A stretch of DNA of 64,000 bases from Candidatus Poribacteria bacterium (GTDB taxonomy: Bacteria > Poribacteria > WGA-4E > JAJDTR01): positions 1 through 64,000 of the forward strand of contig JAPPIK010000024.1 of NCBI GenBank assembly GCA_028820655.1, written 5' to 3'. Both the position numbers and the translations under genes were made by a program. The notes beneath the pieces are model-generated. The model saw only the letters and a program-made list of their open reading frames with translations, had not been told where the DNA came from and searched no databases. Shown here in pieces: positions 1 through 64,000 of this stretch. Numbering within the stretch: position 1 is the first letter of the stretch; each line of letters opens with the position of its first letter.

Positions 1-149
1 TGGACATCTACGTGAAAAGAGAAGATTTAATACAAAGATTTACCACATTTTTCTTGCGTTTTACGTTTGACGTCTGTCTAAAAGCTACAAATTACTAATT
101 CCGAAACGAAGAAGTTAAATCTCATAACTTGCAAAGGAGAATGCAATTC

Positions 150-668
150 ATGTATCGACGAGGAAATCTCTATTCATCTTGGTTGGTGAGTCTTTGTACC
201 GTTCTCGCTATCGGGTTCATTGGTTGCGGCGACGGTGATAGTGAGGGTGACAATGAATTGGTCGGCACATGGAGGCTAGAATCGGTCGATGGTGCAACTA
301 TTCAGCAAACAATAGACCAGTTCAAACAGTTGGCTGCCGCTTTCGGCCAAGAACTAGAAATCTCTTATACCGAGGACTGGACATTTGAAAGCGACGGGAT
401 GTGGCGTAGGGAATCGACCCTTGTAGCGCCAAACGACGCCGGCGAAGTAGAGACAAGCTCATTTGAAGCCACGGGCACATATTCGCTGTCTGGTTCCAGC
501 TATTCCATCACGATCATGGGGACCACCGGTGCGGACCCCACCGAAGATATTCAGGCGGACATCGATTTTGATTTTGCCGACATTATCAACGGTACGTGGT
601 CGATAGATGGGGGCACCCTAACGTTAACCGGCGCCGGCGGAACCACCCTCGGCTTCGAAAGGCAGTAA
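150..668 (+). CDS. Putative lipoprotein with lipocalin-like domain
   Basis: Predicted secreted lipoprotein of 172 residues. The N-terminus has basic residues, a hydrophobic stretch and a lipobox-like FIGC, so Cys26 would be the lipidated residue; Phe at -3 is unusual. The rest reads as a small beta-barrel: LVGTWRLE near the start of the mature part, then WTFESDGMWRRE and GTWSIDGGTLTLTG, a pattern typical of lipocalin-like domains in Bacteroidetes-type lipoproteins. I chose the ATG that sits 10 bases after AAAGGAGA; two in-frame starts further upstream overlap or precede that ribosome site. The ligand and role are unknown. It stands alone with no co-directional neighbour nearby. Confidence 0.75.
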   Translation: MYRRGNLYSSWLVSLCTVLAIGFIGCGDGDSEGDNELVGTWRLESVDGATIQQTIDQFKQLAAAFGQELEISYTEDWTFESDGMWRRESTLVAPNDAGEVETSSFEATGTYSLSGSSYSITIMGTTGADPTEDIQADIDFDFADIINGTWSIDGGTLTLTGAGGTTLGFERQ

Positions 669-1014
669 TTCTGGTCGAGTTGATAAATCTAGCGACTGGA
701 AGATGAGCAAGATTTAGTTCCAATTTGCGTATGGGCGAATAGGGTTCGGAAGGCGCCAATGGTCTCGGAGCCTATGTGGCTGTCGGCAAAGAGGGCCGCG
801 TCTTACCGAAAGCCGCTTGAAGCTTGAATTGCGGGTGGATCGGACATTCTTCAAGCTACCGTGACACGGAAGATGTTGATACGCAAGTAACGTTCACCCA
901 AGAATACTAGTTTTTACCGTAACACTCGGATTAAACGCAGATCTGAAATCCTTCCAATCAATGTGTATGTTCGTGCATCGGATTGGAATCTCATCAGCAA
1001 GATGGCAGGCTAGT
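669..1014. other. Intergenic stretch, nothing recognised
   Basis: No convincing gene, RNA or hairpin with a T-run is seen between the lipoprotein and the oxidoreductase. Open frames here are short and lack ribosome sites or recognisable protein content. Confidence 0.5.
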
Positions 1015-2139
1015 ATGAAAAACAGACAGGCAGATGCAAAATATAGGGTGGGTCTAATCGGCTGCGGGCGAAAAGGAACCGAACACGCCAGGGGATACCG
1101 ATTCCACCCACTCACCGAAGTTGTTGCGGCGACGGATACCGATCCTGAGAACCTTACGCTTTTCTGTGAACGGTTCGACGTGCCGGTATATGCGGATTAC
1201 GAGGAGATGCTCGACAAGGAGCGAATTGACATCGCTGCCCCAATTCTGCCCACGAGCGTGAACCCGGAGGTTGTCGTCACTTGCGCCACCGCTGGCGTCA
1301 AGGCGATTTTCTGCGAGAAACCTATGTCCGCTAGCTTGGAAGACGCGGACCGAATGGTGGAGGTTTGTCGTTCTCGCGGGATAAAGTTCGCCGCCGGGGA
1401 TGCGTTTCGGAATTTACCGCAGTATTGGTCGGCACGGGAGATGATCGAAGCGGGTGAGATTGGGGAAATCCTGAGCATCAATCTCTACGATGCGACGAGC
1501 ACGATTTCGGGAGCGGGTTGTCAGGGCTTAAGTCTAATGCGCATGTTTGCTTGGGATTCCGATGTGGATCAGGTGGTCGGTCATGTGATGACGGATCCGT
1601 TCAGCGACGATGATCAGGACATGGGCGGATACGTTCGATTTAGCAACGGAATTGAATGTTTGGTGCATTCTAAATCCGCCGCTAGACGCGGCATCGAGGT
1701 AATGGGGAGCCGGGGAATCTTCGCGAGTGACTATAGTAGCTTTCATCTATGGAAACTAGACAACAGCGCCAATCCACGATCTGCAAAACTGTCGGAACTC
1801 CATGAGATCGGAGGGCTGTTTCATGACCTGACGTATGAACCTAACTACGACAGTGACGGAAAAGGACTTCCGGGGAATCGGCAAATGGCGAGTATCCAGT
1901 CCATTGTGGATTCGCTTGAAAAGGACATTGAGCCGCGGTGTAGTGGCGACAATATGCTCAAGGTGTTAGAGATTGCGATTGCATTTCGAGAGTCGCATCG
2001 CCGGGGACATGCGCCCGTCAAACTGCCACTTGAAAATCGCAGTTTGAAGATTATCCCCATCCCTGCGCGATGGCTCAACAAGAAGGAGGTCTACGGAAGG
2101 GAATGGTATGCGAAGGAAATGGACCGGTACGCGCAGTGA
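1015..2139 (+). CDS. Gfo/Idh/MocA family oxidoreductase
   Basis: NAD(P)-dependent dehydrogenase of the Gfo/Idh/MocA family, about 374 residues. A Rossmann dinucleotide site opens the protein (VGLIGCGRKGTEHARG, close to GxGxxG), an acidic residue follows the second strand (AATDTD), and the family's EKP motif is present (FCEKPMS). The C-terminal half fits the family's substrate-binding alpha/beta domain. Family members oxidise or reduce sugars, inositols and related polyols; the substrate here cannot be told. The start is uncertain: an ATG 54 bases upstream is also in frame, but protein similarity should begin only at MKNRQADAKYRVGLIG. No partner genes are adjacent. Confidence 0.88.
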   Translation: MKNRQADAKYRVGLIGCGRKGTEHARGYRFHPLTEVVAATDTDPENLTLFCERFDVPVYADYEEMLDKERIDIAAPILPTSVNPEVVVTCATAGVKAIFCEKPMSASLEDADRMVEVCRSRGIKFAAGDAFRNLPQYWSAREMIEAGEIGEILSINLYDATSTISGAGCQGLSLMRMFAWDSDVDQVVGHVMTDPFSDDDQDMGGYVRFSNGIECLVHSKSAARRGIEVMGSRGIFASDYSSFHLWKLDNSANPRSAKLSELHEIGGLFHDLTYEPNYDSDGKGLPGNRQMASIQSIVDSLEKDIEPRCSGDNMLKVLEIAIAFRESHRRGHAPVKLPLENRSLKIIPIPARWLNKKEVYGREWYAKEMDRYAQ

Positions 2140-2264
2140 AAGAGCAGTGGTTTGTGGTAGTAGTTGGCGGGGTGTTTCAAGCTTTTTTTGGGTGCGGAAT
2201 ACAGGGCCGATTGTGTTTCTCTACAAGGCGCGGAAGGACTAGCGGTTGGAGGTGTGTTGGCGAT

Positions 2265-2281
2265 GGTGGGCAGTGCCCACC
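2265..2281. repeat. Dispersed hairpin repeat, GGTGGGCA type
   Basis: Perfect 8-bp inverted repeat GGTGGGCA/TGCCCACC around one base, followed by CTACAAAATTGGG. A close relative (AGGGTGGGCACCGCCCACC) occurs at 45722-45740. It lies just beyond the 3' end of the minus-strand DMT protein. Confidence 0.6.
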
Positions 2282-2301
2282 CTACAAAATTGGGATGGTC
2301 G

Positions 2302-2748
2302 CTAGGATTCGCCAATGTTGTTGCCGATGGTGTACAGGACAATCGTTACTATCGCGCCGACAAATGCCGCCCAATGATAGATGTTAAAGGTCTCTTTGAA
2401 TATTACTACCGACACGACAATCGACGTCGTAATGATCGACATCACGGCGTAGAGCATATAGCTTGATGTCCCAAAGTTCGTGTAGAGTAGATTAAAACCC
2501 AAAAACGTAAGGAATAGCCCGATACCGCCTACAACAACCCAAATCCAACTCTGTTTGATAATTGTTGTGTACTTCGTCGGTCCCGATAAAGGCGCCACTA
2601 TTAAAGCGAGGATAAACGAGATGAAAATTGATATGACGAGAAATGCAAGTGAGTTGCCAAGAGCGATGGCTTTCTTTTGACTCGCGGCGAACATGGAGTT
2701 GCCTAGCGCGCCGATAAACGCAAACAGGAGGAGCAACAGTGTTTTCAT
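2302..2748 (-). CDS. Small DMT/EamA-like membrane transporter
   Basis: Integral membrane protein of 148 residues with four to five predicted helices: MKTLLLLLFAFIGALGNSMF at the N-terminus, then LAFLVISIFISFILALIV, a segment around WIWVVVGGIGLFLTFLG, TSSYMLYAVMSIITTSIVVS and a last helix around AAFVGAIVTIVLYTIG. The pattern GTSSYMLYAVMSI...FKETFNIYHWAAFVGAIVTIVLY is like the second half of EamA or the small DMT exporters, where an E-x-hydrophobic segment precedes the last helix. It is half the length of a full ten-helix EamA protein, so it probably works as a dimer. Substrate unknown. No linked genes. Confidence 0.65.
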   Translation of the reverse strand: MKTLLLLLFAFIGALGNSMFAASQKKAIALGNSLAFLVISIFISFILALIVAPLSGPTKYTTIIKQSWIWVVVGGIGLFLTFLGFNLLYTNFGTSSYMLYAVMSIITTSIVVSVVIFKETFNIYHWAAFVGAIVTIVLYTIGNNIGES

Positions 2749-2937
2749 AGGGCTCGTGCAGATCGGTTTGTAGTAGCAATCAAGCGAGCGGATAGCGAGT
2801 ACGATAGAGATCCCGTCATTGCGCGTCCGGTTGGTCGTTTGTTTACACGCACTTGACCCGCCGTGTTGCTTTGTGTAGAAACGGGCAATTAATTACCCTA
2901 CTACGAACCTTTGGGCGTTCGTGTGGGTAAGTTTTAA

Positions 2938-3672
2938 TTAGTAACGGGCGAGCGCCGGATCAATCTCCACCGCCCACTGGTCGATGCCGCCCGCCAGACT
3001 CTTGACGTTGTCAAATCCATTCTGGTATAGAAATGCGGCAGCGTGTAGGCTCCTCATGCCGTGGTGGCAATAGGTTACAATTTCGGTTTGTCGGTCAAGC
3101 TGGTCGGCATTTTGGGGCAGGTCGTTGAGAGGAATCAAGGTTGCACCTTCAAGGTGGACAATGTCGTATTCGTCGGGTTCGCGTACATCAAGCAGCGCAA
3201 TCTGGTCACCACTATCCAATTTATCCTTGAGGTCGCACGGCGAGATTTCGTGTTTATCGGGCTGGAATTCTGGGCGGCTCATTGTAGGGTCTCCCTCGTT
3301 CGTGTCAATGTGGGCGTTACACTCGGCACACGGGCACATTTCTTTAAGCGTTTGGAAAGAGTAGATGCCGGTCGAATGCCCGTCGCTCCATCGGAACTGT
3401 ACCGCGTAGCGGCCGACAAGCTGAATATCAAGGGGGAGTACATCGCCGGATACCTGGATCAGGGAGTAATCACCGTCTCCGTCCGGGGCGAACAGGGAGT
3501 GAACATCCAACCCTTTGTGGCGGATTGCCGAACACTCGGCGCAGGGACACATACGTCTCAGGTAGGGAAAAGGGTATTCGCTTCTGTGCCCATCCTTCCA
3601 TTCGACAAGGAAGCCGGTGTCACCGAGCCGTTTTAGGGTTTTCGGTTGGTATTGCTGGGCTGACAGGTTCAT
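2938..3672 (-). CDS. DUF971 (GBBH-like N-terminal) fused to rhodanese domain
   Basis: Two-domain protein of 244 residues. Residues about 10-125 are a DUF971/gamma-butyrobetaine-hydroxylase-like N-terminal domain with its repeated WxDGH strand (VEWKDGHRSEYPF; FRWSDGHSTGIYSF) and two CPCAEC motifs that could bind metal or an Fe-S cluster. Residues about 140-240 are a rhodanese domain with LLDVREPDEY and the active-site loop YCHHGMRS, whose Cys is the persulfide carrier. DUF971 proteins are often found next to SUF and Mrp genes; here the gene closes the suf-type cluster, 12 bases after the DUF59 gene, so a role in sulfur delivery or Fe-S handling is a reasonable inference. Confidence 0.85.
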   Translation of the reverse strand: MNLSAQQYQPKTLKRLGDTGFLVEWKDGHRSEYPFPYLRRMCPCAECSAIRHKGLDVHSLFAPDGDGDYSLIQVSGDVLPLDIQLVGRYAVQFRWSDGHSTGIYSFQTLKEMCPCAECNAHIDTNEGDPTMSRPEFQPDKHEISPCDLKDKLDSGDQIALLDVREPDEYDIVHLEGATLIPLNDLPQNADQLDRQTEIVTYCHHGMRSLHAAAFLYQNGFDNVKSLAGGIDQWAVEIDPALARY

Positions 3673-3684
3673 TTTTGTGCCGGC

Positions 3685-3984
3685 TCAAAAGATTCCCAAC
3701 TCATCCTTTGCGTCGTCCGTCATCATCTCCGGAGTCCAAGGCGGCGTCCACACAACATCAATGTTGACCTCGTCAACTCCCTCCAGTTGTTGGGTGACGT
3801 TTTGTGTACCGTTGACGAGTTGCCCGCCAGCGGGGCACGCCGGGCTTGTCAGAGTCATGGTAATGCCGACCGTTTCGTTATTAATGTCAACACCGTAAAT
3901 CAATCCCATATCCACGATGTTGATGCCCACCTCCGGGTCTATGATCTGTTTTAGATTCTCCAATACGGTCTCTTCGGATACCAT
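3685..3984 (-). CDS. SufT/MIP18-family (DUF59) Fe-S assembly protein
   Basis: Small 99-residue MIP18/DUF59 domain protein. It has the family's opening (VLENLKQIIDPEVGINIVDMGLIYGV) and the TSPACPAGGQLVNG loop holding the conserved Cys. Relatives are SufT and PaaD, which help load Fe-S clusters onto client proteins. It is downstream of sufU and the Rieske gene and directly upstream of the DUF971-rhodanese gene, as expected for a SUF cluster. A ribosome site (AAGGAGA) precedes the ATG. A gap of about 210 bases holding two hairpin repeats separates it from the Rieske gene, so it may have its own transcript end or start. Confidence 0.87.
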   Translation of the reverse strand: MVSEETVLENLKQIIDPEVGINIVDMGLIYGVDINNETVGITMTLTSPACPAGGQLVNGTQNVTQQLEGVDEVNIDVVWTPPWTPEMMTDDAKDELGIF

Positions 3985-4018
3985 TTCAGATCTCCTTCGC
4001 TTTGGGGCTCGTGCACTA

Positions 4019-4043
4019 TAGGCGGGGCAAGATGCCCCGCCTA
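4019..4043. repeat. GC-rich hairpin repeat (TAGGCGGGGCA type)
   Basis: Perfect 11-bp inverted repeat TAGGCGGGGCA / TGCCCCGCCTA with loop AGA, between the DUF59 and Rieske genes. Shorter relatives occur at 12280-12296 and 39067-39085. It has no T-run, so it is not a simple terminator in either direction. Confidence 0.65.
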
Positions 4044-4159
4044 CAGGACGTTACTATTTAAGAGTTCCTTCTCTTAAAGTCATACGTCGTTGAACGTTCA
4101 ATGTCTTTTAGATTGGCGATTAATTGAGGGAAACGTATAACGAATTATTGAGAGGGATC

Positions 4160-4184
4160 GGAGTCGCGATTCGGAGATCGCTCC
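4160..4184. repeat. Hairpin repeat (GGAGtCGCGAT...ATCGCTCC type)
   Basis: Imperfect inverted repeat with CGCGATTCGG core followed by GATCGCTCCTACAG. Near-identical sequence recurs at 6973-6998 and a larger version at 28152-28205. It lies just downstream of the Rieske stop codon. Confidence 0.55.
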
Positions 4185-4197
4185 TACAGTTTTGCCG

Positions 4198-4509
4198 TCA
4201 ATCTATATTCACCAGAATGTCATCGCCGTCGATCTTGACTTCGTAGCAGTCGACGGGTTCGACGGCAGGCATACACAGCGGTTCTCCGGTAACCACGCTG
4301 AATCGTGCGCCGTGACGAGGGCACTCGATCTCTTCGCCGTCCAATTCCCCTTGGGCGAGGGGACCGCCGTCGTGAGTGCAGATGTCCTCAATGGCGTAGA
4401 ATTCCCCGTCCACGTTGAAGAGCGCCACCGGTACAAAATCCACTTCGACCAGCTTCTTTTTGCCGGGAGGAATTTCGCTGACTTTGGCGACTTTGAAGAA
4501 CTCCGCCAT
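4198..4509 (-). CDS. Rieske [2Fe-2S] ferredoxin
   Basis: 103-residue single-domain Rieske protein of the NirD/BphA3 ferredoxin type. The cluster ligands are seen as CTHDG (Cys, His) and CPRHGARF (Cys, His). The likely role is electron transfer, or a cluster carrier, in the SUF pathway. The ATG was chosen because AGGAGGA lies 6-7 bases upstream; a further ATG two codons earlier sits too close to that site. The start comes 2 bases after the sufU stop codon, so the two are translated together. Confidence 0.9.
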   Translation of the reverse strand: MAEFFKVAKVSEIPPGKKKLVEVDFVPVALFNVDGEFYAIEDICTHDGGPLAQGELDGEEIECPRHGARFSVVTGEPLCMPAVEPVDCYEVKIDGDDILVNID

Positions 4510-4511
4510 GC

Positions 4512-4910
4512 TCATTCCTCCTCGTCGTCCTCTTCGCCAGGCCATCCCTTGATTCCGTAAGCGCCGGCTTTCAACACCTTCAGGGCTAACAGTCCGCATT
4601 TCAGGCGCACCGGACCGAGCGGAATACCGAGCAATTCCAAGATGTCGTCCTTGGACAGCTTTTTTACATCTTCCAGCGCTTGTCCTTTGACCTCCTCCGT
4701 CAACATTGACGCAGCCGCTTGGCTGATTGTGCAGCCGTGACCGCAGAAGCGGACATCCTTGATGACCCCATCCTCGACCTCGAGATCCATGCGAATCTGA
4801 TCGCCGCACAGAGGATTATCCTCCTCGTAGGAGATATCGGGCTCCTCCAACGTCCCATAATTGCTAGGATTTTCGTAATGGTCGAGAATGTCTTCCTCGT
4901 AGATATTCAT
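4512..4910 (-). CDS. sufU: SufU Fe-S scaffold/sulfur relay protein
   Basis: 132-residue SufU/IscU-like protein. It begins with the family's YEEDILDHYENPSNYG, and the three conserved Cys are visible in NPLCGDQI, GHGCTIS and RLKCGLLALKVLKAG. In Firmicutes SufU takes sulfur from SufS through a bound zinc and passes it to SufBCD. Its ATG overlaps the sufS stop codon as ATGA, so the pair is translationally coupled. The C-terminus is an acidic tail (GEEDDEEE). Confidence 0.93.
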   Translation of the reverse strand: MNIYEEDILDHYENPSNYGTLEEPDISYEEDNPLCGDQIRMDLEVEDGVIKDVRFCGHGCTISQAAASMLTEEVKGQALEDVKKLSKDDILELLGIPLGPVRLKCGLLALKVLKAGAYGIKGWPGEEDDEEE

Positions 4911-6163
4911 CCTTGTCTCCGCGCCAATAGGTTTTGGGCTTTCAGCGCCCCATCGTAGAGCCTATCGACGTCTTGCATCGTGTTGTAAAGATAAAAACTC
5001 GCGCGCGCCGTCGCAATGACGCCGTAGTGTTGCATCAGCGGTTGAGCGCAGTGGTGTCCCGCTCGAACTGCCACACCAGTGGTATCAAGCACGCCAGCGA
5101 GATCATGGGGATGGATGCCTTCAAGATTGAACGTGATAACTCCCGCCTTTATGCGGGGTTTCGGTCCATAGATGGTGATTCCGTCGATCTCTCTCAGCTT
5201 CTGATGGGCGTAGTCGATTATCTGCTGTTCGTGTGCGTGCACCGCATCCAAGCCGATCCCATCAAGATAGTCTACGGCATGACCGAGACCGATGGCTTCG
5301 GCGATGGCTGGCGTTCCCGCTTCGAATCTAGCGGGCACGTCCGCGTAGGTTGAGCGTTCGCGCTGCACAGCTCGAATCATCGAACCGCCTCCGAGGAAGG
5401 GCTGCATATCTTCCAAAAGATTCCGTTTCCCGTAAAGCACACCAACGCCTGTAGGTCCGCACATCTTATGACCCGAGAACGCGAGGAAGTCGCAGTCAAG
5501 CGCTTCGACATCAACGGGCAGGTGCGGCACGCTTTGCGCGGCGTCGATAAGCACCGTGGCGCCGATGGAATGCGCGGCAGCGGTAATTTCACGAACCGGA
5601 TTTATGGTTCCCAAGACGTTCGAGACATGTGTGATTGCCACCAGCTTCGTCCGATCCGTCAATAACTTATCTAGATCGTCCAATTGGAGCAACCCCTCAT
5701 CGGTCACCTCAATGAAGCGCAGTGTTGCTCCGGTTCGTTCTGCGAGCAGTTGCCACGGCACGAGGTTGCTGTGATGTTCCATCACGGTGAGGAGGATTTC
5801 ATCGCCTGGACCGATATTGGCGTTTCCCCAGCTATACGCGAGGAGATTGATGGATTCGGTTGTGTTTCGGGTGAAAATAACTTGGCTTGCTCGGCGTGCG
5901 TTAATAAATCGCGCGATCTTCCGCCGCGCATCTTCATACGCCGCGGTCGCCTCTTCCGAGATCTGGTAGATGCCTCGATGGATGTTGGATCGATAGCGCT
6001 CATAGTAGCCATCCATCGCTTCAAGCACGCAGCGCGCCGTCTGAGAGGACGCGGCGCTGTCGAGATAGGCGATGGGCGAATCGCCCGCAAAAATAGGGAA
6101 ATCTTTACGGATGCGATCCACGCCAAGTGGGTGAAATTCATCTCGATCAACGTGCATGTGCAT
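4907..6163 (-). CDS. sufS: SufS-type cysteine desulfurase
   Basis: PLP-dependent group II cysteine desulfurase, about 418 residues. It converts cysteine to alanine and supplies persulfide for Fe-S clusters. Visible landmarks are YLDSAASSQ near the N-terminus, THVSNVLGTINPV, the PLP lysine in FSGHKMCGPTGVG and the active Cys region around RAGHHCAQPLM. Three in-frame starts (GTG at 6169, ATG at 6163 and 6157) are close together without a clear ribosome site, so the first few residues are uncertain. Downstream it overlaps sufU by the ATGA arrangement. A strong hairpin repeat sits 23 bases upstream of the start, within the leader. Confidence 0.93.
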   Translation of the reverse strand: MHMHVDRDEFHPLGVDRIRKDFPIFAGDSPIAYLDSAASSQTARCVLEAMDGYYERYRSNIHRGIYQISEEATAAYEDARRKIARFINARRASQVIFTRNTTESINLLAYSWGNANIGPGDEILLTVMEHHSNLVPWQLLAERTGATLRFIEVTDEGLLQLDDLDKLLTDRTKLVAITHVSNVLGTINPVREITAAAHSIGATVLIDAAQSVPHLPVDVEALDCDFLAFSGHKMCGPTGVGVLYGKRNLLEDMQPFLGGGSMIRAVQRERSTYADVPARFEAGTPAIAEAIGLGHAVDYLDGIGLDAVHAHEQQIIDYAHQKLREIDGITIYGPKPRIKAGVITFNLEGIHPHDLAGVLDTTGVAVRAGHHCAQPLMQHYGVIATARASFYLYNTMQDVDRLYDGALKAQNLLARRQG

Positions 6164-6185
6164 CACCACAGGTGTTTCTACGAAG

Positions 6186-6218
6186 AGAAACCGAGTTTCG
6201 GAATGAAACTCGGTTTCT
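6186..6218. repeat. AGAAACCGAGTTTC hairpin repeat
   Basis: Perfect 14-bp inverted repeat (AGAAACCGAGTTTC, 5-base loop, GAAACTCGGTTTCT) between the glutaredoxin gene and sufS. Two imperfect relatives with the same core occur at 38541-38570 and 40087-40118. There is no T-run. It lies in the sufS leader and could affect mRNA stability. Confidence 0.75.
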
Positions 6219-6251
6219 GAGAGAGACTGAAACGGGACATGACTATCAAGG

Positions 6252-6596
6252 TTATCTATCGCTTGAGAAGCCGATGTTTACCGAAGCGGGGCCGTGGTCT
6301 GCGCAGGCTTCGTCCGTGGGCACATCGGTTGCCGCTTCGCTATGTTGGACAATGCCCGACTGGATAAGGTATGACTCGACCTCATCGCCGCTGACATCGG
6401 CGAGTATGACATCGTCAATCTGGACGCACGGCTGCATCGGCTGACCGGTCTTTTGGACCATCTCGCGATAGTTGTCCGCGTTGTTAATGATGTCTTTGTC
6501 TTCGTACTCCAGACCGTATTTGGCGAATATGGCGCGAACGCCGTTACTCCAACCGCAGACGGGCTTCATATAGGCGGTAATCGTTGGTTGACTCAT
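6252..6596 (-). CDS. Glutaredoxin-like protein, CGWS active site
   Basis: 114-residue thioredoxin-fold protein. The active site is CGWS at residues 14-17, a single-Cys form close to the CGFS of monothiol glutaredoxins that carry Fe-S clusters. The later part (QPCVQIDDVILADVSGDEVESYL) matches the second half of the glutaredoxin fold. The start is fixed by AAAAGGAGA 8 bases upstream. It sits between sufD and sufS, so a role in cluster transfer is likely but not proven. The C-terminal 25 residues are an extra tail with little predicted structure. Confidence 0.82.
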   Translation of the reverse strand: MSQPTITAYMKPVCGWSNGVRAIFAKYGLEYEDKDIINNADNYREMVQKTGQPMQPCVQIDDVILADVSGDEVESYLIQSGIVQHSEAATDVPTDEACADHGPASVNIGFSSDR

Positions 6597-7063
6597 TTTG
6601 TTGTCTCCTTTTAAGGCAGTGGTCAGTGGCTGGTGGCCTGTGACCAGTAGGGGAATCCAAAAAACGGTGGCTAGTGCAAGAATCACCTGCCACATTTCAA
6701 TTTTAAAGTAAAGTAACTTCCTGTTCGTAACCAGTTATTCGGTAAAACCCACACTGTCCGTGAATACCCAATTTTGACAATCGTAGATCGCTTGAAGCGT
6801 TCGTAGTGAATAACGATCATTATTCACGGCAGAAACCTACAAGATTAAATTAAAGCCAAAATCACTATTCTTTGCTTCTTGCGACAACCCTAGTCTATAA
6901 ATCTTTAGGTCAATTAAGATTCTTTTGAGGTTTGTAGTAGCGCAATTCATTGTGCGTCTTTGGTTCAAGACAGGAGGTCGCGATTCGGAAATCGCTCCTA
7001 CAGAGAGTCTGTAACAGCAATCTTCTATTCGAGGATCCTACTGAAACTCCTACCTAGTTACCA
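6597..7063. other. Intergenic gap inside the suf cluster with two hairpins
   Basis: No gene seen. It holds an 8-bp perfect hairpin (GTGAATAA / TTATTCAC, 6806-6827) and a copy of the GGAG-CGCGATT hairpin family (6973-6998). The length and low GC suggest that the glutaredoxin-sufS-sufU part has its own promoter, but I cannot point to convincing -35/-10 boxes. Confidence 0.5.
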
Positions 7064-8512
7064 CTATTTTGCAGCCGCAAGTTTTTGTGTAATCGAGTCC
7101 TGCAATTCACCGCGAACCGAATCCAGCGGTATTCTATCCATCACCGGTTCGAAGAAACCATCCACAATCATCTTCTCGGCTTGGCTGCGCGACAACCCGC
7201 GGCTCATCAAGTAGAACACCTGTTCTTTGTCGATCGGTCCCGCGGTAGCGCCGTGCGTGCAGCGCACCTCGTGCGCTTGGATTTCCAAGCCCGGCAACGT
7301 ATCTGCATGGGCGCGGTCACTCAACACCAGGTTATCGTTCTTCTGATAGGCGTCGGTATGTTGACCGTCGGGATAGACATAAATGTTGCCGCTCCATGCC
7401 GTCTGCGATCTGTCCCGGAGCACGGTTCTATACAGCAGATCGCTCGAAGTGTGCGGCGCAATATGCTCCTGCGCGGTGCTCACGTCAACATGCTGGCGCG
7501 AATGTGTGAACGTCAAACCAAGCATTTGAACGTTGCTTCCTGCGCCTTCCAGCGCGGCAGTCTGATTCAGCTTGCTCAGACGACTTCCCAGCGTGCCGGA
7601 GACCCAGCATAACCGGGAATCCCGTCCGGCAATCGCGCGCTGCGTGGAAAAATTCCAGACCTGCTGATTCCATCGTTGCACTTGCACATAGGTGATGTCG
7701 GCATTCTGTCCGGCAAAGATCTCAACGGCGCCGCAATGGAACCCCGCAACCCCGCCGTTTGACGAAACTTGCTCCTCAAGAATTGTGACCTTGCTGTCGG
7801 CGTCCGCGACGATGATTGTATGCGACAGATCCGCGTGCCCCGACTCGGACAACGCGATGAAGACGCGCAACGGAACTTCAACAACGACGCCTTTGGGGAC
7901 GTGCAGCAGGTATCCGCCTTGCCAGAACGCACCGTGCAGCGCGTCAAATTTGTTCCGCAGCGGGATGTTACCGCTCCGGAGTTGCGTTTCGGTTGTCACC
8001 CCCTTGGTCATGAAATATGACCTGACAAGATCGGGGCGTTCCTTCAACGCCGTGTTCAGATCCGCGAAATAAACCCCTTTGCGCTCAGTCTCCTTTGACA
8101 CGAAGGATTCGACGGGTGAGCCATCCTCTATAGCGATGACACCGGACGATTCTTCGTTCGACTCCGCCTGTGTTTTCGTTATGCCTGATGAGGCGGGTGT
8201 TTCCGATGCGTCCAATGCCGAAAATGCGGCCGGATTGTAGTCATCCACGTTGAAACCGCGCATGTTCCGCTTTGTGCGGCGCCAGTAATCTTGCGTACGC
8301 ATGTCCACTTTTCGCCGCCACTCGTCATCATCGGCGGTGTGCGGCATCAGGAGGGACTGGTAAGCATCGTGTGCCTCCAATCGCCTCTCACGCATCCACT
8401 TGGGTTCATCTTGGCATCTGGATATTTCCTCCACAAAGTCGCGTGAAAAGTCCCCCGTGCGCACATTATGAGCACGGGGGCGAGTTTGAATCAGTTCGGA
8501 ACTCAATTGCAT
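7064..8512 (-). CDS. sufD: SufD subunit of the SufBCD Fe-S assembly complex
   Basis: 482-residue SufB/SufD-family protein. SufD pairs with SufB on the SufC ATPase to build Fe-S clusters. The C-terminal two thirds form the right-handed beta-helix, with LEIQAHEVRCTHGATAGPID holding the His of the SufB-SufD interface, and the ending [21 protein letters not shown] is typical. Residues about 95-140 are a low-similarity linker between the N-terminal helical part and the core. The ATG is preceded closely by GTGGAGA. The gene starts 44 bases after the sufB stop codon. Confidence 0.93.
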   Translation of the reverse strand: MQLSSELIQTRPRAHNVRTGDFSRDFVEEISRCQDEPKWMRERRLEAHDAYQSLLMPHTADDDEWRRKVDMRTQDYWRRTKRNMRGFNVDDYNPAAFSALDASETPASSGITKTQAESNEESSGVIAIEDGSPVESFVSKETERKGVYFADLNTALKERPDLVRSYFMTKGVTTETQLRSGNIPLRNKFDALHGAFWQGGYLLHVPKGVVVEVPLRVFIALSESGHADLSHTIIVADADSKVTILEEQVSSNGGVAGFHCGAVEIFAGQNADITYVQVQRWNQQVWNFSTQRAIAGRDSRLCWVSGTLGSRLSKLNQTAALEGAGSNVQMLGLTFTHSRQHVDVSTAQEHIAPHTSSDLLYRTVLRDRSQTAWSGNIYVYPDGQHTDAYQKNDNLVLSDRAHADTLPGLEIQAHEVRCTHGATAGPIDKEQVFYLMSRGLSRSQAEKMIVDGFFEPVMDRIPLDSVRGELQDSITQKLAAAK

Positions 8513-8556
8513 TCTCCACTGTTGAAACGTGATAAACGCCGCTACCGGGTCACGCG

Positions 8557-9975
8557 TTAGCCTACAGAACCTTCCATCTGGAGTTGGATCAGGCGATTCA
8601 TCTCCACCGCGTACTCCATCGGAAGCTCCTTTATGAGCGGATCGATGAACCCGTTTACAATCATGGTTGACGCCGCTTCCTCGGAAAGCCCGCGGCTCAT
8701 CAGATAGAAAAGCTGCTCCTCGCCAATCTTGCTCACGTGCGCTTCGTGCTCAATGCTCACGTCGTTTTCGCCAATCTCAATGACCGGATAGGTATCGGAC
8801 CGGGAATCTTCATCAAGAATAAGGGCATCGCACACAACATGGGATTTACACCCCTTCGCGCGCTTTGCCACGTCGACCCAACCGCGATAGCTGGAGACGC
8901 CGCCATCCTTGCTGATTGACTTGGAGGTAATTCGCGAGGTGGTGTGCGGCGCACAGTGGAAGACCTTGCCACCCGCGTCCTGATGTTGTCCGCTGCTTGC
9001 GAAAGCGATTGAGAGAATCTCGCCGCGCGCCCCCGGCTCCATCATGTAGATGCTGGGATACTTCATCGTGAGTTTGGAGCCCAAGTTGCCGTCGATCCAT
9101 TCCATGTGTGCATCCTCGTAAGCGACTGCTCGCTTGGTGACAAGGTTGTACACGTTATTCGCCCAATTCTGGATGGTGGTGTAGCGGACACGCGATCCCT
9201 TCTTACAGATGATTTCGACAACGGCGCTGTGCAGCGATTCGCTGGAAAATGTCGGTGCGGTACATCCTTCGACATAGTGCACTTCCGCCCCTTCGTCGGC
9301 GATAATGAGGGTACGTTCAAATTGCCCCATGTTCTCGGTATTGATGCGGAAATACGCTTGCAACGGGTAGTTGACTTTGACGCCGGGCGGGACGTAGATA
9401 AAACTGCCGCCGCTCCAAACGGCGCTGTTAAGCGCGGCAAACTGATTGTCCGCGGAGGGAATCACCGTGCCGAAGTATTCTTTCACCAAATCGGGGTGTT
9501 CGCGCAGAGCGGTATCGGTATCGAGAAAGACAACGCCGATGCTGTCGAGTTCCTTCTCCATGTTGTGGTAAACCACTTCAGAGTCGTATTGCGCACCGAC
9601 GCCGGCGAGGAATTTGCGTTCAGCTTCGGGAATGCCGAGCCGATCGAACGTCTTCTTGATGTCGTCGGGCACATCATCCCAACTCCGCTCGCTACGATCA
9701 GAGGCTTTGACGTAGTAGTAAATATCGTCGAAGTCAAGTTCGGATAGGTCGCCGCCCCATTTCGTCATCGGCTTCTGCCTGAAGATTTCGTAGGCTTTCA
9801 GGCGGTATTGCCGCATCCAATCCGGTTCTCCCTTGATGTCGCACATCTGATTGATGATTTCGGGGTCGAGACCCTTTCGTGATTTGAAAACCGGTTTGAC
9901 ATCATCGTGAAAACCGTATTTATAGTCGCTGCTGATGCCTAGGTTATCTTGAGTCGCCTTTTCTGGAGCTGCCAT
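8557..9975 (-). CDS. sufB: SufB subunit of the SufBCD Fe-S assembly complex
   Basis: 472-residue SufB, the scaffold where the nascent cluster forms. Highly conserved segments are visible: [60 protein letters not shown] and the ending [21 protein letters not shown]. The Cys and His/Glu residues that bind sulfur and the cluster lie in the beta-helix core ([14 protein letters not shown] region). AAAGGA lies 8 bases before the ATG. It follows sufC in the usual sufC-sufB-sufD order. Confidence 0.95.
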
Positions 9976-10068
9976 AGTATTTTTCCTTTATCGCGCGATC
10001 TATTTCATATGATTCGTAACGAGTGTTTTTACACACCGCGATTACGTTTTGTTCCTTGCAATTTCGGT

Positions 10069-10902
10069 CTAGCCTCGGAAAGCGCTCGATTCTTCCGCTT
10101 CGCCGTCAGTTTCCGGCACTGTCTCCGCGATTCCGTATTTTTCGCGTATCGGATCGTATCCCTTTTCCTCCAACAGTTCGGCGAGTTCCCAACCCCCGGA
10201 TTCGACGATTCTGCCGTCCAGCAGAACGTGCACATATTCGGGGCGGATATAGTTTAGGAGGCGCGGGTAGTGCGTGATGATTAGGACTCCCAAGTTGGGT
10301 CCTATCAACTGGTTCACGCTTTCACCAACGATGCGGACGGCGTCAATATCCAATCCGGAGTCCGTCTCATCAAGAATCGCCACCTTTGGTTCGAGCATCG
10401 CGAGTTGCAGAATCTCTGCTCTCTTTTTCTCCCCGCCCGAAAAGCCGTCGTTAAGATACCGCCGAGCGAAGGATTCATCGACACCCAATTGCTTCATCTT
10501 TGCCCGAAGTTCGCGGCGAAATTCGCGCATGGGAATCAACTCGGTAGTTTCGCTTCCGTTTGAACTTTCCGAGCGCACGGAACTCACCGCCATACGGAGG
10601 AAATTCGCCATGGTAACGCCTGGGATCGCCGTCGGGTACTGAAAGGCAAGAAATAGTCCAAGCCTCGCACGCTCGTTCGATTCCAACTCAAGGATGGGCG
10701 TACCGTTGAAAGTAACCGTGCCGTTGTCCACTTCGTAGTGCGGGTGCCCCATCAGCGCGTTGGAGAGGGTGCTTTTGCCCGACCCGTTGGGTCCCATGAG
10801 TGCGTGGATCTCTCCCTGCTTAATCCTGAGATTAAGCCCCTTGATAATCGGTTTGTCTTCCACGCTCACGTGTAAATCTTCAATGACTAACTCATCACTC
10901 AT
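10069..10902 (-). CDS. sufC: SufC ATPase of the SufBCD complex
   Basis: ABC-type ATPase of 277 residues that drives SufB-SufD rearrangement. Walker A is GPNGSGKST, the signature is FSGGEKKRAEI, Walker B is VAILDETDSGLDID and the H-loop is LIITHY. Residues about 255-277 form an acidic tail (ETDGEAEESS) not found in typical SufC of about 250 residues. It is the first suf gene of the cluster, 65 bases after moaA, so read-through from moaA is possible. Confidence 0.95.
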   Translation of the reverse strand: MSDELVIEDLHVSVEDKPIIKGLNLRIKQGEIHALMGPNGSGKSTLSNALMGHPHYEVDNGTVTFNGTPILELESNERARLGLFLAFQYPTAIPGVTMANFLRMAVSSVRSESSNGSETTELIPMREFRRELRAKMKQLGVDESFARRYLNDGFSGGEKKRAEILQLAMLEPKVAILDETDSGLDIDAVRIVGESVNQLIGPNLGVLIITHYPRLLNYIRPEYVHVLLDGRIVESGGWELAELLEEKGYDPIREKYGIAETVPETDGEAEESSAFRG

Positions 10903-10967
10903 CGTCTCGCGTAAATCCCTTCACAGTTCTACAATTTAGTTTCTCTTCAGAATTCGCCGAGGTGCGG

Positions 10968-11963
10968 TTATCCCCCAATCCTCGACATATTGCGCTCCGG
11001 TTTGATAAAATCGGCGGCGTTTATCTTGTGCCCGGGGCCTTTGGCTTTCACCGCATCCACAATCAAGTCGGCTATCACGCCGTCGGGAGCGCCGGCGCGC
11101 AGATGCATCAATAAATCGGTTTCCGTCAACGAAAACAGGCACGTCCGGAACTTCCCGTCGGAAGTTAAACGAACCCGATTGCATTGGTCACAAAACGGCT
11201 CGCTTACGGAGGCGATGATGCCGATTTCACCGCCGTTGTCTCTGAAACGGTAACACTTTGCCGTGTCGTGCTTGCGGTCGCCGTCGTTTGGAATCGGCTC
11301 AAGGGGGAAGACGGCGTTAATTTTGCCCACAATTTCTTCGCCGGGAATAAACATATCCTTTCCCCAGATGTCGTCCGCGTCCAAGGGCATAAACTCGATG
11401 AAACGAAGTTGATAGGAATTCTCCCGAGCAAACGACGCCAAGTCGACGATTTCGTCGTCGGAGAACCCGCGCAGCGGCACGGCGTTGACCTTGATCGGGT
11501 CAAACCCACAGCGCTTCGCCTCGCGCAGCCCCTCCAGCACTTTGGAGAGCACCTTTCGGCGCGTCATCCGCTCAAATTTCGCTTCGTTCAGTGTGTCGAG
11601 ACTAACGTTGATACGGCGAAGCCCGGCATCGTAGAGCGCACCCGCCTGTTTAATCAAGCCGATGCCGTTCGTTGTCAAGCTAATGTCCTTCAACCCCTCG
11701 ATTTGGCTGAGTCGGCTGATAAGTTCCGGAACGCCGCGGCGAACCAGCGGTTCACCGCCGGTAACTCTGACCTTGCGGACACCCAAATCGGCAAAGATGC
11801 GGGCAAGGTGGACAATTTCGTCAAACGTCATCACCTCCTCATCTTCCATAAACTCCATGTCTTCCGGCATGCAGTAGACGCAACGAAAGTTGCATTGGTC
11901 GGTTATGGAGATGCGCAGGTTGGTGTGCACGCGGTTGAAATTGTCGATTAAGCACGATTCCAT
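10968..11963 (-). CDS. moaA: GTP 3',8-cyclase MoaA
   Basis: 331-residue radical SAM enzyme for the first step of molybdenum cofactor synthesis (GTP to 3',8-cyclo-GTP). The N-terminal radical SAM cluster motif is CNFRCVYC. The second cluster is bound by CDQCNRVRLTSDGKFRTC, and the protein ends with the conserved double glycine (SRIGG) needed for activity. TGGEPLVRRG is the SAM-binding GGEP. No other moa genes are in the window; it precedes the suf genes, which fits its need for two [4Fe-4S] clusters. A weak candidate promoter (TTGCGT, 17 bases, TATCAT) lies upstream. Confidence 0.95.
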   Translation of the reverse strand: MESCLIDNFNRVHTNLRISITDQCNFRCVYCMPEDMEFMEDEEVMTFDEIVHLARIFADLGVRKVRVTGGEPLVRRGVPELISRLSQIEGLKDISLTTNGIGLIKQAGALYDAGLRRINVSLDTLNEAKFERMTRRKVLSKVLEGLREAKRCGFDPIKVNAVPLRGFSDDEIVDLASFARENSYQLRFIEFMPLDADDIWGKDMFIPGEEIVGKINAVFPLEPIPNDGDRKHDTAKCYRFRDNGGEIGIIASVSEPFCDQCNRVRLTSDGKFRTCLFSLTETDLLMHLRAGAPDGVIADLIVDAVKAKGPGHKINAADFIKPERNMSRIGG

Positions 11964-12880
11964 AGCGTCGCGGTATGAGCCTGAAGGCGTATAATAAGCT
12001 TCGATTCATGCCGGTTATTCTTCGTCTTTCGGCAAGGATATGATATCACAGGGCATTACCCGACGCAAGTTTATTATGCCAAATGCCTTATAAAAGAACG
12101 GACTGACGCGGGACCCGGGTAGAAGCCTTTGCGACGGGGAAGCAGATTGCTGATCGTGCCACAATGCATTCATAGGCTGCTAAGACTTCTAGGTGAGTTC
12201 TGTCGCAGTCGTTATTGGTTGCCGTGATCTATTTTTTCATTTGACCCTAACCGTGCGGTTGATACGGCACAGGTTAACGGGCGGGGTGACCCCGCCTACG
12301 GTGCCACAGGTGGCTCTTTTAAATGGTCAGTTGAACGTTTCTATGACCGTCCCCCTGAAAAAATTGTCGCAGTTAATGCGTTTCGGCTCGAAAAGGGCGT
12401 CGAAGCGCGTCGTAGCTTGGCTTCGTGCGGGATTTTTTTTCGTGATTGGAGAGCGCGAAATAGTGCGATATACTGCGAATATAGCTTTGACCCCTCTCTC
12501 CGCAGCGCTGAAAAGTGAGCCGTAAAACCGTGTCAAGCGCTATGAAAGGACTCCTCCGAGATTCACTGATATCCCACGTATAACGGCACTGAATAAGGGC
12601 TAGACGAATCGAATAGTATAGATGGATTGGAAGCAGATTTGACATTTTATCCTGTGATTTTACCTATTATCGTGGAAAAAATGGCGCGCGAAGGTGACCA
12701 GATTCTGCCTTCAGAGCAACGATCTTGAGGCGTTTCGTATTCTTCAATTGCGGAAGCTTTAGCAGCGCCGGGACGGTAGCCGCGTCGGTGAACAAGGTGC
12801 ATACGACACCCATTATATTTTAATCGCGGCGGCATGTCGCCGACAGGATTAGAGCCGCAGCAGACGTTAACCGGGCTTTA
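11964..12880. other. Long intergenic region with repeat fragments
   Basis: About 0.9 kb without a convincing gene. It holds a GC-rich hairpin repeat (GGCGGGGTgACCCCGCC, 12280-12296) preceded by sequence (ATTTGACCC...GGTTAACGGGCGGGGTGA) that also recurs at about 22565-22600. Short open frames here have no ribosome site or recognisable protein content. It may be degraded DNA or a non-coding region built of repeats. Confidence 0.5.
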
Positions 12881-13096
12881 TTATACTTTATATGTGTGTA
12901 GTATTTCAATCAAAAAAGCCCATACCGCCAAGGTTTGCTCGTAACGACCGATAATCGTCTGAGAATTCAGAGACACTGCTTCTTCGCTACCGGGGGTGGA
13001 CTTTATCGCTTCCAAAACTATTAGGACTATGCCTATAATAAGGAGCAAGCCCAGAAGAATTAAAACGAGGACTGCAAAAGCGGCGGACCGAATCAT
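12881..13096 (-). CDS. Small single-pass membrane protein, unknown
   Basis: 71 residues with one strong hydrophobic segment (residues about 5-28, AFAVLVLILLGLLLIIGIVL) and a short polar tail. AGGAAG lies about 8 bases upstream of the ATG, which supports translation. Tails of this kind are found in many small inner-membrane proteins; I recognise no family. Confidence 0.5.
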   Translation of the reverse strand: MIRSAAFAVLVLILLGLLLIIGIVLIVLEAIKSTPGSEEAVSLNSQTIIGRYEQTLAVWAFLIEILHTYKV

Positions 13097-13413
13097 CGCG
13101 GATCTTCCTGCATATTCAGGTTGGAGTTGAAACGCCGCTCCGAAGCGCGAATAAGCACATAGCAGAGTCGATACAGATTACCTCCATCTCCAATCAATTT
13201 CAATTCTTGGTCCTAGACATCGCCAATGTGCGAATGGATATATGTACTCGGAATCGTTTTTCCATCTCGTTAAAGAATACTGGATTCCGCTCATTACTTT
13301 GCTTGAACCCTGATGTCTTCCGGCTCTATGCTTCCAGGTTGACAATCAGCAATGAAAGTTCTTCCGCGGTTTGCGCATCATAGGTCAACTTAGTTGCGGC
13401 ACTGTATCCTTCG
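13097..13413. other. Intergenic, nothing recognised
   Basis: About 0.3 kb between the small membrane protein and the flippase-like gene. I see no gene, repeat copy or clear terminator. Confidence 0.4.
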
Positions 13414-14448
13414 TCAGACTTTCGGGGAGCTATCCTGTGCCAACAGGTGTCTGAGCATTATGACACCACCCACAGCAACACCGACATAAAGGGTAAAAGT
13501 ACGCCATAGCATGGTGAAAACTGCTTGAGATGCCTTGGGGATTATCTGTCCCATCAACCGCGCGGACGACAATTCAGCCACGCCGGATGCCCCGGGCGTC
13601 GGGGAAAAATAGAAAATTAGAAAGAGGATCATCTGAATGAAAATCGTCTGAATAAAAGGAACATCCAACCCCATCCCCTTCAACACGATGTAGGCGATGA
13701 AGAATTTGTTGAGATAAGTTACTGAACTTAGCACAAACGTTGCCAGAAGAGCCAACTTTCCCTTTGATACATATATCCTCATGATATCCTGATACTTCTT
13801 CACCGAATCAAAAAAGGCTTGTAATTTGCGGCTTTCCCGTAATTTCTTCAAAACGGGAATGACGCTCAAGAATCGTTTCGTGGCTTTTTCAAAGGTTTGC
13901 GGCTTGACGACTGCAACTGTAAATAACAGGATAACTGCAGAAAACACCAAGAGCGTGACTCGTGAGAGGAGTAGCAAAGACGGGTTCATAGCCGGCACAT
14001 GCCCGAAGAATATGAGATAAATGGCGCAGATGATCAGAAAAGAGATGGATCCAAGAAAGCTGATAATACTTGCCACAGTCGCTTCGGCAAACGGCATGCC
14101 ATTTTTATACAGCATGTATATCTGAGCGGCACCGCCGCCCGTTTGAGCCGGTGTAACCGCACCTAAGAATACATTGCTCAAATTCGCCTTTATGCAGGCC
14201 TTGAATTCAATCCGAGGAAAAACCTGAGTAGCAAGTACCAGGATACGCGTACCTCCCAGTAGCCAATCGAGCATGTTCAGTGCAAGGGCTACGATAAAAA
14301 ATGAGGGGTTGAGTCGAGTAAGGTACCGAATACTCTCGGTAACAGAGGTAAGAAGGAAGTTTAGAAGCAATCCCGCGATCGACAGTGCAATGAACCACTT
14401 CAGTCCTCGAATCGCGGTACGTGATGAAATGCGTTTTTCACCGGACAT
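13414..14448 (-). CDS. Flippase-like / lysylphosphatidylglycerol synthase TM-domain protein (UPF0104)
   Basis: 344-residue integral membrane protein with about eight helices. The family's hallmarks are seen: an early Asn/Asp-rich loop followed by FKACIKANLSNVFLGAVTPAQTGGGAAQIYMLYKNG, the loop with the conserved PxxxGG motif, and later SPTPGASGVAE. Members of UPF0104 share the membrane domain of MprF and are thought to flip or bind lipid-linked substrates. Substrate and pathway are unknown. It ends in a short polar tail. The next upstream gene (a small acidic protein) starts 27 bases away, so both may be on one transcript. Confidence 0.82.
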   Translation of the reverse strand: MSGEKRISSRTAIRGLKWFIALSIAGLLLNFLLTSVTESIRYLTRLNPSFFIVALALNMLDWLLGGTRILVLATQVFPRIEFKACIKANLSNVFLGAVTPAQTGGGAAQIYMLYKNGMPFAEATVASIISFLGSISFLIICAIYLIFFGHVPAMNPSLLLLSRVTLLVFSAVILLFTVAVVKPQTFEKATKRFLSVIPVLKKLRESRKLQAFFDSVKKYQDIMRIYVSKGKLALLATFVLSSVTYLNKFFIAYIVLKGMGLDVPFIQTIFIQMILFLIFYFSPTPGASGVAELSSARLMGQIIPKASQAVFTMLWRTFTLYVGVAVGGVIMLRHLLAQDSSPKV

Positions 14449-14474
14449 AACTTTTGTGTTCCGGGCGATGATAG

Positions 14475-14750
14475 TTATGCCAAATAGTCGGCCAAGAGCC
14501 GATCCAACTCGCTTTCTTCGACGGAATCGCCTTCGTTGAGCCGTTCAAGAACGCCTTCGATAATCAGCTTCGCCTCATCACTCTGATGGCTCTGGATAAA
14601 GCCGTCGTAGAAATGCTCTCCCGCAAACGCACGGTCGATTTCTTTATCCTTGTCGTGATCTTCCAATTCAGTGAAGTACACTACATGGTAGCGCTCACCA
14701 TAGGCGCCCTCTTTATAAATTTCAAACATTATTTTGTCTGATTCCAGCAC
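14475..14750 (-). CDS. Small acidic protein, unknown
   Basis: 91 residues starting at GTG, with GGAGGAG placed 4-7 bases before it; an ATG seven codons in (MFEIYKEGAYGERYHVVYF) is an alternative. The first half reads as beta strands, the second as acidic helices (IDRAFAGEHFYDGF; LDRLLADYL). No family recognised. Located between the flippase-like gene and the activase gene, same strand. Confidence 0.6.
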   Translation of the reverse strand: MLESDKIMFEIYKEGAYGERYHVVYFTELEDHDKDKEIDRAFAGEHFYDGFIQSHQSDEAKLIIEGVLERLNEGDSVEESELDRLLADYLA

Positions 14751-14930
14751 TTCTCTCCTCCAAACAGATAAGTCGGCGGCGTCTCTAGCAGAGGCGGCAT
14801 GTGATGGCGATCGGTAGATGTTTCATCTCACAGATTGAGAATCTAAGCCCAAAAGATAAACGACCGAAGACAGGACTTGAACAACCCGCCCCACCTTCGG
14901 TCTATTGAATCCAAGAAATCAACGCGAGTT

Positions 14931-17900
14931 TCAGACGTTGACATTTGAACCGCTGCGTTTCTTTTCCGGTTGGGGATCCATCGGAAGCGTTCCTACTGCG
15001 GCAATGGTCGTCTCCGTTTCACGATCCGCATCCAACTGGCGTCTAAGTTCCGTTTCATATTCAACGAGTTGTTGGTCAATCGTCTGCTCTTTTTCCGCCT
15101 TCTTGACCATATCCTCCCTATACCGCCTTAGGAAATAATCGATCGTTTCGACACGGATCTTGATGGAACCGGTCGGCTTATTCTCATCAATATCCTTGAA
15201 GCAGAAATACGGTGTGCCGGAGTTCTGCACGACCTCCTCGACAACTGTATAGATGGGCGCATCGTGCCCGCACTTGAAGTTTGAGAGTTCGAGCGCGACC
15301 AAATTTGGATGACGCGCGATATATTTCGCCGCCCAAACCTTGATGCTGGTGTTCTCGCTATAAGAATTCTTCCATGCGTCCGCGATGTCCATTGGATCTG
15401 AAATCGCTCCCGCCCGCACCTCGTCTCCGAAAAGTTTCTCCAGAATGTCATCATCGATTGGGAGACTGTCCTGCGTGAGGATGGGGTAACCAAGTTTCTG
15501 AAACTCTGCCAAGATTTCGTGACAGATACCGGGGTCATTGTGATACGGCCTGCCGAGCAGCACGATGCCCAGGCGATTCTCCGCTTCAAGCTGGTCGATA
15601 ACCTTGCGTCCCGATCCTCGCAGCATGACGTTTTGGTACTGGTCAAGCGCTTTATAACCGGCTTCAACGGCTCTTTGGTTTTCCGCCTCGGAAAGCCCAA
15701 ACACATCCTTAAACTGCTCATACATCTGTCGTTCAAACAGTTGCGGTTCGCTGAGGTTGACAAAGGTATCAAAGAGTTGTGTCCCCATCTCGGCGAACAG
15801 GTCTCCCTCTTTTGTGAATGCCGCTTTCACGGCAGCCGGTGTGGTGGAGACCGTAGGGCAGGATCGGCAACCTTGGGTGCCGACCAGATCCGAAGGTAGG
15901 CAATCAATCATCGGGAAAAAGATGAAATCGAGCGGTTTCTTCTTGTGATGTGTATGAAGCAGATTATGAACATGCGGAATGGCGACCTTCGATGGAAAAC
16001 ACGGGTCAATCGAGCCGCGTTTGGCGCCCTCTTTGTACATCTCCTCAGAGGTATAGTCCGAGTAAACGAGGTTACGCGGTTTCAGACCCAAACTCTCAAA
16101 GTATGCGCTGAAGACCGGGTTCATTGAGTACATGTTAAGCACCCGCGGGATACCGATACGAATTTCTTCGCGTTTCTTCATCAAGGCTGCGCGCTGTTTT
16201 TGTGCTTTGGTGATGGTCACTTTCGGAAGCGAATCGGCAGCCGAATCAGGCTTGAACGACTTAAAAATCGCTGTCGCAGCGATTTCCTGCATATTGGGAT
16301 ATGCTCCTTTGGCATCGTCCATCCCTTTCTTGATGACCTTCATTGCTTCTACGTCCTCAACAAGCCCGCGTTCACAGGAATTTCCGACGATGAGACGTTT
16401 GGCACCATCCAAGAGAGGTATCTTGGACTTTCGGGGCGGTTCCGCTTCAGCGGTGCCCGAACCGACGTTCACATCAATAAAGGTCCGCAAACATTTGTTC
16501 TTGCAGAAGAAGCAGCGTGTGTTCTCGTTACGGTGTGTCGTGTAGGAGATCTCATTGACAGCGTCAAGCCCTATAAAACTCGTTTCTCTGCCATTTTCCC
16601 ACAGGCGCACCGCTTCAATGGCTGCCCCGATAGCACCCGATTCACCACAGTGCTCGTGCACAACGACTCTAGGCTGAACATCTTTGCCCTTGAAACGCGA
16701 TTCAATAAAATCCACCTGCGTTTTGACCGCCGCGAGATTCTTTTGCGTGCCGCCCTGCAGCACGAAATTACTGCCCAAGGCTGCAAGATTGGGAATCTGC
16801 GCCACGTACAGCCAGATGTTCTTGGGGAGAACCGCCGCCAAACCCGCCATAATCTCCTCAGGTTTCCAACCTTGCCGTTGAAAGTCCACGATGTCCGACT
16901 GCATGAAGACCGCACACCCGTAACCGAATGTGGGCATAGTCTCCGCCGCGAAGGCAGTATCGGCGTATTCCTCTACCGGGATACCGAAGCCTGCCGATGT
17001 TGATTGCAGGAAGTAGCCGTTGCCCGCGGAACACTGCGTGTTGAGTTTGAAGTCCTTGACCTGACGGTTCTTGAGGACGATGATTTTGATGTCTTGTCCG
17101 CCGACATCGCAGATGACATCCACATCGTCGTAGAACCTAAGCGCGGACTCTGTGTGAGCCACCGTTTCAACCAACGCCACATCGGCGCCAAGCACATCCT
17201 GTAGAATGTCCTTGGCGTAACCGGTCGTCCCAACACCCATCACCTTGAGTGTTGCGCCCGGCGATTCAACCTGTTGACGGAGCTGTTCCATTACCTCCAT
17301 CGTGTCTTCAATCGGATTGCCCTTGGAGAGCTGATAGGTCTTGACGAGGACATTACGGTCTTTGTCAAGGAGCGCCGCTTTTGTCGAAGTCGATCCTCCG
17401 TCGAGTCCAATGAAACCCTCAACAACCTGACCGGATTCAAATGTGGCAGGGATGAACTTCTTCTCTCTGTACCGCTCTTTGAAAGCGGCAAGTTCTTCTT
17501 CGCCGTCACTCAAGCCGGTCCCACCCATCTTGGCTTTTTCTTCAAGCCTGCCATACGTAATGTAGTGCTCCAGGTCCGTCGTTCCTATATAGGTGCCAAC
17601 GGTTTCATCTTCCTGTTTACCGAATTCCACCGCACCGATAGCTGCAAAGTATTGGGCGTTTTCGGGTACCTTGATAAGGTCTTTCGGGTCAACTCCTTCC
17701 GGCAGAGGATATTCCCTCTCCTCCCATATCTTGGGAATATTGTATTTCCACGCCTCCACCATGCCGCGAATATAAGTATTGGGACCGCCCAATAGCAGCA
17801 CTTCGGGACGCAACGTGTTACCACGCGTGAGCACTGACAGATTCTGCCCGACAATCGCCTCGAACAGGGACGCCATCAGTTGATCTTGAGGAACCCCCAT

Positions 17901-18470
17901 CTTTTGCAATGAGTTAATGTCGGTTTCTGCAAACACCCCGCACTTGCCCGCCACCGGGTGCAGTTTGATGTCGTAATATCCCTGATTGCAAAGTTCTTCC
18001 GCCGGAATCCGGAGTTTGGCGTTGACCTTATCAATCACTGCGCCTGTGCCACCTGCGCACTTATCATTCATCGAAGGGATTTTTTGCTTTTTTCCCGTGT
18101 CGGGATCTTCCTTGAAGATGATGATCTTGGCGTCCTGTCCGCCGAGTTCGATGACCGAGCCTGCAGCCGGGTAAAGCTTCTCGACGGCAAGCGAGACCGC
18201 ATTCACCTCTTGAACGAACTTCGCGCCGAGTCGAGGAGCGAGTGCATTGCCGCCGCTGCCGGTGATAAAAATGCGATACTGGCCAATCGGCAACTGACAG
18301 TCGTTCTCTATACTTTGAAGGAGTTCGAGCGTCTTTTCGGGCTGCTTGGTGTCATGACGCTGGTAATCCTGCCATACAATCTCATCCGTGGCAGGGTCGA
18401 CAACCACAGCCTTAACGGTTGTAGAGCCGACATCCATACCGATGTATAACTTCTCATGCTTTTTATTCAT
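14931..18470 (-). CDS. Acyl-CoA dehydratase activase-like protein (two BadF/BcrA ATPase domains + DUF2229)
   Basis: 1179-residue member of the 2-hydroxyacyl-CoA dehydratase activator group. Two ASKHA ATPase domains are seen: residues about 8-290 (IGMDVGSTTVKAVVVD, ELGGQDAKIIIF, NDKCAGGTGA with the [4Fe-4S] Cys, GKCGVFAETD) and about 350-620 (IGLDGGSTSTKAALLD, VGGQDIKIIVL, NTQCSAGNG, YGCAVFMQSD). A CxxC-like segment (CFFCKNKC) follows, then a DUF2229 region (IRIGIPRVLNMYSMNP...SIDPCFPSK). Activators use ATP to drive an electron into a dehydratase. In many bacteria this protein and the 642-residue one upstream form a single larger chain, so here the chain appears split. GAGGAGA lies 5 bases before the ATG. 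The physiological substrate is unknown. Confidence 0.88.
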   Translation of the reverse strand: MNKKHEKLYIGMDVGSTTVKAVVVDPATDEIVWQDYQRHDTKQPEKTLELLQSIENDCQLPIGQYRIFITGSGGNALAPRLGAKFVQEVNAVSLAVEKLYPAAGSVIELGGQDAKIIIFKEDPDTGKKQKIPSMNDKCAGGTGAVIDKVNAKLRIPAEELCNQGYYDIKLHPVAGKCGVFAETDINSLQKMGVPQDQLMASLFEAIVGQNLSVLTRGNTLRPEVLLLGGPNTYIRGMVEAWKYNIPKIWEEREYPLPEGVDPKDLIKVPENAQYFAAIGAVEFGKQEDETVGTYIGTTDLEHYITYGRLEEKAKMGGTGLSDGEEELAAFKERYREKKFIPATFESGQVVEGFIGLDGGSTSTKAALLDKDRNVLVKTYQLSKGNPIEDTMEVMEQLRQQVESPGATLKVMGVGTTGYAKDILQDVLGADVALVETVAHTESALRFYDDVDVICDVGGQDIKIIVLKNRQVKDFKLNTQCSAGNGYFLQSTSAGFGIPVEEYADTAFAAETMPTFGYGCAVFMQSDIVDFQRQGWKPEEIMAGLAAVLPKNIWLYVAQIPNLAALGSNFVLQGGTQKNLAAVKTQVDFIESRFKGKDVQPRVVVHEHCGESGAIGAAIEAVRLWENGRETSFIGLDAVNEISYTTHRNENTRCFFCKNKCLRTFIDVNVGSGTAEAEPPRKSKIPLLDGAKRLIVGNSCERGLVEDVEAMKVIKKGMDDAKGAYPNMQEIAATAIFKSFKPDSAADSLPKVTITKAQKQRAALMKKREEIRIGIPRVLNMYSMNPVFSAYFESLGLKPRNLVYSDYTSEEMYKEGAKRGSIDPCFPSKVAIPHVHNLLHTHHKKKPLDFIFFPMIDCLPSDLVGTQGCRSCPTVSTTPAAVKAAFTKEGDLFAEMGTQLFDTFVNLSEPQLFERQMYEQFKDVFGLSEAENQRAVEAGYKALDQYQNVMLRGSGRKVIDQLEAENRLGIVLLGRPYHNDPGICHEILAEFQKLGYPILTQDSLPIDDDILEKLFGDEVRAGAISDPMDIADAWKNSYSENTSIKVWAAKYIARHPNLVALELSNFKCGHDAPIYTVVEEVVQNSGTPYFCFKDIDENKPTGSIKIRVETIDYFLRRYREDMVKKAEKEQTIDQQLVEYETELRRQLDADRETETTIAAVGTLPMDPQPEKKRSGSNVNV

Positions 18471-18670
18471 CTGTGTCTCCTCGGTTGGACCGGAAAGAAC
18501 GGTCGAGATTTACGAGTTCCTGTATTTTCTAAGAAGATGATGGCTTAAAGTAACCCCATTATGCCGGACACGAAATTGGGAATGTAGTGCCTAGAAGGGA
18601 TTCAAAGAATCGAATCACTCTCACGACTTTTTCATCCCGGTAAGAGTTGCCGCTTACGAAAGCCACGGAC

Positions 18671-19047
18671 TCAGGATTCGACGCGGCGTGTCCAATCTTG
18701 AATATCCCAGCGAGCTTCGAGGGCGATGTGCCGAAGCGCCCTGCTCGGATTGACGGCGACCGCATGATTGACACACTGCAGCATCGGTAGATCCGCAGGG
18801 CTATCTCCGTAAGCGTAACTTGCTGTGAGATCGACCCCATATTGAATTTTGTGCGGCTAGTTTTATCAAGAATATAGTAGTAAATCACTTTGGGGATGAA
18901 GTGAGTTAGCCAAAACAGGCGCAGGATGGGATGAAGCATCGGAAAGCGCAGCCAAACGTAATAGTGCACGATGGTGCTCTTCACAATTGTTCCATCGACA
19001 TCGAAGAAAGCAACTGTTTTTCGTCGAAGAGGCTGATTTGTTGACAT
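18671..19047 (-). pseudogene. Decayed HAD-superfamily (SerB-like, IB class) phosphatase with internal deletion
   Basis: The first 54 residues are intact HAD-IB sequence with the nucleophile motif FFDVDGTIVKST. After KTSRTKFN the reading frame becomes meaningless, but the next frame continues with textbook C-terminal HAD-IB sequence: SYAYGDSPADLPMLQC, then NHAVAVNPSRALRHIA and a stop. The GDSxxD acid pair is thus present but out of frame. Only about 125 codons remain where the family has about 220, so roughly 100 codons including the cap domain were lost at about position 18838, with a frame change. It lies between the two activase genes, on the same strand, and cannot give an active enzyme. 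Confidence 0.85.
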
Positions 19048-19250
19048 TTCATCCCCACCGGAATCTAGTCAGTGCGAGACATCTCTTCCTTAAGATTGAA
19101 GTAGAGTCGGTGCCCGATGAACTTGGGGCATGCATCGGAAACCGAAGGCGTTGGGTTTCTCAATCCTTTGGGTGCTTCTCTTGAGTTTTGCGCAGGCTGA
19201 ACATAACTGTCGAAACATCCCAATTCAGAGTATCAAGTTTTTCACTCGCA

Positions 19251-21179
19251 CTATGTGCCGCAAGAAGCTGAATCCCCGGAAGCCTTCCCATTGATAACCG
19301 TGAGTTGTTGATTGGCTTTCCGGATTGCCTGCGCCTTTTCCACGGAATCGCTTGCCGATTCGTCGGACGCTGCAGGTTTGTTTTCCGGGCGGTATCCCAT
19401 CAACTGTGCGACGTGATGTACGAAGTTTGCAGCCGTACCGACGATGCCCTTGGTGTGCGGCACCACATATAAACCTCTCTTGAGTTCCGGATGGTCGTCT
19501 GCGTACCGCTTAATCTCGTCGAGTGTGAACCCGGTTGCGTCAAGCACGCGGCTGAACTCCTCTTTGCACTTGACTTTGGCTTCGCCAAGCGCCATTTGCA
19601 CACGGCTATGCGCGTTTATCTCGCCCTCGCCGGAGGTCTCGATAGGCAGATAGATTATATCCTTAAATTGGTTCACGACCGCCGACTGCGCACCGTCGGA
19701 CTGGGTGGAAGGCATGCACCCGAACGGTTTGAGGCTGAGCACCATGTGACACAGATCTTTGTTGTGGTAGTAGATGTTCTTGGCGACCTCGAGGTGGCCT
19801 TCCCCTCCGCCGGAACGGGAGTTGTAGAACGGGTGCCCGATTCGCTGCAACTCATACTGATCCGTTAAGTCATGGGGCATATAGTTAAGCGCTTCCCGCA
19901 TCCGATTCCACTCACGCTTGAAGATTGATTCCGCCAAAGTCAACGTTCGCAACGAACGCTGTTGTTTGAACTTCCTGCCGAGTTTCTTATCCAGGCGCCA
20001 GGGGTTAACCGGTGCCTCCTTCTCGTCGATGCCGAGGCGATCCCTCATCTTCAGCTTGGCTTGGTGAATCATGTACACGACCCACGTACCCACGGGTTCA
20101 ACGACGACCTGAGATCCCTCTCGTTCCAAGAATCGGAACATATTGAAGTTGCCGTCTCCCTCCGTGGTCTGTGCCCAGAACTCGCCCGTAATTTTGACCG
20201 TAGGCTTGACGCGCGTGCGGTCTACCTCGATTTGATTGATGCGCTCGCCAATCGCGCGGAGATTATCCGTGTATTCCGTTCCATAGAGTTGCTCAAGGAA
20301 TTTGCCAAGCGTCTCGATCGTGTTGGCAGCCTTGGGAATATTCTTCAGCAAATCACCGACTTTGCCGTTGAGCTTGAAGGAACGCTTGTTCTTGAATACG
20401 TCGTGCAACGTATCCATACACTCTTGCAGGACTCGGTCAGTCTCGCCCTCATTGACCTCATACGGCCGGATCTGATAGGCGACATCATTCAATAAATCCC
20501 CCATATTCATTGCATTGATGAGGGCGAGGAAGAAGTCCGTGTTAAGTTCCAGACCAGCCTCTATCTCCGACTGATTCAATCCGCCCGACTGCTGGAACAG
20601 TTCTACACGGAAGCCGTCAAAGCCGGAATTTCTCAGCGCCAGGCGGTATTCCGCCTCATACATGCCGAAGCGGCACGGCCCACAAGCGCCCGCTGTCAGA
20701 AAGATGTAGTTATTGACGATCTCCTCTCGGAGTTGGCCCTTGTGCTCAAGGTCTTGTAAGTGCTTAACCAGATTTCCAACCGTAAAATAGGTGGGATTGC
20801 ATTGTCCATTGTTGCCGAACTCCTTGCCAAGCTGGAAGGCTTTGACATCCGGGGTAGGTAAATACTCACATTTATACCCCAGACCCTCAAACGCACCATG
20901 AATCAGATGTTCATGCCGCCACGTCAGACCGCCAAACAGAAGCGTGGTATCCGCCCGCTGGTCTTTTGTGAATAGGCGTTCCGCAGGTTTTTCAAAATGG
21001 CGAGCAACACCTTCCTCAATTCCCAATTCCTTCCGCAGGATTGCTCTTTTTTCAGACAACTTTTGCTGAATGAGGTTTTCGGTATCTACTGCGGGATGGC
21101 TATCAACGCTGCTCGGAATCCCGATTTTATCAGGGCTTCCCGAATCTCGACTATCTACGGTTCTTTCCAAGTTACTCAT
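19251..21179 (-). CDS. Acyl-CoA dehydratase activase-associated protein (2-hydroxyacyl-CoA dehydratase D-like)
   Basis: 642-residue partner of the large activase. Conserved stretches are WRHEHLIHGAFEGLGY, NNGQCNPTYFTVGNLVKHL, FLTAGACGPCRFGMYEAEYR and FGCMPSTQSDGAQSAVV; the Cys residues in these segments could bind an Fe-S cluster, as in the 2-hydroxyglutaryl-CoA dehydratase subunit family to which this domain belongs. In other genomes this part is often fused to the C-terminus of the activase. The first 30 residues and the last 25 are low-complexity. GGAGGT lies 5 bases before the ATG. A palindrome likely to be a repressor site is 100 bases upstream. Confidence 0.82.
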   Translation of the reverse strand: MSNLERTVDSRDSGSPDKIGIPSSVDSHPAVDTENLIQQKLSEKRAILRKELGIEEGVARHFEKPAERLFTKDQRADTTLLFGGLTWRHEHLIHGAFEGLGYKCEYLPTPDVKAFQLGKEFGNNGQCNPTYFTVGNLVKHLQDLEHKGQLREEIVNNYIFLTAGACGPCRFGMYEAEYRLALRNSGFDGFRVELFQQSGGLNQSEIEAGLELNTDFFLALINAMNMGDLLNDVAYQIRPYEVNEGETDRVLQECMDTLHDVFKNKRSFKLNGKVGDLLKNIPKAANTIETLGKFLEQLYGTEYTDNLRAIGERINQIEVDRTRVKPTVKITGEFWAQTTEGDGNFNMFRFLEREGSQVVVEPVGTWVVYMIHQAKLKMRDRLGIDEKEAPVNPWRLDKKLGRKFKQQRSLRTLTLAESIFKREWNRMREALNYMPHDLTDQYELQRIGHPFYNSRSGGGEGHLEVAKNIYYHNKDLCHMVLSLKPFGCMPSTQSDGAQSAVVNQFKDIIYLPIETSGEGEINAHSRVQMALGEAKVKCKEEFSRVLDATGFTLDEIKRYADDHPELKRGLYVVPHTKGIVGTAANFVHHVAQLMGYRPENKPAASDESASDSVEKAQAIRKANQQLTVINGKASGDSASCGT

Positions 21180-21279
21180 TGGTTACCTCCATGATTTACG
21201 GTTGAATTGTTACTGCCATGATTGTTCGGGGTTCACGTCAAATCACGCAGCCGAAACCGCCCCAAATCCTGTTTGAATA

Positions 21280-21303
21280 ACTAGACTGACATATCAGTCT
21301 AGT
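21280..21303. promoter_or_regulatory. Palindromic operator candidate for the TetR regulator
   Basis: Perfect 10-bp inverted repeat ACTAGACTGA / TCAGTCTAGT separated by CATA. It lies between the TetR stop codon and the activase-associated gene, 100 bases before that gene's start. Size and symmetry fit a TetR-family operator. I infer that the neighbouring TetR protein binds here and represses the activase genes. Confidence 0.65.
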
Positions 21304-21409
21304 ATGATTTTAAAAAAAACGCAGGGGATTTTTTGATTAACCGAGCAGAATCTTTGCGCTTCTCACGGCGCGGCGTCAAGACTATTGCCAAGCCGTCAAC
21401 ATGCTCCGG

Positions 21410-22012
21410 TTAAGTCATCCGGGATGTTAAGATCCCCTGCAATCCGAAAGTCAGAATTTCGTCCAGAAGTTCATCCAATTGAAACATGGCATTTGGTTCG
21501 GAGGAAATAAACTCAATGACCTCTTTCGCGCAGCCCAGAATGCAAGACGCCGTTATCCCCGTGTTGCACTTTCTGACCAAGCCAAGTTCAATACCGTGTT
21601 TTAGTGCAGATTCTACCTTTCCTTGTACCGCCCCGTAAAATTCGTGCAACTTATTGTCAGATTCTCTGTCTAAACCGACGGCGCGGTTCAATAGAATCCG
21701 GGGCATATCCGGATCTTCCAACGCAAGTATGAAAATACTTCTCAAAATATTTCTCAACTGTTCCAATGGAGGGGTTGAAGAATCCAGATCAATCCGCTTC
21801 ATTATCCCCCCAAGCGATGTAACCAGTTCGTCGAGAATACTGTCAAAGATTTCTCTTTTGCTTTGAAAATAGAGATAGAACGTGCCCCTGGCGACCCCCG
21901 CTCGTCGAATAATGTCCGATATACTCGTTTGATGATACCCCTTTTGCGCAAAGAGCTCTTTAGCGCAGCGCAATACAATTCTTTCTGTTCTTTTTTTTAC
22001 CACTTTTGACAT
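21410..22012 (-). CDS. TetR/AcrR-family transcriptional regulator
   Basis: 200-residue TetR-type repressor. The helix-turn-helix is at residues about 10-55: RIVLRCAKELFAQKGYHQTS, then ISDIIRRAGVARGTFYLYFQ, the classic TetR recognition-helix ending. The C-terminal ligand domain is like those of regulators of fatty-acid or acyl-CoA genes (FadR/YsiA type), though this cannot be read with certainty. The gene is directly upstream of the activase-associated gene, on the same strand, which makes acyl-CoA control of that pathway the simplest guess. A candidate promoter lies about 380 bases upstream. Confidence 0.92.
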   Translation of the reverse strand: MSKVVKKRTERIVLRCAKELFAQKGYHQTSISDIIRRAGVARGTFYLYFQSKREIFDSILDELVTSLGGIMKRIDLDSSTPPLEQLRNILRSIFILALEDPDMPRILLNRAVGLDRESDNKLHEFYGAVQGKVESALKHGIELGLVRKCNTGITASCILGCAKEVIEFISSEPNAMFQLDELLDEILTFGLQGILTSRMT

Positions 22013-22388
22013 CTTCTCTAGTTGCGGTCTACCGTCGCGAGCTTGAGAGGATCTCTATCAGGATTAGCTATCGCCTTCGTTCTCTCCATCCGTAACGCGG
22101 CTATGGCGCAAGTGGAAATTAGGGGATTGTCTGGTATTTGAAATTGTGTCAACTCGGGTTGCTACCTGTCGCCGCGTTTGGGGTTTAGTATGTGGTTAAA
22201 CATGCCGTGCTACGTACATAACGCTTCCCCGGAGCGAAAAGTAGGTCACTTCGGGTTAGGGTGAATAAATCAGAACTATGCAATCGATGTTGTTAACATA
22301 TTCGACCCAAGAGAGCTTATGGTTATCTCAACTGCATGACTTTAAGGGATGCGCTGGCATTCTGTGAGGGATTCACTTTAGGGGCGCT

Positions 22389-22418
22389 ATTCTACATAGT
22401 ACAAATAAGAGTTGTCAA
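22389..22418 (-). promoter_or_regulatory. Candidate sigma-70 promoter upstream of tetR
   Basis: Minus-strand TTGACA, 18-base spacer, TAGAAT. The match is good, but the predicted transcript would have a leader of about 370 bases before the TetR start. Confidence 0.45.
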
Positions 22419-22601
22419 GACTTTTTTTCGAGTTTTTTCAGAAAAAGATTGCTATCAAACATACCGTCGCGACGTAACCCTTGTACCTTTCGGTACGACG
22501 GAGGGATTTCTATAGCAGTAGAATCCCTATAGTGTTCCCTATTCGCTATTTCAATCTATTCGTTCATTTGATCCCGCAGAGGCTAACGGGCGGGGTGATC
22601 C

Positions 22602-22674
22602 GGGATTTCTATCGCGCTCGCTATTCACTCGCTTGAGGGATTTCTATCGCGCTCGTTATCCACTCGCTTGATCC
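22602..22674. repeat. Tandem copies of a 35-bp dispersed repeat (CTATCGCGCTCG family)
   Basis: Two direct copies of GGGATTTCTATCGCGCTCG followed by (C/T)TAT(T/C)CACTCGCTTGA, 35 bases apart and differing at two or so positions. Two further single copies lie at about 60734-60772 and 60903-60940. The family is intergenic and its function unknown. Confidence 0.7.
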
Positions 22675-22817
22675 TACAAGATTAACGATTACTTACGGAT
22701 TCTCGTTAAACCCAACCTGCGACTTTTAAAACAGTTGTCTCAAACTTGGCCTGATTTTCAGTTTTTGTGATTCAGGAAATTTAGATGTGTTTCGCTTTGG
22801 TGAGCAGCCAATAATCC

Positions 22818-22847
22818 TTGACAACTACGTTCGGGCGTCGGTATAAT
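22818..22847 (+). promoter_or_regulatory. Sigma-70-like promoter of tRNA-Leu
   Basis: TTGACA, 18-base spacer, TATAAT: both boxes match the consensus exactly. The predicted start is about 7 bases before the tRNA 5' end. Confidence 0.8.
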
Positions 22848-22860
22848 TATGACGTTCGAC

Positions 22861-22943
22861 GCCCCTGTGGTGGAATTGGTATACACGGCAGGTTGAGGGC
22901 CTGTGCCTTAACGGGCATGCTGGTTCGAGTCCAGTCGGGGGCA
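22861..22943 (+). tRNA. tRNA-Leu (GAG anticodon)
   Basis: 83-nt type II tRNA. The acceptor stem GCCCCTG pairs with CGGGGGC plus discriminator A. The anticodon arm reads CAGG-TTGAGGG-CCTG, giving anticodon GAG for Leu codons CUC/CUU. A long variable arm (GCCTTAACGGGC) and the T-arm TGGTTCGAGTCCA are present. The 3' CCA is not encoded. Confidence 0.95.
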
Positions 22944-22946
22944 TAG

Positions 22947-22996
22947 AAAAGGGAGGAACAATCACCGGAGATTAGGTGAAAATTCCTCCCTTTTTT
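22947..22996 (+). terminator. Intrinsic terminator after tRNA-Leu
   Basis: Long stem AAAAGGGAGGAA / TTCCTCCCTTTT that ends in a run of T, with a small inner hairpin (TCACC/GGTGA) in the loop. It starts four bases after the tRNA. Confidence 0.85.
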
Positions 22997-23181
22997 GTTT
23001 CTACTTGGAGATGGTAGGGATCGACGCCGAATTGCTACATGTGTGCTACGTGTCGATTCGTAATCAAATATCGGAATGAATACGCAATCTCACGCACTCA
23101 GGATTAAATCGGATAGATTGTGCCCGTGAAAGCAGTTCGCACGCAGTGTCACGTTCCTTGGTCTTCGTGTGCGAAACACGA

Positions 23182-23523
<342 letters not shown>

Positions 23524-23567
23524 TTACCCCTCCTTCGCCAACCTCCGCCGACATTCTGACGGATTAT

Positions 23568-23611
23568 CCTGCTCTATCTTGCAGCGAACCGAACCGCAAC
23601 GATAGAGCAGG
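23568..23611 (-). other. Hairpin between glnA and glnB
   Basis: Perfect 11-bp inverted repeat CCTGCTCTATC / GATAGAGCAGG with a 22-base loop in the glnA-glnB gap. No T-run follows on the minus strand, so it may be a partial terminator or a processing/stability element that sets the ratio of the two messages. Confidence 0.55.
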
Positions 23612-23619
23612 GAGTACGA

Positions 23620-25035
23620 TTAGATATCGTAGTAGAGATGGAACTCGTGCGGATGCGGACGTAGATTGATCGCATCAACCTCGTTTTCGCGCTTGTAGTC
23701 TAACCACGTATCGATCACATCTTGAGTAATCACATCGCCCCTGAGCAGGTATTCGTGGTCGTCCTCCAAAGCGTCAAGCGACTCCGCCAAGGATGCCGGA
23801 GTGGAATCGATTGTATCCAGCTCCTCCGGTTCGAGATCGTACAAGTCTCTATCCAGCGGGTCACCGGGGTGAATCTTGTTCTGGATCCCGTCGAGGCCCG
23901 CCATGAGCAGCGCGCTGAAGGCAAGATACGGATTACAGGACGGATCCGGAGTGCGGAATTCCACCCGTTTACCCTTCTCACTCTTGGAATAAACCGGAAT
24001 GCGCACGCAAGCGCTGCGGTTTCTCTGCGAATACGCGATGTTAACAGGGGCTTCGTAACCCGGCACCAGGCGCTTGTAGGAGTTGGTGGTGGGTGCGATA
24101 ATCGCGCAGAGCGACGGCGCATGTTTCAGCAAACCGCCGATGTAGTATAGCGCGTCCTCGCTCAGAAGCGCATACCCCTGCGGATCATAGAAGATATTCT
24201 TTCCGTTCTTCCACAAACTCTGGTGTACGTGCATTCCCGACCCGTTGTCTTGGAAGAGGGGTTTCGGCATGAAGGTAGCCGTCAGATTGTGGGCGCGCGC
24301 CACGTTCTTGACGATATACTTGTACAGCGCCATCTTGTCTCCGATTCGCGTCATCGTGTCAAAACGGAGATCGATCTCAGCCTGCCCGCCGGTGCCTACC
24401 TCGTGGTGGTGGACTTCCACATCAACGCCGCTTTCGATCATCTTGAGAATCATCTCGGATCGAATGTCTTGCATTGAATCCGACGGCGGAACCGGGAAGT
24501 AGCCTTCCTTGTAGCGGGGTTTGTACCCTAGGTTTGGACCTTCTTCGGTACCGGTGTTCCAGCTGCCCTCCCGCGAATCGACAAAATAGTAGCCCGAATG
24601 ATGATCTTGCCCGTAACGAATGTCATTGAACATGAAGAATTCGGCTTCAGGTCCCCAGTAACTCGTATCGGCAATCCCCGACGAGATTAGGTACGCTTCC
24701 GCTTTCTGCGCGATATGCCGCACATCGCGCGTATAACTCTCGAGCGTAATCGGGTCCTTGATGTTGCAGATGATGCTCAGCGTAGGAATCTTGCAGACCG
24801 GATCGACGATGGCGGTATCGGGGTCCGGGAATAGCAGCATGTCGCTTTCGTTAATCGCTTGGAAGCCGCGAATACTTGAGCCGTCGAAACCGAGCCCCTC
24901 GTCAAACATGTCCTCTTCAAGTTCCGTTGCCGGAATGGAGAAGTGTTGCCACATCCCCGGCAAATCCATGAACTTGAAGTCAACAATCTGAACGCTCTTC
25001 TCCTTGGCAAGTGCAACTACATCACTTGGTGTCAT
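23620..25035 (-). CDS. glnA: Glutamine synthetase type I
   Basis: 471-residue GSI that joins ammonia to glutamate. It carries the N-terminal beta-grasp domain, the metal-binding segments [11 protein letters not shown] and [17 protein letters not shown], the ATP/glutamate loop [12 protein letters not shown], and [18 protein letters not shown]. The adenylylation Tyr site is visible as [15 protein letters not shown] (usual NLYDLPPEE), so it is likely GSI-beta controlled by adenylylation. AGGAGG lies 7 bases before the ATG. A sigma-54-type promoter and a dyad like an NtrC site lie upstream, and PII follows, so the unit is nitrogen regulated. Confidence 0.97.
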
Positions 25036-25357
25036 GCATTATCCTCCTCAACATGAATCAAATTGAACTGTTACAGTTTGGTGTGATTTGTCTACTTTGC
25101 AACAAACTTGAGACAAGTCGCGTACGTAAATTCAAAAGCGACTCGCGCGAGTCAATTCGGACAAAAACGGGCAAGTCGAGAAAAATGAACTCCTTAAGTC
25201 GGAACGGGATTTAATGGTAAATCGTGCCAATCTACTTCACAAGAAACCGTGCTTAACAACATGTCGGAGTTAACAACCTCCGTTATTCTAGGTGTTCAGA
25301 TAAGCTTGTGCCAGATATATTCAAATATATTCGTTACATTCGCGACTCCAACGAATC

Positions 25358-25372
25358 GCAAGGGATGTGCCA
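25358..25372 (-). promoter_or_regulatory. Sigma-54 promoter candidate for glnA
   Basis: Minus strand reads TTGGCACATCCCTTGCG: the -24 element TGGCAC, five bases, then the -12 element TTGC. All invariant positions (GG and GC, 10 bases apart) are kept. The start would be about 310 bases before glnA. Confidence 0.7.
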
Positions 25373-25510
25373 AGAATTCAGTATCCCTATTCGCATGGGG
25401 AGAATCACGCTGCTAAGCGGCTATTTCAACGTTTTCTAGGGCTGAATAAGATTCTGGCACTGCTTGACTGATCGTCGTGTATTGCGACGAAAAGCGGTGA
25501 ACCTCGTCGT

Positions 25511-25527
25511 TGCTCAATTATTGAGCA
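25511..25527. promoter_or_regulatory. NtrC-like enhancer dyad upstream of glnA
   Basis: 17-bp dyad TGCTCAATTATTGAGCA with 8-bp arms, the same length and outer bases as the NtrC consensus (TGCACC-N5-GGTGCA). It lies about 140 bases upstream of the -24 box, a normal enhancer distance. Inner bases differ from consensus, so binding by NtrC is inference. Confidence 0.5.
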
Positions 25528-25605
25528 CAAAAATGCTGAAGTTTTTAGCGTTTGTCACTCGCGCGATTGTTTCGGTTAAGACCATTCTGCCCCGGATCAA
25601 GCGTT

Positions 25606-26172
25606 TTAGAATCGTTCGACACGGCTGGTCTCCGGTTCGACCTGCCCCGCGTATTTGTTCCCCGGTTTCACTCGATAAGGCACTCTAGCGGGCGAAGACA
25701 GCGGTTCAAAGGTGAACGCGCATATCCGCATCCCGGGGTACAGTTTGACGGGCATCCGCCCAAGGTTGCCGAGCTCCAGCGTTGCCGTTCCCACCCAACC
25801 CGGATCAAACAGTCCCGCGGTGCTGTGAACGATGATGCCAAGCCGTCCGAGGCTGCTACGTCCTTCGAGACGCGCCATAACATCGTCCGCCAACTCGAAG
25901 TGCTCCAGCGTAGCGGCTAACACAAACTCCCCGGGCTGCATCGTGAACGCTTCGCCATCCGGCACCTCAACCTTGCGCATCAGATCGCCCATGTCGGTGG
26001 TCGAACGCAGATCTATGTGAGGGTGCCTGCTGTGCTCGAACACGCGGAAGACGTTGCCCAGCCTGAAATCGATAGAGCACGATCCAAGCTGTTCTTGGAG
26101 ATTCGGCTCCGGCGAGATCTTGATCTTGCCCTTCTCCAAGTAGCGTTCAATGTCCTGATCCGATAAAACCAT
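25606..26172 (-). CDS. dcd: dCTP deaminase
   Basis: 188-residue dCTP deaminase, which makes dUTP for thymidylate synthesis. Family motifs are visible: SCSIDFRLGN near residue 30, LARLEGRSSLGRLGI-like segment (ARLEGRSSLGRLGIIVHSTA) with the catalytic Glu region around AGLFDPGWVGTATLEL, and YPGMRICAFTFE. The ending KYAGQVEPETSR matches the C-terminal lid over the nucleotide. It could also be a bifunctional dCTP deaminase/dUTPase, which these motifs do not settle. No linked nucleotide-metabolism genes. Confidence 0.93.
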   Translation of the reverse strand: MVLSDQDIERYLEKGKIKISPEPNLQEQLGSCSIDFRLGNVFRVFEHSRHPHIDLRSTTDMGDLMRKVEVPDGEAFTMQPGEFVLAATLEHFELADDVMARLEGRSSLGRLGIIVHSTAGLFDPGWVGTATLELGNLGRMPVKLYPGMRICAFTFEPLSSPARVPYRVKPGNKYAGQVEPETSRVERF

Positions 26173-26283
26173 TCGTGTTCCTTGTCTTGCTGATCGGGCT
26201 GTTGGGAAACCGGTAGATCCGAAATAATTGTATCAGATTTTTGAGCAGGTGTCACATATTTTTTGATAGCAGGGAGGGATATT

Positions 26284-26325
26284 GCGTGATACGTAATGCG
26301 AAATACGTAATGCGTAATGCGTAAA
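26284..26325. repeat. GCGTAATAC-type short tandem repeat
   Basis: Run of GCGTAATAC/GCGTAATGC units of 9 bases. Similar runs are at 28662-28698 and 62677-62698, always between genes. Confidence 0.65.
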
Positions 26326-26397
26326 AGAGAACTACGAGAGATGCTCGTGCCGATGGACGACGCGATATAGGTTGGTCGTATAACAGAAGTTTCAGGT

Positions 26398-27099
26398 TCA
26401 ACCTGCAGATTTGCGTGCTGACCACCAGCCTGATACTAGGAACGGGGAGAACACCACGAAGAACAAACCCAGCGCAACCACGTCAAGTATGGGGATATAC
26501 CAGGGCCAAGGCGCGAAGAAGAAGGGCGAGGCTGTCTCGGGAGGTACACAGAGAAACATGTAGTTTGAATTCATGACGCTGTTGAACGCACCGACGGCAA
26601 CGGCAAAGAGGTTAGCGCAGACGAAAGCACGTAAAAGACCTCTGAGCGTCGGGCGCATCCGCAATCTAATGGTCGCGTAGAGCACACCCGCCACGATGCC
26701 GGAATGCGCAATGAAGTATTGGAAGAAACGGTATGACGGGAACCCTTCCCCTTCTGCCAATGACGGAGTTATGACCGCATTCAAGGTTCCGACCAAACCC
26801 CAGAAGTAGGCGATTTCATAGGCGCGTTCGTTGCGAAAAACGAGTGTGGCGACTGTCGCGAACACCGCAATACCGCAGAAGTGGAGGGGAAGATGCTTCT
26901 CCACGAACTGCTCAAATCCTACCTCTGCGAACCGGTAGCACCAGTTGGTTACTTCGTTTACCATAATTACACCCGCAAGGAAATAGCCGATGGTTGCCGC
27001 TGCTCTGCGGCGGGCGATTGCCGCTAGCAGAATCGGCACGGCGAGTGTCAACAACATCACAATAAGGTGCGACGTACTAAACGTCTGGAAGTTTGGCAT
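26398..27099 (-). CDS. TIGR02206/YwaF-family membrane protein
   Basis: 233-residue integral membrane protein with about seven helices. It matches the YwaF type: FSTSHLIVMLLTLAVPILLA at the start, then HLPLHFCGIAVFATVATLV, WGLVGTLNAVITPSL, FFQYFIAHSGIVAGVLYATI and a Trp/Pro-rich end (FAPWPWYIPILDVVALG). The HxxxHFC and FFQYFIAHSG segments are typical. Function unknown in the family. No neighbours suggest a role. Confidence 0.85.
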   Translation of the reverse strand: MPNFQTFSTSHLIVMLLTLAVPILLAAIARRRAAATIGYFLAGVIMVNEVTNWCYRFAEVGFEQFVEKHLPLHFCGIAVFATVATLVFRNERAYEIAYFWGLVGTLNAVITPSLAEGEGFPSYRFFQYFIAHSGIVAGVLYATIRLRMRPTLRGLLRAFVCANLFAVAVGAFNSVMNSNYMFLCVPPETASPFFFAPWPWYIPILDVVALGLFFVVFSPFLVSGWWSARKSAG

Positions 27100-27311
27100 G
27101 AGGTTCTAAGTCGGGTTCGGTGTGTAGATCGGAGATTTGGGTGAGGGGGCGTTAAGATTGTACTATAGCACGCCTATCAAGGGGGCGTCAATAGACGTTT
27201 AGGCGGTTGCTTTGCAGGTGATTGTGCCGACAGGGCGATATGGCGGGCACCGGTTTTCGTAGGGGCGGGGTTTGCCCGACCGATAGGGACCAACTCAAGT
27301 TATTCGCCAGT

Positions 27312-28079
27312 TCAATCAATCAGCAGCCCCTCCTCCTTCAGACATCGCCTCATCTCGTCCTGGAGATCCTCGTATGCCGTGCCCCCAAAATAGGCTTTCG
27401 CCTGTTTCATCTGGTGGATTCCGGTTTTGTCCAAATAGCGCATCGAACCCACGTAGACTTCATCGGCGGCGTCTTTGAGCAGGCGGACGAAACGCGTTGG
27501 CTTGCAGTAGAGCAACGGCGCCAACGCTCCCTGCACCATGATACCCGCGTCTCGCAGGCGCCGCATGGTTTTGAGCCGCACTTCAATCCGAGGGGCGTGC
27601 GGCTCGAGTTTGCGCCGCACACGATCATCGTCGGTCGGCACGGAGAACCCGACGCTCAGGCGAGCACCGAATTCCCGCAACAATTCGAGATCATCCAAGA
27701 TAAGCGGACTGCGCGTGTGGATCACGACGTTCTTCGGGTTGCTTTCCAACAGGACTTTCAAGCAGCGCCGCGTCAAGCGGTATTGGCGTTCGATGTACTG
27801 GTAGGGATCGGTGGCGGATCCGATGAAGATCCCGCGTCCCCAAATCTGGGCACGCGCCTTGCCCAGGAGGAAAGGGGCGTTCATCTTTGGCTCAACCCAT
27901 GTCCCCCAAGGCAGGGGTTTATCGCGGATATGGGGATACTTCATGACGTAGCAGTAGCTGCAGCCCATGCCGCAGCCAACGTACGGGTTTAGCGTGTATC
28001 CCGTGACCGGAATGCCGTTGCTGGGCATCAGGACGGAACGCGCCCCGATCTCCTCTATGGTCAGATGTGAGTGTGCCAT
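27312..28079 (-). CDS. SPL-family radical SAM protein
   Basis: 255-residue radical SAM protein of the spore-photoproduct-lyase-like/Rv2578c type. The cluster motif is CGMGCSYCY (CxxxCxxC) after NPYVG, as in this family. Substrates are not known for most members. The ATG coincides with the predicted transcription start of a strong promoter and has no ribosome site, so the mRNA seems leaderless. The C-terminal third is a conserved accessory region (FVRLLKDAADEVYVGSM). Confidence 0.87.
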   Translation of the reverse strand: MAHSHLTIEEIGARSVLMPSNGIPVTGYTLNPYVGCGMGCSYCYVMKYPHIRDKPLPWGTWVEPKMNAPFLLGKARAQIWGRGIFIGSATDPYQYIERQYRLTRRCLKVLLESNPKNVVIHTRSPLILDDLELLREFGARLSVGFSVPTDDDRVRRKLEPHAPRIEVRLKTMRRLRDAGIMVQGALAPLLYCKPTRFVRLLKDAADEVYVGSMRYLDKTGIHQMKQAKAYFGGTAYEDLQDEMRRCLKEEGLLID

Positions 28080-28085
28080 GCCTAA

Positions 28086-28114
28086 ACTATACTATACGTC
28101 TGTATAGTTGTCAA
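28086..28114 (-). promoter_or_regulatory. Promoter of the SPL-family gene, with internal inverted repeat
   Basis: Minus strand TTGACA, 17-base spacer, TATAGT; the start falls at about the A of the ATG. An 8-bp inverted repeat AACTATAC / GTATAGTT (28085-28109) spans the -10 box and the spacer and would suit a repressor. Confidence 0.7.
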
Positions 28115-28151
28115 GGCATAAAATTAGGTGGCCGTGAAGATTAGGTTTTCG

Positions 28152-28205
28152 GTAGGAGCGAGTTGTACTCGCGACAAGAGGTCGCGACCTCGAGATTGCT
28201 CCTAC
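28152..28205. repeat. Large hairpin repeat GTAGGAGC...GCTCCTAC
   Basis: Outer arms GTAGGAGC / GCTCCTAC enclose an inner GAGGTCGCGACCTC palindrome. It shares GTCGCGA and GCTCCTAC with the copies at 4160-4184 and 6973-6998. Confidence 0.6.
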
Positions 28206-28237
28206 GGTGGCAGTATAAGCCGCAAAAAAAATCCGGC

Positions 28238-28621
28238 TCAGACCTGATAAATCTGTATCAGGTTACCGCAGGTGTCATTAAAGATTGCGAGGATCGCAGG
28301 GCCCGACTCGGTCGGCTCCATCGAGAATTCGACTCCCCGCTCTTTCAGCCGCTCGTATTCCTTATGGATATCATCCACGGCAAACGCGGCGGCGGGTATC
28401 CCCTGATCGAAGATCGCCTGTTGGTAGGTCTTGGCGGCGGGGTTTTCGTTGGGTTCGAGCAGCAGTTCGATATCGTCCGGACCCTCGGGGGAGACGACCG
28501 TGAGCCACTTGAACTCCCCTACCGGCATATCCTCTTTCTTTATGAAACCGAGCACATCAACATAGAACTTGAGAGCTTTGTCTTGGTCTTCAACGAAGAC
28601 GCCGGTGAGTTTGATTTTCAT
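28238..28621 (-). CDS. VOC-family (glyoxalase/bleomycin-resistance-like) protein
   Basis: 127-residue vicinal-oxygen-chelate protein with two beta-alpha-beta-beta-beta modules: IKLTGVFVEDQDKALKFYVD at the start and AFAVDDIHKEYERLKERGVEF in the middle, ending FNDTCGNLIQIYQV. Members are glyoxalases, dioxygenases or drug-binding proteins; the ligand here is unknown. Confidence 0.88.
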   Translation of the reverse strand: MKIKLTGVFVEDQDKALKFYVDVLGFIKKEDMPVGEFKWLTVVSPEGPDDIELLLEPNENPAAKTYQQAIFDQGIPAAAFAVDDIHKEYERLKERGVEFSMEPTESGPAILAIFNDTCGNLIQIYQV

Positions 28622-28661
28622 GATTAACCTCCAATTATGCGTTGTGGTGTGGAAGCATTAG

Positions 28662-28698
28662 TGCGTAATACGTAATAACGTAATGCGTAATGCGTAAC
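28662..28698. repeat. GCGTAATAC-type short tandem repeat
   Basis: Second run of the 9-base GCGTAATAC/GCGTAATGC units, between the VOC gene and the ankyrin gene. Confidence 0.65.
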
Positions 28699-28709
28699 AA
28701 TCTAGGCGT

Positions 28710-29828
28710 TTAAGCCTGAGCTCCGGCGGCTTCGAGGAAGGCAATGGCTTTCGCGCGATTCTTCTCTTGCGCCCGTGCCAACGGCGTTCGCCCCAGTTTG
28801 TCCTTCTGGTTAATCTTGGCGCCATGATCGAGCAGCAACTGCAGCATCTTGTCGCTGGCGCCGAAATGCACCGCCACGTGCAAGCAGTTCTCGCCGTCTT
28901 TGCTCTTGATTTTGTTGGGATCCTGCCCCTTCTCAAGCAGCCAGGTTGCGCCCTTGATGCTGCGGCACGACACGGCGCAGCCGAGCGGAGTGTATCCGCC
29001 GTGATGCTCGGTGCCGCGGGTGCCGTCGAGTTTTCCGCCGTACTGTAGTAGCATTTCCAAGGCGTCGAACTGCCCGTCGCAGGCGGCGTGATTGATGGTG
29101 TCGTCGTCGGCGCACCTGCCCCCAGCCTTGAGGAGCATCTCAAAGACCTCCATGTTGTTGCTGTAGATGGCTAGATCGACGCTGCCGGTGACATCGGCGC
29201 CGTGGTCGATTAACGTCCGCGCTATCTGCGCCAGCCTCTTTCTCTTTTCCTCGCTGTCCCGCCCCACATGCGAGCGTACGCAGTAGTTTAGCGCCGTCCA
29301 CCCCTCGTCGTCCGTCCACAGTTTCGTGCCTTCGTGATGAGCCTTCGCCAAGTCGGGATCGTCCTTCAAAATCGCGTTCACGCGCTCGACGTCGCCGAGC
29401 ACTGCGGCGTGGAAGATGTCGTGCCTCTCGGGCGCATTCTTCAGCAGCGCCGGCAGGAATTCGGTGGCATCGCCGGTGGCGCAGAGCGCGATGGCGCTGA
29501 TGAGCCAGTAGCTGCCGGGCATCAGCGGGTCGGCGCCTGCCTCAAGCAGCAGATCCACGACTTGGTGGTGGCCGTCGTGTTTGGGAGCCGTTTTCTTGAA
29601 TTCCACGGTGCGATGCAACGGGCGGTAGTGGTGCGCCGACTTGGATTTGATGTTCGGATCGGCGCCGTTCTCCAGCAGGAGTGCGACGGCGTCGGCTTGT
29701 CCAACGTAGCAGGCGTCCATGATGGGCTGCCAGTGGACGGCTAGGGATTTGTCCTCGTTGATCATGGCACGCATGGTGTCGAGGTCGCCGCGCGCGGCGG
29801 CGGTGGCGAGCGCTTTTTCGGGTTTCAT
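28710..29828 (-). CDS. Ankyrin-repeat protein
   Basis: 372-residue protein made of about eight to nine ankyrin repeats. Repeat units with ALLLENGADPNIKSK, LLLEAGADPLMPG, TLIDHGADVTG and LLLDHGAKINQKDKLGRTPL are visible. No signal peptide or catalytic domain is present, so it is a cytoplasmic protein-protein interaction module. About 45 bases covering its ribosome site and first codons are repeated at 32793-32840 in front of a dehydrogenase fragment. A second ankyrin protein lies at 44 kb. Confidence 0.9.
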   Translation of the reverse strand: MKPEKALATAAARGDLDTMRAMINEDKSLAVHWQPIMDACYVGQADAVALLLENGADPNIKSKSAHHYRPLHRTVEFKKTAPKHDGHHQVVDLLLEAGADPLMPGSYWLISAIALCATGDATEFLPALLKNAPERHDIFHAAVLGDVERVNAILKDDPDLAKAHHEGTKLWTDDEGWTALNYCVRSHVGRDSEEKRKRLAQIARTLIDHGADVTGSVDLAIYSNNMEVFEMLLKAGGRCADDDTINHAACDGQFDALEMLLQYGGKLDGTRGTEHHGGYTPLGCAVSCRSIKGATWLLEKGQDPNKIKSKDGENCLHVAVHFGASDKMLQLLLDHGAKINQKDKLGRTPLARAQEKNRAKAIAFLEAAGAQA

Positions 29829-29992
29829 TGTTGTATTCTCCTAATCTTTGTTCTTTCTTATGGGCGAACATCAGCGGCAAGTTCGTAGGTTTGTAAGGGA
29901 GTATTTCATTGTCTGTTTGCCCGGCCGATTAAGCCATGAGGGAGAAATCGCGACACGATTAGCCATCCTCTGCTCATAGAGAATCCTTATAC

Positions 29993-30526
29993 CTACTTCC
30001 TCCACAGGTCACGGAAGTTGATTCTCTCTTGGACAATCGGGTGCACCGAGATTTCTTTGTAATTCTCAGCAGGTAGCCGCCCCCCAGGCCTTACGCGCTG
30101 CTTGTCAAACCTTCGACTATACCGTTCAGCGACAATAATGTATTTTACAATTGGCTCCCTGAGGTTGGAAGCGAATTGTAATCTACATACAGAATGAAGG
30201 TATTTCAAATACGGCAGCGATCTCCGTAGCTGTTCCATGCCATCGGATTTGTCTTCATACAAAGTTTTTTTCAATTCAACAAATATGGCATAGTCCCTGT
30301 CACTCTTATTGAAAACAAGCAAATAGTCGCAGGTTTTCATCCAGCTACCATTATTCAAGCCGGAGAGAGATCCGATCTGGCGCATGTCTACCGCCGTAAA
30401 TTGTGGAGGTACTCCGGCTACTTGAACTTTCATTACCGATTCTTCGTTTAAAGTAACTCTCTTTTTCGTCTTTGGCGTTACCAGAGTCTTTGCAGCCAAA
30501 ATCTTTCTGAGATGTGTTGCCAACAC
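29993..30526 (-). CDS. Putative PD-(D/E)XK-like nuclease partner of the upstream ATPase
   Basis: 177 residues, start GTG placed 9 bases after GGAGG, which itself lies at the end of the ATPase gene; the two genes are 4 bases apart. The middle reads KTCDYLLVF (Asp67), then YAIFVELKKT (Glu84-x-Lys86), then a helix MEQLRRSLPYLKYL with Q and Y, the order seen in PD-(D/E)XK nucleases. Glu28/29 could be the motif I acid. I recognise no named family. Together with the ATPase it looks like a two-gene defence module. The catalytic assignment rests on motif reading alone. Confidence 0.6.
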   Translation of the reverse strand: MLATHLRKILAAKTLVTPKTKKRVTLNEESVMKVQVAGVPPQFTAVDMRQIGSLSGLNNGSWMKTCDYLLVFNKSDRDYAIFVELKKTLYEDKSDGMEQLRRSLPYLKYLHSVCRLQFASNLREPIVKYIIVAERYSRRFDKQRVRPGGRLPAENYKEISVHPIVQERINFRDLWRK

Positions 30527-30530
30527 CGTT

Positions 30531-31970
30531 TCATGCCTCCGAATCTTCCGACATCCGTGACGCCAAATCGTTAGCAACCCTGTTAATCTCATCGATAGTT
30601 TCATCAAAGACCGGCATGTCAATACCGAATCTGTCTACATCGCACCGTGTAAGGCTATTGTCCTCCGCGACGTATGCGCGGACAGATTCGGAATCGAGGA
30701 AGTCGTCAGGGCTATATTTCAGCTTCTTTATGACGGCCTCCTTATCCTCAAATGGTCTGCTCAACATGACGAGGTTGTTAATCTCCTTGATGAGATAGTC
30801 GCTGTGAGTGGTTATCAGTACCTTCAAGCCAGCCCGCACGCACCGCGCGAGTAATCGCGCGAGGAGTATCTGGTTGGAGGTATCAAGATGACTTTCCGGC
30901 TCATCAATAATCAGCAAGTGGTTCTTCTTTGCGACGTGCTTTAAGAAGAAATAGAGGTCTACCAATTCACGCGCTGAGGAGGAGGCGAGGTGCAATAGTA
31001 TGTTGAATTTGCCTTCCTGCTTTCGTGTCTTTGATATGAATCGGATATCGTCGCTCGAACTCCCGTAGTAGCCATCCATCATGTCCTTAATGTCGTCGAA
31101 CAGCTTGCTCTCAAAAATCTCGCTTTTTCTCTTCTGTAAATCAGAGATGTCCCTTGTGAAATCAATGTTATCTTTAATTGGAAGAGCATAACGGCTTGTA
31201 GTTCTATCAACAAAAAGAAAGGGAGAGATCCTGTCCGTGTTTTTGTTTTCCCCTAGCTTTTGTAACAGGTCGACCAATTGGTTCTTGGTAAAATCTAGCT
31301 CCTTATAAAAGAGAGAAATGCCAAACCGTTCGGCTGACAAGATGAACGGATCGGGAAGTTGATTGTGGAGCAGGAGCAGAAAGTATTGATGGATAATGTT
31401 GAGTCCAAGATCTGGAATGAGTTGTTGATTCTTTACTTTATTCGTACTTACAACGACATTACTACCGTCGTATTCAATTGAAAGGGAATCACTTTCGCCA
31501 ATCTTCTCTTTGACAACATGGGAACCCTCAGAAATGTCCTCGTTGGGTTTCACGTCGAGGTGGGAGCGATGGAAATCGCTCTGGTAAGCGCTAAACACCG
31601 AAGATAAAGCGTCTTCAGAAAAATTACGGGCTAGTTCCTGAATAACTGTTCTTTGCTGTCGACTGAACTGTTTTCTATCCAAAGGGAAACTAACCCGACC
31701 CTCTCGATTCACTTTATCTGTAATCGAATAAATGTCTGGAAAGTCAACGCAATCATTCGTTACGAGAGCAAGTAAAGCGTCCGTGTCAAGCCATCTTTTC
31801 CACATTTTTAGGAATCCGTAGAGCGTGTAGGCGAGATAAGTCTTGCCAGTGTTGTTTCGACCAGCGATGATTGTGAGATCGCCTAGTTCCAGTTCCGCGT
31901 TCTTTACGGGACCAACATTTTTGAATCGAAATGTTGGAGGTTTATGTTTTTGGCAATCGGTCTTGTTCAT
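30531..31970 (-). CDS. AAA/ABC-type ATPase (AAA_15/AAA_21 class), defence-like
   Basis: 479-residue ATPase of the SMC/ABC-like group that includes OLD, PtuA and AriA. Walker A is GRNNTGKT at residues 37-44, a signature-like segment is LHLASSSARELVDLYFF, Walker B is HLLIIDEPESHLD, and the switch His is in LITTHSDYLIKE. No TOPRIM domain follows, so the effector is probably the small nuclease-like protein encoded next. A GAGGA lies 9 bases upstream of the ATG. Similar two-gene designs act against phage (Septu, PARIS); this pair is not one I can name. Confidence 0.85.
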   Translation of the reverse strand: MNKTDCQKHKPPTFRFKNVGPVKNAELELGDLTIIAGRNNTGKTYLAYTLYGFLKMWKRWLDTDALLALVTNDCVDFPDIYSITDKVNREGRVSFPLDRKQFSRQQRTVIQELARNFSEDALSSVFSAYQSDFHRSHLDVKPNEDISEGSHVVKEKIGESDSLSIEYDGSNVVVSTNKVKNQQLIPDLGLNIIHQYFLLLLHNQLPDPFILSAERFGISLFYKELDFTKNQLVDLLQKLGENKNTDRISPFLFVDRTTSRYALPIKDNIDFTRDISDLQKRKSEIFESKLFDDIKDMMDGYYGSSSDDIRFISKTRKQEGKFNILLHLASSSARELVDLYFFLKHVAKKNHLLIIDEPESHLDTSNQILLARLLARCVRAGLKVLITTHSDYLIKEINNLVMLSRPFEDKEAVIKKLKYSPDDFLDSESVRAYVAEDNSLTRCDVDRFGIDMPVFDETIDEINRVANDLASRMSEDSEA

Positions 31971-32297
31971 TTTCGCTTATCCTCACGCAGTAGATTTCAG
32001 ATGGTTGTTGAAATGTACACGATTTTCAAACAGTCAATTGCGCGTAAGGGGCCATATTCTTGGGACATCCATACTAAACGTTGAAGACGAGGATTTTGTT
32101 GCAGTGCGCTTATGCTGTGGTTAATAAGCAACTTTTAAGGACAAATTTCACATTTTGAGGGCTAGATAGAAGAAAGATTCCCGGTTGCTCCTCTGGATTG
32201 GCAAATCCGACAAATTTCAATCACCACGTAGGTTGGGTTGAACTCAGTGAAACCCAACTATTTGACTATTCGCCGAGAGATCACCAGACAAAACAAC
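31971..32297. other. Intergenic with AACCCAAC repeat
   Basis: No gene. It holds the inverted repeat GTTGGGTT / AACCCAAC (32232-32258), a motif shared with 22.7 and 60.8 kb. It ends at the left edge of the 495-bp direct repeat. Confidence 0.5.
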
Positions 32298-32792
32298 CGT
32301 GGGCTCCCAATCCCTCAATCCACGCGGTACAGCGGTTCCAATCCCGCTGCAATCCGATCCACATTCTCAGCCGACGCCTGTGCCCGTCTCCGCGACGTGC
32401 CGTCGGTCGTACCGGAGGTATGGGGCGTCGCAATTACGTTTGGCAAGCTGAATATCGGCGATGTCACATCGGGCGGCTCCCGGCCGAATGCGTCTAACCC
32501 GGCTCCGCCGATCCACCCCTCCACCAATGCCGCCTCCAGCGCGGATTCGTCCACCAACGCACCGCGGGCGACGTTAATAAAGAACGCCGTCGGCTTCATT
32601 AGGCGCAAGCGGCGCGCATCGATGGTGTGCCGCGTCTTATCGTTAAGGTGCAGATGCAGGGACACGACATCGGACTCCGCGAGCACTTTGTCCTATTCCG
32701 CCGGTCTCCCGGCAAATTCCACGCAGAACTCACGACCCTCGTCCGCTCCGACATCGCGGATGTCGATCGCGGAGATTCTCATTCCGAACGGC
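32298..32792 (-). pseudogene. Broken copy of D-2-hydroxyacid dehydrogenase (left direct repeat)
   Basis: This 495-bp block is a direct copy of 36581-37075, the C-terminal half of the intact dehydrogenase, with no length change. The reading frame covers GMRISAIDIRDVGADE to the stop codon, but a TAG interrupts it in the segment matching GKPADLDKVLAES (here GRPAE-stop-DKVLAES). Over the last 122 residues only about nine differ from the intact protein. The N-terminal half (substrate domain and part of the NAD site) is missing. It is followed upstream by a fragment of an ankyrin-gene start. Confidence 0.88.
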
Positions 32793-32840
32793 GGAGGTGG
32801 CTAGCGCTTTTTCAGGTTTCATTGTGGTTTTCTCCTAGAT
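32793..32840 (-). repeat. Copy of the ankyrin-gene 5' end
   Basis: Minus strand carries a ribosome site, an ATG at 32822 and codons for MKPEKALAT, almost as at the start of the ankyrin gene at 29.8 kb (about 45 bases with a handful of changes). It is joined out of frame to the dehydrogenase fragment. Confidence 0.7.
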
Positions 32841-33008
32841 ATTTATCTTTTTAACTATAGAAGGATGAAGTCCATCAAGATCTTAGGTTTGCATTAAGCC
32901 AACTCTTTGCCCAAGATTCTGTGAAAAGCATAATTACAATCATGGAACATTATGCATACCGCACACTGGCTTTAATGACGTTTACACTTTTGATAGATGG
33001 ATGGTATG

Positions 33009-36000
33009 TCAAACGGAGACCGTTAACTCAGTAGCCAACTCACGATAGCGGCAAAAGGCATTAGCAAGTTCCATCTGCCTCGGCGTGCGACATTCAGGCT
33101 CGAACAATTTCGGAGATGCTACCAAAACACACACACAGCGCGCGCGTGATGTCGCGACATTCAGGCGATTGAGGCTGTAAAGGAACTCCATTCCACGCGG
33201 GGCGTCCTCCGGGGCGGAGGTTGCCATCGAATAAATGACAATTGGTGCTTGCTGCCCCTGAAACTTGTCTACGGTTCCAATTTTTGCCTGTGGCAGTCGG
33301 TCCATAAGTTCGGACACTTGAGCGTTGTAGGGGGTAACAATCAACACGTCGTTCTCGGTTACTGGTTTCGTTTTGCCCTCGTGGTTAGTCCACATGGACG
33401 TGCCATCAATCAGAAGTTGGAACAGATACGCTACAATTTGGGCCTCCTCGGATGAGGAGTTCTGGTTTGCTTCGTGGCATACCGGTACCAAGCGTAGTCC
33501 GGTGCCTGACACTAGACTCTGCGATGCGAGGTTCAGTGTTTCCATTCCATCATGTGGCTTGAGTTTGTTCTGGTAGAAAACCTCAGATGTAAACTTGCAA
33601 ACGTCGGGATGAAGGCGCCAGGTTTCCTCCAAGAACAAACCACGGTCCTCATCGATGGTCTGGTGACCACTGAGCAAATGGGCCAGCGCTGAAACGCCGA
33701 TGCCATCGGGATGGGTTCCCGTTGTAGGCTGCTCCAGTTGCTGTGGATCGCCCAAAAGTACTAGGCTGTCTGCGGCCTGGGATACGGCCAACACGTTGGC
33801 CAGTGACATTTGAGACGCCTCATCGACGAAGAGTACATCTACTGTTCCAACAGCTTCTGGCCGACTCCACAGCCAAGCAGTCCCACCTGCAATTTGAGTG
33901 CGATCTGCTAAGGCGGCGAACACTCCGCCATGGTTCTTTGCTAATTTAATTCGACTTTCACCTTCCACAATCCCTTTTTTCTGCGGCAACTGTATTGCCT
34001 CGACTGGAATCTCCTGCTCGTCAGCAGCTACTATCACTGCGTCCAAGAGATTTCGTATGACCCTGTGGCTGTTCGCGGTAATGCCGACCTTCTTGCCACA
34101 ATGAATTAACTTGGTAATCATCCTTGCACCAATGTAAGTTTTTCCCGAACCGGGCGGTCCCTGGATCGGCAACACTGTAGATTTCAATAGAGGTGCGATG
34201 CGGACCGCCGCCTCCAGAGCAGACTCATCGTCGAGGCGGATGGGCTTGCCTCCTAGTCGGGGCGGCTGTTTCATCAATAAATCTCGTGCCGCGCCGTGGC
34301 TACCGGAACTGGCCATACCGTTGTCGGCGAAATACGTGCCGATTCGCAATATGGACTCAACCAATACATCTGTCGGAACTATGTCGTGGGCATACGCCGC
34401 GAGAGGGTGTATGAGGGCTGTATCCTGTCGTTTTTTAATCTGGACGGTCTGTGTTTGGAAGTCAATTGCCTCCAGAGTGCCAAATGGCTCCCCTCCAACA
34501 CTGCGCAAAGGCTCGCCACCCCTGAGTTCGGTTTCTTGGTGGTCGAACTTGTATTTGTGCACCGGGGCCCGATCCGTACCACCTACAGTGTCTACGAAGA
34601 CAAGACCGGCAAGAGCAGCCCGTTCTCCGATTAACTCATGAGCGGGCAATTCAGCAAGTCTGAAATGTTCCCACCAAATGGCCTTGTTTTCCCGACGGTG
34701 CCAGTCCAAGATGTTGGCCAATATCCACCTAGCTTGTTCTTCAATCGTGCGTGATTCAGGGGCGGAAGGAACTTCACCAGCAATTTTCTCGGATAAAACT
34801 TCGACTTTCTCCTGGAATTCGATTACTCCATCCGAGGCTTCCCCAACCCCAAGGACTGGTCTTTCAATGACCTTGCCCTCGTCAATGAGCGTGGCGCGGA
34901 TCCGTTCTAGCCAATCTCGAAGGTGTAGAGTTGAAAGACAATCGTCTCTATTGTATCGCTCGACGGTGTCCCTATGCTCATCACTGATAGCATCTGAGTC
35001 GTCGAGTTCAAGGGCATATTGCACGCTGAAGAGGGAGCGATTTGCCTCGTCCAATGGCACGGAACGCTGGAAGTTATAGAATGTCTCCAAACATTTAATG
35101 GAGTAACTTTCGACGCTGGCTCGAATGCTGTCGCGTACCACTCGATGAAGGTCGACAAATAGACCGGCTCTGAGCATCATATCGACTTCTTCCTCATGGG
35201 TTGCATAGCGTCCCATCAACCGTTTCATTGCTCCTGTTTCGTAGGAGGAAAAATGGTAGATGTGCATGTTGGGATTCTGCTTCCACTGTTCCATCAACCA
35301 GTCAACTAAGCAGACAAAACCGTTCCTTTCTTCCTCTCTAGATAATGCCCAAAAGGATTTGTATTCGTGATTGTTGACACCGCTAGCAGCGACGAGACCT
35401 AACAGATATTCCAAACCGCCATCTCCGACGAAAGGGTTGCTCTCAAAATCCAGAAACACGTCCCCAGTCGACGGAGCAGGTAATAAATTCAATCCGTAGT
35501 CTGGCTCCAGTTCCAACACTTCGAAAACAGGCAGGTTGTTTTTCCGACCTTCCACTTGAATACGCGCCTGTTCACGGCGCCGCTCGTAACTCTGTACGGC
35601 ACCATGCTCAGGAATCCAAGTAAGAGGGAGAGGCTCGACTGCGAAGGCTTCTGTGGTAGAAATACCACGTGCCTCTAGTTCTCGCCTCTGTAGCTTCGAA
35701 ATGCCCGCCACCAAACAGAGATGATCGTCGTCCCTCCAACGCTGGTCGCACTGATGATGCCAACGACAATTGTTGCAGTGTGGATTGGGTTCCGGGTAAG
35801 TACCGGTAAGTATCTCCAGTTCACACGCTCGTTCCAAGCTACTCCGGACTAGCCGGTAATAGGCGGCGTAGTCATTGGTCCGGAACGAATGCGGATGAAA
35901 CCGCGATCCAGGTGTCACAACATGCATCTTCTCTGGGCATTTGCCCTGAACCGCTTTCACTAGATCGGAGTATAGAGACAATTGAAGAACTGCCCCGCCC

Positions 36001-36419
36001 TTTGTCTCACGAGAGAGTTTAGTGTCATAGATTTCGTACGACCAATCGCCCAGTTGACTATGAGCGTCAACTCGCCGCAAGATGTCAGGATGCCCGCACC
36101 AATGACCTTCGGCTAGACCTCCCTGAATGATAACCTCAGCACCGGCTTGCATAGCTGCAACCGTTTGCTCCATTTTCTGCTCTTCGTTGCCGTCGGCAAT
36201 GCTCGTTATCTCCAGGCCTTGCGAATTCAGGTGCCGGATGTACGCCTCTTCGTGTGCAATCCCCCGCTTCACCATCAGGTCTAAATTCGGGTCATAGACA
36301 GATGGAGGTGAGATTAAACCAGACGCCATTTCGGCATTTAAGAACGTCAAATGGTGGCAACTCAGATAATTCACTAGGTCGGTAGCGGTAAGGCGAAGCG
36401 AGTTTTCAAGAGAATACAT
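33009..36419 (-). CDS. TM0106-like RecB-type nuclease fused to UPF1/Dna2-like helicase
   Basis: 1136-residue multidomain protein. Residues about 1-240: RecB-like nuclease with IYDTKLSRETKGGAVLQLSLY and an Fe-S-type Cys ending (PHCNNCRWHHQC), as in TM0106 and Cas4-like proteins. About 300-520: RNase H-like exonuclease with DVFLDFESNP and the later YNRDDCLSTLHLRDWL (DExD pattern). About 720-1136: SF1 helicase with Walker A IQGPPGSGKTYIGA, LFVDEASQMS, LGDPQQLEQPTTG and VDKFQGQQAPIVIYS. Proteins of this architecture are thought to process DNA ends, and some lie in defence islands. It is the only gene between two 495-bp direct repeats. Confidence 0.87.
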   Translation of the reverse strand: MYSLENSLRLTATDLVNYLSCHHLTFLNAEMASGLISPPSVYDPNLDLMVKRGIAHEEAYIRHLNSQGLEITSIADGNEEQKMEQTVAAMQAGAEVIIQGGLAEGHWCGHPDILRRVDAHSQLGDWSYEIYDTKLSRETKGGAVLQLSLYSDLVKAVQGKCPEKMHVVTPGSRFHPHSFRTNDYAAYYRLVRSSLERACELEILTGTYPEPNPHCNNCRWHHQCDQRWRDDDHLCLVAGISKLQRRELEARGISTTEAFAVEPLPLTWIPEHGAVQSYERRREQARIQVEGRKNNLPVFEVLELEPDYGLNLLPAPSTGDVFLDFESNPFVGDGGLEYLLGLVAASGVNNHEYKSFWALSREEERNGFVCLVDWLMEQWKQNPNMHIYHFSSYETGAMKRLMGRYATHEEEVDMMLRAGLFVDLHRVVRDSIRASVESYSIKCLETFYNFQRSVPLDEANRSLFSVQYALELDDSDAISDEHRDTVERYNRDDCLSTLHLRDWLERIRATLIDEGKVIERPVLGVGEASDGVIEFQEKVEVLSEKIAGEVPSAPESRTIEEQARWILANILDWHRRENKAIWWEHFRLAELPAHELIGERAALAGLVFVDTVGGTDRAPVHKYKFDHQETELRGGEPLRSVGGEPFGTLEAIDFQTQTVQIKKRQDTALIHPLAAYAHDIVPTDVLVESILRIGTYFADNGMASSGSHGAARDLLMKQPPRLGGKPIRLDDESALEAAVRIAPLLKSTVLPIQGPPGSGKTYIGARMITKLIHCGKKVGITANSHRVIRNLLDAVIVAADEQEIPVEAIQLPQKKGIVEGESRIKLAKNHGGVFAALADRTQIAGGTAWLWSRPEAVGTVDVLFVDEASQMSLANVLAVSQAADSLVLLGDPQQLEQPTTGTHPDGIGVSALAHLLSGHQTIDEDRGLFLEETWRLHPDVCKFTSEVFYQNKLKPHDGMETLNLASQSLVSGTGLRLVPVCHEANQNSSSEEAQIVAYLFQLLIDGTSMWTNHEGKTKPVTENDVLIVTPYNAQVSELMDRLPQAKIGTVDKFQGQQAPIVIYSMATSAPEDAPRGMEFLYSLNRLNVATSRARCVCVLVASPKLFEPECRTPRQMELANAFCRYRELATELTVSV

Positions 36420-36580
36420 TAGTTATTTCCTTTATGACATTTTCGTATGAAACTTCGTAAGCCCCATTATAATCTGCTTCTTAATTTTTGGAATTTTTCG
36501 TTATCGTTTCAAGATCGCATTCGCCTATGTACACCGCGGATTTCGCCACTGTGCTTCAATAGGGCGCTAGACTGGAAAGG

Positions 36581-37075
36581 CGTGGGCTCCCAATCTCTCA
36601 ATCCACGCGGTAGAGCGGTCCGAGTCCAGCGGCGACCCGATCCACATTTTCTGCCGACGCCTGTGCCCGTCGTCGCGACGTGCCGTCGGTCGTACCGGAG
36701 GTATGGGGCGTCGCAATCACATTTGGCAAGCCGAAAATCGGCGACGCCACATCGGGCGGCTCCCGGCCGAATGCGTCTAACCCGGCTCCACCGATCCGCC
36801 CCTCCACCAATGCCTCCTCCAGCGCGGCCTCGTCCACCAACGCTCCGCGGGCGACGTTAATCAAGAACGCCGTCGGCTTCATTAGGCGCAAGCGGAGTGC
36901 ATCAATAGTGTGCCGCGTCTTATCGTTTAGGTGCAGATGCAGGGACACGACATCGGACTCCGCGAGCACTTTATCCAGATCCGCCGGTTTCCCGGCAAAT
37001 TCCACGCCGAACTCGCGCATCTCGTCCGCTCCGACATCGCGGATATCAATCGCGGAGATTCTCATTCCGAACGGC
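36581..37075 (-). repeat. Right 495-bp direct repeat
   Basis: C-terminal half of the intact 2-hydroxyacid dehydrogenase plus 17 downstream bases. The left copy lies at 32298-32792 in the same orientation; the two flank 3.8 kb holding the nuclease-helicase gene. Confidence 0.85.
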
Positions 37076-37581
37076 AGCGCGCGGCGCGCCAACTCAGTCC
37101 CGCTGGCGCCGAAACCGACGATCCCCAATTTCAACCCCTCAAGCTCACGTCCCATGGGCACATACATCTCACCGGCTTTGAGATTTTCCTGTGTAACAGG
37201 ATACTTTCGCGCGAGCATTAGAATGAACATGATGGCGCATTCCGCCAGAGCGACGGCGCTGAAAAGTCCGGGGGTGTTCGCCACGGGAATCTTCTTGGAT
37301 TGCCAGTAGCCCAATTCGAAATGGTCGATCCCCGTGCCCAGAATCTGCCATAGACGCACCTTCCCCGCGGCTATGTCAGCCATCTCTCTGGTTCCCGCCG
37401 AACCGCCTTGGTCAATCACGACCTCAACCCCTTCGAACTGCGGAGCGAGGGGCTGGCTATAATCCAAGATACGCAGATTGTGGCGGTCGCCGACGGCAGC
37501 CACCACGTCCTCGCCCCACGGTTTAAACATCGAGGGACCGAGCGGATGGGGTAAAAACAGAACGTTCAGTTTTTTGGGCAT
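36598..37581 (-). CDS. D-2-hydroxyacid dehydrogenase family protein
   Basis: 327-residue NAD-dependent dehydrogenase of the D-isomer family. The Rossmann motif is LGIVGFGASGTELARRALPFG, the catalytic Arg lies in LINVARGALVDE, the Glu in LDAFGREPP and the His in VIATPHTSGTTD. Substrate unknown (phosphoglycerate, hydroxypyruvate or another 2-hydroxyacid). The ATG coding MPKKLNVLFL was chosen because GGAGA lies 6 bases upstream. Its C-terminal half is duplicated as the left repeat. Confidence 0.92.
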   Translation of the reverse strand: MPKKLNVLFLPHPLGPSMFKPWGEDVVAAVGDRHNLRILDYSQPLAPQFEGVEVVIDQGGSAGTREMADIAAGKVRLWQILGTGIDHFELGYWQSKKIPVANTPGLFSAVALAECAIMFILMLARKYPVTQENLKAGEMYVPMGRELEGLKLGIVGFGASGTELARRALPFGMRISAIDIRDVGADEMREFGVEFAGKPADLDKVLAESDVVSLHLHLNDKTRHTIDALRLRLMKPTAFLINVARGALVDEAALEEALVEGRIGGAGLDAFGREPPDVASPIFGLPNVIATPHTSGTTDGTSRRRAQASAENVDRVAAGLGPLYRVD

Positions 37582-37667
37582 CGCTATCTCCATTGGTCAT
37601 AAAGTCGCACAATAGGTTCCTGCCGACAATTAGTCGTGATACGCCGTTCAGTTTCTCCACCGAGGCG

Positions 37668-38414
37668 TTACTTTGTAGTGTAACCGCCGTCAACGACCAT
37701 CGCGGAGCCGGTTACGTGCGAAGACTCGTCACTCGCCAAGAACAGCGCCGTGTTCGCCACTTCAATAGGCTCGGCAAAACGTTCCAACAAGTTCGACTTC
37801 CGGTACGGTGCGATATGTTCCTCGGGGACGCTTGCCACCAGCGGCGTGTTCATCACTCCGGGGCAGATCGCGTTGGCTCGGATGTTCTCTAGCGCGTGAT
37901 CGTACGCCATGCATTTGACTAGTCCGATAATGCCGTGCTTGGATGCGTTGTAAGCGGCCTGATTCAACTGGCCGATCAAACCCGAGATTGACGAGATGCA
38001 GATGATGTTCCCGCCGCCTTGCCGGCGCATCTGCGGTATGGCAGCCTTTGAGCAGAGAAAAACCCCCTTGAGATTCACTCCCAGAATTCGGTCCCACTCC
38101 GCCTCGGTGGTGTCCGCGACAGTCCTATCGACGTGGATTCCCGCATTGTTGACCAAGATGTCAACGCGGTCGTAGGCATCGACAGCAGCATCGATCAATC
38201 GGGCAGCGTCGTCCGGGTTCGAGACGTCGCCGTGCACAAAAATTCCCTCGCCGCCTTGCCTCTCGATCTGCTCCACCGTTTCTCGTCCGGCCCCCTCATC
38301 AATGTCGAAGACAACGATCTTGGCGCCTTCGCGGCTGAACAGCAGCGCCATGGCTTCACCCAGCCCTTTACCCGATCCCGTGATGACGGCGGTCTTGTCT
38401 TTAAGTCGTGCCAT
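37668..38414 (-). CDS. SDR-family oxidoreductase
   Basis: 248-residue short-chain dehydrogenase. NAD(P) site: TGSGKGLGEAMA; NNAG: LVNNAGIHV; catalytic Ser in ISSISGLIGQ, then YNASKHG (Tyr-x3-Lys). Closest in form to 3-oxoacyl-ACP reductase/glucose dehydrogenase-like SDRs; the ending VTGSAMVVDGGYTTK is typical. The start MARLKDK follows GGGAGGT at 8 bases. Probable acid-like Asp after the second strand (VFDID) suggests NAD rather than NADP. Substrate unknown. Confidence 0.93.
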   Translation of the reverse strand: MARLKDKTAVITGSGKGLGEAMALLFSREGAKIVVFDIDEGAGRETVEQIERQGGEGIFVHGDVSNPDDAARLIDAAVDAYDRVDILVNNAGIHVDRTVADTTEAEWDRILGVNLKGVFLCSKAAIPQMRRQGGGNIICISSISGLIGQLNQAAYNASKHGIIGLVKCMAYDHALENIRANAICPGVMNTPLVASVPEEHIAPYRKSNLLERFAEPIEVANTALFLASDESSHVTGSAMVVDGGYTTK

Positions 38415-38540
38415 GAGCAACTACCTCCCTTATGTAGAAGTGATTTTGTTGCAGTTTTCTCCGGCCGAGTCAACCTTTCTCTGGCGTGCGACAAGTGAGG
38501 CTCAACCGAGCGGACAGTTTTAGCGGTCGAACAGAAAGAG

Positions 38541-38570
38541 AAACCGAGTTTTGAGGAAAAAACTGGGTTT
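38541..38570. repeat. AAACCGAGTTTT hairpin repeat
   Basis: Inverted repeat AAACCGAGTTTT / AAAACTGGGTTT with one mismatch; it covers the stop codon of the VOC gene. Same family as 6186-6218 and 40087-40118. Confidence 0.6.
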
Positions 38571-38946
38571 ACGCTGTGGAATGCAACCCCAACCGGTTGC
38601 CCTCGGAATCCTCGAAGTAGGCGTAGAAGCCGTACTCGCCAATGCTAGTCTTGGGCGTAAGGGTTTTTCCGCCGTTGGCGTTGACCTTTGCCAGCGTTCC
38701 GTCAATGTCCGGTGCGGTGAAATAGATTAAGATGCCCTCGTGCGATGGCGTAAGAGCCTCGGACTTGATGAGCGTCCCGGAGGCGCCGATCCCATCCTCG
38801 ATTGAGGGAAACCATGCCATTTCCACTTGCTCCACCGTGGCGGGAGTAAGTTCGACCTCAAACACGGCTTCATAGAATTTCTTAGCTCTGTTCATGTCAG
38901 TTGTCGGTATTTCGAACCAACCGACAGGATTGTATGTGTTATCCAT
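38569..38946 (-). CDS. VOC-family protein
   Basis: 125 residues, one VOC domain: NPVGWFEIPTTDMNRAKKFY at the start, LIYFTAPDIDGTLAKVNANGG in the middle, and YGFYAYFEDSEGNRLGLHS at the end with a conserved metal-site Glu pattern. Close to the COG3324-type glyoxalase-like proteins. Ligand unknown. Confidence 0.9.
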   Translation of the reverse strand: MDNTYNPVGWFEIPTTDMNRAKKFYEAVFEVELTPATVEQVEMAWFPSIEDGIGASGTLIKSEALTPSHEGILIYFTAPDIDGTLAKVNANGGKTLTPKTSIGEYGFYAYFEDSEGNRLGLHSTA

Positions 38947-39066
38947 GCTATCTTGCCTTTCGTCGGAGGATGGCTTTTCGGAATCCCGCCGCTGCTAACA
39001 ATTTCAATAATGCTACCAATGAAGAGACCAATAGCAGCCGTTGTCCTTAACATCAAATTCTGGAAG

Positions 39067-39085
39067 GCGGGGCATCTTGCCCCGC
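39067..39085. repeat. GC-rich hairpin repeat (GCGGGGCA type)
   Basis: 8-bp inverted repeat GCGGGGCA / TGCCCCGC around TCT; related to 4019-4043. Confidence 0.6.
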
Positions 39086-39143
39086 ATAGGTAAGATTTGA
39101 TCGACGCGCTCGATGCGCTGCAAATAAAAGGAAAGGTGAAAGT

Positions 39144-39542
39144 TCACTCATCACCTTGACTCATGTGAAACAGTTGCCACACGTGGCCATCGGGGTCCTC
39201 GAATGTCCTACAATACATCCACGGCTGATCCTCGGTTGGCACCGGTTCGCCGCTGCCCGCGTTGAGCGCCTTGTCCACTATCTCATCGACCTCCTCCCGG
39301 CTGTCGGCGGACAACGCGACGACGACTTCGGTGGTCTTGGTCGCGTCGGCAATCTCCTTATTGGTAGACATTTGGAAAAACGACTCGGTCATAAGCATGG
39401 AGTAGCTGCCTTCGGAAATGACCAAGCAGGCGGCATTCTCGCCCGTGAAATCCTCGTTAAACTCAAACCCTAGTTGGGAGTAGAATTCTTTGGACTTTTC
39501 AAGATCTTTTACGGGAAGGTTGGTAAAGGTTAATCTGCTCAT
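39144..39542 (-). CDS. VOC-family protein
   Basis: 132-residue glyoxalase-like protein: LPVKDLEKSKEFYSQLGFEF and FEDPDGHVWQLFHMS. Its start overlaps the stop codon of the SRPBCC gene by four bases (ATGA), so the two are translationally coupled. Ligand unknown. Confidence 0.9.
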   Translation of the reverse strand: MSRLTFTNLPVKDLEKSKEFYSQLGFEFNEDFTGENAACLVISEGSYSMLMTESFFQMSTNKEIADATKTTEVVVALSADSREEVDEIVDKALNAGSGEPVPTEDQPWMYCRTFEDPDGHVWQLFHMSQGDE

Positions 39543-39988
39543 GAATTCTCCTTTTTTTCGGATAGTTCTTTAACTGCCTCAAACGCTTTGGGCCATACGT
39601 CTTCCAAGTAAGATTGATACGCCGAAGGAACTTCGGCATCGAGGGTTAGTTCGGTGCCTCCATCAACCGTAGTGAGGGTATAATTTTCATAAGCTTGAGA
39701 CCAAGCCTTTGCGTCGTCGCTTTCGAAATTGTCGACACCGTCAATAATGCAGCCGCGGTGGTGAATCGATAAATGCTCGTACTTTCGATTTTCCGCAATT
39801 GCCCCCACCAATCCTTGCTTATCCGGTGTGAGGAAGCGGATAGTGCTGCCCACACTCCAATCACCTTCAAAATAGGAACCTTCAGCAAAAACGCTGTTCC
39901 ACTGTCTGAATGTCTCATCGTTCTGCAGGACGTGCCACACGGTTGATCGCGGCGCCAAAATCGTGATGGAATAGTGAAATTTTTTCAT
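39539..39988 (-). CDS. SRPBCC (START/Bet v1-like, AHSA1) domain protein
   Basis: 149 residues. Begins with the family's KFHYSITILAPRSTVWHVLQND, followed by FRQWNSVFAEGSYFEGDWSVGS and a long C-terminal helix (WPKAFEAVKELSEK). Such domains bind hydrophobic ligands or assist Hsp90. Coupled to the downstream VOC gene by ATGA, as in the common VOC/SRPBCC pairings. Confidence 0.88.
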   Translation of the reverse strand: MKKFHYSITILAPRSTVWHVLQNDETFRQWNSVFAEGSYFEGDWSVGSTIRFLTPDKQGLVGAIAENRKYEHLSIHHRGCIIDGVDNFESDDAKAWSQAYENYTLTTVDGGTELTLDAEVPSAYQSYLEDVWPKAFEAVKELSEKKENS

Positions 39989-40086
39989 ATTTGAAGTTGC
40001 CTTTTCCGAGAATACAGTTTAGAACCTGTTTGAATAGTGCGATTTGTAGGGAGCACACTGCGCACTCTACAGAATTGTGCCAGAAA

Positions 40087-40118
40087 GAAACCGAGTTTTG
40101 AAGAAAACACTCGGTTTC
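40087..40118. repeat. GAAACCGAGT hairpin repeat
   Basis: 10-bp perfect inverted repeat GAAACCGAGT / ACTCGGTTTC; third copy of the family, between the SRPBCC gene and the AlkD-like gene. Confidence 0.7.
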
Positions 40119-40155
40119 GATCATGTCTCCTATTCGCCCGAATCACGTGTTTCAC

Positions 40156-40920
40156 TTAAGGCACGGCGTCGATACGGCCCGACCTGATGAGAAGGCGTAA
40201 CGCTTCTTTTTTGCTGAACCTGCTCAACCTATGCGCGTTCTCCGTGATATAGGTGATAACCACCTCCGGATCGGTCTTGGCGTACTCCCGCAGCGCCCAG
40301 GCGATCGCTTTGCGCAGGAAGAACTCGGTGTGGTCGATGGATGGCTCGATACAGGCTTGAAGCAGATCGACATCCGTGGCATCCTTGAATTTCAGTTGGC
40401 AGATGATGGAGGTTCGGCGTTTCCAAATATCCGACGAGTGCGCCCATTCTAGCATCACCCCTTTCATCTCTTCCGGATAGCGCGTCAGCAGTCCGCCGAC
40501 AAGCCGGGGCGCAATGGCATCTACATAGTCCCACCACGCGCCGTCGACGATCATCTCCTCGTAGCAGGGCAGCGCCGCAAGCGTGCGGAAGTCCTCGTAT
40601 GCGGGATGTTCGCCGAGCCTGATGGCGGCGTAGCGTTCTTCCCGGTAGTCCGCATTCCGCCAGATGGCAAGAATGGCGTCCAACCAATGTTTCTGCGCCT
40701 CAATAGGGCGAGCGGCGAAGACTTTTCGGCACACCGCTTTCAACGCCGGTGTCTGCACACCGAGATAGGGCATCTCCGACTTCATGTAAGCCTGCATCCC
40801 CGGCGCTTTATCAGGATTGGCGTTCTCGCGAAGCGCCTCCCGCAGTGCCCCGCAAAGCGCAGTTGACGAGTAACGTTCGGGCTTGCCTTTTCCGGCAGAT
40901 TCAGGGTTTTCAGATGTCAT
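40156..40920 (-). CDS. AlkD-like DNA alkylation repair protein
   Basis: 254-residue HEAT-repeat protein of the AlkC/AlkD group, which removes alkylated bases. Visible pieces are YLGVQTPALKAVCRKVF, RYAAIRLGEHPAYEDF and VDGAWWDYVDAIAPRLVGGLL (the Trp-Asp pair region of the DNA-binding groove), then KRRTSIICQLKFKD and RKAIAWALREYAKTDP. Typical AlkD is about 230 residues. It lies near another DNA-repair gene at 41.0-41.4 kb, though not in a tight operon. Confidence 0.9.
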   Translation of the reverse strand: MTSENPESAGKGKPERYSSTALCGALREALRENANPDKAPGMQAYMKSEMPYLGVQTPALKAVCRKVFAARPIEAQKHWLDAILAIWRNADYREERYAAIRLGEHPAYEDFRTLAALPCYEEMIVDGAWWDYVDAIAPRLVGGLLTRYPEEMKGVMLEWAHSSDIWKRRTSIICQLKFKDATDVDLLQACIEPSIDHTEFFLRKAIAWALREYAKTDPEVVITYITENAHRLSRFSKKEALRLLIRSGRIDAVP

Positions 40921-41037
40921 CTATTTTATTATTCTGTTTGGATAATACGGCGTACGATGATTTCAATTATACTACTATGAAAGTGTAAATGCCAACCAAT
41001 GCACTGCGTACCGAGCCGTCTCATTGAAGTTGCGAGT

Positions 41038-41397
41038 TTATTCCGTCCTGTCGTTGGGGGACCAATGGATGAGCGGGCACGGACACGGCTTGCCGCACAA
41101 GATTTCGTACTGTTCGATCGGAGAATCCACCCACCGGTCCTGAATCGCGAGTCCGGCGGCGAGCGACGCATCCAGCGGGGACTTGTGCTGGTAGCCGCGA
41201 GCCAGCATTTCGGCGACTAAGTCCTCGTGACGATTGTACAAAGCCGCGAGCCGTCCTTCCCATCGTCGCGTTTCCGGATGCCCTCGATATCCCGCGCGCC
41301 CTTGAGTCAACACAATCCACAGCCCGTGCAACTCCCGGTGTTCACCGAGAAGACGTTGACGGCATAACAACGCCGGTGGAAGGTCCCATATTCTCAT
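41038..41397 (-). CDS. Pyrimidine-dimer DNA glycosylase (endonuclease V-like, PF03013)
   Basis: 119 residues. The start MRIWDLPPALLCRQRLLGEH and REL match the T4 endonuclease V family, whose Glu in xxEHREL (Glu19 or so here) is catalytic and whose first residues bind DNA. The enzyme cuts at UV-made pyrimidine dimers. It is shorter than T4 endoV (138). Substrate and activity are inferred. AlkD-like gene is next. Confidence 0.75.
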   Translation of the reverse strand: MRIWDLPPALLCRQRLLGEHRELHGLWIVLTQGRAGYRGHPETRRWEGRLAALYNRHEDLVAEMLARGYQHKSPLDASLAAGLAIQDRWVDSPIEQYEILCGKPCPCPLIHWSPNDRTE

Positions 41398-41511
41398 AGG
41401 GATTGTAGTGTGAACAGTCGTTAGCTATAGACTTGGGTGTAACAGATGTCTCGTTCACCGCCCGACTTCGGGTGTTTCGGTCACCCGATCCAAATGTGAG
41501 CGCCAACCGTC

Positions 41512-41892
41512 TCACCACCGGACAACCTCACCTCTGTCAAAGACCGTCCTCGAGCCAACACCCTGATAACTGATGAAGATGTTGCCCTTTTGAACCTTGG
41601 CGCGCTTCGAAATACATAACGCCACGGATTCAAGCATTGTCTCAACATTTTCGGGTGAGTTAAAGTCGGGCGCTACGAGGTCGACTAACACGGGGTGGGA
41701 AGCCTGGGGCTGATGAAGCGCCGCACTCCCGGCAACGGCATAATGGCCTTCTGGCAGGAACTCCCAAGTGGCAGTCACGTGCTCTAGTCCAACACCAGTC
41801 GATTCAGCGAAATCCCGTGTCAGTCCTTCAAGTACGTCCCCCACATCGCGGGGTTTATCAAATGGAAGCGACTTGATATGAATGAACGGCAT
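41512..41892 (-). CDS. DUF1904/tautomerase-like protein
   Basis: 126 residues, starts MPFIHIKSLPFD with the second-residue Pro that is the catalytic base in the tautomerase superfamily. The remainder (VTATWEFLPEGHYAVAG, PVLVDLVAPDFN) fits DUF1904. Role unknown. Confidence 0.75.
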   Translation of the reverse strand: MPFIHIKSLPFDKPRDVGDVLEGLTRDFAESTGVGLEHVTATWEFLPEGHYAVAGSAALHQPQASHPVLVDLVAPDFNSPENVETMLESVALCISKRAKVQKGNIFISYQGVGSRTVFDRGEVVRW

Positions 41893-42090
41893 ACCGATTG
41901 TTCCGATGGCAATCCGTTGAGAATAGCAAACAGAGCTTAAAACGACGCAAGTTGCTCCTGCCTGTTGTTGGTGGAGAACGGGGAGGTCGGCTGCGATAGT
42001 GCGGTAACACGGTCACGGGCGAATCCGAGCAGACGTACGTATTGTCACCGCCTGCGGCAAGCGTCGCAGGGTCCTGAGCTATGGCTGTTT

Positions 42091-42525
42091 CTAACCCTCG
42101 GAGTCTGCCCAAGGGTCATAAGACCCAAAATTCCATAGGTGGCGCTCGATATCGCGGCAGGTATATAGTCGCCCTCCGTAATCTTGGTCGGCAGGCTCCA
42201 TGACAATCTCGGCTCCTGCAGCCCGCGCTTGTGCGCAGTGGGCGTCCACGTCATCGACAATCACGTAGGGTGCTTGAGTGACCGCGCCGGCATCTGCCGG
42301 TTGGATGAGCAGGTCGTCGTATTCCCCTTCGCGTGCCGAACCCAGCATAATCATACTGTTTCGAAAGGTGAGTTGCGCGTGGGCAATCCCGCCATCCTCG
42401 CCCGGCACGACGAGGTGCTTCTCGAAGCCGAACGCCGCGCAGAGCCAATCGACCGCCGCTGGAGCGTCAACGTAGCGCAGAGCCGGAATGATTGCCGCCC
42501 CTTGAAGGCGTGTTTCATTCGTCAT
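42091..42525 (-). CDS. VOC-family (bleomycin-resistance-like) protein
   Basis: 144 residues: IIPALRYVDAPAAVDWLCAA, FGFEKHLVVPGEDGGIAHAQ and a C-terminal strand set ending YGGRLYTCRDIERHLWNFGSY. PhnB/VOC type. It is one of eight VOC-like genes in the window. Confidence 0.9.
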   Translation of the reverse strand: MTNETRLQGAAIIPALRYVDAPAAVDWLCAAFGFEKHLVVPGEDGGIAHAQLTFRNSMIMLGSAREGEYDDLLIQPADAGAVTQAPYVIVDDVDAHCAQARAAGAEIVMEPADQDYGGRLYTCRDIERHLWNFGSYDPWADSEG

Positions 42526-42561
42526 CGTCTAGTTCCGTTTCTTCGTCTCTAGGGCGAATTC

Positions 42562-42912
42562 CTACGCGTAGTCCTCCGGCTCAAAGAGCGGGCGCAACTC
42601 AACTGTTCCGTCCTGGAAGGGGGAACGCTTGATCCACTCGATGGCTTCGTCCAGCGACTCCACCTGCCAGAGCCAGTAGCCGGAAATCAGCTCATCCGTT
42701 CCCGAGAACGGGCCGTTTATGACGACTCGTTGGCCGCCGGTACAATCCACGCGGACACCCTTTGATGTGGGTTTCAAGCCGTCGCCGCCCAACATCACGC
42801 CCGCCTCGACTATTTCCTGATTGAACTTCCCCATTTCGGCAATGAGTTCCTCCGAAGGCATGGCACCAGCTTCGTACTGTTCATTTGCCTTGATCAGTAC
42901 CATGACTCTCAT
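42562..42912 (-). CDS. YciI/DGPF-domain protein
   Basis: 116-residue YCII-related protein: MRVMVLIKANEQYEAGAMPS at the start, later VDCTGGQRVVINGPFSGTDE and the DGPF-like GPFSGTDELI loop. The start follows GGAGGA by 6 bases. These proteins often sit near VOC proteins and ECF sigma factors; no sigma factor is in the window. Confidence 0.88.
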   Translation of the reverse strand: MRVMVLIKANEQYEAGAMPSEELIAEMGKFNQEIVEAGVMLGGDGLKPTSKGVRVDCTGGQRVVINGPFSGTDELISGYWLWQVESLDEAIEWIKRSPFQDGTVELRPLFEPEDYA

Positions 42913-42966
42913 CGTTGTTCCTCCGTATTTTGACGGTGTTTCCAACGCGCAGCTTGCAGCACTTCA

Positions 42967-43437
42967 CTACTCCCCGTTGAAAGCGGACTCGAGGGCGGCG
43001 ATGTCAATCTTTCCCATTTTCATCATGGCGTTGTGCGCCCTCTGCGCGGCTGCTTTGTCGTCGGAACCCACGAGTCGCGGTAATGCCTCCGGAATTATCT
43101 GCCACGACAATCCGAACTTGTCGATTAGCCATCCGCATTGACTAGGACTTCCGCCATCGGCGATTAACGCCGACCATAATTGGTCGGTTTCTTCCTGATC
43201 CTTTGTCAATACGGAGATAGACGCGGCCGGGTTTAATTTGTAGTAAGGGCCTCCGTTTAGCACCATGTACGGTGCGCCGGCAAGCGTAAACTCGACTACC
43301 AGTGCAGGAGCATCCGGATCGGGCTTGTATACCTTCTCAATATGGCTGTCGGGCAATAGAGTAACGTAAAACTGCGCCGCTTCTTCGCCTTGGTTGTCAA
43401 ACCAGAGGCACGTGCGGAGTTTGGGTCTTTCGTTCAT
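42967..43437 (-). CDS. PhnB-like VOC protein (3-demethylubiquinone methyltransferase fold)
   Basis: 156 residues, type PF06983: RTCLWFDNQGEEAAQFYVTL at the start and CGWLIDKFGLSWQIIPEAL in the middle, where the family keeps a CGWxxDxxGxxWQ motif. Despite the domain name these are not methyltransferases. The C-terminal 35 residues (KAAAQRAHNAMMKMGKIDIA) form a helix tail common in the family. Confidence 0.92.
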   Translation of the reverse strand: MNERPKLRTCLWFDNQGEEAAQFYVTLLPDSHIEKVYKPDPDAPALVVEFTLAGAPYMVLNGGPYYKLNPAASISVLTKDQEETDQLWSALIADGGSPSQCGWLIDKFGLSWQIIPEALPRLVGSDDKAAAQRAHNAMMKMGKIDIAALESAFNGE

Positions 43438-43489
43438 GCAAATTTTGAACTACCTCGTGTTAGGTCGGAAGTATCTTGGCTTATTCATC

Positions 43490-43903
43490 TTAGGATGCGG
43501 CGAGCACCTGCCAGTTGATGCCGAATTTGTCCGTGCAGGCGCCAAAGTAGTCGCCCCAGAACGCATCATCCATCGGCCATTTCACCGCTCCGCCATCCGA
43601 CAGTTTGGCGAAGATTTCGTCGGCATGTTCTCTGCTGTCCGCCCGGAAGGAGATCGCGAAGTTGTCTCCGACCACGGGCGGAGGACCGAACGCTGAACAG
43701 CCGTCGCTGCCCATCAGAACGTTTGATCCGATCGGAAGCGATACGTGCATGATACGGTCAAGCTCCGCCTCCGGGATGGTCATGCCTTCCGGACCGTCTC
43801 GGTACGTCATAAGGGCTAGAAACTCGCCGCCGAAGATGGAACGATAGAATTCGAAAACCTGGCGGCAGTTATCGTCAAAGGTTAGGTAGGTGTTGAGTGA
43901 CAT
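43490..43903 (-). CDS. PhnB-like VOC protein
   Basis: 137 residues: SLNTYLTFDDNCRQVFEFYR, SIFGGEFLALMTYRDGPEG and FGACTDKFGINWQVLAAS at the end. Close paralogue of the protein at 46.9-47.4 kb (same order of motifs and near-identical ends). Function unknown. Confidence 0.92.
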   Translation of the reverse strand: MSLNTYLTFDDNCRQVFEFYRSIFGGEFLALMTYRDGPEGMTIPEAELDRIMHVSLPIGSNVLMGSDGCSAFGPPPVVGDNFAISFRADSREHADEIFAKLSDGGAVKWPMDDAFWGDYFGACTDKFGINWQVLAAS

Positions 43904-44031
43904 TAATTCCTCCAGAAAAATGTGCTAGAATCCAATGATGCACAGGAGTATACCATAATGGCGGTGTGGAGGGCAACGCAGCCACGGTGAACTGAGACAA
44001 CGATGGGCGCTGCGTGGCGTAAACTGACAAG

Positions 44032-45012
44032 CTATCCTACTCGTCGGTTCAAAATCTCAACGGCCTCGGTCGAATGGTGAAATTCCGCCCATACTTTGGG
44101 GGTGCCGCCATGGGCGCCGTCAACGATGGTCGGATCGGCGCCTCGGTCGAGTAGCAGGTTCAGGCAGCCCACGCAGTTGTATTGCGCTGCCAGATGCATG
44201 GCGACGGCATCCACGCCGTGGTTTTCGCCGCCAAAATCGTGCCGCAGATCGGGATCCGCGCCGTGGTCGAGCAACCAAGACGCCGCTTCGACTTTGTCGC
44301 TGTAACACGCCCAGAGGAGCGGCGTGCCACGGAAGGGATTGGCGTTGACGTCCGCGCCGAGAGTAACCAGCGCCGCCATGGATTTGCACTGGTTGTTCCG
44401 CGCCGCCCAGGAAAGCGCCTCATCAAGCACCTCCTGCCGACTGCGTGCCCGATCCCAGACGGGGAAGAACTCGGGGGCGTAGAAATCGAGTCCGCGGTAG
44501 GCATCCGGCGTCAGCTCGCCGCCGTTAACGAATCGGTCGATGTCGTTCCCGAGGGCAGCCGCCGCACGCAGATTATCGGGATAGACCGGCACGAGCACCT
44601 CGCCCATATAGGCTTTGGCGTAAAACAGCGCGTAGGACAGCGGGGAACCGCCCACCTTGCCGTATGCGTCCGATTCGACGGAAGCGCCGGCAGCGACGAG
44701 CCGCCGCGCCAGGTCGGAGTGACCCGCCATGCCAGCGGTGTGCAGCGGCGACCAGTTGTCGTGGTCGACGGTGGACGGGTCGGCGCCCGCTTTCAAGATG
44801 AGGTTGACGGCGGCATGTTGTTGCGGTGTGCCCGGTTGAAAGGGTATGGCGATGTCTCCGGTCGCGGCGCGGCACGCGAGATCGAGCAGTGTGCGCCCTT
44901 CGGTGTTCCTCTCTGTGAGAACCGCCGGGGAGACGGCGAGAAGGTCTTCGAGTACCTTAAGGTTTCCATCCCGTGCAAAGGCGGCGGCTTCGGTTAAAAG
45001 ATCTTGTGTCAT
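44032..45012 (-). CDS. Ankyrin-repeat protein
   Basis: 326 residues with about five to six ankyrin repeats: VNLILKAGADPSTVDHDNWS, LARRLVAAGASVESDAYGK, ALVTLGADVNANPFRGTPLL, LLDHGADPDLRHDF and LLLDRGADPTIVDGAHGGTP. Cytoplasmic, no catalytic domain. It shows the same general build as the ankyrin protein at 28.7 kb (repeat units interrupted by unusual insert about 70 residues long in the middle). Confidence 0.9.
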   Translation of the reverse strand: MTQDLLTEAAAFARDGNLKVLEDLLAVSPAVLTERNTEGRTLLDLACRAATGDIAIPFQPGTPQQHAAVNLILKAGADPSTVDHDNWSPLHTAGMAGHSDLARRLVAAGASVESDAYGKVGGSPLSYALFYAKAYMGEVLVPVYPDNLRAAAALGNDIDRFVNGGELTPDAYRGLDFYAPEFFPVWDRARSRQEVLDEALSWAARNNQCKSMAALVTLGADVNANPFRGTPLLWACYSDKVEAASWLLDHGADPDLRHDFGGENHGVDAVAMHLAAQYNCVGCLNLLLDRGADPTIVDGAHGGTPKVWAEFHHSTEAVEILNRRVG

Positions 45013-45045
45013 GTCGGTAGGCTCTGCGACGAATTGCCCTCGCGT

Positions 45046-45648
45046 TCAGTCGAGCACGTTTGAACCGCCATCGTCCAATTCGGCGGGGCGTGTCCAATAG
45101 CTGTATTGCGGCGTCCAGTCTTCGTCGTCAAGTCCCGCCAAACCGAGCAGGCTCCACATCGCGCAATAGAGGTCGCCGGGACCGAATACGCAAGCGTTCT
45201 TGCGCAGGATTGTGTCGCCGTCCCGTTCGTAGACCACGGCGCCCGGGAAATTGTCGTCGCCGTCACATACCGATTGATCGCTAATGTAGGCTCCGCCGCC
45301 GTGCGACGCCAGACGAAACCGCCAACCGCGGGCGTTGGCAAACCGGCGCTGAACCTCGGGCGGATCTTTCGAGAGCAGCACGACGGACAGGGCAGATTCC
45401 AGGTGGGGCAGCAACCCGTTAAAGCCATCCGCCCACAACGTGCAATAGCGGCAACCCTGCCCCATGTTGTGGATCGCCAGCAGCTTGTCCTTACCGCCGA
45501 ACAGATCGAGGAGCGTCAACTGACCTGTCAACGTCTCAAAGGTGTAATTGGAGACCGGTGTCCCCGGGTTGGTCTTTCGCAGAGCGTTGAGTTCCGCGAT
45601 TAACTCCCCGATACGTCCCTCAAGCTCAACAATCTTTTCGTTCGACAT
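45046..45648 (-). CDS. DUF899-family thioredoxin-like protein
   Basis: 200 residues of the DUF899 thioredoxin-fold group. The Cys pair region GQGCRYCTLWADGFNG (CxxC) and the strand set LSVVLLSKDPPEVQRRF, WRFRLASHGGG match. The N-terminus is a coiled helix (ELEGRIGELIAELNALRKTN). The exact redox or other role is unknown. Confidence 0.87.
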   Translation of the reverse strand: MSNEKIVELEGRIGELIAELNALRKTNPGTPVSNYTFETLTGQLTLLDLFGGKDKLLAIHNMGQGCRYCTLWADGFNGLLPHLESALSVVLLSKDPPEVQRRFANARGWRFRLASHGGGAYISDQSVCDGDDNFPGAVVYERDGDTILRKNACVFGPGDLYCAMWSLLGLAGLDDEDWTPQYSYWTRPAELDDGGSNVLD

Positions 45649-45721
45649 TGTTATGCTATTTCCTTTTGTCTAAGAAGGGAACGCAGATCTGCGTTCCCTA
45701 CAAAAGTACATTTGTAGTTGT

Positions 45722-45740
45722 AGGGTGGGCACCGCCCACC
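45722..45740. repeat. AGGGTGGGCACCGCCCACC repeat
   Basis: 7-bp inverted repeat GGTGGGC / GCCCACC around ACC, after TGTAGGGTGG. Second copy of the family at 2265-2281. Confidence 0.6.
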
Positions 45741-45846
45741 ATTTCTAGTAGGGTGTGCACGGGCATTTTACGGCCCCAGCGGGGATCAAGTTGGGCAATA
45801 GCTAATGCGATAGATCTCCCATCATGTAGAAAACCTTCGGAGTGAC

Positions 45847-46437
45847 TCAAACTATGGGCATCCGCACGATTGTCTTGAGTTTCTCCGGCGCGGTGCGACG
45901 TGGATCGCTGAGATAAATCTCATGGCCCGGAGCGCCTAGAGTGAGGTTTTCCAACTGCGCACTGCTCTGAAGCTGTTCGTAGATAGCTCCGACTTGGTCG
46001 TAAGGTCCGATGTGCAAGACCTGTAGGCACTCACCTTCCTCCCATCGTGCCAGTTGGACATCGGACGTGTCGGTACCCTTCTTCTCCAAGATCGATTCCT
46101 GCGCCTCGCGCACGTGTTCGGTTTTCACGCTCTCTGGGACACGGATCATCGTCCTCCAGCGCCACTGTGACATGTCGGGAACTTCAGTCGGATTATCGTG
46201 CCATAGCGCCTCCAGAGGGGGAACGACAAAGTCGATCGTCCCCGCCTTTTTCAGAGCGAATTTCACCGTGTAGGCGACCGGATAAAGGTTCTGAATCGCC
46301 TTTTCAAACGCTTCGCCGCCGGGAGCGCTCTGCCCGTCCACAGCCAAGAAGGATCCCTCGCCCGGTCTAACGCGCGCCACCTTGCTGGTCGCTCGGTACA
46401 ACTCCTTCATCGTCTTTTTGAAGTCAATTTTGTCCAT
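45847..46437 (-). CDS. GyrI-like (COG4832) small-molecule-binding domain protein
   Basis: 196 residues. GyrI/Bacterial transcription activator ligand domain without DNA-binding part: FLAVDGQSAPGGEAFEKAIQ, LYPVAYTVKFALKKAG, LEALWHD, and WRWRTMIRVPESV followed by EECLQVLHIGPYDQVGAIYE-like sequence. Ligand unknown. Confidence 0.85.
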   Translation of the reverse strand: MDKIDFKKTMKELYRATSKVARVRPGEGSFLAVDGQSAPGGEAFEKAIQNLYPVAYTVKFALKKAGTIDFVVPPLEALWHDNPTEVPDMSQWRWRTMIRVPESVKTEHVREAQESILEKKGTDTSDVQLARWEEGECLQVLHIGPYDQVGAIYEQLQSSAQLENLTLGAPGHEIYLSDPRRTAPEKLKTIVRMPIV

Positions 46438-46470
46438 AACACTTCCTTTGAATATGTTACCCTATTTCGG

Positions 46471-46890
46471 CTAAGCGCCGAGCAACGGTAGGTGTTTCAC
46501 GCGATGATACGTTAGGGCAAGCGAGACACAATGCTTCAACTCGGCGACCGGTAGGTCGTCAGTTTCGCCGAACACGATGGCTCTGTTGCCCTCGAATGTA
46601 AAAACGTCCCCGTAGACATCTTTGAAAGTGGCGATTAACGACGTGTTGCAATTGAAGTACATCGCGTATTGATTGGGCGCCTTGGCTTTCCAGTCCATTC
46701 TGATTGTGCTGCCGCCCTTGGCGAGGTAACCGGGCTCTCCCCACTTGAGGGTCTCCTCCAGCGCGTCGACGCCCTCCGTCTCCGCTGCCGTGTCCAAGAC
46801 GATTTGCCGGAGGCGCAGCATCTTTTTGCGCATGGGCTCCGGGTAGCCGTCGAATGCTCGCGCAACTTGAGGATTCTCTATCTTTGCCAT
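46471..46890 (-). CDS. DUF1801-domain protein
   Basis: 139 residues with MRKKMLRLRQIVLDTAAETE, LKWGEPGYLAKGG and IRMDWKAKAPNQYAMYF, the pattern of DUF1801. The C-terminus (LKHCVSLALTYHRVKHLPLL) is a common ending. Function unknown; often found with VOC and YciI genes. Confidence 0.88.
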   Translation of the reverse strand: MAKIENPQVARAFDGYPEPMRKKMLRLRQIVLDTAAETEGVDALEETLKWGEPGYLAKGGSTIRMDWKAKAPNQYAMYFNCNTSLIATFKDVYGDVFTFEGNRAIVFGETDDLPVAELKHCVSLALTYHRVKHLPLLGA

Positions 46891-46949
46891 GCCGCCCTCG
46901 CCTTTAATGGAAAAGGATGGATAGTGCGAGCCGTAGGACGCGCGCCTGT

Positions 46950-47372
46950 TCAGTCTTGCGACAGCCCGGTGGTCACATGCCAGTTGATGCCGAATTTGTC
47001 GGTAAATGCGCCGAAATATGCACCCCAGAACATATCGTCCATCGGGCAGGTTACCACGCCGCCCTCGGACAGCTTGGCGAAAATCTCGTCCGCATGCTCT
47101 CTGCTCTCCGCTTCGAAGGTGATTGAGAAGTTGTTCCCCGGGACGAGAGGGGGACTGAACGACGAGCTGCTGTCGTTGCCCATCAGAACGCTCGATCCGA
47201 TCGGAAGTGAAACGTGCATGATACGGTCAAGCTCCGCTTCCGGGACCTCCAAGCCTTCGGGCCCGTCGCGGAACGTCGAGATAAATGTGAACTCGCCGCC
47301 GAAGACGGAGCGGTAGAAGTCGAACACTTCGCGGCAGTTGTCTTCAAAGGTTAAGTAGGTGCTGAGTGACAT
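46950..47372 (-). CDS. PhnB-like VOC protein
   Basis: 140 residues: SLSTYLTFEDNCREVFDFYR, FGGEFTFISTFRDGPEGLEV, and FGAFTDKFGINWHVTTG. Close paralogue of the protein at 43.5 kb; the two probably arose by duplication within this cluster. Confidence 0.92.
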   Translation of the reverse strand: MSLSTYLTFEDNCREVFDFYRSVFGGEFTFISTFRDGPEGLEVPEAELDRIMHVSLPIGSSVLMGNDSSSSFSPPLVPGNNFSITFEAESREHADEIFAKLSEGGVVTCPMDDMFWGAYFGAFTDKFGINWHVTTGLSQD

Positions 47373-47544
47373 TGAATTCTCCTAATAAAGGGTGATTGTT
47401 TTTGTGAATTGGTATGATACCTAATGGCGAGGGGGAAGTGCAAGGCGGTTTGCATAAGGCGGGAATTGATTGGAGGCGTTCATACCGGGAAATTTGCGCG
47501 ACAGATTTGTCAGCAGAAACCCTTCGGGGAAGGAGCGATCGGAT

Positions 47545-48279
47545 TCAATAGCGCCAATCTTCGTGAGCCAGTGGCGCCCGGTTAAGTTCATCCCTATAGA
47601 TGCGCCATTGTGGAATAAAGTTGTCCATCAACTCGCGAAACCGGTCATTATGGCGGCGCTCAAGCAGGTGCACCATTTCGTGAACGAGGATGTATACCAG
47701 ACATGACCTCGGTTTCTTCGCCAGTTCGAGATTGAGCCAGATACGTCTCGCTTCAATATTACAGGAACCCCAGAGCGTTTTCATTTTCTTGATTCGGACA
47801 TCTTCGACGGTTACCCCCAGCTTCGGTTCCCATTTGGCGATGAGCGGCGGCAATTGCCTACGAAGATGGCGGCGATACCAGCCGTGAAGAACCGCTTCGC
47901 GTGCCTCTCGGTCAGAGTTCGGGCGCAGGGCTAGTTCGAGCCTCGTGTTGTTGCGCAGTTTAACCGCCGCCGGGGCATCGCGCTCAACCACATCAAGGCG
48001 GTAGCGCCGACCTTCAAAATAGTGGCTCTCGCCGGTGATGAATTCACGCTGAGATTGACGTACCTGCCGCTCAAACTCCCCTCGCTTCCGGCGAATCCAT
48101 CCCAGGCGGGAGACGACGGCGAGGCGCACTGTCTCATCATCAAGTAGTAACGGCGCCGCCACGCGAACCCGTCCGCTGGGTGGATAGACGCCGACATGGA
48201 GGTTCTTAATCTCCTTGCGGACGATTTCTACCGGTATTCCCGAGACTTCTATGCGGTGATTGTCAATTTTGGTACTCAC
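47545..48279 (-). CDS. YgjP/DUF45-type M48-like metallopeptidase
   Basis: 244 residues of the COG1451 group. Zinc motif HEMVHLLERRH (HExxH) is in the C-terminal third, preceded by LWGSCNIEARRIWLNLELAK. The gene starts 17 bases inside hsdR's 3' end (shared strand), so it forms part of the restriction operon; such metallopeptidases often sit beside type I restriction genes. Its target is unknown. Confidence 0.88.
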   Translation of the reverse strand: MSTKIDNHRIEVSGIPVEIVRKEIKNLHVGVYPPSGRVRVAAPLLLDDETVRLAVVSRLGWIRRKRGEFERQVRQSQREFITGESHYFEGRRYRLDVVERDAPAAVKLRNNTRLELALRPNSDREAREAVLHGWYRRHLRRQLPPLIAKWEPKLGVTVEDVRIKKMKTLWGSCNIEARRIWLNLELAKKPRSCLVYILVHEMVHLLERRHNDRFRELMDNFIPQWRIYRDELNRAPLAHEDWRY

Positions 48280-51200
48280 CTTGGTTTTTCACAATCTCGA
48301 AGAGAGGATCGACGTCAACGGCGTAATCACCAAATTCTTCTGCGATGACCCGAGCCATGGCTAAGCGTACTTTCCGCTCTTTGATCGTGTGTCCTCTCCA
48401 ATCGTCTTCCCTTGAATTGAGGATAGCCTCATCCAATGCAACTGCCATCTGCTCTCTGATTTCTCGGTTTCGGGGGCTTTCGTTTTGACCTCCTGATTCT
48501 GCAATCTCCGAATCGCCGATTAAATTTATATTGTCGAATATAGACCGTAACGCTCCGGTGTTGATTCGCGGAGGATAAGGCGTATCAGTTTGTCCTTCAA
48601 TCCGCCGTGCTAGAGCCACGATTTTGTTCAAATACGCCCGGTATTCGATTGCTCCCTGTCTTCGCTCGCGGATTAGGTCATCAAGCAAGACTGACATTTG
48701 TTCGTAATACCGAGGATTGACCGGTGTCCGGTCGATAATCAGCCGACGGACGTTGTGTTCAATCGCTTCCGCCGCCGCTCTTTCGCTCCTCCGAATCCCG
48801 TCGGGCAACGCGTTAACAGCGTCTTCACCGCGTTGGACAATCAGTTCCACCAGAGTCAAGTCGTCGAACTCTGAAAGCGTCTCGCTCTCCTCTGCCCTAA
48901 TGTAGGTGTCCAGCAGGTGACGCATGGCAGGTTCATAAACCTTGAGGTCAATGTAATCGCCACTCGCCAATTTGACCTCCTGGCGTACATTCTCGTAGTG
49001 ACCGACCTCGTCTTTTATCTCCTGTGCCTCGGCATCACTGTAGCCTGCATCGCTCATTTCGTTCGCCAGATTGGCGTATGCCCGCAATAACCCGGCGACT
49101 GACTTATAAAGGGTTAGGCGCTTCTGTTCATTGGCTTTTAGTTGATCAGCGTTGCCGCTCTCCTCGGCGCAAAAGAAGCGCAGATATGACTCCGTGTTCG
49201 GTGGTGGCTCGACCGGTTCGCAGAGCGCTTTGACCGCCTCACGTGCCTCCTCAAGGCGTTCCCGACCTTTATCAAGCCTGTTCTCCAGCAGTCCCTGGAC
49301 GTCTTCGGTGTCGTAGTCGGCAAAGGCTTCTCCCGTATAGTCGGCAATCGATTTCTCCAAGGAGCGGAACAGGTCCTTGTAGTCGATAATATAGCCGTAA
49401 TCTTTGTCTTCGCCGTGGAGGCGGTTGACCCGGCAGATTGCCTGAAACAGACCGTGGTCCTGCATCTTCTTATCAATGTAGAGGTACGTTGCCGGCGGGG
49501 CATCGAAACCGGTGAGAAGTTTGTCCACCACAATCAGAAGCTTCATCTGCCCCGGCTCCTCGACGAAACGCTTCTTGACCTGCTGCTCGAATTGCTCGAC
49601 CTTGTGCATGGCGGTGTCTTCCGATTCGTTGAAATGCTCCGCGAGCATCCTCCGGTAAATATCAAACTGGAGTAATTTTTCTGTTGATCCTTCGCCGGTT
49701 TCTTCTCCCGTGATGGCGGACGGAGATGGACGGTAAGAGGTCACGATGGCGCATTTGCCCTGCAGAGGCGATCCCTGAAACATTTCGAATAACCGACAGG
49801 CGGCGTAGATGCTATCGGAAACCAGGAGGGCGTTGCCGCGATTGTCTGCCAAGCGATCAAATCGTTCCATGTCCATCAGAATGTCATCGACGATCTGATT
49901 CAACCTACCCCTCGAACTCAATACTCGCTGCATCGTGCCCCAGCGCTGTCGGAGTTGCGCCTTCGCCAGATCGGTCAACCCTCGAGTTTTTATTTCAAAC
50001 CACTCATCGATTCGCTCTTGCGATGTGATGAGTTGGTCAATGTCACGCGCTTCATAACGCAGGTCAAGCACGACCTCGTCTTCTACAGCCTCGTCGTATT
50101 TGTAGGTGTGGATGTAGGGACCGAAGGTTTGAATACTCTGCGGCTTGTCTCGCTTGAGCAGCGGGGTACCCGTGAAGCCGATTAGCATTGCCTCCGGTAG
50201 AATAGCCTTCATCGCCCTGTGGAGTTTGCCCGATTGCGTGCGGTGGCATTCGTCCACGAAGACGAAAAACTCGCCGCGGGGCTGAAAATCCTCGGGCAGA
50301 TTCTGCTTGATTTCTTCAATGAATTCCTCCACGTCTCGGTCACTGATTTCTCCCGATGCGCCGAACTTGTGGATTAGCGAACAGATCAACCACTTCGTGG
50401 TGTCGTTGAGCGCGCCTACCAAGTCAGCGCCGCTCCGAGTGCGGTAGATGTCCTCGTTCACACCCGTGAAAACCTTCTCAATCTGTTCATCCAGTTCGGT
50501 GCGGTCGGTGATGATTAACACGCGACTGGGGGGTATGTTCTCGCGGATCCATTTCGCCAGCCAGACCATGGTCAGGCTCTTTCCGCTGCCTTGGGTGTGC
50601 CAGATGATGCCGCCCTCCCGCTTCTTTACGCGCGCTTGTGCCGACTTCACGCCGAAATACTGGTTATGACGACAGATTTTCTTGGTTCCGGCATCGAAAA
50701 CAATGAAGTCATGCAGAAGTTCAAGAATTCGTTCCTTGTTACAAACTTGGCGCAATTCTCGGAGTAGCGGATTGCCGTCCTCTATATCGTCTGATTCCTT
50801 CCAGCGCAGCCAATGTTTCTCCGGCGTCTCAATCACACCGTATCGCAGTCCTTCGCTCTCGTTCCCAGCCATGATGAGTTGCACCGTGGAGAAGAAGTGA
50901 CGGATGAATCCCGATCGTTGGTTGCCGAGGTTCTGGCGGATGCCCTCGGAAACCGATACCGTGGAACGCTTCAACTCGACAACGCCAAGTGCGATTCCGT
51001 TGACGTAGAGCACGATGTCGGGCCGCTTGGTGTTTTCCGCGACAACGGTCACCTCCTCGGCGATGCCGAAGTGGTTGTTTGTCGGGTTCTTCCAGTCGAT
51101 TAGCCAGACGGTCTGATGGCGCTCACCGGCTTCGGGTTGGATCTTCACGCCGTATCGGAGCAGTCCGTAAACCTCGCGGTTTGCGTCGTAGAGTTTCCTG

Positions 51201-51424
51201 TTCCCGCCGACGGCAGCGGCCTTGCGTACTTCAAACAGGGTTCTTTCAATGATTTGCGCCCTGTGCCCCTGACTCTCCAGCCAGTTAGTAAGGTATTCGG
51301 CCTCGACATTGCTATTTCCAGGACGATCCTTCCAATTGCCAAGACCTTCATAGCCAAGGACACTCACGAAGAACGCAAGCACGCGCCGCTGAGTGAAGAA
51401 TTCCTGTTGTCCAACCGTGTTCAT
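48263..51424 (-). CDS. hsdR: Type I restriction endonuclease subunit R (HsdR)
   Basis: 1053 residues, near the 1038 of EcoR124 HsdR. N-terminal nuclease with RPDIVLYVNGIALGVVELKR (Asp...Glu-x-Lys). Two RecA-like motor domains: HTQGSGKSLTMVWLAKWI, ITDRTELDEQI, VFVDECHRTQSGK, LIGFTGTPL, and later LLIVVDKLLTGFDAP. It translocates DNA and cuts at a distance. It is separated from hsdM/hsdS by the other defence genes, yet all lie on one strand. Confidence 0.95.
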   Translation of the reverse strand: MNTVGQQEFFTQRRVLAFFVSVLGYEGLGNWKDRPGNSNVEAEYLTNWLESQGHRAQIIERTLFEVRKAAAVGGNRKLYDANREVYGLLRYGVKIQPEAGERHQTVWLIDWKNPTNNHFGIAEEVTVVAENTKRPDIVLYVNGIALGVVELKRSTVSVSEGIRQNLGNQRSGFIRHFFSTVQLIMAGNESEGLRYGVIETPEKHWLRWKESDDIEDGNPLLRELRQVCNKERILELLHDFIVFDAGTKKICRHNQYFGVKSAQARVKKREGGIIWHTQGSGKSLTMVWLAKWIRENIPPSRVLIITDRTELDEQIEKVFTGVNEDIYRTRSGADLVGALNDTTKWLICSLIHKFGASGEISDRDVEEFIEEIKQNLPEDFQPRGEFFVFVDECHRTQSGKLHRAMKAILPEAMLIGFTGTPLLKRDKPQSIQTFGPYIHTYKYDEAVEDEVVLDLRYEARDIDQLITSQERIDEWFEIKTRGLTDLAKAQLRQRWGTMQRVLSSRGRLNQIVDDILMDMERFDRLADNRGNALLVSDSIYAACRLFEMFQGSPLQGKCAIVTSYRPSPSAITGEETGEGSTEKLLQFDIYRRMLAEHFNESEDTAMHKVEQFEQQVKKRFVEEPGQMKLLIVVDKLLTGFDAPPATYLYIDKKMQDHGLFQAICRVNRLHGEDKDYGYIIDYKDLFRSLEKSIADYTGEAFADYDTEDVQGLLENRLDKGRERLEEAREAVKALCEPVEPPPNTESYLRFFCAEESGNADQLKANEQKRLTLYKSVAGLLRAYANLANEMSDAGYSDAEAQEIKDEVGHYENVRQEVKLASGDYIDLKVYEPAMRHLLDTYIRAEESETLSEFDDLTLVELIVQRGEDAVNALPDGIRRSERAAAEAIEHNVRRLIIDRTPVNPRYYEQMSVLLDDLIRERRQGAIEYRAYLNKIVALARRIEGQTDTPYPPRINTGALRSIFDNINLIGDSEIAESGGQNESPRNREIREQMAVALDEAILNSREDDWRGHTIKERKVRLAMARVIAEEFGDYAVDVDPLFEIVKNQGEYQN

Positions 51425-51442
51425 GTCGCTGCTCTCATCGGG

Positions 51443-53008
51443 TCATTTGCGCCATGCCAACAGTATATCTTGCAAGCTTTCCACAAGCGGCTGAATGTCG
51501 CTCTCTTTGCGCTCAGCCTCTAGGCGCGCTACCACCCGGCAGACCTCCGGCGCTTCTCTGTTGAGATGTTCACACAAGCTGCTAAATTTGGATTTGGCGA
51601 TCTCTTGTGGAGAATCGGATGCCGTGTCATAAACGGCATCTACCTGATTCATTAAGCTGGATAGATTGACTTGAGTCGTACCTAGATGTACGGAGTCGAC
51701 ATCCGAAGAATCCCGCAATTTCTCCCACACCCACGTTTCCGGTGCACCGTCGCCGGGAAGAAACAGTACGAAAACGGCGTCTCCAGCCGATCTGTGAATT
51801 CTCGACTCTATTGGGCTGCCACGCTGGTCGCCATCAAGGACGAATACGGTATTTTGAATTTGACCGAATTTCCTTAACGCTTGAGCGTGGGACGGAAACT
51901 CACTCGCGCCGGTGTCGCGCCCGATGTGAACCGATTCCCAATTGATTCCTTCTCTGGGCAACAAGAAATCAAATACCCCCTTTAGGATACATTCAGCCGA
52001 TTCGTCTTCGCAAAGCACCTTGAGCGCTTCAGTAGCGCGCCCATAGAGGGCATTCTGGACCACGTCGCGATAGGGTGGGCGGACCACAACCTTTCCCGAC
52101 GGTTCGTCGCGGTCAAGGAAGATGCGAGCGTGGGGGGGCACCGCGTCCAAGACAACCGGGCTGTGGGAGGTTACGATAATCTGGAGGTTGTTGCGGAGGG
52201 CAAGTTGCTGCAAATGCAGCATGAGAAGCTGCTGTACCCAGGGGTGGAGGCCGGCTTCGACTTCGTCAATCAGCACGAGGGCACTATCAAGTTGAGTGAT
52301 TTCTCCCGACAGCCGCAGGAGGGCGCGCTCCCCGGCAGCCATGTGCAATTCGGAGTACGCCGCGCCGCCTTCCCGGGCGGCAAAGAGCAAGGTTTTGTTG
52401 CTTTTGGTTCTGCTGTCCTCAGACAGATTGACGACTTCCGAGTATCTGAAGGGCAGCATATGATGGACGAACTCAATCTGGGATGCGGTGAAGCGCCTTA
52501 TTCGCGGTTCAGACTTGAGGCGCGACATCCGGAGAACACTGCGCACCTCGGATGGGTTGCTCAGATTGCTGAGGGTACGGAGGTACACTTGACGTTCCGG
52601 CTGGCTGACGTTTTTGCGTCCGAAAAAGCTACGCCCCCACCCCTTGGATCGCTGCCACTGCATCGAGAGGCGACCGTCTGGAGTCAGATAATGGAACTGC
52701 ATCGTGATTTTTCGCCGCGCATCCTGGTGTTCACCCAGCTTGGGGCGATAGTCGGGCAACAACGTAGATGGGAAGAAATCCCTTGCTCCGGCTTCGGGTA
52801 CCTTGTAGGCGCAGGCGGCGGCAAAGAGCACTGTTGATTTACCGGTGGCGTTTCCGCCGGCGATGACGCTCACCGGATAATCGAACATCACCCGCAAACT
52901 GTCGAAGCCCCGAATACCGTCCAGGTGAATCTCCGACAGGAATTGCTGGAGATGTGGTTTCTTGCCCTGTAACTGGTCCCAGAGGTTTCTTAGGCGTTTT
53001 TCAATCAC
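51443..53008 (-). CDS. OLD-like ATPase with C-terminal TOPRIM domain
   Basis: 521 residues. ATPase part: Walker A GGNATGKS at residues 51-58, signature-like LHMAAGERALLRLSGEIT, Walker B ALVLIDEVEAGLHPW, switch IIVTSHSPVVLD. C-terminal TOPRIM-like part: LCEDESAECILKGVFDFL (conserved acidic Glu) and NTVFVLDGDQRGS (DxD). OLD nucleases act against phage (Gabija GajA is one). It lies 19 bases beyond hsdR's start, upstream of it, within the restriction locus, so it is probably a defence partner. Confidence 0.85.
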   Translation of the reverse strand: MIEKRLRNLWDQLQGKKPHLQQFLSEIHLDGIRGFDSLRVMFDYPVSVIAGGNATGKSTVLFAAACAYKVPEAGARDFFPSTLLPDYRPKLGEHQDARRKITMQFHYLTPDGRLSMQWQRSKGWGRSFFGRKNVSQPERQVYLRTLSNLSNPSEVRSVLRMSRLKSEPRIRRFTASQIEFVHHMLPFRYSEVVNLSEDSRTKSNKTLLFAAREGGAAYSELHMAAGERALLRLSGEITQLDSALVLIDEVEAGLHPWVQQLLMLHLQQLALRNNLQIIVTSHSPVVLDAVPPHARIFLDRDEPSGKVVVRPPYRDVVQNALYGRATEALKVLCEDESAECILKGVFDFLLPREGINWESVHIGRDTGASEFPSHAQALRKFGQIQNTVFVLDGDQRGSPIESRIHRSAGDAVFVLFLPGDGAPETWVWEKLRDSSDVDSVHLGTTQVNLSSLMNQVDAVYDTASDSPQEIAKSKFSSLCEHLNREAPEVCRVVARLEAERKESDIQPLVESLQDILLAWRK

Positions 53009-53060
53009 GAATGACGAACTCCTTCAAACCGATTCGGCAATGTTGTTGATTGGGAGATTC

Positions 53061-53837
53061 TCAGATATACTGACCTAAATACACGCCAATCTCTTCCCGA
53101 TTTTCGTAAAAACAGGGAAACTGAAACTGTTTCTCGCACACGGCGTCGAAGCGTGCCAATACGTTGCGACTGTTAGCCTTTCTATCTTCAAAGATGCCCA
53201 GTGGAAGGAATGGCATTTCCCATGCTTTGAACTGTTGCAGCGCAATTGTAGCGTCCCTGACCCTAGTGTTACTGTGGAGACCGTACACCAACAGCGGTTG
53301 AGGCATCCCGTTGATTCGACAATCTACCGGGTATATTCCTTCGGTATCATTGTCCGGGTGGCGCCAGTTAAAATTCATGCGTGGCACCGGAACATTTTCA
53401 TATAGTAGTGTTTGAAAGTCATTTATGAATGTAGATTGGACATTTTGCGTTGACAAGCACAACACATCACCGATTTTTACAAGCGCTTGAGCAAATGAGT
53501 ATAACGCATCACCAAAGCGCGCGTCGCGAACCTTAAAAATCAATTCCCCGAAACGATCTTCAACCTTAAACGTAGACAGGGCGTTTAGAATGATTTTGTG
53601 CCGCCTCCCTCTAAATAATTTCTTTTCACTAATATCGTAGGTAAGGTGCATGTAGGTATGCCCTTCGTCCGAAAGCATCCAACCTGTCCGTTCTTTTTTT
53701 AGAACAATGGTTATGTGGTCACCGTCGTCAAACCGGAAAGGGGTAAACACACGAAAACGGTCTCTGCCATCGGGTAAAACCCGAATCTTTGCCGAGACTT
53801 TATCAATAAAGTCTTGCTCTATAGATTTTATCGACAT
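53061..53837 (-). CDS. DUF1828-domain protein
   Basis: 258 residues. N-terminal segment FTPFRFDDGDHITIVLKKER, WMLSDEGHTYMHLTYDISEK matches DUF1828; the second half (VYGLHSNTRVRDATIALQQF) resembles DUF1829. No catalytic motif is visible to me. It is 12 bases downstream of the DUF6978-like gene, on the same strand, forming a pair inside the defence island. Confidence 0.78.
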   Translation of the reverse strand: MSIKSIEQDFIDKVSAKIRVLPDGRDRFRVFTPFRFDDGDHITIVLKKERTGWMLSDEGHTYMHLTYDISEKKLFRGRRHKIILNALSTFKVEDRFGELIFKVRDARFGDALYSFAQALVKIGDVLCLSTQNVQSTFINDFQTLLYENVPVPRMNFNWRHPDNDTEGIYPVDCRINGMPQPLLVYGLHSNTRVRDATIALQQFKAWEMPFLPLGIFEDRKANSRNVLARFDAVCEKQFQFPCFYENREEIGVYLGQYI

Positions 53838-53849
53838 TGCTTATCCCTC

Positions 53850-54326
53850 CTAAAATAAGGCGTCCTGTAACGCATAAGGGTCTTCAAAATTTGCATCTGC
53901 AAAGAGACATTTCAAAGCACCGTTCACATCATTATAGCGTTTTGTCGATTCAGCGTAATCTTCCTCTCTTGTCCCATTTATCTGGTATTTCTCTGTCGCG
54001 GTGTGAATGTGAAACCCCTCCACTTCTTGCTCTTCAATTGTGTTGGTGTGTAAATGGTAGTCACCATTGTAGCGTTTAAGTCGAAAAAGATTCTTCGGCG
54101 GGGGAACCTTGACGCCTAAGATAACCGAAAAGTTTAGCTTGTTAAAAATACTCATTCTAACAATAACTTGGAATTCGTTCTTCCTTTCTCCGGTTGCATT
54201 TAGACGATATACGTCATTTCCGCGATTCTTTGTTCTTCTAAATTTACTACGCTTATTGTCTGGTAATACCTTGCGTTCCTGTATCAACGCTGCGATTTCC
54301 CGATCTGTATACGTGATATCCATCAA
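53850..54326 (-). CDS. DUF6978-like protein, unknown
   Basis: 158 residues. From memory it resembles DUF6978: TYTDREIAALIQERKVLPDN, VKVPPPKNLFRLKRYNGDYH, FHIHTATEKYQINGTREEDY, and NGALKCLFADANFEDPY at the end. There are conserved His in HLHT and FHIHT. Function unknown. It precedes the DUF1828 gene by 12 bases. Confidence 0.65.
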   Translation of the reverse strand: MMDITYTDREIAALIQERKVLPDNKRSKFRRTKNRGNDVYRLNATGERKNEFQVIVRMSIFNKLNFSVILGVKVPPPKNLFRLKRYNGDYHLHTNTIEEQEVEGFHIHTATEKYQINGTREEDYAESTKRYNDVNGALKCLFADANFEDPYALQDALF

Positions 54327-54681
54327 ATTTTTGACGTTTTAAGAAACGCTTGTGTTACCCTGCAGGATTCTTTGAAACTGATTTTTTGACGATGGGTGGG
54401 TTCGGATTTGGGGTTAGGTTTATAAGATTACTCTTAATTCCTCGGTAAGAAACATTAAAAACAGCACCATTGCCCTATTAGCCATTTTTCCTAATAAACT
54501 CAATGTAATGGACGTAATTCAGGTGGCATCGGAATTCTGACGATTGACATCGTTCTTGAGCCAATTCAAACAAAGGTAGACGCCATCAGGCTCCGAGATT
54601 ATTTTGGAAAGATGTCTAAGAGATTTCCTGGAGCGACTGCTCTGTAGCAGATGGGAGTTTCCAGGTCGCCAACCCACCTTC
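54327..54681. other. Gap between kwaB and the DUF6978-like gene
   Basis: About 350 bases with lower GC. I see no further gene; the pair downstream probably has its own promoter here, but no box pair is convincing. Confidence 0.4.
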
Positions 54682-55563
54682 TTATTCAGCCTTCTTTTTT
54701 GAATTGGTTTCATAGAGTGTATTCGTAATCGCGCCCCGAAAGAGTTCCTCATTAAGAAACTGCAAGAGTTTTTTCACACGCCGTCTATCGGAAGGGAAAA
54801 CTACCCTCTCTTTCACAATCTGAATTTCGATGTCATATCCCTCTGAACGGGTCAAAATCTCGTCGGTCGAAAACGTATCAAGAATCCCCGAATGCTTAAG
54901 CAAAGCGAATCGTTTACGCGTCCACTGATCGGGATTTGTTGCAACTTCCTCTGGATTTTCCGGCGCTAGGCGCTCGTGATTGAGTATCTCCCGTATGTCC
55001 TGTTCCGACGCTTCTTTGTAAAAGTCATCAAGGGGTAAAAAGGTGTTAACATTTCGGTAACTGTCAAACAGCAACTTCCGCTCATCAGATTGATATATTG
55101 CGCTTAACTTTCGGTTGAGCATAAGTGCCGGGCGGTCTACGCCTGTATAAGTGTCCGACTGCATAAACAAAAATCGGCCAGGCTGAATCACCTGGGTACG
55201 TGTGAATCTCTGAAATAGCACTAGCTCCTGGCCGTTCTGGTTTCGGGCGAATGCCACAATACCCTTTACGGAATCAAATACTGTGTCATCCTTGCCAATC
55301 GAACCAAGGTTTGTTACGGTCAGGCTGTTTTGATTTTCTAGCCAGACTGGCAATTCGAAACCATTTAGGAAGAAAATTTCTTGTTTAGCAGGCGTGTAGC
55401 CAGGATCAAACCTAATCTCATTGATTCCATCAAGAAAAGTGTCGTACTGAATGTGCCAGTCTGTCGCTAGGTTGTCTTGTAGCTCCTGATGCAGTGGGAT
55501 TCTACGTAACTGCGTGTGGCTGCTATGTTTGACAATTGCTACAAGTTGAAAGTTCTCAAGCAT
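54682..55563 (-). CDS. kwaB: KwaB-like (DUF4868) Kiwa defence protein
   Basis: 293 residues. DUF4868 signature region: VKGIVAFARNQNGQELVLFQ, FTRTQVIQPGRFLFMQSDT, then PALMLNRKLSAIYQSDERKL and NTFLPLDDFYKEASEQDIRE. In Kiwa, KwaB is the DNA-binding partner of the membrane protein KwaA (published work). It overlaps kwaA by 8 bases, which supports joint translation. C-terminus is basic-acidic, ends KKKAE. Confidence 0.75.
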   Translation of the reverse strand: MLENFQLVAIVKHSSHTQLRRIPLHQELQDNLATDWHIQYDTFLDGINEIRFDPGYTPAKQEIFFLNGFELPVWLENQNSLTVTNLGSIGKDDTVFDSVKGIVAFARNQNGQELVLFQRFTRTQVIQPGRFLFMQSDTYTGVDRPALMLNRKLSAIYQSDERKLLFDSYRNVNTFLPLDDFYKEASEQDIREILNHERLAPENPEEVATNPDQWTRKRFALLKHSGILDTFSTDEILTRSEGYDIEIQIVKERVVFPSDRRRVKKLLQFLNEELFRGAITNTLYETNSKKKAE

Positions 55564-56152
55564 CTCTTTCTCCTAGGTGAAGATAAACACCAGGCGTGAT
55601 CCTCACCGTTTGGACTTCCACACATGGCTTCCACAACTTTGTCTTGCTAATCAAGAGATTTGATACTCCATCACCATTCTTGACCGCGTAGAAATGGTAA
55701 CGCAAGCAATACATCGTCGGATTGAAATGTAATGCATCGACGTGTGCAATAGCCAGTGTGATGATTGTAATTACATATATGCTTATTAGCAACTCGTAGG
55801 TAAACGTTGAGTTGGTTGAATGGATAAACGGCATCAGATAGACAAACAGGAACACTAATATCTGCTGATCTGTGCGCTCGAACTCCTTGATAAAGAATAG
55901 TTGCTTTTGTGCATTTTTCGCTGCGAAATTGAGCAGTACCCAGCAAAGAATCGCTAGAACTGGTATGGCCGCAAACAAGCATACTGGGATAATCCATGGT
56001 TTCCCAACGGCAATTTGCTTTATTGCCATGGCACCACACACTGGCACCAATGACGTAGACACAAGAAGGAACCTGTATAAGAAATTCATCATACCACCGC
56101 TCTCGCGAGGGCTATCAGTTAGTTTCTGTTGAGTGAGTGGATGCGTGTGCAT
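55556..56152 (-). CDS. kwaA: KwaA-like membrane protein of Kiwa
   Basis: 198 residues with four predicted helices: residues about 22-42 (FLYRFLLVSTSLVPVCG), 50-75 (IIPVCLFAAIPVLAILCW), 93-110 (ILVFLFVYLMPFIHS) and 117-138 (LLISIYVITIITLAIAHV), then a C-terminal cytoplasmic domain. Four helices followed by a soluble domain fit KwaA, and it lies directly upstream of the DUF4868 gene. AAGGAG is 9 bases before the ATG. The similarity was not tested by search. Confidence 0.65.
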   Translation of the reverse strand: MHTHPLTQQKLTDSPRESGGMMNFLYRFLLVSTSLVPVCGAMAIKQIAVGKPWIIPVCLFAAIPVLAILCWVLLNFAAKNAQKQLFFIKEFERTDQQILVFLFVYLMPFIHSTNSTFTYELLISIYVITIITLAIAHVDALHFNPTMYCLRYHFYAVKNGDGVSNLLISKTKLWKPCVEVQTVRITPGVYLHLGERDA

Positions 56153-56605
56153 ATGAAATCGCTCCTTTTTTGTATAGATCGGCGCTGTGTAGTGAGTTTT
56201 ACACTGCGAGCGTTCACATTTTCAGTAAAAAATACAGTCCAAAAATGTGTGCATTCCCGAGAAAGGACTGTCGGTTTCAGCAGGGAATTTACATCTTTCG
56301 AGACTATACTTTCCTTTGGTGTTGCGAGTTTTCAAGGACGCGGACGTGGATAAAATGTCTACAGAAAATAGACTTACCTGTCGACAGATTATTAGAGTCA
56401 TGACATTTAGGCTCAATGGGGCTGGTGAAGGCATTGCGAAGCCCGATTTCGCAGGAGTCATTTGATATCACGTTCTTAAGCGCCAAATTATACTATACAC
56501 ACGTTAAGTTATCAATCCAAAAATTGGAGGCCTAGATCATGCAACTTATTACGATGTTTGATATCTTGTAAGGAAAGGTCACAGAGTTTTGAGTTCCCTA
56601 ATCAC
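56153..56605. other. Gap between hsdS and kwaA
   Basis: About 450 bases with a strong promoter at its right part and a long leader of about 330 bases before kwaA. No coding gene is convincing. Confidence 0.45.
56487..56515 (-). promoter_or_regulatory. Sigma-70-like promoter upstream of kwaA
   Basis: TTGATA, 17-base spacer, TATAAT: one base off the consensus -35, perfect -10. The start would be about 330 bases before kwaA. Confidence 0.65.
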
Positions 56606-57841
56606 TTAAGAAACCGCGTCAGACCTTACCAAACGGATATGCCCCGTGAGAAGTTGCTGCATCATTCCCTGCTTGATACTACGGGTTTTATTCCGACGAT
56701 GCTCCAGCGCTACAATCTCAGCGTCCATGTCTGAAAAGACATTGCCAATAGCGCGTTGTTCGTTTACGCTGTCTGGGAGCCAGAGTCGGAACTGTCCAAT
56801 CTGTTCCGAGTTGGCGGCGGTAAACGTACTACCTTGTTCAAGAATCTGCCAACGAACTTGTACATGGTTCAAGGCATAAAATAGAAACCTACAATCACCA
56901 AAAGGCTTCAGTCCGCATACCCCACGTCCGAGACAAGCTTTCTTGCTTGCAACCGCGACAACTCCAACAGGGGCGCGGACGGTAAGTAGCAGGTCTCCTA
57001 AATCGCAACACTTGCTGCCTTGTGTCGTCCACACACGATCAATCGTTCTGTGGTCTTTGATGTCTGCATTGCCTTGAATCAATGGTATTCCGTCACCCCG
57101 TTGGTTATAGAATATAGAGGGTGGTGATTGTCCCATGGTAATTGTTGCAAGGTCTGCAAGTGGTTTTTCACACCACCCCTCGCTGAAACCCGGTAGGCGT
57201 GTCTTGCCGGTGAGAAGCTGCTGCATGGTTGCCTGTTTGATTGCCCGCTTCTTGGCAATGAGTGCATCCAACGCCCCAATCAACCCGTCCATATCCGACA
57301 ATACCCCAGCGATGGCGTTCTGTTCTGTGATTGGCGGAAGGTCTATCTGTATTTGAGCCAAATTACTGATATAGATATGAACAACCGCGTCACCTTGCCC
57401 CAAACGAGCCTTTTGTTCTGCCACAATTGGATGGTTCATCAAATGACCGAGAAAAACTGAATTATGTCCTGATGGTGTCAACACGATGACATCCCCGCCA
57501 GCGTATGCTTGTTCTTCACCAAGATACGCCGCACACCGACCTATTTCCTCTGCAGTTTCACCTGACCCTGCGAATAGAAGATCGCCCGTCCTGATAGGTA
57601 ACGCTGTTGCCGCAACACTCTTAGGTATTCGCGATGCTACCTTCAAAATGTAGTCTTGGTATCGTGTATACAATTCTCCATAGCGAACACATGGCAGTCC
57701 TTCATCGGAAACATCATCGCGCTTTATTCCACGCCCTTTGGAAAACTGACCGAGTTCTTTCAACTGTTTTGCTTCCCACTCGCCGCTGAACCTATGCAGA
57801 TGTGGTATTTGCACATGTTTCTTTGCGACGCTCATGCCCAT
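56606..57841 (-). CDS. hsdS: Type I restriction specificity subunit S (HsdS)
   Basis: 411 residues. Two target-recognition domains are each followed by the conserved helix spacer: DMDGLIGALDALIAKKRAIK, then QATMQQLLTGKTRLPG, and DMDAEIVALEHRRNKTRSIK, QGMMQQLLTGHIRL. It determines which sequence is methylated or cut. Overlaps hsdM's end; the second ATG at 57835 forms an ATGA overlap with hsdM's stop and is an equally likely start. Confidence 0.93.
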   Translation of the reverse strand: MGMSVAKKHVQIPHLHRFSGEWEAKQLKELGQFSKGRGIKRDDVSDEGLPCVRYGELYTRYQDYILKVASRIPKSVAATALPIRTGDLLFAGSGETAEEIGRCAAYLGEEQAYAGGDVIVLTPSGHNSVFLGHLMNHPIVAEQKARLGQGDAVVHIYISNLAQIQIDLPPITEQNAIAGVLSDMDGLIGALDALIAKKRAIKQATMQQLLTGKTRLPGFSEGWCEKPLADLATITMGQSPPSIFYNQRGDGIPLIQGNADIKDHRTIDRVWTTQGSKCCDLGDLLLTVRAPVGVVAVASKKACLGRGVCGLKPFGDCRFLFYALNHVQVRWQILEQGSTFTAANSEQIGQFRLWLPDSVNEQRAIGNVFSDMDAEIVALEHRRNKTRSIKQGMMQQLLTGHIRLVRSDAVS

Positions 57842-60423
57842 TCAGCTCCCATCTTCCGCAAATGCGCCTCTACCTTCACACTAAACACTTCCACCTCGCT
57901 CTCCAATTCCGGCAACGGCTGTGCATAGCGTTCCTCCAGCTCCTTTACACGTCCCGTCAGTTCCTGTGCCAACCGATACACTTCACCCTCAATCGCCCGT
58001 TGGATGTCGGGGAACCACTTATCTTGAACCACGAGTGACTTGACATCCGCCTTGCTAAGTTCAGTATACTTTCTAAGTAGTGAGGTGTGCATATCGTTAA
58101 GTGCTTGCTTGTGCGCACCCGTTGCCTGATTCTTAGCCTTCAGAAGTTGGAGGCATTCATGAAGAACACCCAGTTCCTCAAAAAGACCATTTTCGTCATG
58201 GTTTTGAAGAATGCTTAACTCTTTGAAGAGGCTATCTTTGTTTCCGGTGTCCTGAGTCCATTCTTTATTGCCAAAAGTCGTTTTCCTTATGGATTTCACT
58301 CGAATATACTGAGGAGTTCCCGCGGGGTATATATTCAAGATCGTTTCCCGATGTTCCATAACGCGCTCTATTACATTCTTGTTGGAAATACTTTGTTTTC
58401 CTTCAAGACCGAAAAGCGCGCCCTCATCACCGGTGTGCGCTTCGACAAATTCCTCCAGCGCACTCACAGCATCCGTTTGCTTTGCCTCCAACATCTCAAT
58501 AGCGTCTTGCTCAGCCGCGAAATAACGCGCAATTATCAATGCCGGCGGAATCAGATCCATCATATACTTTCTGGATTTAAGCGTCAGGTCGGGTGTCTCA
58601 TTGATTTTCCTGTCCTTGTCCTGAATGGCATCGCGCGGTTGAGCGGCTTCCACCCAACCGTCGGAGGCGATGAGGTAGATATCATCTTGCATGGTCTCGT
58701 CCCAATAATCCATCAGCCGCTGGTAAACATCGTACGGGTTGAGCAGCGGCATCTCGGTAAAGCACTGGAGCAGATTCTCCGACAGGGCGTGGATAATTTC
58801 TTTAGGAGAAGTACCAACCTCAATATCTAACAGTGTCGGCTCGTGGGCACCTCGCCAATCGTTGAAACTGGTCGCTACGCTTCCTTGGAACTCGTTGAAT
58901 TCACCGTGATTGAGGATAACGGTTGTAACATGCTGTGTTTCCAGTTTGGGGTCGCTGTAACCGGGCCTGCCGTTGCGCTTGAACAGTTCGCGGCGCAGCG
59001 AAGGAAAGATCGTCCAGTAGTCCTCGAGCGCGTCTATGTCGCAATCAGGAATGCCGCCGTTCAAATGTGCGTCAAGATCGTGCAAATCTTCCGGTTCGCT
59101 GGCGTCGATGTAACGCGGAATGTTGAGGTTGTAATCGTTAGCTGGGTCGGCAATCTTGGAAACGGGCACCATGCGGGAATAACCCCCTTGCTCTACCCGT
59201 TTGTTGAAGACAGCCACGATCTTGTGAATATCTTGGGAGCGGAGGCGGTTCTTGTTCCCATCCTTGAGGAATCCCTTGCTGGCGTCAATCATAAAAATGC
59301 CTGAACGCGCGTGAGCATTCTCTTTGTCAATCACTAGAATGCATGCGGGGATGCCAGTGCCGTAAAAGAGGTTCGCTGGCAAGCCGATAATTCCCTTAAT
59401 GAAGCCTTTTTGGATTAAATTTCTTCGGATATCCGCCTCTTTGTTGCCGCGAAACAGCACGCCGTGAGGCAGGATGATGGCGCCTTTACCCCTGCTGTTG
59501 AGCGACGCGATGAAGTGCAGCAGAAAGGCGTAATCGCCGTTTTTGGCGGGCGGAATCCCGTACTCGAAGCGACGGAACTCGTCGTGCGCAGGATTGAGAC
59601 CGTTCGTCCACGCCTTGTCGGAGAAAGGCGGATTGGCGACGGCAAAGTCGAAGGTCTTTAAACTGTCTGGTTGATTCTTGAAGTGTGGGTCGGCTAGCGT
59701 GTTGCCACGCCGAATGTCGGCGGTCGGATTGTCGTGCAGAAACATGTTCATCCATGCGAGCGCGTAGGTGGCGTTGTCATTCTCCTGGCCATAGATGGTG
59801 ATTCCGTGAGGCGCTTCGTCGGCGGCTTTGAGCAGCAGCGAGCCGGAGCCGCAGGTGGGGTCATAGATTGTCTGTTTCAAGCGAGTTTCTGCACCAATTC
59901 CGATGACCTTAGCCATGATGCGAGAAACCTCGGCGGGCGTGTAGAATTGCCCCTTGCTCTTGCCTGATTCGGTGGCGAAATGACGCATGAGGTACTCGTA
60001 GGCGTCGCCGAGCAGATCATCGCCCTCGGCACGGTTGGCGCGGAAATCGAGATTCTCAAATATGGCGACCAACTTTGAGAGGCGATCCTGCATCTCTTTG
60101 CCGGCGCCGAGTTTGCTCTGATCGTTGAAGTCCGCCTGATCGATGACACCCTTGAGGTCGGTTGCGTCTGCGAACTTCGCGATAATCTTGTTGATTTTGT
60201 CGCCTATCTCAATGTCACCCTTGAGATTCACCATATCATCGAAACCGCCGCCGTCGGGGACTTCGATGAGTGGGTCTGTCTGTACGGCGTACTTGTCGGT
60301 GACATACTTCATGAACAGCAGCGTCAGGATGTAGTCCTTGTATTGGGTGGCGTCCATGCCGCCGCGTAGTTCGTCGCAACTTTGCCAGAGCGAAGCATAA
60401 ATTTGGGATTTTTTCAGTGCCAT
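57832..60423 (-). CDS. hsdM: Type I restriction DNA methyltransferase subunit M (HsdM)
   Basis: 863 residues, longer than the 529 of EcoKI HsdM: an N-terminal helical domain (SLWQSCDELRGGMDATQYKD), then the N6-adenine methylase core with TIYDPTCGSGSLLLKAADEA and FAVANPPFSDKAW (NPPF). About 350 residues follow the core and include a coiled region (ALNDMHTSLLRKYTELSKAD) near the end. GAGGTGAT precedes the ATG. A consensus-like promoter is 50 bases upstream. Confidence 0.95.
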   Translation of the reverse strand: MALKKSQIYASLWQSCDELRGGMDATQYKDYILTLLFMKYVTDKYAVQTDPLIEVPDGGGFDDMVNLKGDIEIGDKINKIIAKFADATDLKGVIDQADFNDQSKLGAGKEMQDRLSKLVAIFENLDFRANRAEGDDLLGDAYEYLMRHFATESGKSKGQFYTPAEVSRIMAKVIGIGAETRLKQTIYDPTCGSGSLLLKAADEAPHGITIYGQENDNATYALAWMNMFLHDNPTADIRRGNTLADPHFKNQPDSLKTFDFAVANPPFSDKAWTNGLNPAHDEFRRFEYGIPPAKNGDYAFLLHFIASLNSRGKGAIILPHGVLFRGNKEADIRRNLIQKGFIKGIIGLPANLFYGTGIPACILVIDKENAHARSGIFMIDASKGFLKDGNKNRLRSQDIHKIVAVFNKRVEQGGYSRMVPVSKIADPANDYNLNIPRYIDASEPEDLHDLDAHLNGGIPDCDIDALEDYWTIFPSLRRELFKRNGRPGYSDPKLETQHVTTVILNHGEFNEFQGSVATSFNDWRGAHEPTLLDIEVGTSPKEIIHALSENLLQCFTEMPLLNPYDVYQRLMDYWDETMQDDIYLIASDGWVEAAQPRDAIQDKDRKINETPDLTLKSRKYMMDLIPPALIIARYFAAEQDAIEMLEAKQTDAVSALEEFVEAHTGDEGALFGLEGKQSISNKNVIERVMEHRETILNIYPAGTPQYIRVKSIRKTTFGNKEWTQDTGNKDSLFKELSILQNHDENGLFEELGVLHECLQLLKAKNQATGAHKQALNDMHTSLLRKYTELSKADVKSLVVQDKWFPDIQRAIEGEVYRLAQELTGRVKELEERYAQPLPELESEVEVFSVKVEAHLRKMGAEWA

Positions 60424-60479
60424 AGTCGGTAATCACCTCGGAATGTTATGATTCTATTTTCAATGCAATCGTGTGCCAT

Positions 60480-60508
60480 ATTATATGCAGTTCGCGTATG
60501 CCCGTCAA
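60480..60508 (-). promoter_or_regulatory. Sigma-70-like promoter of hsdM
   Basis: TTGACG, 17-base spacer, TATAAT. It sits about 57 bases before the hsdM start and likely drives the restriction operon. Confidence 0.75.
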
Positions 60509-61013
60509 TCATACATGTATCATGAACGGTGTTGCGAGGTTAAAATCTGGGGGACGGACGGAGGGAAGGTTGTATTGGGGCAAGAAAATGCTGGTAGCCA
60601 CTTGCAGAGAACGGTCCCTGAACACCATTTGGCGATAGAGGAATCACCGTTTAAGCTGTGATTAAAGTTCGCGACGACGAAGGGGTGGCGAGCTAGAGTT
60701 CGGTCCTACAGGAGCAGTGCGCGTCGGGGCAAGGGGATCTCTATCGCGCTCGTTATTCACTCACTTGATTCCCGCCTACGGATTTAGGGTAATTCGACGT
60801 TCCGTTCAACCCAACCTACGCGCCGCAGCCCCTCGGGACTTTCAAACGCTGGTGCGCGATGCGCACCCCACAAGAAGCGGTGGGCGGCATACCTCTATCT
60901 CAGGGAATCTCTATCGCGCTCGCTATCCGCTCGTTTGATCGCAGTGTTAGGGCAGGGCGAGACCGCTTCTGGCGCGGTTTGACCACTCTCGCGGATCATC
61001 GGGCGGAAATCGT
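60509..61013. repeat. Intergenic region with repeats of the CTATCGCGCTCG family
   Basis: Two single copies of the 35-bp repeat, about 60734-60772 and 60903-60940. In between is a TTCAACCCAACCTACG fragment of the AACCCAAC family, and GTCCTACAGGAGCAG at about 60701-60717 resembles the GGAG/CTCC family. No gene is seen. Confidence 0.6.
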
Positions 61014-61334
61014 TCAGGTGGCCTCATATACGACCTTACCCTTCTGTAAAGCAGGCTTGATGACCAAAGCGTGGCTGTCTTTGTATCGCTCAAGATCTGC
61101 CGGCGAAATCAATATCGCATCAACGGCAACCCGCACGCCGTATAGGTTCTCGTAGATCCGTGCCCTGAGATTCTTCGTGTCGCCTCCCTCCTTGACGATG
61201 AGCAAATCAACATCACTGTTCCGTGTCATCGTGCCTTGAGCGGCCGACCCAAAGAGTATGATTCGCTCCGGCTCTGCTACCTCAACGACGCGCCGGATGA
61301 TTTCGTCCAAGGTGTTTTGGTCTAGTTCGGTCAC
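61014..61334 (-). CDS. MNT-type nucleotidyltransferase, orphan
   Basis: 106 residues. Minimal nucleotidyltransferase fold with ILFGSAAQGTMTRNSDVDLL (GSxxxG...DxD). Such proteins usually pair with a HEPN protein as a toxin-antitoxin module or modify it by adding nucleotides. No HEPN gene is next to it. The GTG start was chosen for GGAGG 7 bases upstream. Confidence 0.85.
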   Translation of the reverse strand: MTELDQNTLDEIIRRVVEVAEPERIILFGSAAQGTMTRNSDVDLLIVKEGGDTKNLRARIYENLYGVRVAVDAILISPADLERYKDSHALVIKPALQKGKVVYEAT

Positions 61335-61389
61335 AAACCAACCTCCCCTAGCTTTACCGTTGCCCCTGGGTAACAAACGGGACTTGAGA

Positions 61390-61827
61390 TTAACTCCAAA
61401 CCGCGATTATCACCGCTTGCGCGAGAAGCGCCACACCGTTATGACCGAAGTTGAGCCAGAAAAGCCCCGCCTTGCGCCCCTCAAAAGCGACCGACTGGTA
61501 GCCGACCGGGAGGATGAAAGCAATCAGCGCCAGGAGCGCCAAGTAGACTCCCGCCAGCGCGTCTCCGCCCTTTCCGGCGATTGAGAGGACACCCGCGGCT
61601 CCGCCCATACCGGCGAACAACTGCGCCAAAATAAACGCGGTAATCAGCGCCAGCACGAAGCTCGCACCATACGTCTTCAACGGGTTAAAACCATCTTGAA
61701 TCTCCTCCGCAGTGGTCTCCATCAGATCGAGCCACCGTTTGCCGAATAGCGGTCCGTACCATAGTGCGCCGATAATCATCGGAACGATTCCGGCAACCAG
61801 CACCGCCAAAAGATTGACTTCATGCAT
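61390..61827 (-). CDS. DUF1761 membrane protein
   Basis: 145 residues, four predicted helices: NLLAVLVAGIVPMIIGALWY, then GASFVLALITAFILAQLFAG, LAGVYLALLALIAFILPVGY and FWLNFGHNGVALLAQAVIIA. Matches DUF1761 in build. Function unknown. Confidence 0.85.
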   Translation of the reverse strand: MHEVNLLAVLVAGIVPMIIGALWYGPLFGKRWLDLMETTAEEIQDGFNPLKTYGASFVLALITAFILAQLFAGMGGAAGVLSIAGKGGDALAGVYLALLALIAFILPVGYQSVAFEGRKAGLFWLNFGHNGVALLAQAVIIAVWS

Positions 61828-61964
61828 GATTCATTCTCCTTGTGCGTGATGTGATGGGTAGGAAATATCGGAATGTCTTAAAGATGATGGACGAAGTGGG
61901 GTAGGCGTCTTTACCGAAAAGTTGAAATGCGGTTCCGACAGCAGTCCGAAACCATCGACTCGCT

Positions 61965-62336
61965 TCAGCCCGTACTTTTTTCGTAATGGGGCTGGTAGAG
62001 TTGCACGCGTACCCCGCCCGGCATCTCAAAGTGTATCACCAGACCGAATCCGGCGTCAACTACCTCGCCGTCGAATACCACGCCGCGCGCTCTCAACTCC
62101 GCGACCGTGTCACGGATGTCGTCGCAGTAGAAGGAGATATCGTGGGTGCCGGCGGGCGCGCCGTGCTCGCCGTCAGGATCGGCGTCGTGCACCCCCATGT
62201 CCGCCTCGGGCAGGTCGAAGATGAGCCAGCCGCCGCCAACGTCCGTATAGGAGTCGAAGCCGAGTTTGTCGCGCAGGAATTCGCGCAACGCCTCCGGCTC
62301 GGAAGAGAAGAACATCGTGTGCACGCCTTTGATCAT
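61965..62336 (-). CDS. VOC-family protein
   Basis: 123 residues: GVHTMFFSSEPEALREFLRD, FDLPEADMGVHDAD and DISFYCDDIRDTVAELRARG, VIHFEMPGGVRVQLYQPHY at the end. Single VOC domain; ligand unknown. Confidence 0.9.
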   Translation of the reverse strand: MIKGVHTMFFSSEPEALREFLRDKLGFDSYTDVGGGWLIFDLPEADMGVHDADPDGEHGAPAGTHDISFYCDDIRDTVAELRARGVVFDGEVVDAGFGLVIHFEMPGGVRVQLYQPHYEKSTG

Positions 62337-62408
62337 GATTATGCCTCTGCGTTAGGTATTATCGGTTGCTTGGGGACACAAGCTGTTGACAGTGCGCCGG
62401 AAATGACA

Positions 62409-62438
62409 AGACCCCGATGGGATATACCCTCGGGGTCT
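62409..62438 (-). terminator. Hairpin, probable terminator of tRNA-Asn
   Basis: Stem AGACCCCGA / TCGGGGTCT, extended by GGG/CCC across a one-base bulge; on the minus strand it is followed by TTGTCATTT. The T-run is weak. Confidence 0.5.
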
Positions 62439-62483
62439 CGCATTAACCAGCGGGTTGCTACCGCTGTTGGTCGGAATAGAATA

Positions 62484-62559
62484 TGGCTCTCCCGGACGGA
62501 CTCGAACCGCCGACAAAGTGGTTAACAGCCACCTGCTCTACCAACTGAGCTACGGGAGA
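62484..62559 (-). tRNA. tRNA-Asn (GTT anticodon)
   Basis: 76-nt tRNA with acceptor TCTCCCG / CGGGAGA, D arm AGCTCAGTTGGTAGAGC, anticodon loop CTGTTAA with GTT, T arm GGCGGTTCGAGTCCGTC, discriminator G and an encoded 3' CCA. Confidence 0.95.
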
Positions 62560-62613
62560 TCATGAAATGCAATGATGCGCCGGGTTTTCAGGGCTCTCGA
62601 AAGTTGGCGCTAA

Positions 62614-62643
62614 ATTGTACCCGATTGTTTGAGCGGATGGCAA
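62614..62643 (-). promoter_or_regulatory. Candidate promoter of tRNA-Asn
   Basis: TTGCCA, 18-base spacer, TACAAT, with the start about 48 bases before the tRNA. Confidence 0.5.
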
Positions 62644-62676
62644 ATGAAAATTGAAGTTGAGAACAGGGAAAGACGT

Positions 62677-62698
62677 TGCGTAATACGTAGTGCGTAAA
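62677..62698. repeat. GCGTAATAC-type short tandem repeat
   Basis: Third, short run of the 9-base GCGTAATAC units, upstream of tRNA-Asn. Confidence 0.55.
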
Positions 62699-62892
62699 GA
62701 ATACTTGGCCAAGAAGGGAGTAAATGCGAGAGGCGGGAGTGTAGCAAGCAAAGAGGGTGATTGACGATCAATGCCGGATTCGCCATGCGCGTGCCGACAT
62801 ACGGTTGTACTTATCCTGGCATTGTGATAGTATTCTGCCGGAGCAGGATAGCTTCGCGCGATCAAACGCGAATATCATTGGGAGCCCATCTC

Positions 62893-63279
62893 GTGAATTG
62901 GCAAGATTTCACACCATTTATAGCAGCCGGCATTACAATTGGCGTGATTCTTTGGAAATTTCCCACGAAATCGGATATGAATAGAAGGTTTGCGGAATTG
63001 CGATCCGAATTTCGTGAGGGCATGAGGGGTGTGAGGGAGGAAATACAGAGTGTTCGTGGGGAGGTACGAGAGAGTATAAAGAGTGTGCGGGAGGAGATAA
63101 AGAGTGTACGGGAGGAAACAAAGAGTGTGCGCGGGGAGGTACGAGAGAGTATAAAGAGTGTGCGGGAGGAAATAAAAGATTTACGAGAGGAAATAAGGGA
63201 TGTGCGCGGGGAATTAAAGGAACTTCGCGTGGCATTTATGAACTACATCATGCATCGCAATGCGGAAGACAAGGATTAA
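62893..63279 (+). CDS. Single-pass membrane protein with heptad-repeat coiled coil
   Basis: 128 residues from a GTG that follows GGGAG by 8 bases; longer upstream starts are possible but lack a ribosome site. One helix (PFIAAGITIGVILW) is followed by a coiled coil built of seven-residue units like SVREEIK, with tandem copies also visible in DNA as 21-bp units (GAGTGTGCGGGAGGAAATAAA-like) and a larger near-84-bp duplication. Probably a scaffold or membrane-tethered spacer; no family recognised. Confidence 0.7.
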   Translation: MNWQDFTPFIAAGITIGVILWKFPTKSDMNRRFAELRSEFREGMRGVREEIQSVRGEVRESIKSVREEIKSVREETKSVRGEVRESIKSVREEIKDLREEIRDVRGELKELRVAFMNYIMHRNAEDKD

Positions 63280-63414
63280 ACGGATGCAACTAGTATTTGA
63301 TAGATACGCCGGTTACTAACGGAAAGAATGGTTAGCTCGAAGAAATGGAATTTAGAATCTCCCGTGAATATTTGAATCAGGTTACCAAGAAGTTGCCGGT
63401 ACCAACCATAGAAA

Positions 63415-64000
63415 TTACCTCTCCGACTGCTCAACGCCGGCGCTGTAGGTGTCCTCGCTGGCTGTGCCCTCCTCCGTCAGCCCGCCGGCATCAATCCATT
63501 CCTTGATGCTCCGGATGCTGTCCGCTACCGAGTAGATAGGCTCAAAATCGATGAGATTCTTTGCCTTCGACATATCGAAAGAAATCTCCTCGCCTTGCGC
63601 CATGCTCCACGGGAACCCGCACTCGACCTCGATCTCGGGAACGATGTTTTTGATGATCTCGACAAACTCCGAACCTCGTGTGGGGCTGGCGCCGCAGCAG
63701 TTGAAAATCTCGCCCACGGCGCCCGGGTGCTCCCCGGCGGCGATGTGCATTCGCGCGGCGTCACGGTAATCCACGTAGTGGCAAAGCTCCTCGGTCGAGA
63801 AATGCGGGATCTGAACCTTTACGCCTTCAGCCAGTTGAACGGCAAACTCCCGCCAACCCCGCCCGCCCCCCTGTCCGTGCGGTCCGATGACGGCTGTCAG
63901 CCGCAGAACCGTCGTCGGGACGCCGTACTGATGGTAATAGGTTAGCGCCAACTCCTCCTGCATCCGTTTGGTGGTGGAGTATATGTCCTTTGGTCTGCAC
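63415..64000 (-). CDS. NAD-dependent epimerase/dehydratase, C-terminal part (runs off the window)
   Basis: The C-terminal 195 residues of an extended SDR sugar-nucleotide epimerase-like protein. The sequence stays open to the right edge and there reads KDIYSTTKRMQEELALTYYH, containing the YxxxK active-site motif, then TTVLRLTAVIGPHGQGGGRG. The C-terminal end carries FEPIYSVADSIRSIKEWIDA. Start and NAD site lie outside the window. Confidence 0.88.
   Translation of the reverse strand, partial: CRPKDIYSTTKRMQEELALTYYHQYGVPTTVLRLTAVIGPHGQGGGRGWREFAVQLAEGVKVQIPHFSTEELCHYVDYRDAARMHIAAGEHPGAVGEIFNCCGASPTRGSEFVEIIKNIVPEIEVECGFPWSMAQGEEISFDMSKAKNLIDFEPIYSVADSIRSIKEWIDAGGLTEEGTASEDTYSAGVEQSER

What the first reader, a model, noticed from the sequence alone, without database searches (positions are those of the whole stretch)
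32298..37075. 495-bp direct repeats flank the nuclease-helicase gene
The blocks 32298-32792 and 36581-37075 are direct copies of equal length. The right one is within an intact dehydrogenase gene; the left one is broken by a TAG and cut off at its N-terminal end. Only the 1136-residue nuclease-helicase gene lies between. This suggests insertion of the unit by homologous exchange or tandem duplication followed by decay.
Basis: seen in the sequence. Interest (0 to 1): 0.65.

Follow-up and report, generated by a model that had tools for sequence, protein, structure and literature searches.

The report
Two defence-gene slots joined in tandem
The repeat is the leftover seam where two differently loaded copies of one defence-gene slot in a Poribacteria chromosome were joined end to end, so the cell now carries two probable anti-virus systems where relatives carry another set; it is a clear example of a known kind of genome rearrangement rather than a new element.

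Summary
The repeat is real: 32298-32792 and 36581-37075 match at 452/495 positions without gaps. The right copy is the tail of an intact 2-hydroxyacid dehydrogenase. The left is a relic (codons 174 to stop, TAG at codon 206).

The relic is fused, through a 4-bp overlap (GCCG), to a second relic: the start of the ankyrin-repeat gene whose intact copy lies at 28710-29828. The region is therefore two versions of one slot in tandem: ank / PD-T4-4-like system / dehydrogenase tail // ank head / TM0106-type nuclease-helicase / dehydrogenase.

A congener (Candidatus Poribacteria JAJDTR01) has one intact ank, one intact dehydrogenase, and different cargo between them (SIR2, long pAgo, NsnA fragment). 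A genome of another family has relatives of the nuclease-helicase, PD-T4-4 and NsnA at the syntenic place, inside a defence island.

The left copy is as far from the right copy as from the congener's gene. It evolved mostly under purifying selection (omega 0.23; omega = 1 rejected, P = 0.003), so it was not a truncated duplicate from birth. I favour joining of two diverged alleles, homologous on one side and illegitimate on the other. Local tandem duplication with complementary loss remains the main rival.

The parts
28710..29828 (-). intact ankyrin-repeat gene (372 aa), left border of the slot
   Evidence: Ank_2 1.9e-34; congener orthologue 93% aa
29795..29860 (-). start and upstream of the intact ank gene; partner of the ank relic
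   Evidence: 85% match to 32789-32853
29993..30622 (-). cargo A, gene B (209 aa), PD-T4-4_B / PDC-M47B-like
   Evidence: PADLOC 3.4e-10 (PDC-M47B) and 3.6e-6 (PD-T4-4_B); 49% to the G004 neighbour of PD-T4-4_A
30531..31970 (-). cargo A, gene A (479 aa), AAA_15/AAA_21 ATPase, PD-T4-4_A-like
   Evidence: PADLOC PD-T4-4_A 1.5e-111; 69% to G004
32298..32792 (-). dehydrogenase relic: codons 174 to stop plus 17 bp, TAG at codon 206 (32693-32695)
   Evidence: 452/495 to 36581-37075; codon alignment
32789..32792 (.). junction of the two relics (about these bases), 4-bp overlap GCCG on the minus strand, frames not matched
   Evidence: three-way alignments; chance of at least 4 bp about 0.016
32789..32853 (-). 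ank relic: start codon, first ~11 codons and upstream region
   Evidence: 85% to 29795-29860; 87% to congener 7472-7525; alignment
33009..36419 (-). cargo B: TM0106-family RecB-like nuclease fused to SF1 helicase (1136 aa)
   Evidence: TIGR03491 1.2e-77; AAA_12 1.6e-25, RNase_H_2 8e-18; Walker A GPPGSGKT at residue 754, DEAS at 866
36581..37075 (-). right copy of the repeat
36598..37593 (-). intact D-2-hydroxyacid dehydrogenase (331 aa), right border of the slot
   Evidence: 2-Hacid_dh_C 2.1e-50; congener orthologue 95% aa

Best explanation
The locus between an ankyrin-repeat gene and a 2-hydroxyacid dehydrogenase gene is a slot that holds exchangeable defence genes. This genome carries two versions of the slot joined head to tail. 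One version held a PD-T4-4-like two-gene system, the other a TM0106-type nuclease-helicase. Shown: two slots' worth of parts lie in order, with a seam made of a dehydrogenase tail fused to an ank head, and a congener has one slot with other cargo. Inferred: DNA carrying a diverged allele of the slot entered from another lineage, recombined homologously at one border, and was joined illegitimately through a 4-bp overlap at the other. Instead of replacing the resident system, this added the second one and left the seam as decaying relics. The repeat itself has no function.
For: Both border genes are duplicated as fragments exactly at the seam. The congener has single intact borders and wholly different cargo: SIR2, long pAgo and an NsnA fragment. 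A genome of another family carries the nuclease-helicase (63%), PD-T4-4_A (69%), PD-T4-4_B (49%) and NsnA relatives at the syntenic position, with the nuclease-helicase on the ank side. The left copy is equidistant from the right copy and the congener (each 91.1% over 474 nt; right against congener 92.2%), and the three-way tree is unresolved. Codon ML: omega 0.066 for the intact genes and 0.23 for the relic; omega = 1 rejected at P = 0.0028 with free branch length and 1e-5 under a clock. The junction overlap is 4 bp.
Against: No genome with a proposed single-slot donor or recipient allele (ank / PD-T4-4 / dehydrogenase or ank / nuclease-helicase / dehydrogenase) was found. Fourfold-site divergence from the congener shows no distinct donor tract beside the seam. 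The tree test excludes none of the three placements. The codon test rests on 474 nt and about 23 changes on the relic branch, with the stop codon left out. Tandem duplication would give the same layout.
Confidence: 0.6

Rival explanations
1. Local tandem duplication. A segment from ank codon ~11 to dehydrogenase codon 174 was duplicated in place through the 4-bp overlap, leaving both border genes intact. The two copies of an ancestral island then lost complementary cargo: the nuclease-helicase from one, PD-T4-4 from the other.
For: The layout is exactly what one such duplication gives. In G004 the nuclease-helicase sits on the ank side and PD-T4-4 at the far end, so each relic still has its ancestral-like neighbour.
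Against: The left copy would be truncated from birth and should evolve neutrally, but omega = 1 is rejected (P = 0.0028; 1e-5 under a clock). A cruder count test is only borderline (P 0.04-0.065). No remnant of the complementary cargo was found in either half. A variant in which both genes were first duplicated whole and cut later is not excluded.
Confidence: 0.28
2. Assembly chimaera: two strains' alleles of the slot were wrongly joined in a metagenome assembly.
For: The genome is a draft in 61 contigs, the congener's record is titled as a MAG, and the two halves look like alleles.
Against: The parts share only 4 bp at the seam, far below any assembler's word length (inference). The left copy carries a stop codon and excess amino-acid changes, so it is an aged relic and not a live strain allele. 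The contig is 271 kb.
Confidence: 0.06
3. The nuclease-helicase is a mobile element or composite transposon bounded by the 495-bp repeats.
For: Direct repeats flank one gene that the congener lacks.
Against: No transposase or integrase was seen among the genes examined at the locus. The repeat is coding sequence of a border gene, diverged by 8.7%, and the left copy adjoins a second border-gene relic. The G004 homologue sits near ank, and G004 has no dehydrogenase at that place.
Confidence: 0.03

Closest known systems
Chromosomal defence islands / core defence hotspots (e.g. PMC10250203, PMC10121019)
   Same: Fixed border genes with different defence cargo in relatives
   Different: Poribacteria locus found here by comparing three genomes; one genome carries two slots in tandem with relics of both borders at the seam
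Homology-facilitated illegitimate recombination (PMC3240628; Prudhomme 2002 and de Vries and Wackernagel 2002 as cited in PMC5361080)
   Same: One border homologous, the other joined illegitimately, adding sequence
   Different: Inferred here from one product; no donor and no experiment
Sequential displacement producing immunity-gene arrays in Vibrio T6SS clusters (PMC5361080)
   Same: Incoming module anchored by homology adds to the old one and leaves fragments of displaced genes
   Different: Defence cargo instead of effector-immunity pairs; seam made of both border genes

Membership tests
Defence hotspot with fixed borders | same borders in relatives | tested here: met
   ank and dehydrogenase intact in the congener; ank side and right flank syntenic in G004, but no dehydrogenase there
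Defence hotspot with fixed borders | different defence cargo between the borders | tested here: met
   PADLOC: PD-T4-4 here; SIR2 + pAgo + NsnA fragment in congener; Hma, Nsn and PD-T4-4 genes in G004
PD-T4-4 two-gene system | both genes A and B adjacent | tested here: met
   A 1.5e-111; B weak, 3.6e-6 (PDC-M47B 3.4e-10)
PD-T4-4 two-gene system | protection against phage | not testable with these tools
   needs expression and infection assays
TM0106-family RecB-like nuclease (TIGR03491) | match above the curated cut-off | tested here: met
   261.8 bits against 97.45
Mokosh (MkoA/MkoC) | near full-length match to MkoA or MkoC | tested here: not met
   only the helicase C-terminal part matches (about residues 865-1121)
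Homology-facilitated illegitimate recombination product | short-overlap junction on one side | tested here: met
   4-bp overlap
Homology-facilitated illegitimate recombination product | homologous crossover on the other side, visible as a donor tract | tested here: inconclusive
   no divergence outlier along the window against the congener
Transposon or composite element | transposase or integrase and element-type ends | tested here: not met
   none among the genes examined; the repeats are border-gene coding sequence

The most novel reading that the evidence does not exclude
A defence slot kept at the same place across two Poribacteria families gains systems by joining of diverged alleles rather than by mobile elements, and the dehydrogenase/ank seam records one such addition event, with a measurable working-gene and pseudogene phase.
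Probability: 0.45. Interest if true: 0.55.

Novelty: new member of a known kind. Interest (0 to 1): 0.4.

Why it matters
How chromosomal defence islands grow without a mobile element is seldom visible in sequence. Here the seam of one addition event survives, with relics of both border genes, and relatives show the slot in other states. It also places a TM0106-type nuclease-helicase, for which no role is established here, in a defence island in two Poribacteria families, which makes it a candidate for testing.

Tried and rejected
Mobile element: no recombinase among the genes examined, and the repeat is coding sequence of a border gene. Remnants of the complementary cargo in the four spacers: none found. 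Placement of the left copy by tree and AU test: unresolved (a partitioned run timed out). Donor tract by fourfold-site divergence: no signal. Mosaic structure within the repeat: weak and post hoc (Fisher P = 0.03), not relied on. A palindrome next to the left copy (32229-32258) as a family of repeats: the pattern search found no match in the window, and its arm words occur only singly elsewhere. Scan of GTDB genome contigs for further alleles: only the known congener and one 75% relative.

Full report
Observation. The blocks 32298-32792 and 36581-37075 are direct copies with 452 of 495 bases identical and no gaps. A search of the window's own genome found no third copy. The right block is the 3' part of an intact D-2-hydroxyacid dehydrogenase gene (36598-37593, minus strand) plus 17 bp past its stop. 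The left block starts at codon 174, has a TAG at codon 206 and otherwise keeps the frame to the normal stop.

The 65 bp beside the left block (32789-32853) match the start and upstream region of the ankyrin-repeat gene at 28710-29828 (85%). In gene orientation the seam reads: ank upstream, ATG, about 11 codons, then dehydrogenase codon 174 onward. The two parts overlap by GCCG and their reading frames do not match. Between random sequences an overlap of at least 4 bp has a chance of about 0.016. All genes here lie on the minus strand. In gene orientation the order is dehydrogenase, nuclease-helicase, [ank head | dehydrogenase tail], PD-T4-4-like ATPase, PD-T4-4-like second gene, ank. That is two slots in tandem, each bounded by the same two genes.

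Cargo. The 1136-aa protein is a TM0106-family RecB-like nuclease (TIGR03491, 1.2e-77) with an SF1 helicase C-terminal part. PADLOC finds only partial matches to Mokosh and Dpd helicases, so it is not filed as a named defence system. The other slot holds an AAA ATPase matching PD-T4-4_A over its length (1.5e-111) and a small neighbour weakly matching PD-T4-4_B.

Relatives. The only congener held (G001, Candidatus Poribacteria JAJDTR01) is syntenic on both sides. It has one ank and one dehydrogenase, both intact, and between them a SIR2_2 protein, a pAgo and a truncated NsnA-like gene. The SIR2_2 and pAgo pair resembles the BPAS type described in PMC10620215. A genome of another family in the order (G004) is syntenic over radical SAM, ank and VOC genes on one side and the window's 38569-60423 genes on the other. 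Between them lie the nuclease-helicase (63% aa), HmaABC-like genes, NsnABC-like genes and PD-T4-4 A and B (69% and 49%). G004 has no dehydrogenase at this place. The nuclease-helicase is otherwise rare: 3 of 73 genomes of the order at E <= 1e-100.

Age and history of the left copy. Over the shared 474 nt the left copy is 91.1% identical to the right copy and 91.1% to the congener, while right and congener share 92.2%. No placement is excluded by the AU test. Changes on each branch from the majority ancestor (nonsynonymous, synonymous) are right 5, 15; congener 3, 17; left 12, 11. A codon model gives omega 0.066 for the two intact genes and 0.23 for the left copy. Omega = 1 for the left copy is rejected (P = 0.0028 with free branch length, 1e-5 with equal time for left and right), and equality with the intact genes is marginally rejected (P = 0.046). 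A cruder count test against neutrality is only borderline (P 0.04-0.065). The left copy therefore most likely spent most of its separate history as a working gene and then decayed. A duplicate truncated at birth does not predict this. An allele that diverged in another lineage, or a duplicate first kept whole, does.

Mechanism. The simplest account is that an allele of the slot from a related lineage was taken up, paired by homology at one border and was joined through a 4-bp overlap at the other, adding its system to the resident one. This is the pattern of homology-facilitated illegitimate recombination (PMC3240628), and an analogous process has been proposed for Vibrio immunity-gene arrays (PMC5361080). 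I could not show the donor tract or find either single-slot allele. Tandem duplication with complementary loss gives the same layout, and the G004 order fits it; I rate it 0.28. Which half is the incomer is not determined.

Verdict. A real and instructive rearrangement scar in a defence island, of a known kind. The repeat has no function of its own. Interest is moderate: the seam preserves an addition event, and the locus puts a poorly known nuclease-helicase in a defence setting.

Noticed in passing
48263-60423: Type I restriction-modification genes (hsdR, hsdS, hsdM) further along the same flank; orthologues in G004 (56-63%), while the best congener match to hsdR is only ~27%, so this is a second variable defence block.
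   Followed up: partly
43505-43913 and 46974-47382: Second direct repeat in the window (80%): two glyoxalase/3-dmu-9_3-mt-type genes, both also present in the congener, so an older paralogous pair.
   Followed up: partly
L021 10938-11459: In the congener, a 173-aa NsnA-like gene covers only about residues 155-298 of the 498-aa G004 homologue; likely a relic of a lost Nsn system.
   Followed up: partly
22602-22671 and 60734-60769: A ~35-bp repeat present in tandem and dispersed, also in the congener and G004.
   Followed up: no
38539-38570 and 40086-40117: 32-bp repeats starting AGAAACCGAGTTTTGA, 91% alike, between genes.
   Followed up: no
L040 (G065 contig 347): A 51% homologue of the nuclease-helicase next to sigma-70-like, Hsp70 and Schlafen AlbA_2 genes and a NO VEIN C-terminal-domain gene, a different context.
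   Followed up: partly
L024: A 75% dehydrogenase relative on a contig binned as Acidimicrobiia (VFZK01); may be transfer or misbinning.
   Followed up: no
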